A stretch of DNA of 64,000 bases from Sphagnum magellanicum (lineage: Eukaryota; Streptophyta; Sphagnopsida; Sphagnales; Sphagnaceae), in the NCBI GenBank assembly GCA_021904315.1, contig CM038919.1, positions 2,542,001-2,606,000 on the forward strand. Reading direction: 5' to 3'. Positions 1 to 64,000 of this stretch are shown piece by piece. The stretch's first letter is position 1, and each line of letters opens with the position of its first letter. Made by a program: the position numbers and the translations under genes. The notes beneath the pieces are model-generated. The model was not told where the DNA came from and made no database searches. It was given only the letters and a program-made list of their open reading frames with translations.

Positions 1-179
1 AAACAAAAAGGCATGAGAACTTCAAAATGGAATTAAAACAAGTTTGTTAAAATAAGATCAATGTGAAGTTAATCTATGCAAATTGTCAAGCAAGAGGGTG
101 ATTAGTGCAAATTGAAACTAAAATTGTGCATCAATGAACTCATAGGAGACAGCCATTCACATAACTCATCACAATTCAA

Positions 180-480
180 ATTTGAGAAAAGTTGGAACTT
201 TCTGCCTTTATATTATATTCTATAAATGATGACATAGACTATATGAAAGTGACATATAGCCAAGTTATGGGTCCTACAACTTTGTGGGTTCATAACTTCT
301 TTATATGGGCTTTGAGTCATAATTTGTCATAGGCAAAATTGTAGTCCTTAAAGAAAAATTTCAATGGTGTATCATATGTTTCAATTAGAAGTGATTTGAC
401 CCTTTCATTGCGCATTTTGATGGTCGAAAGTTGAACTATCAATTTGACCCCCAAGCTTTCAACTAATTATAAAGGTGTAA
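180..480 (-). repeat. Partial copy of dispersed repeat family S
   Basis: The stretch around 265-460 resembles 37,890-38,070: both carry an 'acaactttg' block, a '...ataacttctt' block and a '...tggtcgaaa...ttgac' block in the same order. It has the same orientation as the 37.6-38.3 kb copy, opposite to the copies at 1.7-2.3 kb and 10.6-11.3 kb. No coding potential is recognisable. Positions 1-180 are AT-rich with nothing I can name. Confidence 0.4.
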
Positions 481-539
481 ATAGGATAACATGAACCACC
501 TCTATTGGTGTGAGATTCCTTTTGGAGCACACCTAGTTC

Positions 540-822
540 AAATTATTCCTCTTAAAACCTTATTTACCATAGACATTTTCATCACAATGCACAAGACCTT
601 GGCTATGGTAAACATGTTTAATTTTGGTTATGGTAGACATCTATGTGAAAATGCACTTGGCCCATAACGTTCCCATCATAACTTAGTTATGGTACATGAT
701 TTTGTCGAAACACATTTGGCCCACAATGTTCCATCAAAACCCTAATTACGGTACACATTCCCACTAGAATGCACATGGCCTCAATTAAGGTAAATGTTCC
801 TTTCAAAATTCAATTGACCTTG
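540..822. repeat. Degenerate ~37-40 bp tandem repeat, left part
   Basis: Successive units contain 'atggtaaacat' or 'atggtagacat' followed about 15 bases later by 'aatgcac' and 'ggcccata'. The same unit type resumes at 3,417-3,710, so a single degenerate array appears to have been split by the CACTA-like insertion between them. Confidence 0.5.
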
Positions 823-1148
823 CACTACAACGCATCTTGGGTTTTGTGATTTTCATTTGTAATTAAGTATTAATTGCAAAAAACATTTGTTTCACCCACT
901 TAATTTTAAGGAACAACGACATGGCATCTAATTGCAAAGGTTAGTCATATTATCAATTAAAATTTTCTTATTTTGTGATAATATCGAAATTTCATGTCAT
1001 AGATTTCATGGTTGTGATGTGTAAAGTGTAAGATCATATGGATGCCATGTCAACTTAATCATTTTATTCAACTTTGCATTATAAAAAATGCCTTCCTATA
1101 AAAGTGATGTGTGTCAAAAACAAATATTCACATTTGTTCAATTACAAG

Positions 1149-1435
1149 CCCAAGGGGGGGAACGTTTAGTGTAAAGTTTGGGATCTAAGTGCGTCAAATG
1201 ACCATTTTTAGGGGGGGTATTAAATAATTGTCCAACCTATTTCTAATCACCCTATTATTATCCATTATTTTAAATTATTACATACCTTATATTATAATTA
1301 AATTGATTATTTGAATATTATGTACCATATTTTAAAACTAAATAACTTATAATTTTTACCCAACAACGAATATGTTGCACCCTATATTTTTACTCATGTA
1401 TTTTTTACTTTTTTTAAACTAGTGTCCCCCTTGGG
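1149..1435. mobile_element. Short TIR element (MITE-like) inside R copy 1
   Basis: The segment opens with CCCAAGGGGG and closes with CCCCCTTGGG, a perfect 10-bp terminal inverted repeat. R copies 2 and 3 lack it: there 'gttcaatta' is followed almost directly by the 'gattcacacatgacc' sequence that follows the insertion here. The length is 287 bp, very AT-rich, with no coding capacity. No target-site duplication is convincing, so the superfamily is left open. Confidence 0.55.
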
Positions 1436-1699
1436 ACTATGAGTCACATATGACCAAAATTGAATTGAATGTGAAATCCATTTATCAACTTTCTATTGGA
1501 TGTTAAAGGTTAATAAACATGTAAATGTTTAGGTCAATTTATTATACCACAACATGGCATATATATGGGCTAGGTAGGTTAGGCAACCTAAATTAAATAA
1601 CATAAGTTAATACATGGGCTAAATAAGAACCTAGGTGGCATAACTTACACACTTTCACCAAAATTAACCCTGTTAACGTAACCTTAATATTGAATTCGC

Positions 1700-2345
1700 A
1701 ACTAAATGTGGAATGCAAATGCCCATGAGGTTAAGAAAGTTTGTTCATGTGCGAAACACATTCCCACAACTGGGGGAAAGTGCAAAAGATGGAGCCCAAT
1801 GATTCTCAAGTGCACTCACATTTTAGGAGTTGCACTCATGCAAGAATCCTAAATGTTTAGACCCTTGGTTGAAAAGGAAAACAAGAACCAAATTGGGCCC
1901 CCAGGATACCATTGGAAAGTTATTAAAGTGTAGATGCCCAAAGTGTTTTCACATTATTCATTTAGACGAAATATGCATGAGTTATGATCAAAAGAAAGGC
2001 CAAAGGTCAAATTGGGACACAAACCCCCTTAAAGCAGGGGTCAAATGATTTCTAATTGGAGCGTGCAATACACCATCGGAAAGATCTTTTTGAAGGCTAT
2101 AAGATATTGCCTTTGTATGTTCCAAAAAGGGTTAAATTGAGAAAGATATGACCATCCAAAGTTTTACAACAACTAAAGTCCCAATTTGAGGACTCCCACT
2201 TGGGAGTTTTGGGAAAAAGTGCCATTTGGATGTAGCCCCCACAAAAAGTCATTGCACAAAGTGCTACGACCTAGGGATTGTGCTTCGATTTTTTTCTTTT
2301 TTTGTTGTTTTACTCTAGGACTCACATTTGGGTTTCTTAAAATGT
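1700..2345 (+). repeat. Dispersed repeat family S inserted in R copy 1
   Basis: This block is absent from R copies 2 and 3, whose sequence runs across it. It shares an ordered set of phrases with 10,660-11,240: 'attggaaag.tattaaagt', 'agttatga.caaaa..a.ggtca', 'ctcc.acttgggagttttggga' and 'aaa.gccattt.ggatgt'. Open frames of 64-72 codons here have no recognisable domains. Confidence 0.5.
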
Positions 2346-3416
2346 TTAGGGGCGCATCAATTATAAACTACCTAACCTAAATTAGGGTAAATAAGTTATA
2401 ATAATAAAGATTTAAAAACATCTCACCTTCACATTGAAAGGCAAAGTCTTGACCATTGCACCAACTTTTTATTATGTAACATAAATTTTAATCACATTTT
2501 AATAAAAATAATTTAACCTACTTAAGTGACCTATTCAAATTACTTTAGGCTACCCAAGCTATTAAGCACCTATTTACAAGTTACCTAGGCTATTTAAACT
2601 AAATAGGGGCTTATTTATAAGGTTGACCAAACTACTTAAGATATGTAGAGGCCTACTTATGGGTTTACCTAAAGGTTGCTTAAGCTAAGCTACTTAAGGA
2701 TTGTTTAAGTTACTTGAATGCCTACCTAAAGACTGCTTAGGATATGTTTCCAATTTGCAATATCTATGATACCATGTGTGAATCTACCATTAAATAACTA
2801 ATGACCTACAATTGTAATGTTCATTTAATAATCACATGTATTGTGTTTTGTTGCACCCACATGTCAAGGTTTTATTTAATATTTTTTCATTTGAAGATGC
2901 AAAGAATCAATGTTAATTGCATAATGGGGATTTTTTTTGTTGCCAATTGCCCTAATTATATTAAGCCCAACAACACATCTTTGAGTTTTAAAAAATTTCT
3001 TGTGATGTAATGTGTCAGTCTATTATTTGATAACTAGGGACCTAGAGTTGTAATGTTCATCTAATAGTTGCACACATATTGTGTTTTGTTACACCCATGA
3101 ATCATGACGTTGATTTTAGTTATAACACATTATTGCCACATATGGCATATTATTATCATGGGAGATTGAATTGTTGTTACTTGGAAAGGCTAATGGTATT
3201 TTCAACTAACTACTTTTGCATCACAAATATATATATACATATGAATAATAATGAAATATTTTACCCCAAAAATTAACAAGTTGTCATATTGACTACGATT
3301 GCAAAATGTTGATGCCACGTGACATGTTGATGCCCTTTGCCATCATTTAATAATTTATGTGACTAAGTAGTTAGAGATGTTTTTATCTTCAATTGAATAG
3401 GACACAATGTGTTGTC

Positions 3417-3735
3417 ATGTTAACTATGGCAAACATCCCCATTGAAATGCACCTTATCAATAATGATCTAATCAAAACCTCAATTATAATAGACATTCCT
3501 ATTGGAATGGACCTAGGCCTAGTTATGGTAGATCTTGCTTTTGGAATGCACCTAGCCATGGTTATGGTAAATGTTGTTGTCAAAATGCACCTAGCCCATA
3601 ATGTTCCCATTGGAACACAATGACCTTGGCTATGGTAAACATTACTTTTTAAATGCACCTAGCCTTGGTTACGAAAATGTCATCATTGAAATGCACCTAA
3701 CACATAATGTTTTGTGTTGTAACCTTGGCTATGAT
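3417..3735. repeat. Degenerate ~37-40 bp tandem repeat, right part
   Basis: At least five degenerate units carry 'tatggtaaa...' then 'aatgcacctagcc'. It continues the array seen at 540-822 on the other side of element R. Open frames on both strands here are products of the repeat and are not genes. From 3,735 to 3,866 I see nothing. Confidence 0.5.
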
Positions 3736-4794
3736 TTTGATCTGGTTCCAAGTAACCCAAATTGGAACCAATAATTAACTGGCAATAAACCAGACCAAGA
3801 CTGATCTCAACTCTTGGATTTGAATTGGCAACTGAATGGAGTTTGTTGATATGCAGGACTTCTACTACTATGGCAACACAATATTTACAAATGCCGCACT
3901 CGGTTCTTTGGGGTTGTGTTACCAACAGATAACTGCCTGGAGAAGCTTCATGAGCAAACAGAGAGACTCAATTCAGAAGAAGAGTTATGGTGTGCACATT
4001 GCATAAGAACACATTCAGACATTTGAAGTGCTCAAACTTCCAGTGGTATGACAGAAAACTTAAAATTTCCAGGTAGACCTGTTTGTAGTTGCTGGAGAAA
4101 GTTGTCAGTCTAGAACCCATGAATCAAAATCTTCCATTCAACAATCTGATGCACAAGTTTGGGAAAATTCAGATCTCAGTAGCAGCTTTTGTGCTGAACT
4201 GTACATCATGTTCCAGATTTCTATCCTCACCCCTCATGTTGCCAAAATAGACAGAAATTAGTTTTCAAGTATTGAATAGGACCTCTGACTGCCATGTACA
4301 AATTTTACATTTGACACAGGCTTTCATAACAAGTCTGGTTACAAACAAAAAAACATACAGTTCCAAATGAAACACAGTGCTCTTCATTCTGATAATTGCT
4401 TGCAGGAGTTCATTCTCTAATTGATAGAAGTTCTTGATTTACACTCAACCCTAATCATCACAACCCAATAGGACTCTCCTATGTCTACAAATGACTAGTA
4501 TTATTCCTGCATTCTGAATTGGATTCAAATTATGAATCATTGCAACATGCTGCAAAGCTACAAAGTTGTGTGTACACAGAGCTTCAAAGTGGCAGTTTTA
4601 TTTCCCTGATAGCTCAGTCAGAGTAACACTTTCCCAATTGTTTTAGAAACAATCAATCATTCATGACTGAACCCATTGATCATGAGGTGTGCTGGGCATC
4701 TACCCATGATGCATGTATGCCTTCAATGTGAATCTGTTTGCGTATCAAATAGAAATGTATAGTTCAGTGACGACCAATTTGATAATTATATTTA

Positions 4795-7463
4795 CTATAC
4801 ATTAGCAAATAGTTTGTATGAACTCACATCCAACACAATCTGACGGACAGCTGAAATGCATCCCATAAGGCCAACAATAGTGAACACAACTATAATCACA
4901 TAATTCAGCCAGAATTTGACTGTCCAGATGGAGGGTTTGAAGGTGACATTGTAAAGGAGAAACGGTAAGACAAAATCCAAAGGGGTGCATGTAAAGGCAC
5001 CGATAATAGCATTGATGTCACCAAAGAAGGGAAATGCAGCAGCAATAAGAGTAGTAAAGGACACATAAAGTGACCGAATTACGAACCGCGGTAGCACATT
5101 ACGCATAGAGAACTTGCCACTTTTGACACTTGAGGAACGACCTTCAAAGATCTCGAATGTTGGTTGTGAGTACACCTACAGATGACCATTACTACTTCAG
5201 ATTTTATTTTATTTTATTTCCCAGGCATCCCAATGAGTACAAAACCCATATGTCCTGCTTAAAACTGCTGCAAAAATTTATTGTTATTTGTATGTCAGGG
5301 TTGAACCCTTTCAAACAGGCATACCCAATACAACAGACCATGCAATATCAGCTGCAACAACTTTAGGGTTGAAAGGCTTAAAGAGTTCCACTGATAATGG
5401 GGAGGGTTGAATACTCACCAGAGCCACAGCAAAGAGCTCAGCAATGACAAACATATTGGCCAGAAATAGCAGCCAGTTTGGAATGAGTGCAACCCCACCA
5501 CTTGGGGCAAAATTGGTAAAGATATTGCCTGCTGATGCATTGCCAAAAGCCCAATATCCAGCACCCGCTACAGAAAAAAATGTTGATATGACTACTGCAT
5601 AGCAGATCAACAAGCCCTTGAACATCTTGCCTGATACGGGTGGAGCCAGAGTTGCCTGAGAAGAAACAAAACAACCAACCAAATCAAAACCAAGTCAAGT
5701 CCCCTTGTCAATCACATGACCATGGGGGTGTACAATCCAGCTCAAGAAAAAGCTAACCTACAACAAGGAGTGAAGGTGCAGATTCACATCTGCTGAACCT
5801 CACAGAGACCTAACTTGAATTTCTGGAATGATTCCATACCTGAATCTCTGGTATGACTCCATTCCCAAACGTTGTGATAATAATAGCAAAAGAGTTGAAA
5901 ATGGTGAACATTTTAGATACAGAACTGCCCTCAACAGAATAACTCTTTGCAGGTGCTTGTTTTGAATGACCTAAATGAAAGCAAGTAAAGGAAAACTCAC
6001 TGTCATGAGAAACACACATTGGATATAAGAAACAATGTCAGATTGTTGTCCTCTCTGGACACTTCACTGGTGGCCAAGAGGAAAGAAGCTCATCAGATGC
6101 TTAATAATACATTGACAAGATCTTGTCTGTACCTACCTACATATATGGAGCCACCAACAACACAAAGACTAAAACCCAGACAGCACACAAGTGATGCCAA
6201 GTTGATGTGGCGCAAGGAGTGGAATGATGGTAATTGTGAGAGTAGCAACATCAGGATCCCAAAGACGATGATAAACTCATAGAGCTGCATCGAACCATTT
6301 GGTTTGTAGATTTGGTATATAATCTGCACAAAACCAACAAACCCAACATTGGACATTACTGGCACGCAGAGAGGAAGTGGTCTGAGTAAATTGCTTGCTT
6401 GAATGAATGAATCACAAGCGCACAAGATGCTATACAAAAGCTGAGAGAGAAAAAAAAGTTGCACAGTTACCTGCATGCTCTCACCACCAAGGAGCACACA
6501 GCTAACAGCAGCAGCGATGCAGAGAGCAATTTGAATTGCTCCTACAGGATAATAGCCCCATCTCCTTCCTGCAGAGCAGGCTGGATTCAGCTGCTAATTC
6601 TTCTCAAGTGCACACCCCCTAATCAGCCCCCTGATCAGTGGATTATCTACAGGTATGGTACTGATTATGAATGCAGCACCAACAACAGTGCAGCATTGTG
6701 GTTGTGTTTTCTGTGCTGCGGGTTTTGTAAAACAATATTGTAAATGGTCATATTAGTACTGATTGAATGCAGAACAAAGACTTTACAGAAGAGTTTTACA
6801 TACAAAGAATTTGTACAGAAAGAATTGTGAGTCTGGTTGCAGGATTGATTCTTTACCAAGAACATAACCTGCAACATCCCGGAATCGAAGGAAGCGATGT
6901 CCTTCTAATTCAGCTTGTTCCAGTACTTTGGAGATGAGAGTGTAAGCATAGAAGGAGACAGCAGTTGCTATTGTCAGTACAAGAAACCCTGGTGCCCAAC
7001 CCAACCCATCAAGTGCAAATGGCAAGCTCAGAAGCTGCGGAGCTGCAATAGATACTGTAAGATGATACCCTGCATGCCACCAGTTCCCTGCAGTGAACCA
7101 GAAATTCCTTCAGCAAGCAGTACGGGAATGGATACACTTGCGAGAGTTTCTGGACAACAAGCTCTCTAGAGGACAAAGTTCTTAACAAGCAGCAAGGTTA
7201 CGGCAGAGGTCAAAACAGCTGTGGAGCTCAAGCTGACAGTGGAGTACTTGGGGCATGTGCAAGAGTGTGGTACCTTTGGATTCGAGCACAAACTTTGCAC
7301 CCGCATTCAACCCATCGACGTTACTCGCACTAGTCACGTAGAGATTGTTGTTGTCTGTGCTGCTGCTCGCATGATCATCGTTGTTGTTCATGGTCGTGCC
7401 ATTCTGATGAGCAGCCATAGAAATCTTATGCTGATTGGGAGTGTCGGCTTCGCCTTTCGACAT
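4795..7463 (-). CDS. GABA transporter 1-like amino acid permease, copy 1 (7 exons)
   Basis: Exons read on the minus strand: 7463-7274, 7087-6857, 6568-6471, 6323-6137, 5970-5840, 5655-5419 and 5175-4795. All six introns are GT-AG and the phases join into one 484-residue frame ending TAG. The protein matches the plant GAT1 branch of the amino acid/auxin permease (AAAP) family. It has a polar Asn/Ser-rich cytosolic N-terminus (1-50), then FVLESKGNWWHAGYHLT before TM1, LSLPFALDGLGWAPG, LPSFHSLRHIN, ITTFGNGVIPEIQ, GYWAFGN, FPFFGDINAIIGA, PLDFVLP and a final SYKLFANV. About eleven hydrophobic segments fit the fold. The family carries GABA or other amino acids by proton coupling at the plasma membrane; substrate is inferred. 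A possible poly(A) signal lies at 4,597-4,602. Oddity: Gln81 in TM1, where copy 2 has Ala. Confidence 0.88.
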
Positions 7464-8817
7464 CCCTTCTGTTTCTGCGCGGCTTACAATTTCTGAGCTT
7501 TGGAAGCAAAGAAGTTGAATATGTTAACAACAACAATGTCTTGAACAAGAACGACAACACCGTAGTCTGGTCCGGTCTTCGTGTGACCACCAAAATGTTC
7601 TCCAAACATGAAACTCAGTTCTGAAGTCTGTTGCAGCAAACCTTCATTGATCTCCAACGGCAAACCTAATCATTTGTGCAAGGAGGATATGTGGCGGCCT
7701 CGATTCTGATTGTAGAAGATGGGTGTTACAGCAGGGTTGCAAAATGCACTTCACACTTTGAGTCTCTTCAGTGACGCCAAAGGAACTGTTTCTATAGAGC
7801 TCTTGCAAATCCGTCTTTGGATTCCAAAAGCAGTAAGATGAGTACAGTTTACAGATTGCACAAGTGATCAGCTTTTCTAGAGCCAGTTCAAACCCCTGGT
7901 GCATCTCAAAGCACTCGAAGAGTCAAGCTGAAGATCATGACTCCAAATTAAGGAAGAGAATCAATCTTGTGCGGTCAAATTTCTTTTGATTATTTTGGCT
8001 TCTTGAGAGATCATAGAGATGTTAGAAAAAACAGGATTCACAATGTCTCCGATTGTAGAAGAAAAGTGTGGGGAGGAATTGAGCATTCTGCACAATTGGT
8101 ATCCAAAACACTCACAGTACTCATCGCTATCAAACTACAGACTTCTTAGCGATTGCAATGAAAATTTCAGATCCCGAGGAGACAAAAGAAAAAGAAGCTT
8201 GGATTCAAGCGTGCGGGCCGGCGACAAATTCGCAAGTCTAGAGTACGCGCCACTTATCTTTACCAGAGCAGCTACGATTACAATCAGATTACTTTCAGAT
8301 ACTGAAAACAAAACAAAAAGCTTGGATCCAGTGGGGGGGGGAGGGGACCGACAAATTAACACTGGAGTAGTAGCACATTCACACTCATCGCCATGAAACT
8401 TTCAGATACTGAAGTTAAGAGAAATGCAAAAAAGAGAAGCTTGCATTCAAGCATCTGGGGTGGCGACAAAAGCCAGACGAGAGAGGTACATAGCTACGGC
8501 TGCTGCTGATGCTAATAAAGTTGTTGCTGGTGGTGGTGAGTGAGAATTGATTTACCATGTGCTGGTTCATCGTGGTTGTCTTGCGCACATAACTTCTTTC
8601 ATTGAACAAAAGTTTTTTTGTTGGAAGTCGTCAGGCGCTGTCAACTATTTTGGCTGTCAACAGCCGACGAGTACGATAATGCGCAGGACAAGCGTCATGC
8701 ACTCTCGAGTACAAGAGCGAATGAGAGCGACGATAGTGCGGCAAACACCAAACGCAAGTCCTGTTTTCCGCCTTCTCGCACGTCCCCCAAGAAGGGCCTT
8801 AACTTAGGTACCTTATG
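7464..8817 (-). promoter_or_regulatory. Upstream region of GABA-transporter copy 1
   Basis: This 1.35 kb is conserved almost base for base with 27,855-29,209 in copy b and must hold the 5' leader and promoter. It is less AT-rich than the flanks and includes a G-run near 8,333-8,345. I could not place a TATA box or transcription start with confidence. Open frames on both strands, up to 125 codons, recur in copy b but show no known domain. Confidence 0.35.
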
Positions 8818-9039
8818 CTTGTCCGAGGGGTGCTGGCTTTGTGGTACAGCCCCTGTCTAGGACCCTCGAACCTCAAAAAAAGGTTCTGGGTTCAAACCCT
8901 AAACCCACAAACCCACTGACGTGCAGGTGAAAGCGCTGCTGGCCCTCTGCCACTCAGCTTGACGTGGGGGTGCCATCGGCTTGTCGGGTAGGGTCTGCTG
9001 TTGTGCTTCAAGTAAAAGACAAAAGAACAAAAACAAAGA
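8818..9039 (+). mobile_element. tRNA-derived SINE, D1a copy
   Basis: The element is 222 bp. It has an A-box-like stretch (tggctttgtggtacag, 8,834-8,849) and a B box GGTTCAAACCC (8,889-8,899), the spacing of an internal Pol III promoter. It ends in an A-rich tail (aagtaaaagacaaaagaac...). It is bracketed by a 22-bp target-site duplication, 8,796-8,817 and 9,040-9,061, differing at three positions (gccttaa..t..ggtacctt.tg). The same insertion is shared by D1b, so it predates the duplication. Confidence 0.8.
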
Positions 9040-9354
9040 GCCTTAATTTCGGTACCTTGTGATTATTAGAGGGTTCCCTTAGGCTTTCTAAGGTGCTTTA
9101 GGTGCAACTTAGGACTAGACCTAAGGTGCCTCGTGATTTATGCATCCATCGTTATTAGCAGTCTTGGCCAGATGTTGATTTTTTTCAATATCCACCAGGC
9201 CACATATTTGGGTTTTTGAAATTTTGGCTTACACACAAAGTATCAAATATTAGCACTTTTTTTTAAGTTTATGAGACTCGCCTTATATCAACTTGTTAGG
9301 GTAACTAGTTAATAAGGGTATCAATACAAAATTTAAATTGCAACATCAAGGAAT

Positions 9355-10636
9355 TGAATTGCCAACATCAACATAAGCATGTTGTGGGCCTTGGTAGTAT
9401 TGTAGGTAGATGCATATCCCAACTGGTGCAAGGATTGCCTTGACTTATGCCATCTGAATACAAATGCACAAAGCACCAAATTCAAAATCCCCCTTCACAA
9501 AATTGATGGAGGTAATTTTTTATTGTTCCATTTCATTCTCCACATACACACTTATTGAAAGTGTCACATTTAGAGCATCAGAAAGTAGCTAGTATCCTTA
9601 AGTTTAACCAAGGACACATTGTTTCAAAATAACAAGCATGGTTTCAACAACCATCTTGCAAATTGCCTAGGTGTGTGCATCTAACACACAACCTTATAAC
9701 TTTTAACTATCCTACCTCCCATAACAAAAATTTATGGCATCTTAATATTCGAAAGTTTTATGGAACATATTCACATTACTAACAAACTTGGTCTTCATGG
9801 GTGTTTTCAATTGGAGATCTTGTCATCAACACATGCCCTCTACCATTCATTGTGTCTTTTGCTAGACTTCTTAATCCATGTGATTTTTTTTATAACGTAG
9901 ATTGTGTGGTCTTTAAATTAACCTCACAAAAATAAATAGAAACATTAGTATCATTACAAGCATATTGGCATGTTTTATTAAAAGCAAGGCCAAAACATGA
10001 ACCATGTCCAAAAATTGAAAGTTCCAAAAGAATATAACTAACAACAAAAGTAAAAGTTCATGCAAGGGTGGACATATTGCCATAGCCTCATCCTTCATGT
10101 AGACAATAACTTTCTCTAACAAATTAAAAGAAGACAAAAGATCCCCAACTTGCATTATCATTGTAACTCTAGTTGTATTAGTGGCTTCAAAAAGTCCCAC
10201 TATCACATGGCAAGGTACCCATTGTGAATTTATAAAATGAGTCACAAGGGCAAATGTATTGTGTGCAAATCTAAATATCCACAAGTCAAAAGATGTTATT
10301 GTCATAACATTGGAATCTAAAATTGAGTCACATATTGTTCCATGGTAAATTGAACCATCTGTATTTAGTTTGGAATGATAACCTAGGAGTTTTGACGCAT
10401 GAGTACCAAGTGTCTTAACCACTAACTCTCCATAATAAAAATGGGCATGTAGGCTTTAACAACAAATAACAAGTCCTCTTTGAATCTCAATTGTTGTGCA
10501 TCATCTTTTTTATAAGGATTGCTAACCCAAAATGACCTACAATGGTCCCATAACAAATAACAAACCTTTTCTTGGGTTTTTCCCACTATATAGTATATTA
10601 TTCCTTTGTAGCAAATGTTAAATTGATAGTCTTCCT
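9355..10636 (-). pseudogene. hAT-family transposase relic, D1a copy (both ends missing)
   Basis: On the minus strand, 10,422-9,913 is an open frame with hAT (DUF659-type) features: FDLWIFRFAHNTFALVTHFI, then WVPCHVIVGLFEATNT and LLSSFNLLEKVIVYMKDE. In another frame near 9,430-9,360 it continues with HQLGYAS.YNTTKAHNMLML. Frameshifts separate the pieces. The N-terminus is cut at the D1 boundary (10,636). The C-terminal dimerisation region, still present in D1b, is deleted at about 9,345. Confidence 0.75.
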
Positions 10637-10639
10637 GTC

Positions 10640-11350
10640 GCAACCCTACTTTGAAGGAAGTGTGAGGATGAAACTCACACTCCCAAAATTGAGACTTGGG
10701 AGTCCTCTAGGACTCTTGAAACTTTAGAGCTCAATCGCAGGGGTCAAAACACCTTCCATTGGGGTGTTCTTTATATCATTGGAAAGCTATTGAAGTTTAA
10801 ATGTCGAAAATGACCTCGCATGGGCCATTTAAACATTTGCAGCACAAGTTATGACAAAAAGAAGGGTCAGGAGTCAAACTGGCAATTTGACTCCCAACCA
10901 CTAAAAGTTGAGAGTTAACCTGACCCTGGTGCGTGCAGGTGGAGTGCGACATACCGTTGAAAAGTTCTTGAAAAGAGCTACAACTTTGCTTTAGACCTCA
11001 TCCCAATCGAAGGCCTGAGCAAAGAGTTATGATCGTGCAAAGCCTTAGGAGTCCAAACCAAGATAATTTCAGGACTCCTCCTTGGGACTCCCGAAACAAA
11101 AAGCCATTCGGATGTGGGTGTCGTAAAGAGGCACAAAATATATTATATGGGGGAAGGTGGTGGCTTCCCCTGAGTCTGGGCCGTGGTGAATCAAGTGAGT
11201 CCAGAGTTGCCCATGGCTTGTCCTAACATTAAGGGTGCTCCAGAAAGTGAATTAACCAACTTGTTGGTTGGTTTGATGCAGGTTCAAGTACGTGAATAAC
11301 TTGTCACTCTTCCTAGTCCCATCCCGGAGCTTTAGCACGCCCCTCTATCA
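10640..11350 (+). repeat. Dispersed repeat family S, longest plus-strand copy
   Basis: It is the inverse of 37,560-38,300 over its full length. Shared phrases include 'gggggaaggtggtggcttccccc' (as inverse), 'ccaactt.ttg.ttggtttg' and 'cggagct..agca.ccctcta'. It begins at the D1a right breakpoint. The 65-codon frame at 11,029 has no recognisable domain. The family may be part of an unclassified LTR element, but I cannot identify its ends. Confidence 0.5.
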
Positions 11351-11353
11351 CTT

Positions 11354-12351
11354 TTAGTTAATGAAAAAAATTGAAGAAAAAACCATTAGCCTACCACCAG
11401 CTACATTTTTAATGTCCTTTGTGAAATACAAAACAAGGAAGTAACCAAGCAGAGTTGAGAATAAACCTCACAGCTAAGTTCAAATAGGCAACTCCAAATC
11501 TCCAAAAGTGTCCCTTGTTTTTTTTCTTCTCCTTGTGGATTCAAAATTCAAAGGTTTTTAGGAAGGTCCTTTTTCGGGGGCCTATAATGCAAGGAAGCTT
11601 GCAAAATATTAGCTATTGGCATTTGCACTAACAGTTTGGTCTACTACATTGGGAGATCAAGCCACAGCAAACCAACACCTACCAGTGCACCATCCATTGG
11701 ATGCATGTTATAACTCAGTTGTGGATGAACCTCAACTGAGTTAAAATTTGATTTCACCTTGGTAATCAATTTTGTAGGAAAGAGGTCTAATATATAGGTG
11801 TAGACAGGTAGGAAAATAGGTAACTATTAAGTAAGTAGATGGTTTATACATAGGTAAGGGCTGTTTTTATTACCTACTTACTAACAACCTGCTTGTGGGT
11901 TGTCAGCAGGTAGGTAGGAAAAACAGCAACTGAGATAACCACCATGGTTAGTTGAGGAACTGGAACCCAACAGAAAACTGTTTCCTGACCACTTACCATT
12001 CATCCTTCATGGTGCACTGCTGGGTGCTGGTTCACTGTGGCTGATCAGTCCTGAATAGAGAGTGGTAGGTAAAGGTTGACGCCACACAACCCATGGGCCC
12101 TTATTCTGGTAAAGCCCATAGCATCGGGCTTTACCTTGCATAAAGAGACTAGCTAGGCTGCCTGTGGCCATGATAAGACCACGAAGTGGGGGAAGTGGGC
12201 TTTACAATTTTGTAAAGCCTGTGGAGAGGTAGGCGCCTTTTTGCAAGTAGGTTTTAAGAAAATTGGAACTTCTGCTTAGGAAACAAACAAACAAACAAAA
12301 TCCTCCATGTTGCAATGTGATGTCTGAATACGGAAGGTCTTTACTAGTGTT
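11354..12351 (+). repeat. 1 kb repeat A (direct copy of B at 13,262 and C at 54,605)
   Basis: It runs from 'ttagttaatgaaaaaa' to 'actagtgttgggcaatta' and matches 13,262-14,311 and 54,605-55,620 throughout. It ends inside what is, in B and C, the left arm of a foldback element. After that point it reads into unrelated sequence. It contains short internal repeats such as 'ggtaggtagga' and 'aaacaaacaaac'. No protein is recognisable. Confidence 0.8.
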
Positions 12352-13261
12352 GGGCAATTATCCATAGCATAGGATTTTGGCCCCAAGGTAGTAGCAATCC
12401 TATGACCACGTGTTTCATGCAACAATATATAATGATCAATTTACAACATCTATGTATGAAGCAAGGTAGTTTGTTTTGTTTTGTTTGTCATGTTGAGATC
12501 TCCCAAACCATGGCACTTCATGCCATGGTCTTGGTATCTTTGGAGAGCTCTCGATAAGTAAGGGTGAACTGACTTGGTTTGAAACTATTTGGAGCTACAG
12601 TGTGGAAGCTATTAATTATTGAATCATTTTCTCATAGAAAATTAAATAAACTTGAAACTGAAAACCATATTGGAATTTGGAGGTGTTCTTGAAGTTGTTG
12701 GAAAGCCTTCAGCAAGTCAGATTTACTAGAGTTTATTTTACAACTTTCAAAGCTAATGTGTAGAAGATATTGATTTTTGAGTGGATTTTGTTATTGGAAA
12801 TTCTAAAGAAATTCCAAAAATTGGGTTTGGAAGGAAAAATCAGTTGAGCCCCCAATATGTTCACATTGCCGAATTTAGAAAATTTCAATTCTGAGAATTT
12901 GAAAAATTAAAAAAAACACTTGGGCCAAGGGCACATGCTACACTAGTCTACAATGAAAAATTGAAGAACTAAAGGGTCGTTATGCAGACTGCAAATGAAC
13001 TAATGTTCACCTCTACTTTGATGTAAACCAGGCAAACTTGGAAAACAAATAGAAGGTAAAACATGAAGGACTTAAAAGTCATAGCTCAATTGCCAATCAA
13101 AGCTACATGCTCTCACTCAACTACCACCAGCCAGTGATTTGTTTTAGGTGGTGAGTTTTTGCTCTTTTGTGGAACTTTTTGGAGTACAACTTTGAAAATT
13201 GAAAATTCTGGTATGTTTTTCGATGTAAGTTGTATTTTTTCAGCAAAAAAATTCCACTTTT

Positions 13262-14311
13262 AGTTAATTTTAAAAATTGGAGAAAAAACCACTAGCCTAC
13301 CACCAGCTACATTTTTTAATGTCCTTTGTGAAATACCAAACAAGGAAGTAACCCAAGCAGAGTTGAGAATAAACCTCACAGCTAAGTCCAAATAGGCAAC
13401 TCCAAATCTCCAAAAGTGTCCCTTGTTTTTTTTTCTTCTCCTTGTGGCTTCAGAATTCAAAGGCTTTTTTAGGAGGGTCCTTTTTTGGGGGCCTATAATG
13501 CAAGGAAGCTTGCAAAATATTGGCTATTGGCACTTGCACTAATAGTTTGGTCTAGTACATTGGGAGATCAAGCTACAGCAAACCAGCACCCACCAGCGCA
13601 CCATCCATTGGATGCCTGTTATAACTCAGTTGTGGATGAACCTCAACTGAGGTTAAATTTGATTTCACCTTGGTAATCAATTCTGTAGGAAAGAGGTCTA
13701 ATATATAGGTGTAGATAGGTAGGAAAATAGGTAACTATTAAGTAAGTAGATGGTTTATACATAGGTAAGGGCTGTTTTACTACCTACTTACTAACAACCT
13801 GCTTGTGAGTTGTCGATAGGTAGGTAGGAAAAAAAGCAACTGAGATAACCACCATGGTTAGTTAAGGAACTGGAACCCAACAGAAAACTGTTTCCTGACC
13901 ACTTACCATTCATCCTTCATGGTGCACTGCTGGGTGCTGGTTCACTGTGGCTGATCAGTCCTGAATAGAGAGTGGTACGTAAAGGTTGACCCCACACAAC
14001 CCATGGGCCCTTATTCTGGTAAAGCCCATAGCATCGGGCCACACAACCCATGTGCCCTTATTCTGGTAAAGCCCGTAGCATCGGGCTTTACCGTGCATAA
14101 AGATACTAGCTAGGCTGCCTGTGGCCATGATAAGACCAGGAAGTGGGGAAAGTGGGCTTTAAACTTTTGTAAAGCCTGTGGAGAGGTAGGCTCCTTTTTG
14201 CAAGTAGGTTTTAAGAAAATTGTAACTTCTGCTTAGGAAACAAACAAACAAACAAAATTCTCCATGTTGCAATGTGATGTCTGAATACAGAAGGTCTTTA
14301 CTAGTGTTGGG
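13262..14311 (+). repeat. 1 kb repeat B
   Basis: It is a direct copy of repeat A and lies inside D2a. It differs by a short internal tandem duplication near 14,000-14,090, where 'cacacaaccca.g.gccctta' and 'ctggtaaagccc.tagcatcgggc' occur twice. A and B bracket about 0.9 kb of D2 sequence. I do not interpret them as LTRs because neither has TG...CA ends, a primer-binding site or a polypurine tract. Confidence 0.75.
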
Positions 14312-14387
14312 CAATTACCCGGTTTGACCAGTTAGAGCCAACAGTTTTGGTTCCAGTTAAACCAGGTAACCACCCAACGCTAGTAAA
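14296..14387. mobile_element. Foldback / hAT-like MITE terminus
   Basis: The left arm, tttactagtgttgggcaatt (14,296-14,315) continuing accc.ggttt, pairs with the right arm aaacc.ggta.cc.cccaac.ctagtaaa (14,359-14,387). The arms are about 29 nt with a loop of about 34 nt. The 'agtgttgggcaa' start resembles hAT MITE termini. Repeated 'ggttc' and 'accag' motifs follow to about 14,640 and may belong to the same element. The equivalent in D2b is 55,600-55,690. Confidence 0.55.
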
Positions 14388-14399
14388 AACTGAGCCAGA

Positions 14400-17300
14400 A
14401 CTTGGTTTGATTTTTGGAACTAGGTTCAAAACAACCAGATCTGGTTCTAGTTCACTGTAACCAAACCCAGACCAGGTTCTAGAACCAGAACCATAATTTT
14501 TGAAAATAATGTTTTTTGGGGAGAAAAAAATAGTTTTGAGTGAAATCAAGGGGCAAATGATGGTGAACAGCCAGTTTCAGACCTGGACCAGAACTGGATC
14601 CAAGGTTCACTTTTTGTGTGGAACCAAAACCGAAACCATTCTCATATTCTTCCTTGGAAAGAGGAGGTATATTAAGCCTACTATTTAGAAGTAAGTGGGA
14701 TCCCTCCCACTGCTACCGCCTCATGCTTTACATATGTTAATTAGGCTTATGATAAACTTGGCCATGTGCTTCTAAGCGTCGGTGAATCAGCACCCACATT
14801 GGTACCATGGCAATGGCAAAACCACCAATGTTGGACTATCTTTAGAATTTTTAAAGAATCGTCTGTTTCAGTTCCTTAAAAAATTTAGAATAAAAACCAA
14901 CCATTGGTTTCATTTTCTTTTAAAAATTTCAGAATCAAAAGCACCATTGGTTCTGATTGTTTCAAAAACTGAAAAGAATCAATGATTTTCACGAAAGAAC
15001 CATGGATCTCTAGTAGCCAGTTCCACAGTTATATATCAAAATTAGGTTTTTGGAATTTTTAGGAACTAATGAGTAAGTGAACATATATAGGCTACCTGGG
15101 TTGATAATTGATGGGTATCTATCTATCTGTCCCTCATTCTAAGAACCACCCAAAACTGGTAAAAACTCTAAAATCTATTTAAATTGCCTCTAAATATTCC
15201 AAATATCCCATTCCAAGACTAAATCAGGGTTTCCCAGTTCAAATCTAACTTCTTTCGGGCTTACTATGGCCACTAAGAGGCCTCACTCAAAAAGGTTAAG
15301 ATACCAGTGTAGGTTTGCATGTTCACCCTAGCCATGTTTTAGGGTTCTGCTGGTTCAGATGCATATCATGTTCAGCTAAAACAAAATCAAAATGTGTTGC
15401 ACTGCCTTCTTCTCATAGTTGCCTTTTTTTTGCACCTTGCATGGTTCTGCATGTTTCTGCACAACTTTTTCCTGTTTTTGCAAGAACATCATTTGATATG
15501 TTTTACATGTTCTGCTGTGCCAAGCTAAATTTGAACCCAACAACCTCTTTTTATAAGACAGTACCAACTACCAACCAACAACATGTTTTCAAACAATGAA
15601 AGAGGGCACTCTTTTTAGGGTTTATATTTATAGATGCATAGGGTCAAAGTAGTTAAACTCTATGAGACAAACTAAGTTTTAATGGGTTTAGGGTTTAGGG
15701 TCAATGAGTTTTTGTGCCAGAAAATGCTAGATAAAGGGTGTTTGATGTCTTCCTTCCTCATACTAGGCTCCTCAATTTGGGAATGAATCCGACCACCCCC
15801 TCTCCCCTCGCCCCACCCCCCCTTTGGGCTTTATTGTATACATAAATAATCACAAGTTTCACTTTGTCCATAGCAATGCAAAAAAAAAAAGTAAGAAAGG
15901 CCCCCAAAATGTGGATTTCTTTTGTCAACTCTCCATACTTGTAGCATTTTGGCTGGTGGATTCCACCTCACTTTGGCTATTTAGCTAGACACAGCATTTT
16001 GGGTGGCATTCCTCTTGTGGAATTGTCTGGGTCTACCTCTCAGTGAGTTTATTGGGTAGCTTCTTTTTCCTCCACATGTTCTTAAAGAAACCTCTCCCAC
16101 CCCCCACCAATCCCCCCCCCCCCCAAAAAAAAAAAAAAAAAACCCACTTATATTTGAAACTTTCTGCATTGAAAAAAAAAAAATCTTTTAAACCAGAGGT
16201 CTTATGAAGCCCTTTATTTCACCATATCACCCATGCAGAATCTGCCTGGGCCCGCCCCATTCAAGTACCCAAGCAGATTCTGCATATTAAGAGGTCAGTG
16301 GAGGACCACCCAGGGTGGATTCCAGGGCCAACCCTAGTGCACTCATGGGGTGAGATGACAAAGGCCTTGCTAGGGCCTGGAATTTCCCTGAATAACCCAT
16401 TCTCTAGTACATAACTAGTTTGGGTGTCCTATTCACATTCTTTAGGATTTTTCTCACCAGCCAGCCATTTGCTGGTTCCACTTTTGGTGCAGTCGGTTCC
16501 ATGTGTAATGTGAATGAACGGTGAACAATGTGCTTGAGGTGTGAACACACTTGATCTAGGTGTTGTGGTTTTTGTTTTGGTCTATTGTACATACTATAGC
16601 TGGAGCCAAGTAGTGATGAACTATAGTTAGGTGTGGCACCCGCCTATCACCATCCAGCCCCAAGGCCATTTGCTACCTCTACTTCCCCTCCCCCATTTAG
16701 ATTCATCCAAATCATTCCACATATTTTCAAAATATATTTAAAACATTGTTATGAAAACATATTTTAAAAAATTTGCAACATTAGTACAACTTTTAACACT
16801 AAAGCATGAAAAACCAAGTATAGGTTACATATTGTGAATGTATTTGGGTTGCTCCATTCGAATGACTTGGAGGTTGTCATTTTAGGGTTCAATAACATCC
16901 CACTAGATGTCAAACACAATTGTAGTAGTGATTTTGGGTTCAATAAACATCATGTTGTTGGTTTGCATCTATTATTGATTTTTGGAGATCCTCCCTTTCC
17001 TAGGGATTTCTAGGTCCTAGGGTCTGTTGACTAGTCATGCCACTTGTCATATTCTCCAAATAATGATAGTGGGTAGAAACCATATGTTGCTTCAACAATC
17101 CTTTGTATCCCCTAGGTCCTTACCTAAGGAAGATTTTTGGCCAAATAGATGTGCTTGTCAATGTTTTATTGTCTATGTAAATATGAGATTTTTGAACACA
17201 AAATGGTTCCAATCTACTTCCATGTCTTTGCCCTAACTATTAGTTGTTGTAATGTTTTCCCCTCCATGTTCTTAGTATCCTAGTAAGTTCAATAGTTATT

Positions 17301-18220
17301 GAAACGTTGGGTCATTGTGATGCATTTGATATTGTAAGAATTGAGTAAGCAAATGCCTTTAAGTCCACATCCTCCATGTTTTTGTTGCCTTCCTTAGACC
17401 CCTCTTGTGGTTGAATTGGAGTTTCAACTAGGTTTTTTTTGTTTTTCTCAAAAATATGTTCTAATTGTCTTCTAAAATTGCTAGTTACTAGCTAGTCATC
17501 TTTATCTATAGTAGATGGTCTAGGTAGATCTTTTTTCTCTCCATTGCTTGATTGTATCAAATGTGTTTAGGTTGAACTTACTAGGTTAATTCAATTTGGT
17601 AGTATAAAGTGGTCCCAAATTCTCAAATCTTTGAAGTTCATGGGACCTCTCCTACCCTTATAATAGCCCACTCACCTTACTACCTAAATACTTTTCAATG
17701 ATATGTTTCAATTACATCAAGACCCAAAGGCCTTCTTAATTCATTTGCATCATAACTCATCAATAGTTACAAGCAAAAGTCTTGAACAAGACCTTCATTG
17801 CATTCACATATATTTTGCATTGAAATGAAGGATAAAGTTTACCTCACACATGTGTCATGTGCCATGATCCGAAGCCTATCGTCATAGGGAAAACCATATT
17901 ATGTTTTAGGGACATTGTTTGACTTGCACCTTTGATATTGATTCAAATCTATTATGGGTTCAATTGTTGTTTTTCAAAATAATTCATTTTGAACTCCCAA
18001 ATGAAATATGTCTTTGTAAAGCTCAAAGGTTAAGGAATGTAGATCTAGAAAAGAATTGCATTACAACTAGAAGTTTCATCCAAACAATCACATTCTTCTA
18101 AAGGACTCATCTAGTCACCAAGTAGCCAATGTTGAGTACCATCATTAGTTTATTATTATTAAATTAATTGACTTAATTAGCTTGTATATAATCCACAAAA
18201 TCCAACCCAATGGCCTATGA
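14400..18220. other. Non-coding D2a spacer
   Basis: No gene is recognisable here. The stretch has low-complexity blocks: C-rich then A-rich runs at 15,795-15,830 and 16,105-16,142, and poly-A near 16,170. Short frames such as those at 15,315, 17,027 and 17,919 recur in D2b because the whole region is duplicated, but they carry no known domain. Confidence 0.5.
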
Positions 18221-21200
18221 TGATGAAAGGGTTAAACAGTGACACAATCACAATTCACCATCATGACATTGAAGGTGAACAAGGTGTTTGTTTTGTCGAT
18301 GAATGATAGTCTTTTTCATGGAAAAAAGACCTTTGACGATCCCAACATTGGATGGTACATGTTTGAGATGCAAAATGCCATGAAGAAGTCAAATTTGTAT
18401 TCAAAATTCTAGAAGATGGAAATGTATAAGGGATCTTCCATGACCAATTTCATTAAAGAGATCAAGGAAATCAAGACCAACTTGGTTGTTGTGGGAGAAA
18501 TTTTGATTGATAATATATTGGTCCATGCATGGTTTAATGTCCTACCTTCAAGTTATGAATTTTGATCCTATCAATCGCACCTAATGATATTTTGCCACCA
18601 TTTGACAAACTTGTTGAAAAGTTCTTATACAAAAAATAACATGAGAGTAATTAAACATGTTGTCTAGATGAAGAAAAACTTTTGATTTGAGGAATTAAGA
18701 AATAGAACATTAGTTCCAAGTCAGAGTGTGACCAATCTTAGGAACAACACATTATTCAAATAATAAGAAGTTACAACGTGGCTTATGTTATGTTTGTGAC
18801 AATGAAGGTCATTTTGCACAAAAATTTCGATAGCCAAAAGGAAAAGGGAGCTTAAGCTTTAAAAAGAAATCAATGAGTAATGTAAATGACAATAGAAAAG
18901 ATTGCATTATTGACTATAAAGGATTGTACATGTATATTCAATTGCAAAGGTCTTTGAAATGTCCTTAGTTACCATGAAAGAAATAATAATCAAACTAATA
19001 TCTTGATTCAAATGTTATTAACCATGTCATAAATGATAGAAGAAAAGTAGGTTCATTCATTGAGATAAGCAACAAGGCAAAATTTGAAATGATAAAAAGA
19101 AAAGTAAGTTCATTCATTGAGGTTGACAACAAGGCCAAAGCCAAAGTTATTGCTGGAAAGGACCATATTATAAAAGACAAGGACCTTGCATCGTTGCATC
19201 TATTGGACAAAGAAACAAAGACCATTGTTCTTCAAGTGCTAAATTTAGTTAAGAATATATTGCCATTGGAACAATTTTTAGATGAAAGCTACATTTTGGT
19301 GTTCACAAGAAAAAAATGTTGGATCTTGTCAAAAAAAAAGTATAGGGAAGATTGTAGGGAATGCAACTTGCATAAAAGGAAGTAGTCTTTACATATTAGA
19401 CATGCAAAGGGGAAAAAATTCTACAAAATTCATGTGTCTTAGTAAATGTTACAGAAAAAAAAGGTGATTCATGCATGTGGCACCAAAATTTAAGCACCTA
19501 AATTATCGTACCTTACATGAATATTCTAATGAATGAACTTTAGGACTTCCAAAAGTAGCTTGATATTGTGAAGTTTGCAACATTTATTTAATAGTAAAAC
19601 AAGCTTGAAGGGGTTTAATTCTTTAAATTGTAACAAAGTACTGTCTCAACTTCAACCTTTTACGTATTCCCTTATCTAATCCTATTTTATTATACACAAG
19701 ACATAATATGGATGATATTGATGGAATCTAGAATTGTGGTGATATAAAATATTATATTGTTAAATATTTGACACCTTTTAGTTCAACAATATTGGAAAAT
19801 AAAAATATAGGAGAAAAAGAACTTCATCAAGGACTAGGTCATTTTTGTCTTGAACGGTACACATTAAAGGATTTTCACCCAAAGGAGTTTTCCCAAGCAA
19901 GAAAATTTAACATTAAAAAAAATGTTTTTGAAATTTACTTGCATAGATGTTTGCAATCCATTGCCAATGAAATCGCTCAATAATCATTGGTATTTTTTGG
20001 CATTTATTTATGATTTTTTGAAAATAAACTTAGGTCTATGTCAATAAATCAAAATTTTGAAACATTTAACAAATTTAAACAGTTTTGAGAAGAATTATTT
20101 GAATATGAGGCAAGAAAAAGAATCAAAACATTCCATGCTAATTGTGAAAGTAAAATTTTTTTTCAAGAAAATTTAATCTATACTTTGGAAGAAATGTAAT
20201 TGAATGTCAATTAACACATATTAGATCATTAGGTCAAAATGGTGTTTCTAAGTGAAAGAATTTCTCAATTTAAAAAAAGGATCATATTATGTGTTTAAAG
20301 AGTGGTGTGCCAAATTATTTATCACATGAAGCAAGGAACATGCTAGGACCTATTCATTAAATTGATGTCCAACGAGGAAAAAAATAGCATTTCTCTTTAA
20401 GAAAGATTTCAATTGATATCTCAACTAAATGTGAATCATCTTTAAAATTAAGTAATTTAGTTTATATGCACGTATTGTATATTAGAGTTTAAATTAATCA
20501 AAATAATATTAATAAGGTATGCACTACAACACATTTTGGGTTTTGCAATTTCCATTTGCAATTGAATATTAATTGTAAAGGACATATGCAAGTAACAACT
20601 TATGAGTTGTAAAACCCATGTTATTTCACCCACTTAGTTGCAAAGGACAATGATGTGGCATCTAGTTGCAAAGTCTAATCGTATTATGAACTAGCCTTTT
20701 TTATGTTGTGATAATATTGAAATTTCATGTCATCAATTTTCAAGGTGTGATGTGTAAAATGTAAAATGATGTGGATGTCATGTCAACCTAATCATTTTAC
20801 TTGACTACGTGTTATAAATTATGCCTTCCTATAAAAGTGACACATGTCAAAAAATTTATCCACACATGTTCAATTATGATTCACACATGACCAAGAATGA
20901 ACTAGGTGTAAAATCCACAAGTGTCAATATTTTATTGCATGTTAAAGGCTAATAAGTATGTAATTGTTTATATCAATCCAACACACCAAAACATGGCATA
21001 TATGATTACACATCGAAACCTAAGCTAATTAAGTTAACTAAGTTAATCTATGTTACTTAAGTTAGGTAGGCTAAGCCACCTAGTTTAAGTTGCCTAGGTT
21101 TTAAATATGGGCTAAGTAGGAGCCTAGGTGGCATAACCTACACACCTTAGCCAAGATTAACCATGTAAATTACCGAACATAATCTAGGGTAGATTAGTTG

Positions 21201-23430
21201 CAAGAACAAGGATTTGAACTTTTCACCTCCACATTGAAAGACAAAGTTTTTACCATTGCACCAACTTTTTATGTAACATAAAAGGTAATCACATTTTAAT
21301 AAACAATCTTTTTTACCTACCTAAATGACCTACTCAATTTAATTACCCAAACTATCTAAGCATTTATTTAAGGGTTATTTAAATTAAACTATTTAAGGAT
21401 TGTTTAGGTTACCAAAAGGCTTATCTAAGGGCTACTTAGCTTATGTTTTCATTTATAATGTTAATTATGCCATCTATGAGTTTATCATTAAATAACTAGA
21501 GACTTATAACTCCAATGTTCATTTTTTAGTTGCATGTATTGTGTTTTATAACACCCATATCTCAAGGTTCTAGTTGATATTTTTTCATTAAGAAATGCAA
21601 ACATTCACTATTAGTTATGCAATGGGGACTAGTTGTTGTTGCCATGTGTCATGATTATATTGGTCACAACAATGCATATTTGGGTTTTTCAATTTCTTTT
21701 GTGATGCCATGTGTTAATATATTATTTGATAACTAGGGACCTATAATTGCAATGTTCATCCAATGTTCATTTAATAATCACATGTATTGTGTTCTATTGC
21801 ACTCAAGTGTCAAGTTTCTATTTGATATTTTTTTCATTTAGAGATGCAAACATTCATTATTAATTATGCAATGGGAACTAATTGTTGTTATCACTTGTCT
21901 TTACCAATAAGTTGTCATATTGACTATAGTCACAAAACTATGATGCCATGTGACATGTTGATATCCTTTCCCTTTACTTCATGATTTATGTGATTAGATA
22001 ATTATAGATGTAGTCAAAGAAAATAACAATCATTTTTGAGTCCAATAAAAAAGGACACAATGTGTTTTAATGATTGATAATAAAACAAAAACTTATAGAT
22101 TTATCATTCAATTAAACAACAAATAGAAATAAGTAGGTCCATATAATTGTGGATGAATCAATTCAAGGCCTTAAACCTATAATCAAAACATTAGTAATTG
22201 ATGATAGTCTCTACTTCCCAACCTTTCTTGAGTTTGTGGACTCATTGGAAAACATGATTAGTTCATTGAATCTTCAGATTCAAGAGTTCGAAATAGTGCT
22301 TGAAGAGTCAATTGGAAAATTTCCAATAATCAAAATTTACCTCTTGACAACATGGAAGAAATTGCTATTGTAAGAGCTTTGGTCACATGTAAGATACATC
22401 ATAGAAGACAATGAGATCCTATGGATCAAGAGCCAATATCCATAGGCAATCATCAATACCCAACAAAAGATAGGAAATCATTAACAAGATTGTAAGATTA
22501 TGTGACATTTATGGTAGTGGCAATTAATGAACCTTCTTGCTTTGCTAGGAAGCAAATGCTTGTGAAGGTTTGAGAGATGCTATGGTTAAAGATATTGAGT
22601 CATTTCAAAGGAATTCAACTTGGGAGCTTGCCAAATTGTCAATTTTGGAAAGAAACCAGTAACAACCAAGTGGGATTTCAAGGACAAGGTGGGCTCTTTG
22701 ACAACATTGAAAAATTGAAAGTGTAGTTTAGTTTGAGGGGATAAACAACAAGAAGGAATGGATTACAACAAAACTTTTGCACTAGTAGTCAAGTGGGCTA
22801 CAATTTTAAGTGTGATAGCTAGTGCTACTCAAAGGCATTGGAGGATCAAACACCTTGATGTGAAGATTGCATTCTTGGACTAGAATCTTAAGGAGGAAGT
22901 GTAAATGGGAGTGAAATAAAGTGTGCAAACTTCATAAGGTGTTGTATGGACTTAAGTAGGCACCAAGGGCCTAGTATAGTTGCTCCAATGCTCACAAGAT
23001 ATGCAAATGTCAATTGAGCAAAAGATTAAACACAAGGTGTTCAACTATAGGAATACTACTCAAGCTTGGAGAGTGTGCAATGAACTCATCACAACCCCTT
23101 GTAGCTCTTTCAACCATCGAGTCTAAAAACAAGGCAATGCGAAAAATCAACAAAATGTATTGTACATATGAGATAGTTTCTACGTGAACTAGAAATGAGA
23201 GACAATGCTCCCACTAAGCTGTTTTGTGATTACCAAAAGTAGCATCAAATTAGTTAGAAATCCAATCATGCATGCAAGGACAAAACATATAAAATTAGAA
23301 CATCATTATATCAAGGAAATGACTCAAGCATGAGACCTTGTAGCTATGTATATTCCAACTGGACATCAAGTGATGGATTTACTAACTAAACCACTAGGAA
23401 GGGTAAATCATGCTGCTCAATGAATGCTGG
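18220..23430 (+). pseudogene. Ty1/copia polyprotein relic, D2a copy (split by R copy 2)
   Basis: Pieces of a copia gag-pol occur in the normal order with many stops and frameshifts. Gag: MYKGSSMTNFIKEIKEIK and a following NILVHAWFNVLPSSYEF (about 18,420-18,560). Zinc knuckle CYVCDNEGHFAQKF (about 18,785-18,828), whose last Cys is now Phe. Pre-integrase: NILPLEQFLDESYILVF then KKCWIL (about 19,255-19,325). Integrase-core traces: DVCNPLPMKSLNNYWYF in the D2b copy, and ECQL...LGQNGVSK. Reverse transcriptase: MDYNKTFALVVKWATILSVI and HLDVKIAFLD (about 22,755-22,880), then VCKLHKVLYGLK (about 22,923). RNase H: RNPIMHARTKHIKLEHHYIK and HQVMDLLTKPLGR (about 23,255-23,403). Element R sits between the integrase and RT parts. 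It is dead; I did not identify LTRs. Confidence 0.82.
20522..22072 (+). mobile_element. CACTA-like element R, copy 2, inside the copia relic
   Basis: It starts CACTACAACACATTTTGGG and ends near ggacacaatgtgtttt. It is colinear with R copy 1 (823-3,416) minus that copy's two insertions. Copia integrase sequence lies to its left; the copia linker and RT (VDESIQG..., 22,149 on) lie to its right. It therefore inserted into the copia element before D2 was duplicated, since 61,822-63,379 has it at the same place. Confidence 0.55.
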
Positions 23431-24402
23431 GTGAAATAGGAAAATTTGACATTGTACTATCAACTAAGTAGCTAAAGGATGTCTTATTATCAAGAATTGT
23501 TGAGATGTTTGAAGAGGTGTATGTGCGGCAAAAGTTGCAGAATCCAGGCTGCTTTGACTTACAGGATGGAGAAGATGCAACAATGCTACCATGATACTCC
23601 CACCAAAGCATGTTCTCAATATCAATATATGAATCTTCAAATCTAAAAGTTAGTAAAGTCTGAAGGGCAATCATATCTTCAGAGAGAAAAACTTCAAAGG
23701 GAGTAATCTCATGCTGATAACAAAGAACAAAGAGGTACATGTGTAAGATTTTGATGCAAGAATTGATCTTTATATATTGGAACATCAAGTTTGACAAATT
23801 GAAGAATTACCCACTGGTTAGTTGCTTCCACGAAGCTCTTCCAGGAATGATTTGAGTTAATGCAAGTGAATCAATAGGAAGGGGTTACCATACACAACTA
23901 GTTTCAGCCATAAGAAAGTTTTTAAGATGGCATCAGTAAGACCATTGACTACTGAAATTTCTACACCATCAACAGTTGACAATAGAATGATTGGTTGTTG
24001 TCGACAAGTTTGACAAACTGCAGGTTGATCAAAGCTTCACAAGCAAACCAACATCTCTCACCTCAGAGTAGTTGTACACGAATAGCTCAAATCCACACAA
24101 CTAGCAGAAACAAATCCCACTAGATTAGAAGTAGATTATTAATACTCTTACTAATTTAAACTATTGGTTAGAATAAGTTAGGGAAATATCATACAATAGT
24201 GGTCAACTTGACCTCTACAAAATTGGACTGCATTAGAATGTGTTCAAAGCTTAACTTGAGAGACATAGCTAGGAACAATGAAGTCTGGTGCCAGAGGGAG
24301 TGTTGGAAGTATTAGCACATCAGAATAATAGTAACATTAGGATAAGACTAACATGGTTTGCTGATTTTATATCTGAGCTTTTGGTGCTCGGGTGTGTTGA
24401 TC
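23430..24402 (+). other. Spacer after copia RNase H; possible LTR start near 24,301
   Basis: No gene is recognised. The 126-codon minus-strand frame at 23,417-23,797 has no known domain and overlaps copia 3' sequence. At 24,287-24,316 the sequence 'gtgccagagggagtgttgga' looks like a polypurine tract followed by a copia LTR beginning TGTTGGA. If so, D1b's left breakpoint at 24,403 lies about 100 bp inside that LTR. Confidence 0.35.
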
Positions 24403-25240
24403 CTATGGCAATATGATATTTACAAATGCCACATGTTCTTTGGGGTGTTGTTACCAACAAAGGACTTTCTTGAGAAGCTTTAGGAGCAAACAAAGGGACT
24501 CAATTCCAAAGAAGCAATATGGTGTGCACATTGCATAAGAACAAATTCAGAACCTTCAAGTGCTCAAATTCCACTGGTATGAAGAAAAACTACACAGTTA
24601 GACCTGTTTGTGGTTGCAGGAGGAAGTGGTCAGTCTAGAACCCATGAATCAAAATCTTCCATTCAATGATCTGATGCTCAAGGTTGAGAAAATTCATATC
24701 TCAGTAGCATTGAATATGACCTCCAACTGCCAGCATACCAATTTTACATTTGACACAAGCTTTCATAACAAGTCCGGTTACAAACAGAAAAATGTACAGT
24801 CCCAAAAGAGACACAGTGCTCTTCCTCCTGAATGTCACTGGCAGGAGCTGGTTCTCTACTTGATGGAAGTTCTTGATTTACACTCAATCCTAATTCTCAT
24901 AACCCGAGTATTGATAGGACTCGACAATGTCTACAACTGACTGGTATTATTCCTGCACTACAAACTGGATTCAAATCATGCATCCTTGCAACATCCTGCA
25001 AAGGTACCAAATTGTGTGTGCACAGAGCTTCAAAGTTGCACTTTTATTTCCTTTATAGCTCACCCACCATAACACTTGCTGATTTGTTCTAGAAACAGTC
25101 AATCATCCACGACTGAATCCATTGATCACAAAGTGTGCTGGGCACCTACCAGTGATGCATGTATGCCTTCAATGTGAATCCGTTTGCTTCTCAAATAGAA
25201 ATGGATACTTCAATGAGGACCAATTCGATAATTATTTTTA

Positions 25241-27854
25241 CTATACATTAGCAAATAGTTTGTATGAACTTGCGTCCAAAGCAATCTGTCGGACAGCTGA
25301 AATGCATCCCATAAGGCCAACAATAGTGAACACAACTATAATCACATAATTAAGCCAGAATTTTATGGTCCATTTCGAGGGTTTGAAGGTGACATTGTAA
25401 AGGACAAATGGCAAGACAAAATCCAAAGGTGTGAATATTAAGGCACCAATAATAGCATTGATGTCACCAAAGAAGGGAAATGCAGCAGCAATAAGAGTAG
25501 CAGAGGACACATAAAGTGACCGAATTATGAGCCGTGGTAGCACATTGCGCATAGAGAACTTGCCACTTTTAACACTCGAGGAGTGACGTTCAAAGATCTC
25601 AAATGTTGGTTGTGAGTACACCTACAGATGACCATTACTACTTCAGATCTTTTTTAAACATTACTGTGATCCTGATGTCCTCCTTAAAAATTTGTTGTAA
25701 GGTATATGAGAGTTGAACCCTTTCAAGCAGTCATACATGATACAACTGATCATCCAATATCAGCTGCAACAAATTTAGGGTTGAAAGGCTTTAAGAGTTC
25801 CACTGATAAATGGGTGGGTTGAATACTCACCAGGGCCACAGCAAAGAGCTCAGCAATGATAAACATATTGGCCAGAAATAGCAGCCAGTTTGGAATGAGT
25901 GCAACCCCACCACTTGGGGCAAAATTGAGAAAGATGTTGCCTGCTGATGCATTGCCAAAAGCCCAATATCCAGCACCCGCTACAGAAAAGAATGTTGATA
26001 TGACTACTGCATAGCAGATCAACAAGCCCTTGAACATCTTGCCTGATACCGGTGGAGCCAGAGTTGCCTAAGAAGAAACAAAACAATCAACCAAATCAAA
26101 ATCAAGTCAAGTCCCCTTGTCAATCACATGACCATGGGGGTGTACATTCCAGCTCAAGAAAGAGCTAATAACCTACAACCAGGAGTGAACCTCACAGAGA
26201 CCTAACTTGAATTTCTGGAATGATTCCATACCTGAATCTCTGGAATGATTCCACTCCCAAACGTTGTGATAATAATAGCAAAAGAGTTGAAAATGGTGAA
26301 CATTTTAGATACAGAACTGCCGTCAACAGAATAACTTTTTGCAGGTGCTTGTTTTGAATGACCTAAATGAAAGCAAGTAAAGGAAAACTCACTGTCATGA
26401 GAAACACACATTGGATATAAGAAACAATGTCAGATTGTTGTCCTCTCTGGACACTTCACTGGTGGCCAAGAGGAAAGAAGTTCATCAGATGCTTAATAAT
26501 ACATTGACAAGATCTTGTCTGTACCTACCTACATATATGGAGCCACCAACAACACAAAGACTAAAACCCAGACAGCACACAAGTGATGCCAAGTTGATGT
26601 GGCGCAAGGAGTGGAATGATGGTAACTGTGAGATTAGCAACATCAGGATCCCAAAGATGATGATAAACTCATAGAGCTGCATCGAACCATTTGGTTTGTA
26701 GATTTGGTATATAATCTGCACAAAACCAACAAACCCAACATTGGACATTACTGGCACGCAGAGAGGAAGTGGTCTGAGTAAATTGCTTGCTTGAATGAAT
26801 GAATCACAAGCGCACAAGATGCTATACAAAAGCTGAGAGAGAAAAAAAAGTTGCACAGTTACCTGCATGCTCTCACCACCAAGGAGCACACAGCCAACAG
26901 CAGCAGCGATGCAGAGAGCAATTTGAATTGCTCCTACAGGATAATAGCCCCATCTCCTTCCTGCAGAGCAGCCTGGATTCAGCTGCTAATTCTTCTCAAG
27001 TGCACACCCCTAATCAGCCCCCTGATCAGTGGATTATCTACAGGTATGGTACTGATTATGAATGCAGCACCAACAACAGTGCAGCATTGTGGTTGTGTTT
27101 TCTGTGCTGCGGGTTTTGTAAAACAATATTGTAAATGGTCATATTAGTACTGATTGAATGCAGAACAAAGACTTTACAGAAGAGTTTTACATACAAAGAA
27201 TTTGTACAGAAAGAATTGTGAGTCTGGTTGCGGGATTGATTCATTACCAAGAACATAACCTGCAATATCCCGGAATCGAAGGAAGCGATGTCCTTCTAAT
27301 TCAGCTTGTTCCAGTACTTTGGAGATGAGAGTGTAAGCATAGAAGGAGACAGCAGTTGCTATTGTTAGTGCAAGAAACCCTGGTGCCCAACCCAACCCAT
27401 CAAGTGCAAATGGCAAGCTCAGAAGCGCTGGAGCTGCAATAGATACTGTAAGATGATACCCTGCATGCCACCAGTTCCCTGCAGTGAACCAGAAAATTCC
27501 TTCAGCGAGCAGTACGGGAATGGATACACTTGCGAGAGTTTCTGGACAACAAGCTCTCTAGAGGACAAAGTTCTTAACAAGCAGCAAGGTTACAGCAGAG
27601 GTCAAAACAGCTGTGGAGCTCAAGCTGACAGTGGAGTACTTGGGGCATGTGCAAGAGTGTGGTACCTTTGGATTCGAGCACAAACTTTGCACCCGCATTC
27701 AACCCATCGACGTTACTCGCACTAGTCACGTAGAGATTGTTGTTGTCTGTGCTGCTGCTCGCATGATCATCGTTGTTGTTCATGGTCGTGCCTTCTGATG
27801 AGCAGCCATAGAAATCTTATGCTGATTGGGAGTGTCGGCTTCGCCTTTCGACAT
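25241..27854 (-). CDS. GABA transporter 1-like amino acid permease, copy 2 (start frameshifted)
   Basis: Exons on the minus strand: 27783 (or 27854)-27666, 27478-27248, 26960-26863, 26715-26529, 26362-26232, 26067-25831 and 25621-25241, with the same GT-AG junctions and phases as copy 1. The ATG equivalent to copy 1's start is at 27,854. A single missing base in the codon for residue 21 (near 27,793) puts that frame into a stop four codons on. The ATG at 27,783, equal to Met25, restores the frame and gives 460 residues. The loss is confined to the polar cytosolic tail, so a working transporter is possible. Exon 7 differs from copy 1 at 14 of 126 residues, while exons 2-6 differ at only 1-3 each. 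TM1 keeps Ala where copy 1 has Gln81. A possible poly(A) signal is at 25,043-25,048. Expression is unknown. Confidence 0.8.
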
Positions 27855-29209
27855 CCCCTCTGTTTCTGCGCGGCTTACAATTTCTGAGCTTTGGAAGCAA
27901 AGAAGTTGAATATGCTAACGACAACAATGTCTTGAACAAGAACGACAACACCGTAGTCTGGTCCGGTCTTCGTGTGACCACCAAAATGTTCTCCAAACAT
28001 GAAACTCAGTTCTGAAGTCTTGTTGTAGCAAACCTTCATTGATCTCCAACGGCAAACCTAATCATTTGTGCAAGGAAGATATGTGGCGGCCTCGATTCTG
28101 ATTGTAGAAGATGGGTGTTACAGCAGGGTTGCAAAATGCACTTCACACTTTGAGTCTCTTCAGTGACGCCAAAGGAACTGTTTCTATAGAGCTCTTGCAA
28201 ATCCGTCTTTGGATTCCAAAAGCAGTAAGATGAGTACAGTTTACAGATTGCACAAGTGATCAGCTTTTCTAGAGCCAGTTCAAACCCCTGGTGCATCTCA
28301 AAGCACTCGAAGAGTCAAGCTGAAGATCATGACTCCAAATTAAGGAAGAGAATCAATCTTGTGCGGCCAAATTTCTTTTGATTATTTTGGCTTCTTGAGA
28401 GATCATAGAGATGTTAGAAAAAACAGGATTCACAATGTCTCCGATTGTAAAAGAAAAGTGTGGGGAGGAATTGAGCATTCTGCACAATTGGTATCCAAAA
28501 CACTCACAGTACTCATCGCTATCAAACTACAGACTTCTTAGCGATTGCAATGAAAATTTCAGATCCCGAGGAGACAAAAGAAAAAGAAGCTTGGATTCAA
28601 GCGTGCGGGCCGGCGACAAATTCGCAAGTCTAGAGTACGCGCCACTTATCTTTACCAGAGCAGCTACGATTACAATCAGATTACTTTCAGATACTGAAAA
28701 CAAAACAAAAAGCTTGGATCCAGTGGGGGGGCGAGGGGGCCGACAAATTAACACTGGAGTAGTAGCACATTCAAACTCATCGCCATGAAACTTTCAGATA
28801 CTGAAGTTAAGAGAAATGCAAAAAAGAGAAGCTTGCATTCAAGCATCTGGGGTGGCGACAAAAAGCCAGACGAGAGAGGTACATAGCTATGGCTGCTGCT
28901 GATGCTGCTACAGTTGTTGCTGGTGGTGGTGAGTGAGAATTGATTTACATGTGCTGGTTCATCATGGTTGTCTTGCGCACATAACTTCTCTCATTGAAGC
29001 AAAGTTTTTTGTCGGAAGTCGTCAGGCGCTGTCAACTATTTTGGCTGTCAACAGCCGACGAGGACGATAATGCCGCACGACAAGCGTCATGCACTCTCGA
29101 GTACAAGAGCGAATGAGAGCGACGATGGTGCGGCAAACACCAAACGCAAGTCCTGTTTTCCGCCTTCTCGCACGTCCCCCAAGAAGGACCTTAATTTAGG
29201 TACCTTATG
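27855..29209 (-). promoter_or_regulatory. Upstream region of GABA-transporter copy 2
   Basis: Near-identical to 7,464-8,817 of D1a, so any promoter there is duplicated here. There are only scattered substitutions and one-base indels. No regulatory motif could be placed with confidence. Confidence 0.35.
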
Positions 29210-29420
29210 CTTGTCCGAGGGGTGATGGCTTTGTGGTACAGCCCCTGTCTGGGACCCTGGGACCTCAAAAAAAGGTTCTGGTTTCAAACAAACCCACTGA
29301 CGTGCAGGTGAAAGCGCTGTTGGCCCTCTGCCACTCAGCTTGACGTGGGGGTGCCATCGGCTTGTCCGGTAGGGTCTGCTGTTGTGCTTCAAGTAAAAGA
29401 CAAAAGAACAAAAACAAAGA
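29210..29420 (+). mobile_element. tRNA-derived SINE, D1b copy
   Basis: Same insertion as 8,818-9,039, about 211 bp. It keeps the A-box-like stretch and the target-site duplications (29,188-29,209 and 29,421-29,442). A short deletion just after the B box removed part of the 'aaccctaaacccac' stretch. Confidence 0.78.
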
Positions 29421-29899
29421 GCCTTAATTTAGATACCTTGTGATTATTAGAGGGTTCCCTTAGGCTTTCTAAGGTGCTTTAGGTGCAACTTAGGACTAGA
29501 CCTAAGGTGCCTCAGGATTTATGCATCCATCGTTATTAGCAGTCTTGGCCAGATGTTGATTTTTTTCAATATCCACCAGGCCACATATTTGGCTTTTTGA
29601 AATTTTGGCTTTTTACACACAAAGTATCAAATATTAGCACTTTTTTTTAAGTTTATGAGACTCGCCTTATATCAACTTGTTAGGGTAACTAGTTAATAAG
29701 GGTATCAATAAAAAATTTAAATTGCATAAGAACCAATTGGTATGCATAAGGGTCGGGTTTTCAAGATCTTGTTGAAAATTGGGCAAGCTCTAGGTCTAGA
29801 CCACTTATGAAACAGAATTTTTTTTTTTTTTTTTTTAAGGATCATTTTTTTCTAGTCTCATTAAGCAATTTTCATGATGATTAAGTAATAACCAAATTT

Positions 29900-32500
29900 C
29901 TCATGGAAGCATAACCAGGCCTTGTAGTCATTCACACATTGATAATTACATACATTGTTCATTGATTAGGAGAAACAAAAATACAATATGATTGTTTATT
30001 CCTCAACTAGATGGGTTGGATGTTGGATTAAACATCAAAGCTTTCACAATCTTATCCTATTGCTATAATGATATATCACATTTTACTAAAACTTTGAATT
30101 GAAAATTGAAAAAGGACGTAATCTTATGCATCATTAAAAATAAATAGTTGAGTTGACCATTACATATTGTCACTAAAGCTAACAAAAGTAGAATCTTAAT
30201 CAAAGCAAACAAACTCCTCAAAATTTTGAGTAGAATGCTCATCAACTTTCGTATCCATCAAGCCAACTCATGATCGACATTGAAATATGTAGTTGCATTC
30301 AACATCTATCATTCTCCTCAATGATACACGCCTCTTCCACTAAGAATTCAATAATGGATTGCCCTTCTCATGGGCAATTTGTTTGTGCATCAACCGATCA
30401 ATTATTCATTATCATTACAACTCCTAGCCTATAGCATTGCAAGCTTGTCAACATTCCAATAACATTGAAGATTTTTTCAATTTCAATTTGGGGCCCATGA
30501 ATCTCAAAAACCTATTGAGCCACAAAAAAAATGTTGGGAAATCAAGGTTCATGGATCTTCCACCAACTCAAAGGCAATACAACATTTTCTAGCTTCATTG
30601 GTAGATGGTGGAATAAAGATAATTCATTTTTCACCAACCCTTGCAAAGTAATTTCATTTGATGTCACTGCCTCAAGAATGGAATTATGGTCATCATCAAT
30701 TATTATTAGTTCAATACCACCATCAATGTTAGGATTTAAAAACTAAAAATCAATCGCCAACAATGGCATCAAACTCTTGTTGTCATATTCTACCACCATC
30801 TATATAATTTTGGCACTTTCAACAAAAGCTTTTAGAAAATCCAAATAATTCAATTGCCAACATCAACATAAGCATGTTGTGGGCCTTGGTAGCATTGTAG
30901 GTAGATGCATATGCTAATTGGTGCAAGGATTGCCTTGACTTATGCCATCTGAATACAAATGCACAAAGCACCAAATTCAAATTCAAAATCCCCCTTCACA
31001 AAATTGATGGAGGTAATTTTTTATTGTTCCATTTCATTTTCCACATACACACTTATTGAAAGTGTTGCATTTAGAGCATCAGAAAGTAGCTAGTATCCTT
31101 AGGTTTAACCAAGGACACATTGTTTCAAAATAACAAACATGGTTTCAACAACCATCTTGCAAATTGCCTAGGTGTGTGCATTTAACACACAACCTTATAA
31201 CTCCTAACTATCCTACCTCCCATAACAAAAATTTATGGCATCTTAATATTCCAAGGTTTCATGGAACATATTCACATTACTAACAAACCTAGTCTTCATG
31301 GATGTTTTCAATGGGAGATCCCATCATCAACACATGCCCTCTACCATTCATTGTGTCTTTTGCTAGACTTCTTAATCCATGTGATGTTTTTCGTAACGTA
31401 GATTATGTGGTCTTTAAACTAACCTCACGAAAACCAATAGAAACATTAGTATCATTATAAGCATATTGGCATGTTTTAGTAAAAGCAAGGCCAAAACATG
31501 AACCATGTCCAAAAATTGAAAGTTCCAAAGGAATATAACTAACAACAGAAGTAAAAGTTCATGCAAGGGTGGACATATTGCCATAGCCTCATCCTTCATG
31601 TAGACAATTACTTTCTCTAACAAATTAAAAGAAGACAAAACATCCCCAACTTGCATTATCGTTGCAACTCTAGTTGTATTAATGGCTTCAAAAAGTCCCA
31701 CTATCACATGGCAAGGTACCCATTGTGAATTTATAAAATGAGTCACAAGGGCAAATGTATTGTGTGTAAATCTAGATATCCACAAGTCAAAAGGTGTTAT
31801 TGTCATAACATTGGAATCTAGAGTTGAGTCACATATTGTTCCATGGTAGATTGAACCATTTGCATTTAGTTTGGAATGATAACCTAGGGGTTTTGACGCA
31901 TGAATACCAAGCGTCTTAACCATTGACTCTCCATAATAGAAATGGGCATGTAGGCTTTAATAACAAATAACAAGTCCTCTTTGAATCTTAATTGTTGTGC
32001 ATCATCTTTCTTATAAGGATTTGCTAACCCAAAATTATCTATAATGGTCCCATAACAAACAACAAACCTCTTCTTGGATTTTTCCCACTATATATTATAT
32101 TGTTCCTTTGTAGCAAATGTTAAATTGATAGTCTTCCACCTCTACCAAGTGGCTAGATGTTTAATTGAAATATGTTTTTTCATATGAGTAATCCCATGTT
32201 TTTGATTGTATGAAATCATACCTTCCCATTTCTTGGTGGTATTGCCAAAACTATAAATATGGGAGATTAAGGTTAATTGAGCTTTTAATACCTCCCATAC
32301 AATTTTTGCTTTTGCATTCAAGTTGTTTAGGGTTTTAATGTTTTTAGAAACATCTTGTGCTAGTCCACTCAAGTGATGTTGAAATTGAGCCAACCGTTGG
32401 CCTTCACTTTAATTAAGTTCCCCATTTCCAAATCAGCAACATCATCACAATATTGTTGCAAGTTCTCATTCAAGTTGAATGTTTCCATCTTTGCCATTTG
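29900..32500 (-). pseudogene. hAT-family transposase relic, D1b copy (longer)
   Basis: Read on the minus strand from 32,490. An N-terminal part of BED-linker type ends LAQFQHHLSGLAQDVSKNIK (32,393-32,142). The core at 31,923-31,414 has FDLWISRFTHNTFALVTHFI, WVPCHVIVGLFEAINT and VIVYMKDE. Near 30,900 follow HQL.YAS.YNTTKAHNMLML-type remnants. A C-terminal hAT dimerisation region (about 30,580-30,400) has VLPLSWWKIHEP, then FPNIFFVAQ and IEIEKIFNVIGMLTSLQC. Stops and frameshifts make it non-functional. The part between 32,136 and 32,500 lies outside D1. Terminal inverted repeats were not found. Confidence 0.78.
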
Positions 32501-35500
32501 TTTCTAACTTTGTGGGAAAAAACAATGAACCCCAAAATTGACTAGGAGCTTGTTATTGATTACAAGCAAAAATTACAAATAAAACAAGTTCCTATGGTTT
32601 TGGATGCCATACGATTTAGTAAGGATGTTATAGTAATTTGGCTTTGAAAACTTTCGCCAAAGAATCAAGATTCAAGACTTTAATGTAAAATAGGGTTTTT
32701 GAACTTCCAAGCATAAACATTAGTTGTCATAGCAATAATAAGGTTTTGAATGTTGGCCTTTCAACTCTAAGTGTGTTAAAAAAAATATTGGTGGAGGTTC
32801 ATGAGAAATAAATAAACTTTAACCTTCAATTAAATAATGAACTATGAAAATTCATGGGACAATGAACTTCATAAGGTCATGTCGAACTTAAAAAAAAAAC
32901 TTAAAATCCTTTAATTTCAGGCTTTGTTTTAAAACTTTGTTTTAAAAATCTTTTGAGAAGTTGAAAGAAGAATGCATTGAAAACTAAACTACACACTTCC
33001 AATGTAGCTCTTTAATTCTAGTTTTGATCAATCCATTGCAAAATCAATTGATGCTCAGAATAGCATTGAAAAGAAAACACAAAATCGTATTTAACAATTA
33101 TAAATAGATATTGAATCTAGGTGGAGCCTGAAGGAATCCATCCTAAGGTCCAACTTTTAGTTTTGACAAAAACCAAAAGTGGCCATGTTGTTGAAAACCA
33201 AAGCAAAAGGCAATGGAGACATAAAATGACCTTAGGTTTACATTTTAGGTTTTAGGCAAAGAATGAATACCTAAATGGATTATAAATTTTGGATGAAAAA
33301 ATGTATGAACATGAATAAATTAGGATGATAAAAAAAAACCAACCTAGGTGAATGAAAGAGGTCCACGTACACATCTATATATGGTATTGATTTTTCTTTA
33401 AATGATACCTTACCAATTGAGTGTTCAAAGGTATCATAAGTCTTAATACCTAGACATGCAAAATTTGTATTGGGTATCTTGTGTAAATAAAATTGGCTAG
33501 TAGGTTATTTAATACCCATGTACCCAAAATTGAATTGATATTTAGGTCATTTTTCAATATCTAGCCAACACCAATTGTCAATTACGTGGTCTGTTTTTCA
33601 CTCACGTTTGCCTCATGCTTTTCATTAAGATAAAACTTATTATGGGTGAAAGCATTCCCAAATATGTGGTACTAAGCTTGGTTATGCTTCACATAGGCCC
33701 TTATTTTGGGAATGCCCCATCGTAGAGTAGGTTAAGAATCAAGACTTAGGACTTAAGACCCATGGGTGAAATCATTCTTAAGATGTGGGATGAAGTGAAT
33801 TATAGCCCTTTATTTTGTGAATTTTGCCCCCACTAGGTCGGAAGTTCGTGGAGTACACTAAGACCATTCTTTGAAATATATTTTTTAAAAACCACAAGAT
33901 AAAGTAAATTCATGTGAAGAACCACCTTTGAGCCAAGCAAAAATATGTGCATGAAACAAGTAGGAAAAGGCAAGTGAACTTGCAAAAGGATCCTTTTGAA
34001 TGTAATTGGAAAATTATAATTGAATTTCAATGTTGTCATTAAAGGTGGTTCTTTTTGGGTTAAAAAAAAAACACAGCAACATTACATGCAATATGTAGTT
34101 TGGGTATACCATACTCCTTAATTGGATTTGACAACAAACTGCCAAATAATTAATTAAATTTTTAATCTTAACTTTGGCACTAGATTTTTTAATTTTGAAA
34201 ATTTCAAAAGGTAATGTTTATAAAAAACAATAAACACATTATTGTTATGTTCATTGGATAATGTAGTGTGTGTACACTCTCTTTGTCCTAAGTTCTTGAA
34301 ATTTTAAGGTCTGCAATTCAAACCCAACGATCGAAAACTTGCATATTATTAATTTTATAATTATTATTTTTAAAAATGGCACATGTAATAAATAAAATTA
34401 AAAAATTAAAAATAATTAAAAAATAATTTAATCTATGCTGAAACCATTCATGTACTATGGTAATGCAAGACAAAAGTAAAAATATTTTTTACAAAAGAGC
34501 AATGACTTTGAATGGGTGTGAAATTACTTTTTGAATAAAATTGGGGATAAAAGTAATTTTATCTTGATTTTGCTACTATTATTATAACTCAAATATTTTT
34601 TTTGAAAAATCATGTGTAAGAAATGAAAATCGTCAATATTTTATGAATTTTTTTAATTTTAAAAATTCCTTTTGCTAATGACAACATTTGAGTTTTTGAA
34701 AGGGGTGGGGGTAAAAAGGGGGCCAAAACCAAGGTGATTTTAAGGATAATTTTGTTGTTTACTAGTTCATTCTAGATTTTCATGGTGTTTGTTTTGTTTG
34801 GAATGTTTTACTCGTATTGTACATGCATGGTTTAAATATATGAATGTATCTACAATGGAATATATGGTATAAAAATTGTGTTGTACAAAAAAAACAAACA
34901 TTGCACACCTAATTAAGTAAACAAAACAATATCATGCACTGCCATTAATATTTTAGTATGGTTTCCATCCCATCCATGGCCAAGAAGAGCATGTTTGGTG
35001 CAATTCATTTGTCAATTATCAATTTTGAATAACTAAACCACCACTTCCAAATACAATTAGATTTATGCATTAAAAATTATATTGTTTTATGCATTTGTGC
35101 TTGAAGATGAGTATTGATGAATGTGGCGCTTTGTTAAGTGCAAGCAAATTCATTATAACCTTAAGGGAAAAAACCAATTGATACATCTTGCATGATCTTC
35201 TTCAATGTGTCACCCATATGAAAATGTTGACTTAAGCACGATGGAACACACATTGCACACACACAACCTTGGATGTCAGTGAAACTTGCCATCATAAAAA
35301 AAATTTATATATGTTATAAACATTGCGTCCTTTAGTAGTGAACTCCATTATAATTGTAACACAAAAATCTAAATTAAATATTTTATATGTTGAAAAATGA
35401 AATGAAAATGTCAAAAATATTAGTGTGCAGTTAATCATGCACAAACATGCACATAATCTAGTAACTATGAAGATGAAACACAATGCACATTAACAAAAGG

Positions 35501-37560
35501 TTTTCAAATCATGGAAATTGTGAGGATGACATTATTGTACACTACCATAAGAGTGTATACAACTATCATTGTCCCCATAACATAATCAATAACATAAAAT
35601 CCCCTTAAATGTTGCATCAACTCCAAACTTGTAGAATATAAAATCATTAAAAGTGATTTGAGAACACACAACTTGGGATTACATCCCAAACATGAAATAG
35701 CTTGAACCCCATTTGCACGAACTACTTTCAAGCTAAAACACAATTAATTATGTTAAACCCAATTTAGCATTAACCTAATTAGGACTTAACTACGCAACTA
35801 CATTAACATTCTTAACAACACACATTTTGATTACAACACAAGGAAAGAAGGCGGTTCATGGATATGGAAGGTTTTTTGGAAGGAAATTGTCTTATGCCCA
35901 TCAAAAGAAATTCCATATATTGTTCGTGAGTACAAAGGACAAGTGCCAACAATGGTTTGACATAAAATATTCTTCATTGAAATATCCAACAATTATCAAT
36001 TTGGTTTTCAAAAAGCCCAATACTACAACACTTAATGACTCAATGATGCACTTAAAAAATACTTTGAAATTTGGAAACTATGTTTGGAAATTTGCAAAAC
36101 GTTTTGGCATTCAATGCACATGAACCACATTTCTTTTCTTATTGGTTTGTGAGGGATTTTGGTGAAATATGTATGTTGTCTTTAAGGTGAAAGAAATAAA
36201 ATATGTTTATCAAATAATTCAAACTTAGTTTACATAATAAAAATAATGGTGTTTGCCTATTTGGTTGAATCATGGACAAACCTACATGTATCTTGAACAC
36301 CTTTTGAATATGAAAATGTTTTGTGTAATAACTCATTAATAAGCAAATATGAATGTTTTTTTGAATATTTTTTGTCAACTAAATCAATTGCATTATAGAG
36401 CATTAAACAATTTTTTTTCGTGAATAACAAGGATTGACAACAAATCCATCATGGAATCATTTAAACAATTTTTTCCTTAATAATCACAAATGAAAGAATT
36501 ATATTACAAACAATGTTTTAGCTAATAATATTCAATTGAGCAAGTATCCTTCAACGAATCATTTAAGCAATTCTTAACTTTCCTTAACAATCACAAATGG
36601 AGGAATCATATTGCAAATAATGTTTCATCCAATAACATTTGATTTAGCTTAATCTTTCATTGATCCTTCATCAAACAAGGTTTGAAATAAATATTTCAAA
36701 CAATTCTTTGATTTTCTTTAATAACCAAAAATGGGTTTGAAATGAATCTATGAATATGTTCCATACATGTTTAACCACCATGTTTTGGGGATAATTGAAT
36801 CTTAACATAATTAACACAATCAAAAAATGAATATGGCCAATCTAATTTTCAAATGTTGAACTAGGTTGTTGTAATTTTACTAAAGTTAAATCTTGATGAT
36901 TTTCTTGAAATGATTACAAATTATCTCACTAGCTTCCATAAAAAATTTCATATCCATGTTGTGTTTGATCCTAAACATACCATTGTAATAAATATGAAAC
37001 ATACATATTGGTAACATATCTCGTGGTGTTTGTAACATAAGGGCAACCTTTGAAACTAACAAAGAAAATTCCACAACATTCACACCCATTTGGCACCCCT
37101 TTTGCAAGTTTAACATTATAAGTTTTCTTAATTAAAGGAATCATATGTTCTCCTTGAAATAAAACTAATATTTCGAAAAAATCTAAATCCAAATTCCTAA
37201 TTGAAGCTCCAAGATCAAATCCAAGACTTGTGGTATCGAAAATATTTTGACAACTATGGGAACCATAGGCATCCTAACTAGTCCAAATTTAAAAATCAAA
37301 TATGAAATATTATCACATCAAAACTTGATTATTTTTCAATGGGCATAACTTTTGCACATTTCAAAAAGTTGAAAAGATTATGAAATATACAAATTTTCAC
37401 AATGAAATTTAGGTTTTTCTTCTCAAATGAATTGTGTAAATTTCAAATTATTAATGCTTGCATAATATGTGACACACCCCCCTAACATCTTGATAAATTC
37501 AACTACGAGTCCAAAGGTGAAAACATCGAAAGGATAAGGAATTGGGGTATGTTCCTTGGC
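32500..37560. other. AT-rich spacer without a recognisable gene
   Basis: I see only short open frames (60-98 codons) on both strands. The ones at 35,504-35,743 (minus), 35,827-36,123 (plus) and 36,886-37,192 (minus, two overlapping frames) are the longest, and none shows a domain I recognise. Homopolymer and AT-rich runs are frequent, for example near 34,330-34,440. Confidence 0.5.
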
Positions 37561-38300
37561 TTGTAACACTTCAGGGGTAGAGGGGTGTGCTGGAGCTCCG
37601 AGATGGGGATTAAGATGAATGACAAGCAAGCCGATTCTTCACATGGACCTACACAAACCAAACAACAAATTGGTTAATGTGTAGTTGGAGCACTTTTGGT
37701 GCACGAATGAACCACGGGCAAACATATATTCACAAGACTCACCATAGCCCGGACTTGGGGGAAGCCACCACCTTCCCCCTTATAATATTCTTGTGCCTAA
37801 TCACATGGCCTACACCCACATGTCATTTTGTCCAAGGACTTTCAAGTTGGGAGTCTTGAAATTCTTGAAATTGAGTCTTTTACAACTTTGAAGGTCTATA
37901 ACTTCTTGTACAAACCTCCAATTGAGATGAGGTTTAAAGCAAAGTTGTAGCCCTCATTGAAAATTTTTCAATGATATGTGGCATGCCACATGCACGCAAA
38001 TAAATCAGAACGATTCCGGACTTTTAATGGTCGAAAATCAAATTAGCACTTTGACTCCCAACTTTTCTTTTGGCCATAATTTATGTTTTAAGCACCTAAG
38101 TGGGTCATCTGAGCCCATTCCAAACATGTAAGTCTCAAGAGCTTTTCAATGGTATAAATTTTTTTTCAATCCAATGAGTTTTGGCCCCTACAATCACCCT
38201 CTAAAAGTTCGAGAATTCATCAAAATTTTAACTCCCAAAGTGGGCGCCCACTTGAAAATGTGGGTTTATTCCACTACTAAGAAATGCATCCTAGTTCACT
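37560..38300 (-). repeat. Dispersed repeat family S, inverted copy
   Basis: Its reverse complement is colinear with 10,640-11,350. Adjacent on the minus strand is the frame 37,629-37,423 ending FIKMLGGCV. A G-run and TGTCAC follow, which could be a polypurine tract and LTR start; this is a weak hint that family S belongs to an LTR element. Confidence 0.5.
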
Positions 38301-39040
38301 CTGGGTTTCATTAGATTTTTTACTGAATTTGGACAGTTTTACCTAATGAAATTGTTTAACCCCCTAATGAACAGGGACCGGTTGCTACACACAATGATTT
38401 GCTTCACTAGTACCTAGTGAAACAAGGTTACTCTCAAGTGAAATACAAATTTACCAAACCATTCACTTGCTAGTTAATTAACTAACTAGTATGGAAATTA
38501 ATTAAATTATTTAATATAGAATATTATTGATAATTTCATGATTTTTAAAGCCTATTATTTATTGACACGTGTCACTACCTACGCTAGGTTAAAAACCTAA
38601 CCTAGGTAGGTCGATCACGTAATCAACCTAGGCACCTAGCTTAAAAATTCGATAAGAAAATATTTTGTTAACATACCATTACTGACCACACACAACACCA
38701 CCCATGAGGTTTGATCCCTTGACCTTTGGAATGGGGGTAAACATCCTTACAATGCCATGCCACTTGTTGTGATAATATGTTACATTACATTCTATTTATC
38801 AACTATTTCATTTTAAACATTACAAAAACATAAACTTTGAAAATTCATATTTTATTGAAATTTTGTTCAAATGAAATGATTCGAATTTACTTTTAAAGAA
38901 AATTCAATAATGTACATAATTACATTTATTTCCTTTTGAAAGTTTAAAATCATTTGAACAAAAAAAAAGTTGAATATCATTATTCAATAACATTTCAATG
39001 ACCATTTTTTTGAAAAAAAATAGTTTAATAGATGGATTTT
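38300..39040. other. AT-rich spacer
   Basis: No gene seen. It contains 'cctaacctaggtaggtcgatcacgtaatcaacctaggcacctagctt' style repeats of CCTAGG near 38,585-38,640 and long A/T runs. It leads into the tandem array. Confidence 0.4.
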
Positions 39041-40780
39041 TTTTATTAATATAATAATACTACCTATGTTAAGCTACTTTCAATTATTATATGACTATTT
39101 TTCATTAATTGAAATTATTTCACCCTACATTATTTACGGCTATTTATGGCTATTTTTAATTATTTTTTGTTATTCTAAATTATTTTTGGCTATTTTTACT
39201 TATTTCACCTTAGGCTATTTTCAGCTATTGTAAGTTTTTTAGGCTATTTTATGCTATTGTAGATTATTTCAATTTAGACTACTTGTAGTTATTATAAATT
39301 ACTTTTGGCTATTTAACTTACTTCACTTTAAACTATTTTCAGTTATTGTAGGTTCTTTTGGCTATTCTATGTTATTTTTGACTAGTGTAGATTATTTCAA
39401 TTTCAACTACTTGTAGTTATTATAAATTACTTTTGGTTATTTTAACTTATTCCACCTTAGACTATTTTCAGCTATTGTAAGTTTTTTTGTCTATTCTATG
39501 TTATTTTTGGCTATTGTAAATTATTTCAATTTAAACTACTTGTAGCTATTATAAATTACTTTTGGCTATTGAAAATTATTTCATCTTAAGTTATTTTTGT
39601 TTATTATAAATTATTTCACCTTAGATTATTTTTGGCAATTTTAAGCAATTATAATATATGGCTATTGGTTATTCTTTTATTAGTGCTATTGGTGGTTATT
39701 AATGGCTATTGGTACCTATTTTATTTGTGGCTATTAATGTTTTTTAGTGGTTATTCTATTAATAATTATTGGTGGTTATTCTATTAATGGCCATTAATAG
39801 TTATTCTATTGGTGGCTATTGGTGGTTATTCTATTAGTGGCTATTGGTGGTTATTCTATTAATGGCTACTAGTGGCTATTCTATTAATGGCTATTGGTGG
39901 CTATTCTGTTAATGGCTATCGGTGCCTATTTTATTAATGGCTACTGGTGCCTATTCTATTAATGGCTATTGGTGGTTATTCTATTAATGGCTATTAGTGG
40001 TTATTTTATTAATGTCTATTCATTATTAATTTATTAATGGCTATTGATGGCTATTCTACTAATGGCTATTAGTGGCTATTCTATTAATGGTTATTCATGA
40101 TTATTGGTGGTTATTTTATTAATGGATATCGGTGGCTATTTTATTAACGGCTATTGGTGGTTTTTTTATTAACGACTATTGGTGGTTTTTTTATTAACGG
40201 CTATTGGTGGTTATTCTATTAATGGCTATTAGTGGTTATTCTATTAACGGCTATTGGTGGTTATTCTATTAATGGCTATTGGTGGTTATTCTATTAATGG
40301 CTATTGGTGGTTATTCTATTAATGACTATTTGTGGCTATTCTATTAATGGCTATTGCTGGTTATTTTATTAATGGCTATTGGTGGTTATTCTATTAATGA
40401 CTATTTGTGGCTATTCTATTAATGGCTATTGGTGGTTATTTTATTAATGGCTATTGATGGTTATTTTATTAATGGTTATTGGTGGTTATTATATTAATGG
40501 CTATTAGTGATTATTTCATTATAAACCATTGGTGGTTATTTTATTAGTGGTTATTGATGGCTATTTTATTAATGGTTATTAATGGTTATTGTATTATAAG
40601 TTATTGTTGCTTATTATATGTTATATTACAACTATTGGTGATTATTGTATTATAAATTATTGTTCGATATTTTATGTTATAATATCATAGGCTATTGGTA
40701 GTTATTATATTGTAAGGTATTTGAAATTATTTTTCATAGGTTATTATTTTCTATTCTAAGTAATTTTTACCTTAGGTCAT
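39040..40780 (+). repeat. TATT-rich hierarchical tandem array with a 25-bp minisatellite core
   Basis: The core, about 39,745-40,610, repeats a 25-bp unit of form ggctattggtggttattctattaat some thirty times with single-base variants (ggtgg/agtgg, ttctatt/ttttatt, aatgg/aacgg). The flanking 39,040-39,740 is a looser array of 'ggctatttta' and 'ttatttcacctta' phrases. The plus strand is strongly T+G biased with almost no C except in 'ctatt'. It has no coding potential; CRISPR is excluded because units are contiguous without spacers. Confidence 0.9.
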
Positions 40781-40789
40781 TATATTTTG

Positions 40790-41050
40790 TTTTAGATTAT
40801 TTTAAATTTATTATGCTTAGGATAAAATAATTTATAATAACATATAATAATTTAGGGTACAATAATTTATAATAGCCTATAATAACATAAAATATAAGTT
40901 AGAATAACTAAAATAACTTTAAATAATATAAGGTATATCATAAACTAGCATAGATAATATTTTTCAAAACATAGAAATAAAACTATTTGTTATAGTAAAT
41001 TATAATAGTGAATTATGTTAACTAGTAATAAAACATGATGTCTACATAAT
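40790..41050 (-). repeat. Inverted companion of the TATT array
   Basis: Here the plus strand reads 'aataatttataatagcctataataac', whose reverse complement resembles the left flank of the array (39,100-39,640, 'gttattataaattacttttggctatt'). The array therefore has a short inverted arm on its right side. Confidence 0.5.
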
Positions 41051-44000
41051 GATATTATAATGAAATAATTTTCATTAGGTGAAATCAATAAAATGCAATG
41101 AAGTTATTTCACTTTTAAGGTCCCATAGTGATTTAAGTTAGTAAATTACACCCCACTTTGGTAGTAGTGTTCTCTCACACTTTTTTACACTCTTGGGAAC
41201 ATGAAATGTGACTCCCATGCTTCACTCTTGGCCGCACCTTTACAAGCCCTTACCTTGGTTGCGAACCCAAGGTTAGGGTTGTAACAATATGACATTTAAA
41301 CTCCAAAATGAAAAAAACATGTTTTTGCATATTATTAATTTTGGACCTATGAAAAAGTGTGGTATATGATGTTTTTATTTAACAATTTGAATTCAAAAGT
41401 TTAGTGGTGCATGACATAATAATTTTCTCATAGGGTTATTGACATTTACAACTTTGATCAACATTTTAAAACATGGCTTCATCCTCAAGCCCTTCATGTA
41501 TTTATTTGAAGATTTTGCACCCATAGTTTCAAAGGGCATTACATTATTCATATTCAATAAATATGCCCTAATTTTTTTATTTGCCCAAACTTAGTTGGTA
41601 TATAAATACCAAGATATCCCAACAACATTGATGGACAATGAACATTTATGGACACCCTTATGAATATTGGTATCAAAATTTCAAAATAAATTGCATAATT
41701 TTGTTCAACTTGTTTAAATACCTGAATCAATAGAACCCTCTAAATTGGATGTGAAGTTATGGAATTTTTTATGGTAATCTCCAATAATATTTTCAACAGG
41801 TTTTGAGTTCTAACACACAAGTTGATGATAATCAAAATCCAATATATTATCCAAGACCATTTATGTCATGTTCTACCATATATCAAAGTGTTCACATTTA
41901 TGGATGTTTACAAATGAAAACCCATAGCAACCATTTTCATCAAAACACACCACACAATGAATCTCTTACACTTCCATACTTTTTATGTGTTTATTGGAAA
42001 GTTATTATAAAAAAATTTGTGGTTTGGTGCCAAGATTTAAAGCATTTTAAATTATTTAGGCTTAATAAATCACCCATTGAGCCATGCCTAAATAATATTG
42101 ACACGTCATATGTGTAATGTGCATTGAATTTTTTAAATATATTTAGAAAACACCTTATATTAAAAAATATTTGTCCTAGAAAGGGGGACAAATCGTACAC
42201 CTACTATTTAGGAATGGGAGGGATCTTATGCATACTTGTAGGTGTGAAAGTCATGCTCATTCCTAAGTAGTAGGCATAAGATTGCTCCCACTCTTGTAAC
42301 TAAATATGCTTTTGATTTAAGCATGTTTAGACTTATAATAAAGTTTGCTTCATGTTTTACCATAGGTAAGGCCCACAAGTGGGGATAAGGGTGGTTGAAT
42401 TGCCTTTGGGGCTTTTGGATTTCCTTTGGTTATATCATAAGTTTTTTTTTGGAGACCTTAAATTGATCATTGCGATTGTAGGTTCAAATGTTGCATCAAA
42501 AGATGATCAAACAAGCAACACATAATGGTTTTGCCTTTTATGAAAATTTCAAACTTATGCTAGTAGGTTTAAGATATTGGGTAGGTTTAGGTATAAGTTC
42601 TAGGTCATATTATGAGGTATACAAATTGAAGATTCAAAAATTTGTTAAAAGTATATTTGGATATGGACCATGAAACTAACTTTTAATAAAACTGAATAAA
42701 AAACTAGATAGATAGTGTTGTTATCCTTTTTAAAATATGTCTAAAATTTCTAATTATATAAGAACAAGGCTTTTTTGAAGTGTAACAACCAAGCCTTGAT
42801 TTTTAGGTTGTGGCAATTCAATTTGGGGAAACCGAATGGGACAAATTGTGACATTGTTGGGTGCATGTTACATCACCAAACAAAAAGATGAAAAAATTTG
42901 TGTCACCATTTTTTTTTGTTTAATCCCAAGATTAAATTACATGTTTTGTAATTCTAATTCAATAAACTACCATTAATTCAATGCATTAACATCCAGGTGG
43001 TTGACAACTTATAATTCCATCCTCCATGAATTGGCTACTAATTTCATTGGTTTCCCCCTCTCCTAGAGAAAAACCAAAAAATTTCCACTCCAAATGTTTT
43101 TAAAAATGAAGTCTTCTCATTGATTGTTACCTTGTTTCATTAAATGTAAAGATTTTTTTCCCTAACCATGTTCATTTTTTTTTCTCCTTATTATATTCAT
43201 CCAATTTCCTCTTGCATTGATACTTGATTTCTTAAATGTGAGTACCTGTTAAAACAAAATTATTAATTTTAGGTCAGTGTAATGCAAATAGAACAAAACC
43301 TAATCTTAAATTGAATTAGGCTTCAAATTTTTTGATTAGTCCTAAAAACCCAGAAGTTTTATAAATCTCAAAGAGCCATTTTAAAATGAATTAATTTTTT
43401 TATTAATTTAAATAAATAAATAATCCTTTCAAAATCAACATTCGAAGAACACCCCTTTCAAAGTAGTAGCCATAAGAAATGTTCCATATTGAAGTTCCCA
43501 AAAAATAAAATCATAGATTCGAGTAGGTGAACACCTCCTAAACATTCCTCAAATTATGAGACCAAATGAAAACTATTGTAGACTCTCCCTTCTATTGTTG
43601 TTACTAAAGACAAGGCACAATCCTACACAAAGTGAACACCATGAGATGATTTCATTACCCTTGCCATAAAGACCTACAGTTGTTTCCATCCTCATTTTGA
43701 TTCATTTCATTTTTTCTGTGTACGTGCTTATATAGCTTGCCATCAAGAAACCTCCTTGGTACCTTCAATGCTTATATCTTATTATAGGCAATGAATGTCG
43801 ATAGCATTATAACGTGCGCAAGCCATCATGATTCTTTAATGGGATGCCACGTTTAGTCACAATTCTTCATCTCTTCCACACATACCAGCTACTAGACCTC
43901 CATCATTAGTTGGTTTGTGGCATAGGATGCCCTTTTAGCATTACGTCTTCCATTTCATTACTATTGTTTTGATGGCTTTGGTTTTCCTTTTGTGTGTTTA

Positions 44001-44052
44001 CTTTTGCATCAACATTCCTTGTACTTTTTGTGGATGGAATTCCATCCTTGTT
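41050..44052. other. Spacer without a recognisable gene
   Basis: The longest frame (41,803-42,117, 104 codons, plus) has no known domain. A compact set of inverted repeats lies at 42,200-42,289 (see findings). The rest is AT-rich single-copy-like sequence. Confidence 0.45.
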
Positions 44053-44079
44053 TATATATATATATATATATATATATAT
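44053..44079. repeat. (TA)n microsatellite
   Basis: An uninterrupted run of about 13 TA units, about 70 bp left of the D2b boundary. Confidence 0.95.
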
Positions 44080-44147
44080 CTGGGGTTCTTCTTTTAGGTC
44101 AAGTCAATGAAGGACACCCAAATGGAAATTGAGGATTAAGGGGCTTT

Positions 44148-44728
44148 TAGCAATCCTATGACCACGTGTGTAGTAATATATATTGATCAATTTACAACAT
44201 CTATATGAAGTAATGTAGTTTGTTTTGTTTTGTTTGTCATGTTGAAATCTCCCAAACCATGGCACTTCATGTCATGGTGTTAGTATCTTTGGAGAGCTCT
44301 CGATGAGTAAGGGTGAACTGACTTGGTTTGAAACTATTTGGAGCTATGATGTGGAAGCTATTAATTATTGAATCATTTTCTCATAGAAAACTAAATAAAT
44401 TTGAAACTAAAAACTGCATTGGAATTTGGAGGTGTTTTTGAAGTTGTTGGAAAGCCTTCAGCAAGTTAGATTTACCAGAGTTTATTTCACAATTTTCAAA
44501 GCTAATGTGTGGAAGATATTGATTTTTAAGTGGATTTTGTTATTGGAAATTTTAAAGAAATTCCAAAACTTGGGTTTGGAAGGAAAAATTAGTGGAACCC
44601 CCCAATATGTTCACATTGCTAAATTTAGAATTTTCAATTCTAAAAATGTGAAAAATAAAAAATGTGTTCACACTTGGGCCAATGGCACATGCTACATTAC
44701 ACTACAATGAAAATTGAAAAACTAAAGG
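44148..44728 (+). repeat. Segmental duplication D2, copy b, left of the gypsy insertion
   Basis: It matches 12,388-12,975 with frequent substitutions, many of them C-to-T or G-to-A, and small indels. It is interrupted at 'aactaaagg' by the 5' LTR. Confidence 0.85.
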
Positions 44729-45182
44729 TGTCATGCCTATATACATGGCCTCATATATGACGGTTAATTACAAGCATGCCAATCATGCCTTTTAGGGTTA
44801 ATGTACGCTTTTAGGGTTAATGTACATTTTTAGATTACTGTACGCTATTAATTGTTTTAGGGTTATGGCTTGTTTAGGGTTTCCGCTTGTTAATGGCTAT
44901 ATAAAAGGCCAAACTCTTCCCTTTTCTTATCAATTTTTCTAAAATTCTTTTATTAGGGAGAGTTTCCTCCATAGTCAAACTAAATTTCTAGATGCTCACG
45001 GCGACTATTACACGACCATCGTTTACATACACTACGTTTTCTTTCCTTCTTTGCAATTTAATTCTAGAAAAACTATTATCTATCACTTAATGTTGAAAGC
45101 GACAAAGTTTTCTTGGCTTTGAATTCTTGGGTTTCTTTTGTTGTTATTGTTGTTGTTGCTAGAGGGAGCTTGTGTTGTTACA
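44729..45182 (+). repeat. 5' LTR of the gypsy element
   Basis: It begins TGTCATGCC and matches 53,777-54,142 over its first 370 bp. It holds a TATA box (TATATAAAA, 44,898-44,906), equivalent to 53,945-53,953. The last ~80 bp have no partner in the 3' LTR. The end is set just before the putative primer-binding site and is approximate. Confidence 0.75.
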
Positions 45183-45192
45183 CCTCTGCCAA

Positions 45193-45203
45193 CCATCAGA
45201 GCC
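45193..45203 (+). promoter_or_regulatory. Putative primer-binding site (initiator-Met tRNA type)
   Basis: The sequence ccATCAGAGCC keeps the ATCAGAGC core of the common plant LTR-element primer site TGGTATCAGAGC. The upstream TGGT part is altered. It would prime minus-strand DNA synthesis. Confidence 0.45.
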
Positions 45204-45657
45204 GGGATCAGAGGAACTAGGAAGAATGAGACCAAATGGGGGAGTGATGTATCTTGGAACAAATGAGGTTTCAAAGCGATCGCCTATTTCTGACGAACCT
45301 CTAATGGTCCCACGAACCTCTAATGGTCCCAATGTCGCCTTTGGAATCAAAACCAACGCTACTCCTTGAAGTGGTTCGAAGAAGAATATCTGAGCTGGTG
45401 GCACTAATATAACATTTTTCTACATGTTGTTGTTGTTGTTGTTACTGTTGTTGCTAGTGTTTAGATGTCACGCCACGATCAAGTCCTAGAAAATCCCAAA
45501 ACATTAGTTGTTTGTTCTTCGCCATCACAAGCGCCATCGCCAATGTCGTGAAAAACAACTCTGTGTGTGTGTGTTTTTCTTGCAAAGACATAGGAGGAGA
45601 CGAAGGAAGTTTTGAAGACGCTTGAAGCTGCTGGAGCTAAGTGCAACATCAAGTAAG

Positions 45658-46032
45658 AAGAAAATAAAAATAAAAATAAAAATAAAAATAAAAATTGCTT
45701 CTGCACGCCATTACTACAGAGCTCCCGGGCGATTTGTAATGTGGCATCCATTGCATTGCCGCCCACCATCGTGTCGCATTATGTCCACCATCAATGTGAA
45801 GCTCACGGTCGTTTCATAGTGCCATGGCTGTCGCGTTGCATTTGCCATCGCTACGGAGCTCATGGGCATTTTGCAACGCCGTCCATCAATGACTTCCATC
45901 TGTCCACATACTTCCATCCATCGACTTCTATCCATGAATGTCCATCCATTGACTTTCGTCCATCGACATCTATCCATTGACTTCCATCCATCGACTTCCA
46001 TCCACCGACATCCATCCGTCATTGTTCATCCA
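45658..46032 (+). repeat. Simple repeats in the gypsy leader
   Basis: An (aaataa)n run covers about 45,658-45,698. A second tract of about 13-15-bp units (ccatccatcgacttc and variants) covers 45,882-46,032. They create spurious open frames on both strands, with nothing resembling a retroviral accessory gene. Confidence 0.7.
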
Positions 46033-46476
46033 TGTCAACACGTCATATTTTTCAAATCGTATGTATTGCATACATACATATTCAATACCATATTCTTCAA
46101 ACCTTATCTAGTGCTTTGTATTTTTACAAAATTTTGGGGCATGGGGCAACACCATGACCTTGGATGATAAAAGCACAACTGCTCAGCCAGAGCCAAGGTA
46201 TTAACTATGAAATAACACATAATCATTTGAGCCGATTTCTTTGAGTTCACGATCTTCACGACGGTACCATCAAACTAGTACCATCAAACATCTACAATGC
46301 CATCGTCATCTAGTACAACTCTTACTAGGAATTCAGGTTGAGGTTACATTACATTAACAGTACATCAAAGTCCATTTGGAGGGGTTAATCAGTGGGGTAC
46401 TCCTATTACCGCACTAACTTTCACACCATCACCGTATATTCCGTTACAAGTTGTTACCTTTATACCCATATACACC

Positions 46477-47720
46477 ATGGAGGTTAATAGTTCCTCTGGG
46501 AGAATTGAGAAATTCAGTGGAAGGCCATGTACCATTTCTTTAAGGGAATTCAAGGCAACTTTCTCAGCTATGGATTGTGAATTGGAGCTCAAGTATGGCA
46601 CTAATTACACCGAAGCATTTGCATTCAAACAACTAGCCCATTATGTGCATTATGAGGCATTGGATGTTTACAAGCAACATTCTTCGAGAATCTTGGGCAT
46701 TATCCAGATCCTCAATCGAGCTTATGTCACAATCATCGCCATTGTCTTTCAAGTTGTAATGCAAGCTGCCATTACACATCATGGGACTGTGCTAAATAAT
46801 CCAGATCTGGTACCTATTTTAATAAACCTTTCTCTTCAACAACTCATTGCTACTACCACAAACATTCCTCCCACCATCGATGCACCAGCTTTTACTGATC
46901 TAGTGGGGGAATTCTTTCGAGTTTTTGAGTTGGAATTTCTGGTTAAAAGTTTTGAAAAAATTTTACAACTCGTCACCTTCTCTCAACAAAAGGATGAAAC
47001 CCTTAAGATGTTATACAGGAGGTTTTTCAAGCTTAAAGAGGATACTTAGAGCATCACAGATTTGGAAGTTGCCCATCAATATTTTCATTCGTTGGAAGGT
47101 ACCTTGACCCTCCATGCATAGGTTTTGCAACAGGTTTTTGTAGAATTTAGAAATTCATACACTTTGCTGGATGTGTACAACATTTTTGAAGAGCTAAAAT
47201 TGGATCATGCACATTATGAGACCAGTACTATGAGGCCTCCATCACGTTCAAGGCCTTAGCCTCCACCAATTGCGTCAACCAGATCATCACATTCTTTTTC
47301 AAGGGCTAAAATTGTGCATTCGGTTGCACCCATCCTACCTTTTTGCAACTACTGTGGCAATCTTGCCCACAAAACTAGTGAGTGCAACATTCCTTCCGAG
47401 GATCTCTTTTGTGATTATTGTGGAAAAAAATGACATTAAAAAGTTATTTGTTTTGCCAAGTTCTTAGGATGGAAGTAACTTTAATTATCACGACAAAATT
47501 TACCAGCATCTTCCATTGCCTTTCGACCAAAAGCCAAGGCACCTCAACCTTCCACTCAGGCTTTCCCCATTAAAGGTAATTCAAGTAAAAATGCTAAGAA
47601 GAAGGAACACAATGCTAACAAGAAGGAGGTGCTTCAAGCCCATGTTGCTCAAATTTAAACTCTACAAAATGAACTCGAACCATTGAGGGCCCAACATACT
47701 AATATTAAAGGCAAATTTTC
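46477..47720 (+). pseudogene. gag region of the gypsy element
   Basis: The first frame, 46,477-47,049 (190 codons), has a capsid-like helical region ending FELEFLVKSFEKILQLVTF and DETLKMLYRRFFKLKEDT, as in plant gypsy gag. It stops at a TAG and resumes with ITDLEVAHQYFHSLEGT. A CX2CX4HX4C zinc knuckle follows (CNYCGNLAHKTSEC, 47,345-47,386). A second, decayed knuckle (CDYCGKK, stop, H, stop, then C) lies at 47,410-47,455. A Lys/Gln-rich stretch near 47,580-47,700 could form a coiled coil. Gag packages the RNA; the paired knuckles would bind nucleic acid. Confidence 0.75.
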
Positions 47721-48492
47721 CCAACCAGTTAGTCACGCCCAACCTATACATGGTTCAGGATCATAGGAGGGACCTCCTAGGTCGTTCTATGGCCTCTCAC
47801 ACCATGCCATGGTTGGGGAGTATGTTTTTTCCAGTGCACACAATTATAATTTCACACCAGAATTTGCCACTTCTTTTTGCCCTTCCTACTTCACAACATA
47901 AGAGGCTAGTGTGGCACCCAGAGTTTCTGCCACTAGGCAAGTAATTCAGACTGATGGACTCACATTTGATTCAAGTCCTATTACAAGGGCTAAAGGAACT
48001 TGAGCAATCATGCCATAATCTTTTCGTCCTCTCAACACGGAAGAAGAATGCACCTTGTTGGCGAGGGGGGAGGAGACTATTACACCACAAGCTGCTAGGG
48101 CATAAATTCTTGTGTCTTAGGAATGCATGTACATTAGGAAAACATACGATTTTCCACTGATCAGCTTATGGAGTGCCAATTTCAAATGCATGAAATGGCG
48201 CAAAAGCTTATGAGTACATCATTGTTTAGTTTTCAAGATTTAAAGCTAAGCACCAAGGACATAATTGCAGTACTAAATGATACCTTGAAAACTACATCAA
48301 GTCCTCTACCAATCCCTGATCCACATGCTACAAGGGTCCCATCCAACACCTTGGAGAGACACTCGATTAACTCACGTGTTATAGACGGCGTTCATGATCT
48401 AGTCACTAGTTCTAGCATGGCTAAACTAGTGGGCTTTCCGACCTTTAATTCTACATTCACATATATCAGATGGAGCTAATAACACCTCACTT

Positions 48493-49301
48493 TTGGATTT
48501 ATTACTCAACAAAGGCGTTGTGGATAGCTATTCTTTCCACAAAATCTCTCATTCATTTCTGAAGGTGATGCCTAGTGAGAGAACTTCCATCACCATTGAA
48601 GTTACCATTGTCGACAATACTAAATCAACAATCCAGGTGGGAAGACATACACCCAGAGTGATACTTCTTGATACAGGTGCCCAACAAGTGATTCTTGGAG
48701 TTCAATTTGCCAAGAAAATGAGCATGTTTGACTCCAAACTACAAAAATCTATGTGGCAAATTTGCACCACTAGTGGGAGCGTAAAGGAGGTACTTGGGAA
48801 AGCTTGGATTTGATTGCACTTAACTTCAATGGAGGTACAGATCAGGACCTTTGCCTACAAGTCAGATGTTTAATCATTAATGCCACTAGTTATGATGTGT
48901 TCATTGGGCAAGAGGCCCTATTTCCACCAGGTTTCACAATTGACAATTGTTTTGAACATGCGTATTACCGAGTGGATTGCGAGATTGATGGCCCCCACTT
49001 GGGATACATACCCTTTGATTTACATGGGAACCATAATCCTATGGCTCACCATTATATGCTCAAAGAAGCACACACCATTTCCTACATCCAACAAATTAGC
49101 CACGAGTGGATAGAGGGATATGAAGAGGAGATAGCTTACGCCCAAGCTACTAAGAGCTTGAAAGTGGTTCCTACAAACATTCAACACAAACCAAAGGTTT
49201 TACAGAAGTTCAAAGCAGGCCACAAGCCCTTGATCAAAACTTTGTTTATTTTTGAGAACATGGAGAACCATGGCGAATCGATTAAGTCAGTATTTCGTTA
49301 G
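48493..49301 (+). pseudogene. Retropepsin-type protease region of the gypsy element
   Basis: The frame 48,493-48,813 contains VILLDTGAQQVILGVQFAKK, with the DTGA active-site motif of retroviral-type aspartic proteases. A frameshift near 48,805 moves the reading to 48,804-49,301, which has SYDVFIGQEALFPPGF, the usual C-terminal flap and 'IG' part of the fold, then an acidic linker toward the methyltransferase. The protease would cut the polyprotein apart. Confidence 0.75.
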
Positions 49302-49328
49302 TTAATCACCTAGAAACCGCCTAAGGAA

Positions 49329-50290
49329 GGGATTACATTATTAGAGCTTTTTGGTGGTATTCATACAGGTCTTGAAGCCCTACTATAGTTAAGGATGGTG
49401 GTTTGGAGGTATTTGTACATAGACATTGATCCTATTGCAAGGCAAGTGGTGGCATTGAGAATGATGGAGTTCATAGCCAGATTTCCATAATAGTTTGCAA
49501 CCACTGCATGGAAGGCTAGTTTAAATTTCTTTCCCTTTGACATACAACTAATTCAAAAGAAACATATGGAATTACTTGGCCCCATGGACCTCATCATTTC
49601 AAGTTGGGAATGTTAAGGATTTTTAGCAGCTAGATTTCAAGAAGGTTTGAATGACACAAGATCTTATCTCTACACGAACATGGTATAATTGATCACATGG
49701 GCTCAATTCATTTCTCCTACACTTGGTTATGTAATTGAGAACACCTCTTCTTAGCTTGACGAGAGGGAGAAAGTCCAGGATCACTACATGCTAATCAAAC
49801 ACTACTTTCAAGAACCACTCATATTCGATGCGGCACAATGCGGTTCTTATGTGCACTGGCTACGCAATTGGCGGACCAACCTTGCACCACTCTTACTTCT
49901 ACATTGGCTTTGAGATACACCATCAGAGACCCCAACCTGTAAGTTTTTCACATATTGGATGATCAGAGCTCCCACCAACCAGTTACAAGGCAAGAGAATC
50001 CTCCTTGGTTTCTTGCGAACACAATAGGAAAACCAAGAGGTGCTTGGCCCACCTTTGTTTCCTTCCTAGGAGCACACGCCTTTCAAGGAGATGGACCAAG
50101 CTTAGTGTATCATCATGCTTCAGTGATTTGGGATGAATCAAGCCCAGAAGAAAGAAAAAGGGTTATGGGGTTCCAAATTTACATTACTAGTCACACTAAG
50201 GTGATTAGATTGGAATGTAACGCCCTACTAGGGAGAGGCATGGACCTGAACTCCCTTACATGGTTATTGGTAACTTGTGTACTCTTTTAA
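49329..50290 (+). pseudogene. DNMT3/DRM-type cytosine-5 DNA methyltransferase domain inside gypsy pol
   Basis: One frame runs from 49,329 to about 49,903, then shifts by +1 to 50,290, about 320 codons in all. Motifs in order: I, LLELFGGIHTGLEALL (SAM binding); II-like, RYLYIDIDPIARQV; IV, GPMDLIISSWEC with the Cys codon at 49,611-49,613; then GL.DTRS.L as after motif IV in DNMT3/DRM; VI, GYVIENT with Glu at 49,737; VIII-like, FDAAQCGSYVHWLRNW then TNLAP; IX/X, ERKRVMGF and LLGRGMDLNSLTWLL. This is the unpermuted order of DNMT3. Plant DRM has it circularly permuted. In motif IV the usual Pro-Cys is Glu-Cys. Stops at 49,386, 49,488, 49,491, 49,614, 49,686, 49,752 and 49,911 kill this copy. In a live element it could methylate cytosines in host or element DNA (inference). 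Confidence 0.85.
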
Positions 50291-50589
50291 ATGTACATAA
50301 CACCCGCACTGATTCAATTAGCTTGCAATTATGGTGAGGCGACTACATGGCACCTCGACGAAATACATTTGACTATCTTCAACACTCTAGACTTCACTTT
50401 TAATGTTGGGGGGAGGAGGTACCATGTAATTTGATTCAAGTTGTTTCTAATACACTTGGAGGTACATCAATTTCTAGAGAAACAATTACAACCTTCTATG
50501 AATCTTCGTAGTCGGATAGTGGATAACCCAATACACCATGTTCTTCAAACACACTTTCCAACTCCATTCCATGTGTTTCCAACTACCTT

Positions 50590-51560
50590 TTTGTTATGGG
50601 GAACCAACTCACCAAGAAGGAGAAAGACCAAGTCACAGACTTGTTAATTAAGTATGAAAATGTGTTTGCATTCTCAATGAAAGACTTAGGTAGGTGTAAG
50701 ATGACGCAGTTCTTTATAGACTTTACAAATGAGACACCCATTTATCGAAGGAGGCATAGGTTGAACAAACATGAGTGGGAACTGGTAGATGAAAGATGTA
50801 AATAGTTCCTTGAAGTTGGTTTCATTCAACCATCAAGTTTTGATTTCGTAGCCACTATAGTAATGTTAACAAAGAAGGATTCAATTAGATTATGGACTGC
50901 GAAAAGGATGTGCAAGGATTATAAACCTTTGAACCTAGTTACACCTCAGGACAAGTACCCCATGCCCATCCTTAAATAATTATTTAATAGTATTGGAGAT
51001 TCAAACATCTTCACAATTATGGATCTAAGGCAAGGCTTCAACCAAATTGTGCTCACTGCGAAGGATCGTTAAAAAACGACATTCCATGAAACAACAAGTT
51101 GTGGGAATGGCTTGTGATGCTTTTTGGATTAAAGAATGCACCTGTCTTCTTTCATTGAATCATGGACCAAGTTCTCGAAGGGGTAGATTTCCTTAAATGC
51201 TACATGGATGACGTCCTAGTGCATAGAAATGGACTCCTATAACACTTGGTTCATCTTGAGGAGTTATTCAAGAGGCTCCGCGAAGTCAATATGAAGATCC
51301 ATCCTAAAAAATGTGAGTTTGATGTCACCTTAATAGTCTACCTTGGACACAAAATTTTGCCAAATGGTATTATGGCTCATTGGGCCAAAATAGTAGCCAT
51401 TTTGGAGATGCCCAATCCTATTAATGTTCACACTTTGAATAGTTTTATCAGACAATGTAATTACTACAGGATTTATGTCCAAGGCTTTAGTACTATTGCT
51501 CATCCTCTTTATGCATTATTAAAGAAGGATGTTGTTTGGACATGGAGTGAAGAAGCTTAG
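50590..51560 (+). pseudogene. Reverse transcriptase domain of the gypsy element
   Basis: It starts with a pre-RT linker (LTKKEKDQVTDLLIKYENVF) and RHRLNKHEWELV. Then come FTIMDLRQGFNQIVL (about 51,012) and CYMDDVLVH, where YMDD (51,201-51,212) is the catalytic motif. The thumb side has LVHLEELFKRLREVNMKIHP and CEFDV...YLGH. Stops occur near 50,803, 50,978, 51,070 and 51,157. The domain copies element RNA into DNA. Confidence 0.88.
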
Positions 51561-51579
51561 GAAGCTTTCGACACATTCA

Positions 51580-52034
51580 AAGAAAAGCTTTCAATGTTCC
51601 CCATTCTGAGAAAACTTGATTTCAACAAGGTTTTCATTCTACACACTAACTAGAGTGCTCTTGGTATTGGTGTTATTCTTGGCCAATTTGATTAGGAAAG
51701 CAAGGAATATGTTATTGCCTATGCATCCCGAAGCAACAACAAGGCTGAGAGCAACTATTCTTCATACAAAGGGGAGTGTTTTGCTGGTGTATGGGTTGTC
51801 ATACATTTCAAGCCCTTTCTTTATGGCACCAAGTTCACTTTGTATACCGACCACCAGCCTATCAAATGGTTGATGACCAACGGCAAACTTATTAGTAAGT
51901 TAGCTCGTTGGGCACTTATACTTCACGAATATGAATTCAAGGTTATTCACCGACTTGGTATTACACATCAAAACGCGAATACCATGTCATGGAGACCCTT
52001 CATTACCTCTGAAGATTTTTCAGAAGCTAAGTAA
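51580..52034 (+). pseudogene. RNase H domain of the gypsy element
   Basis: It shows GIGVILGQ, YVIAYASRSNNKAESNYSS, YKGECFAGVWVV and LYTDHQPIKWLM, the standard gypsy RNase H blocks. The first catalytic Asp (usual TDAS block) reads HTN followed by a stop at about 51,652, so it is lost. The Glu in GECFA and the Asp in YTDHQ remain. It removes RNA from RNA-DNA hybrids. Confidence 0.82.
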
Positions 52035-52129
52035 GACTTTGACCAGATTCTAACAATACATGTATCTTATGCATGTAGTTATCTTGCACTACTGCAATGT
52101 AACCTGGTTGAGCATCCCATTGTGGATAT

Positions 52130-53400
52130 ATGGGAGGATTTGGACACTCTGAGGTTTCTTCAGCATGGGGAATACCTTCCCCAAATTACATCAAGTCACC
52201 GGGATCGCATACAACAACGGTCCAAACACTACTCATGGAGGGACAATCACCTTGTCCGATGCTTACCACAAGGTGACATAGTGGTTCCTCCACCACATGA
52301 ACGGCCTGGTCTTATTCAGAAGGTACACTCGAAGCTTAGACACTTTGGAATTAAGCATACTTATAACCTTCTTGCTCTTCATTACCATTGGGGAGGTATG
52401 TATGTTGTAGTTTGAAACATCATTACAAGGTGTGAACAATGTGATAGAGTGAAAACTTCTTTTTCCTTTTGACAGTTCACGTTTTCTCCACTCCCTATTT
52501 AGGGCATGTTTTATCACTGGTCATGTGATTTAGCTGGAGAATTACCACAAACCTCTAGGGGTAATGTCTACATCATGATTATGATTGAACATTTTTCAAA
52601 GTGGGTCGAACTTATTGCGTTGCCGAACAAGTCATCACATAGCACAAGCTAAGTTTTCTTACAACAGGTCTTAAGTAGGTTTGGGGTTTTGTGTTGAGTG
52701 CCTTACAGATCAAAGATCAGAATTTAGAGGAGAATTCCAAGACCTACTTAACCATGCTCTCATTGACCATTGTCGAACTTCAAGGGATCATCCCCAAGCT
52801 AATGGCCTTGTAGAGAGGATGGTTTAGACATGTAAGAAGAGACTTCGGAAGATTGTCTCACTAGGAACAAAGAGGATTAGGACTTGGCCCTACCTTACAT
52901 CACCATGGGTTACATGATGTCCAAACATGTCTCTTTGTTTCATTTTTCTCCTTACTTTCTACTTTTTAGGAGACATCCCATTCCACCCTTTTCCATTGCT
53001 ACTCAAATGGACCAGGTTGTGGACTTGGACTCCCCAAACACTTGGGCTAGGGTCATCGCAAAAAGGGCTACTCTATTCAGGAAAGTTATGCCCATGGCCA
53101 TGGAAAACTTGTCCATTGTGTAACATCGAGACACCTTACAATATGCACACACACGAGGTGGCAATTACAAACCTAAGGTGAGACAATTTGATGTTGGTGA
53201 CTTTGTGTATCTCTAGCGGCAATCTAATGATACTCTAGACACTTATTCCAGTCGCATTATCTTGAGGATTAAGGTGATTAGGCCTTCAGGTGTGTTAGAG
53301 TTACAAGGAGTTGACGGACGCACAATTTGGGATCATTCCAAAAATTGTGCGCCCTGCCGCCTGCTAAACTTGGATCCTACCATCATCACGTCAACTTGGA
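52130..53400 (+). pseudogene. Integrase domain of the gypsy element
   Basis: An HHCC zinc-binding region has HSKLRHFG (about 52,328) and CEQCDRV (about 52,433). The core has catalytic Asp in CDLAGEL (52,527-52,529), Asp in LTDQRSEF (52,708-52,710) and Glu in GLVERM (52,813-52,815). The last two are 35 codons apart, near the DD35E spacing. The C-terminal part has VGDFVYL, PSGVLELQGVDGRTI and CAPCRLLNLDP. No chromodomain is seen. Stops at several places make it inactive. Confidence 0.82.
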
Positions 53401-53420
53401 TTCCTCCACTTGATTATCCA

Positions 53421-53546
53421 TGTCAGGTATGTTAAATGACAGACGATGTTAATCAGATGTTGCTTTGTAATGGTGGATACCATATTTTTTGCTTCAAGCC
53501 GAAGCTCACTCAAGTTTTCGTCGGCATTTGGTACTGTTCATCATGT
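53421..53546 (+). pseudogene. PHD-finger-like Cys/His cluster after the integrase
   Basis: In frame with the integrase tail: Cys 53,421, Cys 53,430, Cys 53,466, His 53,481, Cys 53,490, Cys 53,535 and Cys 53,544. The aromatic 'WYC..C' just before the last pair is typical of PHD fingers. Seven of the eight C4HC3 ligands are present. The fourth Cys is missing, probably through a 6-9 base deletion between 53,468 and 53,481. A TAA follows the second Cys. PHD fingers bind histone H3 tails, so a live element could be guided to chromatin of a given state (inference). Confidence 0.65.
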
Positions 53547-53616
53547 TCTCTTGTAGCACCTTGATTTCTATTCGGACCATGCGATGCTTTTCCTAGCTTA
53601 AGTTTGGCAGGGGATA

Positions 53617-53776
53617 CATGAAAATTTCATCTCAGCCTCCTCTTGTGCATTGTATATATATGTGTGTGCATATCTTTTGGGTTGATTAGTTTATGCTTTT
53701 GACTGGTTTTAATCTTTTTGTTTAGTAGATTTTGTTATGGATTTACACCCTTACGACACCATACATCACAACAGTT
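53617..53776 (+). repeat. Segment X, copy 1 (upstream of 3' LTR)
   Basis: It matches 54,147-54,308 in direct orientation: 'atttcatctca.cctcctcttg', 'gcattgtatatatatgtg', 'atggatttacacccttacga'. It would normally hold the polypurine tract just before the 3' LTR. Confidence 0.8.
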
Positions 53777-54142
53777 GTCATGCCCGTATGCATGGCCTCA
53801 TACATGACGGTTAGTTACGAGCATGCCAATCATGCTTTTTAGGGTTAATGTAGGCTCTTAGGGTGAATGTACGTTCTTAAGTTACTGTACACTATTAGGT
53901 GTTTTAAGGTTATGGCTTATTTAAGGTTTCAACTTGTTGACGGTTATATAAAAGGCCAAGTTCTTCCCTTCTTTTGTCAATTTTTCTAGAATTCTTTTGT
54001 GAAGAAAAGTTTCCTCCATAGTCAAATGAGAATTCTAGATACTCACAGGGCTATTACATGATCACCGTTTACTTACATTACGTTTTCTTTCCTTGTAATT
54101 TAATTTTAAAAAAACTACTCTTTATCACTTAATGTTAAAAGT
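53777..54142 (+). repeat. 3' LTR of the gypsy element (truncated)
   Basis: It begins TGTCATGCC and matches the first 370 bp of the 5' LTR with many differences, by eye roughly one in eight bases. The last ~80 bp are replaced by a second copy of the upstream segment X. Confidence 0.8.
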
Positions 54143-54146
54143 TCAT

Positions 54147-54308
54147 ACATGAGAATTTCATCTCAACCTCCTCTTGTGCATTGTATATATATGTGCATGC
54201 ATCTTTTTTGACTTGATTAATTTTTGCCTTTGATTAGTTTTAGTCTTTTTGTTCAATAGAGTTTGCTATGGATTTACACCCTTACGAGATCGTATGTCAC
54301 GACACTAC
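54147..54308 (+). repeat. Segment X, copy 2 (downstream of 3' LTR)
   Basis: Direct copy of 53,617-53,776, placed after the truncated 3' LTR. It is followed by 'acgtcatgataacg', which may be the first bases of another LTR, and then by D2 flank. Confidence 0.75.
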
Positions 54309-54604
54309 ACGTCATGATAACGAATTGTTATGCAAACTACAAATGAACTAATGTTTGCCTCTACTTTGATGGAAACCAGAAAAAACAAATAGGAGAAAGG
54401 TAAAACATGAAGGACTTTAAAAGTCATAGCTCAATTGCCAATCGAAGCTACATGCTCTCACTCAATTACCACCAGCCAGTGATTTGTTTTAGGTGGTGAG
54501 TTTTTGCTCTTTTGTGAAACTTTTTGGAGTACAACTTTGAAAATTGAAAATTCTGGTATGTTTTTCGATGTAAGTTGTATTTTTTCAGCAAAAAAATTCC
54601 ACTT

Positions 54605-55620
54605 TTAGTTAATTAAAAAAGTTGAAAAAAAAACCACTAGCCTACCACCAGCTACATTTTTTAATGTCCTTTGTGAAATACCAAACAAGGAAGTAACCAA
54701 GCAGAGTTGAGAATAAACCTCACAGCTAAGTTCAAATAGGCAACTCCAAATCTCCAAAAGTATCCCTTGTTTTTTTGCTTCTCCTTGTGGCTTCAGAATT
54801 CAAAGGCTTTTTAGGAGGGTCCTTTTTTGGGGGTCTATAATGCAAGGAAGCTTGCAAAATATTGGCTATTGGCACTTGCACTAACAGTTTGGTCTAGTAC
54901 ATTGGGAGATCAAGCCACAGCAAACCAGCACCCACCAGTGCACCATCCATTGGATGCCTGTTATAACTCAGTTGTGGATGAACCTCAACTGAGTTAAAAT
55001 TTGATTTCACCTTGGTAATCAATTCTGTAGGAAAGAGGTCTAAGATATAGGTGTAGATAGGTAGGAAAATAGGTAACTATTAAGTAAGTAGATGGTTTAT
55101 ACATAGGTAAGGGCTGTTTTAGTACCTACTTACTAACAACCTGCTTGTGAGTTGTCGATAGGTAGGTAGGAAAAAAAGTAACTGAGATAACCACCATGGT
55201 TAGTTAAGGAACTGGAACCCAACAGAAAACTGTTTCCTGACCACTTACCATTCATCCTTCATGGTGCACTGCTGGGTGCTGGTTCACTGTGGCTGATCAG
55301 TCCTGAATAGAGAGCGGTACGTAAAGGTTGACACCACACAACCCATGGGGACCCTTATTCTGGTAAAGCCCATAGCATCGGGCTTTACCGTGCATAAAGA
55401 GACTAGCTAGGCTGCCTGTGGCAATGATAAGACCAGGAAGTGGGGAAAGTGGGCTTTAAACTTTTGTAAAGCCTGTGGAGAGGTAGGCTCCTTTTTGCAA
55501 GTAGGTTTTAAGAAAACTGTAACTTCAGCTTAGGAAACAAACAAACAAACAAAATTCTCCATGTTGCAATGTGATGTCTAAAAATACGGGAGGTCTTTAC
55601 CAGTGTTGGGCAATTACCTG
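54605..55620 (+). repeat. 1 kb repeat C
   Basis: Third copy of the A/B repeat, the D2b equivalent of B. It lacks B's internal duplication near 14,000-14,090. Confidence 0.8.
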
Positions 55621-55690
55621 GTTTGACCAGTTAGAGCCAACAGTTTTGGTTCCAGTTAAACCAGGTAACCACCCAACACTAGTAAAAACT
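55600..55690. mobile_element. Foldback / hAT-like MITE terminus, D2b copy
   Basis: Same inverted arms as 14,296-14,387: 'cagtgttgggcaattacctggttt' on the left and 'aaaccaggtaaccacccaacactag' on the right. Here the arms pair better than in D2a (cccaacact against agtgttggg). Confidence 0.55.
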
Positions 55691-55699
55691 GAGCCAGAA

Positions 55700-58600
55700 C
55701 TTGGTTTGATTTTTGGAACCAGGTTCAAAACAACCAGATCTGGTTCTAGTTCACTGTAACCAAACCCAGACCAGGTTCTAGCACCAGAACCATAATTTTT
55801 GAAAATAATTTTTTTGGGGAGAGAAAAATAGTTTTGAGTGAAATCAAGGGTCAAATGATGGTGAAATCAAGGGTCAAATTTCTTAGTGTGTTTGAAGGGC
55901 ACCTTTGTATGTGAATATTCTTCCTTGGAAAGAGGAGGTATATTAAGCCTACTATTTAGAAGTAAGTGGGATCCCTCCCGCTGCTATCGCCTCATGCTTT
56001 ACATATGTTTATTAGGCTTATGATAAACTTGGCCATGTGCTTCTAAGTGTCGGGTGAATCAGCATCCACATTGGTACCATGGCAATGGCAAAACCACCAA
56101 TGTTGGACTATCTTTAGAATTTTCAAAGAACCGTCTGTTTCAGTTCCTTAAAAAATTTAGAATGAAAACCATTGGTTCCATTTTCTTTTTAAAAATTCAG
56201 AATCAAAAGCACCATTGGTTCTAATTGTTTCAAAAACTAAAAAGAATCAATGATTTTCATGAAAGAACCTGCAAAGAACCAGTGGATCTCTAGTAGCCAG
56301 TTCCTTCTTGACTTTTAATTTGTTTTAATCCACAGTTATATATCCAATTAGGTTTTTGGAATTTTTAGGAACTAATGAGTAAGTGAACATATATAGGCTA
56401 CCTGGGTTGATAATTGATGGGTATCTATCTATCTGTCCCTCATTCTAAGAACCACCCAAAACTGGTAAAAACTCCAAAATCTATTTAAATTGCCTCCAAA
56501 TATTCCAAATATCCCATTCTTAGACTAAATCAGGGTTTCCGAGTTCAAATCTAACTTCTTTTGGGCTTACTATGGCCACTAAGAGGCCTCACTCAAAAAG
56601 GTTAAGATACCAGTGTGGGTTTGCATGTTCACCCTAGCCATGTTTTAGGGTTCTGCTGGTTCAGATGCATATCATGTTCAGCCAAAACAAAATCAAAATG
56701 TGTTGCACTGCCTTCTTCTCATAGTTGCCTTGTTTTGCACCTTGCATGGTTCTGCATGTTTCTGCACAACTTTTTCATGTTTTTGCAAGAACATCATTTG
56801 ATATGTTTTGCATGTTTTGCTGTGCCAAGCTAAATTTGAACCCAACAAACCTCTTTTTATAAGACAGTACCAACTACCAACCAACAACATGTTTTCAAAA
56901 AATGAAAGAGGGCACTCTTTTTAGGGTTTATATTTATAGATGCATAGGGTCAAAGTAGTTAAACTCTATGAGACAAACAAACAAAGCTTTAATGGGTTTA
57001 GGGTTTAGGGTCAATGAGTTTTTGAGCCAGAAAATGCTAGATAAAGGGTGTTTGATGTCTTCCTTCCTCATACTAGGCTCCTTAATTTGGGAATGAATCC
57101 AACCGCCCCCTCTCCCCGCGCCCCACCCCCCTTTGGGCTTTATTGTATACATAAATAATCACAAGTTTCACTTTGTCCATAGCAATGCAAAAAAAAATGT
57201 AAGAAAAGCCCCCAAAATGTGGATTTCTTTTGTCAACTCTCCATACTTGTAGCATTTTGGCTGGTGGATTCCACCTCACTTTGGCTATTTAGCTAGACAC
57301 AGCATTTTGGGTGGCATTCCTCTTGTGGAATTGTCTGGGTCTACCTCTCAGTGAAGTTATGGGGTAGCTTCTTTTTCCTCCACATGTTCTTAAAGAAACC
57401 TCTCCCACCCCCCACCAATACCCCCACCCCCCAAAAAAAAATCCCCCACTTATATTTGAAACTTTCTGCATTGAAAAAAAAAAATCTTTTAAACCAGAGG
57501 TCTTATGAAGCCCTTTATTTCACCATATCACCCATGCAGAATCTGCCTGGGCCCGCCCCATTCAAGTACCCAAGCAGATTCTGCATATTAAGAGGTCAGT
57601 AGAGGACCACCCAGGGTGGATTCCAGGGCCAACCCTAGTGCACTCATGGGGTGAGATGACAAAGGCCTTGTTAGGGCCTGGAATTCTCCTGAATAACCCA
57701 TTCTCTAGTCCATAACTAGTTTGGGTGTCCTATTCACACTCTTTAGGATTTTCCTAGGTGAGACAGCCAGCCATTTGCTGGTTCCACTTTTGGTGCAGTC
57801 GGTTCCATGTGTAATGTGAATGAATGGTGAACAATGTGCTTGATATGTGAACACACTTGATCTAGGTGTTGTGGTTTTTGTTCTGGTCTATTGTACTATA
57901 GCTGGAGCTAAGTAGTGATGAACTATAGTTAGGTGTGGCACCCCCCTATCACCATCCAGCCCCAAGGCCATTTGCTACCTCTACTTCCCCTCCCCCATTT
58001 AGATTCATCCAAATCATTCCACATATTTCCAAAATATATTTAAAACATTGTTATGAAAACATATTAAAAAAATTTGCAACATTAGTACAACTTTTAACAC
58101 TAAAGCATGAAAAACCAAGTATAGGTTACACATTGTGAATGTATTTGGGTTGCTCCATTCGAATGACTTGGAGGTTGTCATTTTGGGGTTCAATAACATC
58201 CAACTAGATGTCAAACACAATTGTAGTAGTGATTTTGGGTTCAATAAACATCATGTTGTTGGTTTGCATCTATTATTGATTTTTGGAGATCCTCCCTTTC
58301 CTAGTGGTTTCTAGGTCCTAGGGTCTGTTGACTAGTCATGCCACTTGTCATATTCTCCAAATAATGATAGTGGGTAGAAACATATGTTGCTTCAACAATC
58401 CTTTGTATCCCCTAGGTCCTTACCTAAGGAAGATTTTTGGCCAAATAGATGTGCTTGTCAATGTTTTATTGTCTATGTAAATATGAGATTTTTGAACACA
58501 AAATGGTTCCAATCTACTTCCATGTCTTTGCCCTAACTATTAGTTGTTGTAATGTTTTCCCCTCCGTGTTCTTAGTATCCTAGTAAGTTCAATAGTTATT

Positions 58601-59520
58601 GAAACGTTGGGTCATTGTGATGCATTTGATATTGTAAGAATTGAGTAAGCAAATGCCTTTAAGTCCACATCCTCCATGTTTTTGTTGCCTTCCTTAGACC
58701 CCTCTTGTGGTTGAATTGGAGTTTCAACTAGGTTTTTTTTGTTTTTCTCAAAAATATGTTCTAATTGTCTTCTAAAATTGCTAGTTACTAGCTAGTCATC
58801 TTTATCTATAGTAGATGGTCTAAGTAGATCTTTTTTCTCTCCATTGCTTGATTGTATCAAATGTGTTTAGGTTGAACTTACTAGGTTAATTCAATTTGGT
58901 AGTATAAAGTGGTCCCAAATTCTCAAATCTTTGAAGTTCATGGGACCTCTCCTACCCTTATAATAGCCCACTCACCTTACTACCTAAATACTTTTCAATG
59001 ATATGTTTCAATTACATCAAGACCCAAAGGCCTTCTTAATTCATTTGCATCATAATTCATCAATAGTTACAAGCAAAAGTCTTGAACAAGACCTTCATTG
59101 CATTCACATATATTTTGCATTGAAATGAAGGATAAAGTTTACCTCACACATGTGTCATGTGCCATGATCCGAAGCCTATCGTCATAGGGAAAACCATATT
59201 ATGTTTTAGGGACATTGTTTGACTTGCACCTTTGATATTGATTCAAATCTATTATGGGTTCAATTGTTGTTTTTCAAAATAATTCATTTTGAACTCCCAA
59301 ATGAAATATGTCTTTGTAAAGCTCAAAGGTTAAGGAATGTAGATCTAGAAAAAAATTGCATTACAACTAGAAGTTTCATCCAAACAATCACATTCTTCTA
59401 AAGGACTCATCTAGTCACCAAGTAGCCAATGTTGAGTAACATCATTAGTTTATTATTATTAAATTAATTGATTTAATTAGCTTGTATATAATCCACAAAA
59501 TCCAACCCAATGGCCTATGA
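55700..59520. other. Non-coding D2b spacer
   Basis: Copy of 14,400-18,220. It has C-rich and A-rich tracts near 57,105-57,130 and 57,400-57,445. No gene is recognisable. Confidence 0.5.
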
Positions 59521-62500
59521 TGATGAAAGGGTTAAACAGTGACACAATCACAATTCACCATCATGACATTGAAGGTGAACAAGGTGTTTGTTTTGTCGAT
59601 GAATGATAGTCTTTTTCATGGAAAAAAGACCTTTGACGATCCCAACATTGGATGGTACATGTTTGAGATGCAAAATGCCATGAGGAAGTTAAATTTGTAT
59701 TCAAAATTCTAGAAGATGGAAATGTATAAGGGATCTTCCATGACCAATTTCATTAAAGAGATCAAGGAAATCAAGACCAACTTGGTTGTTGTGGGAGAAA
59801 TTTTGATTGATAATATATTGGTCCATGCATGGTTTAATGTCCTACCTTCAAGTTATGAATTTTGATCCTATCAATCGCACCTAATGATATTTTGCCACCA
59901 TTTGACAAACTTGTTGAAAAGTTCTTATACAAAAAATAACATGAGAGTAATTAAACATGTTGTCTAGATGAAGAAAAACTTTTGATTTGAGGAATTAAGA
60001 AATAGAACATTAGTTCCAAGTCAGAGTGTGACCAATCTTAGGAACAACACATTATTCAAATAATAAGAAGTTACAACGTGGCTTATGTTATGTTTGTGAC
60101 AATGAAGGTCATTTTGCACAAAAATTTCGATAGCCAAAAGGAAAAGGGAGCTTAAGCTTTAAAAAGAAATCAATGAGTAATGTAAATGACAATAGAAAAG
60201 ATTGCATTATTGACTATAAAGGATTGTACATGTATATTCAATTGCAAAGGTCTTTGAAATGTCCTTAGTTACCATGAAAGAAATAATAATCAAACTAATA
60301 TCTTGATTCAAATGTTATTAACCATGTCATAAATGATAGAAGAAAAGTAGGTTCATTCATTGAGATAAGCAACAAGGCAAAATTTGAAATGATAAAAAGA
60401 AAAGTAAGTTCATTCATTGAGGTTGACAACAAGGCCAAAGCCAAAGTTATTGTTGGAGAGGACCATATTATAAAAGACAAGGACCTTGCATCGTTGCATC
60501 TATTGGACAAAGAAACAAAGACCATTGTTCTTCAAATGCTAAATTTAGTTAAGAATATATTGCCATTGGAACAATTTTTAGATGAAAGCTACATTTTGGT
60601 GTTCACAAGAAAAAAATGTTGGATCTTGTCAAAAAAAAAGTATAGGGAAAATTGTAGGGAATGCAACTTGCACAAAAGGAAATAGTCTTTACATATTAGA
60701 CATGCAAAGGGGAAAAAATTCTACAAAATTCATGTGTCTTAGTAAATGTTACAGAAAAAAAAGGTGATTCATGCATGTGGCACCAAAATTTAAGCACCTA
60801 AATTATCGTACCTTACATGAATATTCTAATGAATGAACTTTAGGACTTCCAAAATTAACTTGATATTGTGAAGTTTGCAACATTTATTTAATAGTAAAAC
60901 AAGCTTGAAGGGGTTCAATTCTTTAAATTGTAACAAAATACTGTCTCAACTTCAACCTTTTACGTATTCCCTTATCTAATCCTATTTTATTATACACAAT
61001 ACATAATATGGATGATATTGATGGAATCTAGAATTGTGGTGATATAAAATATTATATTGTTAAATATTTGACACCTTTTAGTTCAACAATATTGGAAAAT
61101 AAAAATATAGGAGAAAAAGAACTTCATCAAGGACTAGGTCATTTTTGTCTTGAATGGTACACATTAAAGGATTTTCACCCAAAGGAGTTTTCCCAAGCAA
61201 GAAAATTTAACATTAAAAAAAATGTTTTGAAATTTAGTTGCATAGATGTTTGCAATCCATTGCCAATGAAATCGCTCAATAATTATTGGTACTTTTTGGC
61301 ATTTATTTATGATTTTTTGAAAATAAACTTAGGTCTATGTCAATAAATCAAAATTTTGAAACATTTAACAAATTTAAACAGTTTGGAGAAGAATTATTTG
61401 AATATGAGGCAAGAAAAAGAATCAAAACATTCCATGCTAATTGTGAAGGTAAAATTTTTTTTCAAGAAAATTTAATCTATACTTTGGAAGAAATGTAATT
61501 GAATGTCAATTAACACATACTAGATCATTAGGTCAAAATGGTGTTTCTAAGTGAAAGAATTTCTCAATTTAAAAAAAGGATCATAATATGTGTTTAAAGA
61601 GTGGTGTGCCAAATTATTTATCACATGAAGCAAGGAACATGCTAGGACCTATTCATTAAATTGATGTCCAACGAGGAAAAAAATAGCATTTCTCTTTAAG
61701 AAAGATTTCAATTGATATCTCAACTAAATGTGAATCATCTTTAAAAATTAAGTAATTTAGTTTATATGCATGTATTGTATATTAGAGTTTAAATTAATCA
61801 AAATAATATTAATAAGGTATGCACTACAACACATTTTGGGTTTTGCAATTTCCATTTGCAATTGAATATTAATTGTAAAAGACATATGCAAGTAACAACT
61901 TATGAGTTGTAAAACCCACGTTATTTCACCCACTTAGTTGCAAAGGACAATGATGTGGCATCTAGTTGCAAAGTCTAATCGTATTATGAACTAGCCTTTT
62001 TTATGTTGTGATAATATTGAAATTTCATGTCATAAATTTCCAAAGTGTGATGTGTAAAATGTAAAATGTAAAATGATGTGGATGTCATGTCAACCTAATC
62101 ATTTTACTTGACTACTTGTTATAAATTATGCCTTCCTATAAAAGTGACACATGTCAAAAAATTTATCCACACATGTTCAATTACGATTCACACATGACCA
62201 AGAATGAACTAGGTGTAAAATCCATAAGTGTCAATATTTTATTGCATGTTAAAGGCTAATAAGTATGTAATTGTTTATATCAATCCAACACACCAAAACA
62301 TGGCATATATGATTACACATCGAAACCTAAGCTAATTAAGTTAACTAAGTTAATCTATGTTACTTAAGTTAGGTAGGCTAAGCCACCTAGTTTAAGTTGC
62401 CTAGGTTTTAAATATGGGCTAAGTAGGAGCCTAGGTGGCATAACCTACACACCTTAGCCAAGATTAACCATGTAAATTACTTAACATAATCTAGGGTAGA

Positions 62501-64000
62501 TTAGTTGCAAGAACAAGGATTTGAACTTTTCACCTCCACATTGAAAGACAAAGTTTTTACCATTGCACCAACTTTTTATGTAACATAAAAGGTAATCACA
62601 TTTTAATAAACAATCTTTTTTACCTACCTAAATGACCTACTCAATTTAATTACCCAAACTATCTAAGCATTTATTTAAGGGTTATTTAAATTAAACTATT
62701 TAAGGATTGTTTAGGTTACCAAAAGGCTTATCTAAGGGCTACTTAGCTTATGTTTTCATTTATAATGTTAATTATGCCATCTATGAGTTTATCATTAAAT
62801 AACTAGAGACTTATAACTCCAATGTTCATTTTTTAGTTGCATGTATTGTGTTTTATAACACCCATATCTCAAGGTTCTAGTTGATATTTTTTCATTAAGA
62901 AATGCAAACATTCACTATTAGTTATGCAATGGGGACTAGTTGTTGTTGCCATGTGTCATGATTATATTGGTCACAACAATGCATATTTGGGTTTTTCAAT
63001 TTCTTTTGTGATGCCATGTGTTAATATATTATTTGATAACTAGGGACCTATAATTGCAATGTTCACCCAATGTTCATTTAATAATCACATGTATTGTGTT
63101 CTATTGCACTCAAGTGTCAAGTTTCTATTTGATATTTTTTTCATTTAGAGATGCAAACATTCATTATTAATTATGCAATGGGAACTAATTGTTGTTATCA
63201 CTTGTCTTTACCAATAAGTTGTCATATTGACTATAGTCACAAAACTATGATGCCATGTGACATGTTGATATCCTTTGCCTTTACTTCATGATTTATGTCA
63301 TTAGATAATTATAGATGTAGTCAAAGAAAATAACAATCATTTTTGAGTCCAATAAAAAAGGACACAATGTGTTTTAATGATTGATAATAAAACAAAAACT
63401 TATAGATTTATCATTCAATTAAACAACAAATAGAAATAAGTAGGTCCATATAATTGTGGATGAATCAATTCAAGGCCTTAAACCTATAATCAAAACATTA
63501 GTAATTGATGATAGTCTCTACTTCCCAACCTTTCTTGAGTTTGTGGACTCATTGGAAAACATGATTAGTTCATTGAATCTTCGGATTCAAGAGTTCGAAA
63601 TAGTGCTTGAAGAGTCAATTGGAAAATTTCCAATAATCAAAATTTACCTCTTGACAACATGGAAGAAATTGCTATTGTAAGAGCTTTGGTCACATGTAAG
63701 ATACATCATAGAAGACAATGAGATCCTATGGATCAAGAGCCAATATCCACAGGCAATCATCAATACCCAACAAAAGATAGGAAACCATTAACAAGATTGT
63801 AAGATTATGTGACATTTATGGTAGTGGCAATTAATGAACCTTCTTGCTTTGCTAGGAAGCAAATGCTTGTGAAGGTTTGAGAGATGCTATGGTTAAAGAT
63901 ATTGAGTCATTTCAAAGAAATTCAATTTGGGAGCTTGCCAAATTGTCAATTTTGGAAAGAAACCAGTAACAACCAAGTGGGATTTCAAGGACAAGGTGGG
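59520..64000 (+). pseudogene. Ty1/copia polyprotein relic, D2b copy (cut by window end)
   Basis: Near-identical to 18,220-22,694, with the same stops, the same knuckle with a lost Cys, and R copy 3 at the same site. In this copy a one-base difference keeps the integrase stretch IDVCNPLPMKSLNNYWYF open within the frame 61,068-61,346; in D2a that stretch is out of frame. It runs off the right edge in the reverse transcriptase region. Confidence 0.82.
61822..63379 (+). mobile_element. CACTA-like element R, copy 3
   Basis: D2b counterpart of 20,522-22,072, with the same CACTACAACACA start, the same end and the same host site. A short 'aaaatgtaaaatgtaaaatg' stretch near 62,056 has one more unit than copy 2. 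Confidence 0.55.

Follow-up and report, generated by a model that had tools for sequence, protein, structure and literature searches.

Does a moss retrotransposon encode its own DNA cytosine methyltransferase, and what might such an enzyme do there? The question is raised by a 64,000-nucleotide stretch of Sphagnum magellanicum DNA (the window), in which a Ty3/gypsy element was predicted, from the letters alone, to carry a DNMT3-like methyltransferase between protease and reverse transcriptase (RT).

A broken methyltransferase domain in the window

The element lies on the forward strand of the window and is composed as follows; L028 denotes an open-frame copy from the same genome.

44728..45099, + strand: left terminal repeat B1, starting TGTCATGCC; 83% identical to repeat B2
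46450..48609, + strand: gag-like region with two frame changes and 13 stops (tblastn of the L028 open frame)
48610..48998, + strand: aspartic protease with one frame change (tblastn of the L028 protease; PF13975 E=0.0062 in the window copy)
49317..50329, + strand: DNMT3-type C5-cytosine methyltransferase domain, broken (motifs, Pfam, tblastn, relatives, folds of P0001 and P0002)
49599..49613, + strand: catalytic motif IV, SSWEC (W-E-C, with E where P is usual), followed immediately by a stop in the window copy (tblastn and copy alignment)
50845..51533, + strand: reverse transcriptase with stops and one frame change (tblastn with L028; RVT_1 E=0.00046 at 51243-51560)
51534..51983, + strand: RNase H with 3 stops (tblastn with L028; PF17917 E=1.4e-24 at 51696-52034)
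52269..53183, + strand: integrase (H2C2 zinc finger and DDE core) with 12 stops (tblastn with L028; PF17921 E=2e-7 at 52035-52415)
53409..53561, + strand: PHD finger at the polyprotein C-terminus, with 1 stop and lacking 3 residues (tblastn of the L028 PHD, E=5e-20)
53597..53773, + strand: repeat A1, 82% identical to 54128-54304
53776..54141, + strand: repeat B2, the pair of B1
54128..54319, + strand: repeat A2, the element's right end; in the alignment it begins 14 bases inside B2, and its final 15 bases are set by likeness to other copies

Methyltransferase motifs I (ELFGGIHTGLEAL, 49344-49382), VI (VIENT, 49731-49745) and VIII (AQCGSYVHWLRNWRTNL, 49833-49883) share the frame read from 49329, and the motif I–VIII part is in frame with the protease-linker ORF (48774-49301). 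The predicted single frame holds for motifs I, IV, VI and VIII but not for IX (SSPEERKRVMGF, 50138-50173) and X (LLGRGMDLNSLTWLL, 50225-50269), which are read in a second frame. The change falls near 49880-49904, the domain ends at about 50329, and its aligned row contains 8 stops. Across the whole window polyprotein, 47 of 2351 aligned codons are stops; this copy is dead.

Taken alone, the window domain is a weak match, with PF00145 hits (E=0.0063 and 0.015) both below the curated cut-off and a best PDB match to DNMT3A at E=0.042. NCBIfam yielded sub-cut-off matches alone (dcm, IS481). The motif IX–X piece on its own had no PDB or Pfam match. Residues 1-275 of the related protein P0001 (linker plus methyltransferase) matched the window by tblastn at 72% identity (E=1e-123). 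A protein search with the window region, stops read as X, returned 14 relatives among 1319 candidates (E 3e-85 to 1e-14), 10 of them with a precomputed PF00145 domain. One frame of P0003 joins a gag-like region, protease and methyltransferase, and one frame of P0004 joins methyltransferase, RT and RNase H; the domain is therefore real and fused. Its identity as a DNMT3-type cytosine methyltransferase within the element polyprotein is close to certain. CCHC-type knuckles are visible by eye in the gag-like region of P0003, where Pfam calls none.

Three features go beyond the original prediction: a PHD finger (53409-53561), split repeats and the E-C form of the catalytic motif. The window also contains a direct duplication (12392-12975 with 44148-44728, 90%; 12979-22693 with 54327-64000, 96%). 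Its first copy is unbroken at 12975/12979, and the element exactly fills the interruption of its second. The first copy looks like an empty site; the flank identities differ and no clear target duplication remains. Dense tandem arrays, with units of 25 bases and longer multiples, occupy 39245-40596.

Copies in the moss genome

A PF00145 profile search of the genome (438,994,042 bases, 31 contigs) gave 124 matches. Host genes figure in this total, with three DRM loci and a MET1 gene that accounts for two rows. From the matches, twenty regions were fetched in a non-random choice that favoured long open frames or a candidate host gene; they comprised 19 element copies and one MET1. The copies were found through the methyltransferase domain, and those without it are therefore unsampled. 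The domain lies inside the polyprotein in all 19. Seventeen constitute family 1, with methyltransferases 86-90% identical to P0001 and 77-81% identical to that of the window. Family 2 (L043, L044; also L020, L022, L023) has long open frames and a methyltransferase about 42% identical to that of family 1; for L043 and L044 the value against P0001 is 39%.

L028, of family 1, is a single open frame of 2,379 codons. It encodes, in residue order, protease (728-824), PF00145 (1025-1112), RVT (1487-1641), RNase H, an H2C2 zinc finger, integrase core (2027-2120; rve E=2.8e-11) and PHD (2330-2374; PF00628 E=5e-11). Its Pfam matches to RT, RNase H and DDE integrase identify a Gypsy-type pol, as predicted, and the placement of the methyltransferase between protease and RT is borne out by this frame and by the family copies. 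Between 1 and 11 stops interrupt the aligned frame in each of the other 16 family-1 copies, and in L031 a part of that frame is missing. Best PDB matches of the PHD finger were KMT2D, KMT2C and KDM5D. An annotated S. magellanicum protein, P0013 (CY35_15G039600), is an element-derived gene model with the middle of the methyltransferase deleted, an integrase piece (recognized by eye) and a PHD finger.

Motif IV reads E-C in 17/17 family-1 copies and the window, and W-P-C(-Q) in family 2. The motif IV proline is important for catalysis, and glutamate in its place may weaken or change that activity. Because W-E-C replaces the catalytic P-C in family 1 and the window, with W-P-C in family 2, we call the domain DNMT3-type and not canonical DNMT3.

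Motif order in the element is unpermuted, and the three host DRM loci (C15:12757090, C6:13160109, C17:13029985) are permuted. A mouse DNMT3C query gave 36 genome matches, of which the best three were the DRM loci and 14 share coordinates with fetched element copies; no separate moss host DNMT3 was recognized among the 17 of 36 matches read.

Seven family-1 copies (L031, L033, L034, L038, L041, L042, L045) have the order B1-coding-A1-B2-A2, with A of ~172-185 bases and B of ~309-333 bases. The window has the same order (pairs 83% identical for B and 82% for A), and family-2 L044 follows it up to the locus edge, where A2 is cut. L029 has the A pair alone, L046 the B pair alone, and nine other fetched loci have no standard pair; L028, L032, L035 and L039 gave other weak or non-standard repeat matches. 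The layout is thus drawn from seven copies, L044 to its edge and the window, with 10-11 of the 19 fetched loci lacking both pairs in full. Where both pairs were seen, the arrangement was B-coding-A-B-A, and ordinary LTRs at both ends were not found. Elements start with TGTCATG and end with CA(C/T)(G/A)ACA. With ends placed by these motifs, a perfect 4-bp target duplication flanks 7/7 copies tested; the old window copy has no recognizable one. At the A1|B2 junction the palindrome GACAGCTGTC was exact in 7 of 19 copies scanned, one base off in 3, and absent from the scanned stretch in 9. Both Sphagnum families include copies that retain it unaltered; it is decayed in the window. The layout could be read as an LTR provirus with its first U3 shifted to the far end. 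DIRS replication is modelled as passing through a circle, and the likeness of repeat layout suggests one here.

B-repeat identity is 96.8-99.0% in eight family-1 copies, a range that leaves out L039 (non-standard match), L035 (101-base match of 75%) and family-2 L044 (98.6%), versus 83% in the window; their movement is therefore recent compared with that of the window copy. Constraint on the methyltransferase is as strict as that on RT. NG86 dN/dS among six near-intact copies was 0.18 for methyltransferase, 0.21 for RT and 0.57 for the linker between them, and over all pairs of the 17 family-1 copies 0.28, 0.27 and 0.49, respectively.

Changes between repeat pairs are mostly transitions in 7/8 copies, the window counted (67 transitions versus 23 transversions there, with 11 of these transitions at CG); only L038 departs from this (10 versus 13). 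Over a fixed stretch, CpG observed/expected was 0.49-0.61 in seven family-1 loci, 0.45 in the window element and 0.27 in one family-2 locus; the coding part of L034 gave 0.38. The family-1 values exceed that of the rest of the window (0.26), so there is no extra CpG loss of the kind expected as a footprint of self-methylation in these seven loci. CpG counts give a simple footprint no support, with age as a confounder, and those of family 1 lend none to the earlier suggestion that such an element could hide or bookmark itself.

Relatives, domain orders and trees

A search with the methyltransferase region of P0003 found 42 proteins (P0003 counted) among 2112 candidates, 25 with a precomputed PHD domain. 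Profile A1 matched 1004 of 8000 scored proteins at E up to 0.001; among the 120 matches listed were Klebsormidium nitens P0099, at least 14 named Closterium proteins and Sphagnum compactum P0153. Two domain orders were seen. Type A (protease-methyltransferase-RT-...-integrase-PHD) comprises Sphagnum, Calypogeia as far as its fragment goes, Closterium P0052 up to RNase H, and L016. Type B (RT-RNase H-methyltransferase-integrase-PHD) was found by Pfam in P0016, P0019, P0035, P0041 and P0043. P0028 is a further type-B polyprotein, and some of these six have an extra C-terminal stretch past the PHD finger. The six Closterium proteins read have E-C in motif IV, as do 4/9 type-B tree rows; the other 5/9 have P-C.

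L016 (9285 bases) is labelled as a Synechococcales MAG and is a closed element unit with a 127-base end overlap, P-C in motif IV and an exact GACAGCTGTC. One in-frame stop (3489-3491) separates its protease-methyltransferase from its RT-PHD part, and might set the methyltransferase:RT ratio. Bacterial labels are attached to L016, which is plainly a retroelement of this type, and to P0056, which groups beside it.

The methyltransferase tree unites 23 retroelement-type rows (P0099 among them) and sets them apart from DNMT3A/C, two Sphagnum DRMs and 13 phage/bacterial rows (bootstrap 97). The group joins DNMT3 to the exclusion of the DRM and phage/bacterial rows (support 82). A second tree without DRM, P0099 and P0006 gave the same split (95.4/92). 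Phage/bacterial rows L001, L008, L009, L017 (no usable start) and L019 (by choice) were left out of the trees. A bacterial origin was rejected, the 13 phage/bacterial methyltransferase rows falling outside the retroelement group in both trees. P0099 is a model of 356 aa that lacks both RT and the motif IV stretch; it pairs with P0046 (100) within the group of 23 (97), in a tree without plant host DNMT3; P0046 has a protease tail upstream of its methyltransferase, judged by eye. The absence of plant host DNMT3 from the trees limits any claim of a single origin. Type B is a single group in both the methyltransferase tree (93, 9 rows) and the RT tree (98, 17 rows), so the simplest account, for this sample, is a methyltransferase that travelled with RT and shifted position a single time.

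DNMT3 was closest by profile and by fold (P0001 and P0002). The structure model of P0001 (574 aa) is poor outside its core; the second model, P0002, itself an E-C protein, matched DNMT3A on DNA over the whole domain at ~23% identity in the fold alignment. No solved DRM structure appeared among the 50 fold matches listed for P0002, which excludes nothing. The original assignment as DNMT3-like and unpermuted is upheld. Relatives mostly retain the cysteine, the motif VI E-N, the arginines of motif VIII and motifs IX-X.

Possible functions and known systems

The window contains a decayed Gypsy-type copy, with protease-methyltransferase-RT-RNase H-integrase-PHD between split repeats; on balance, we favour the reading in which the methyltransferase of such elements would mark the element's own DNA copy. 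The enzyme would be produced with Gag-Pol, freed by the protease and packed with RT, and would methylate cytosines of the double-stranded DNA copy before or at integration. That copy may pass through a circle with the junction palindrome GACAGCTGTC, as the split repeats suggest; its insertion by integrase would create 4-bp duplications, and integration might be directed by the PHD finger reading a histone H3 tail. Arriving pre-methylated, the copy could pass as host heterochromatin, or be shielded in transit. For self-methylation itself we see a near-even prospect, tilted slightly against. A broader and rather improbable extension is that methyltransferases are kept by retroelements that copy via circular DNA from split repeats, whatever their integration enzyme (tyrosine recombinase in DIRS, DDE integrase in the Gypsy clade). 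Integrase would then open the circle at GACAGCTGTC, the methyltransferase would mark the circle and the PHD finger would pick the chromatin target, giving a writer-reader polyprotein that predates land plants.

The methyltransferase might instead act in trans on host chromatin, altering host methylation or silencing and leaving its own copy unmarked. Enzyme could be supplied by the PF00145 matches of the genome (124, host genes included), many in open frames; the PHD finger with its KMT2- and KDM5-type matches sits in the same polyprotein, and family 1 itself has no CpG depletion. A position inside gag-pol with RT and integrase, common to both families and the relatives, fits a particle or pre-integration complex better, and we consider action in trans unlikely. 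Slightly less probable still is that, in this lineage, the domain no longer methylates DNA and instead binds nucleic acids or acts as an RNA methyltransferase. The E-C motif of family 1, the window, the Closterium proteins and part of type B would suit such a loss, as would the SymbioLINE-Dnmt enzyme, which did not methylate yeast DNA when tested (PMC5890265, discussion). Against it stand the conserved cysteine and motifs VI and VIII-X, the P-C retained in family 2, L016 and 5/9 type-B rows, and methyltransferase selection as strong as that on RT; the fold model of the E-C protein P0002, which matches DNMT3A on DNA over the whole domain, also argues against it.

Each lineage may also have captured its methyltransferase separately, making the Sphagnum and Klebsormidium elements independent. 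Where PMC5890265 treats the K. nitens case, de Mendoza et al. call it independent of Symbiodinium; a plant host DNMT3 could yet fall inside the clade, and P0099 was compared as a K. nitens protein not tied to KnitGypsy. The single group of 23 rows, P0099 among them, its persistence without P0099, P0006 and DRM, and the DIRS-like repeats common to KnitGypsy (Fig. 4 legend, PMC5890265) make separate capture fairly doubtful. That the likeness is accidental, or that a host or bacterial methyltransferase was inserted just once, is exceedingly improbable: the window copy alone does score weakly by profile, but the domain recurs in 19/19 fetched copies (which were found by that domain) and in many database relatives. 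A chance or one-off fusion is ruled out by these family members with the methyltransferase in their polyprotein.

Younger open-frame copies in the same genome, together with relatives in a liverwort and charophyte algae, make it appear that some plant mobile DNA has long carried its own DNA-marking enzyme. Sphagnum offers one organism in which to test what a transposon gains from the enzyme type that hosts use for transposon silencing, a question that the PHD finger and circle-like repeat layout join.

Comparison with known systems draws on parts of PMC5890265, PMC6453930 and PMC12344493. Methyltransferase-bearing retrotransposons are reported from dinoflagellates and one charophyte alga in PMC5890265, and this kind was already in print there: de Mendoza et al. 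(2018) describe it from Klebsormidium nitens under the name KnitGypsy-Dnmt3, with repeats as in DIRS and domains as in Gypsy by the Fig. 4 legend. A 2025 paper citing the 2018 cases says Copia where the 2018 paper has Gypsy (PMC12344493, in the passage concerned). No DNMT3-bearing retrotransposon of Sphagnum or another bryophyte was named in the titles and abstract openings searched, a scope that did not extend to subscription literature. Within the scope of these searches, what is new comprises the members in a moss and a liverwort, the PHD finger, the E-C motif, type B and the common junction palindrome.

Several known systems share parts of this architecture. The element resembles DNMT3A/3B/3C in whole-domain fold, motif order, A-H-R-x-R motif VIII and L-L-G-R motif X; it differs in identity (~23% in the fold alignment) and in motif IV (W-E-C-Q-G versus S-P-C-N), and the ADD and PWWP companions described for DNMT3 are not among the L028 Pfam matches. 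It shares a DNMT3-related catalytic core with plant DRM, which is permuted. SymbioDIRS-Dnmt3 of Symbiodinium, treated as an unrelated acquisition where PMC5890265 describes it, likewise has a Dnmt3 domain in Pol, split repeats and two domain orders (cf. types A and B). It is of DIRS type with a tyrosine recombinase, in contrast to the Gypsy-type DDE integrase of Sphagnum; the L028 Pfam matches include no recombinase family, and the 7/7 4-bp duplications accompany a DDE integrase.

Closest is KnitGypsy-Dnmt3, as presented in the main text and legend of PMC5890265: a Gypsy element whose Pol frame includes an unpermuted Dnmt3, with the methyltransferase under purifying selection and the DIRS-type repeat arrangement (A-coding-B-A-B) seen here in seven family-1 copies, the window and L044 (A2 cut). 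The Sphagnum element is unlike it in its moss host (not a seed plant), its PHD finger and the E-C motif IV of family 1. The main text of PMC5890265 mentions no PHD for KnitGypsy and the legend calls its domain composition Gypsy-typical; KnitGypsy may also have one. Membership of the Gypsy-Dnmt3 kind is highly probable, and the element most likely represents, in land plants, the kind introduced under the name KnitGypsy-Dnmt3. Open, recently moved copies in a sequenced moss now place the kind in land plants, with further relatives known from a liverwort and Closterium.
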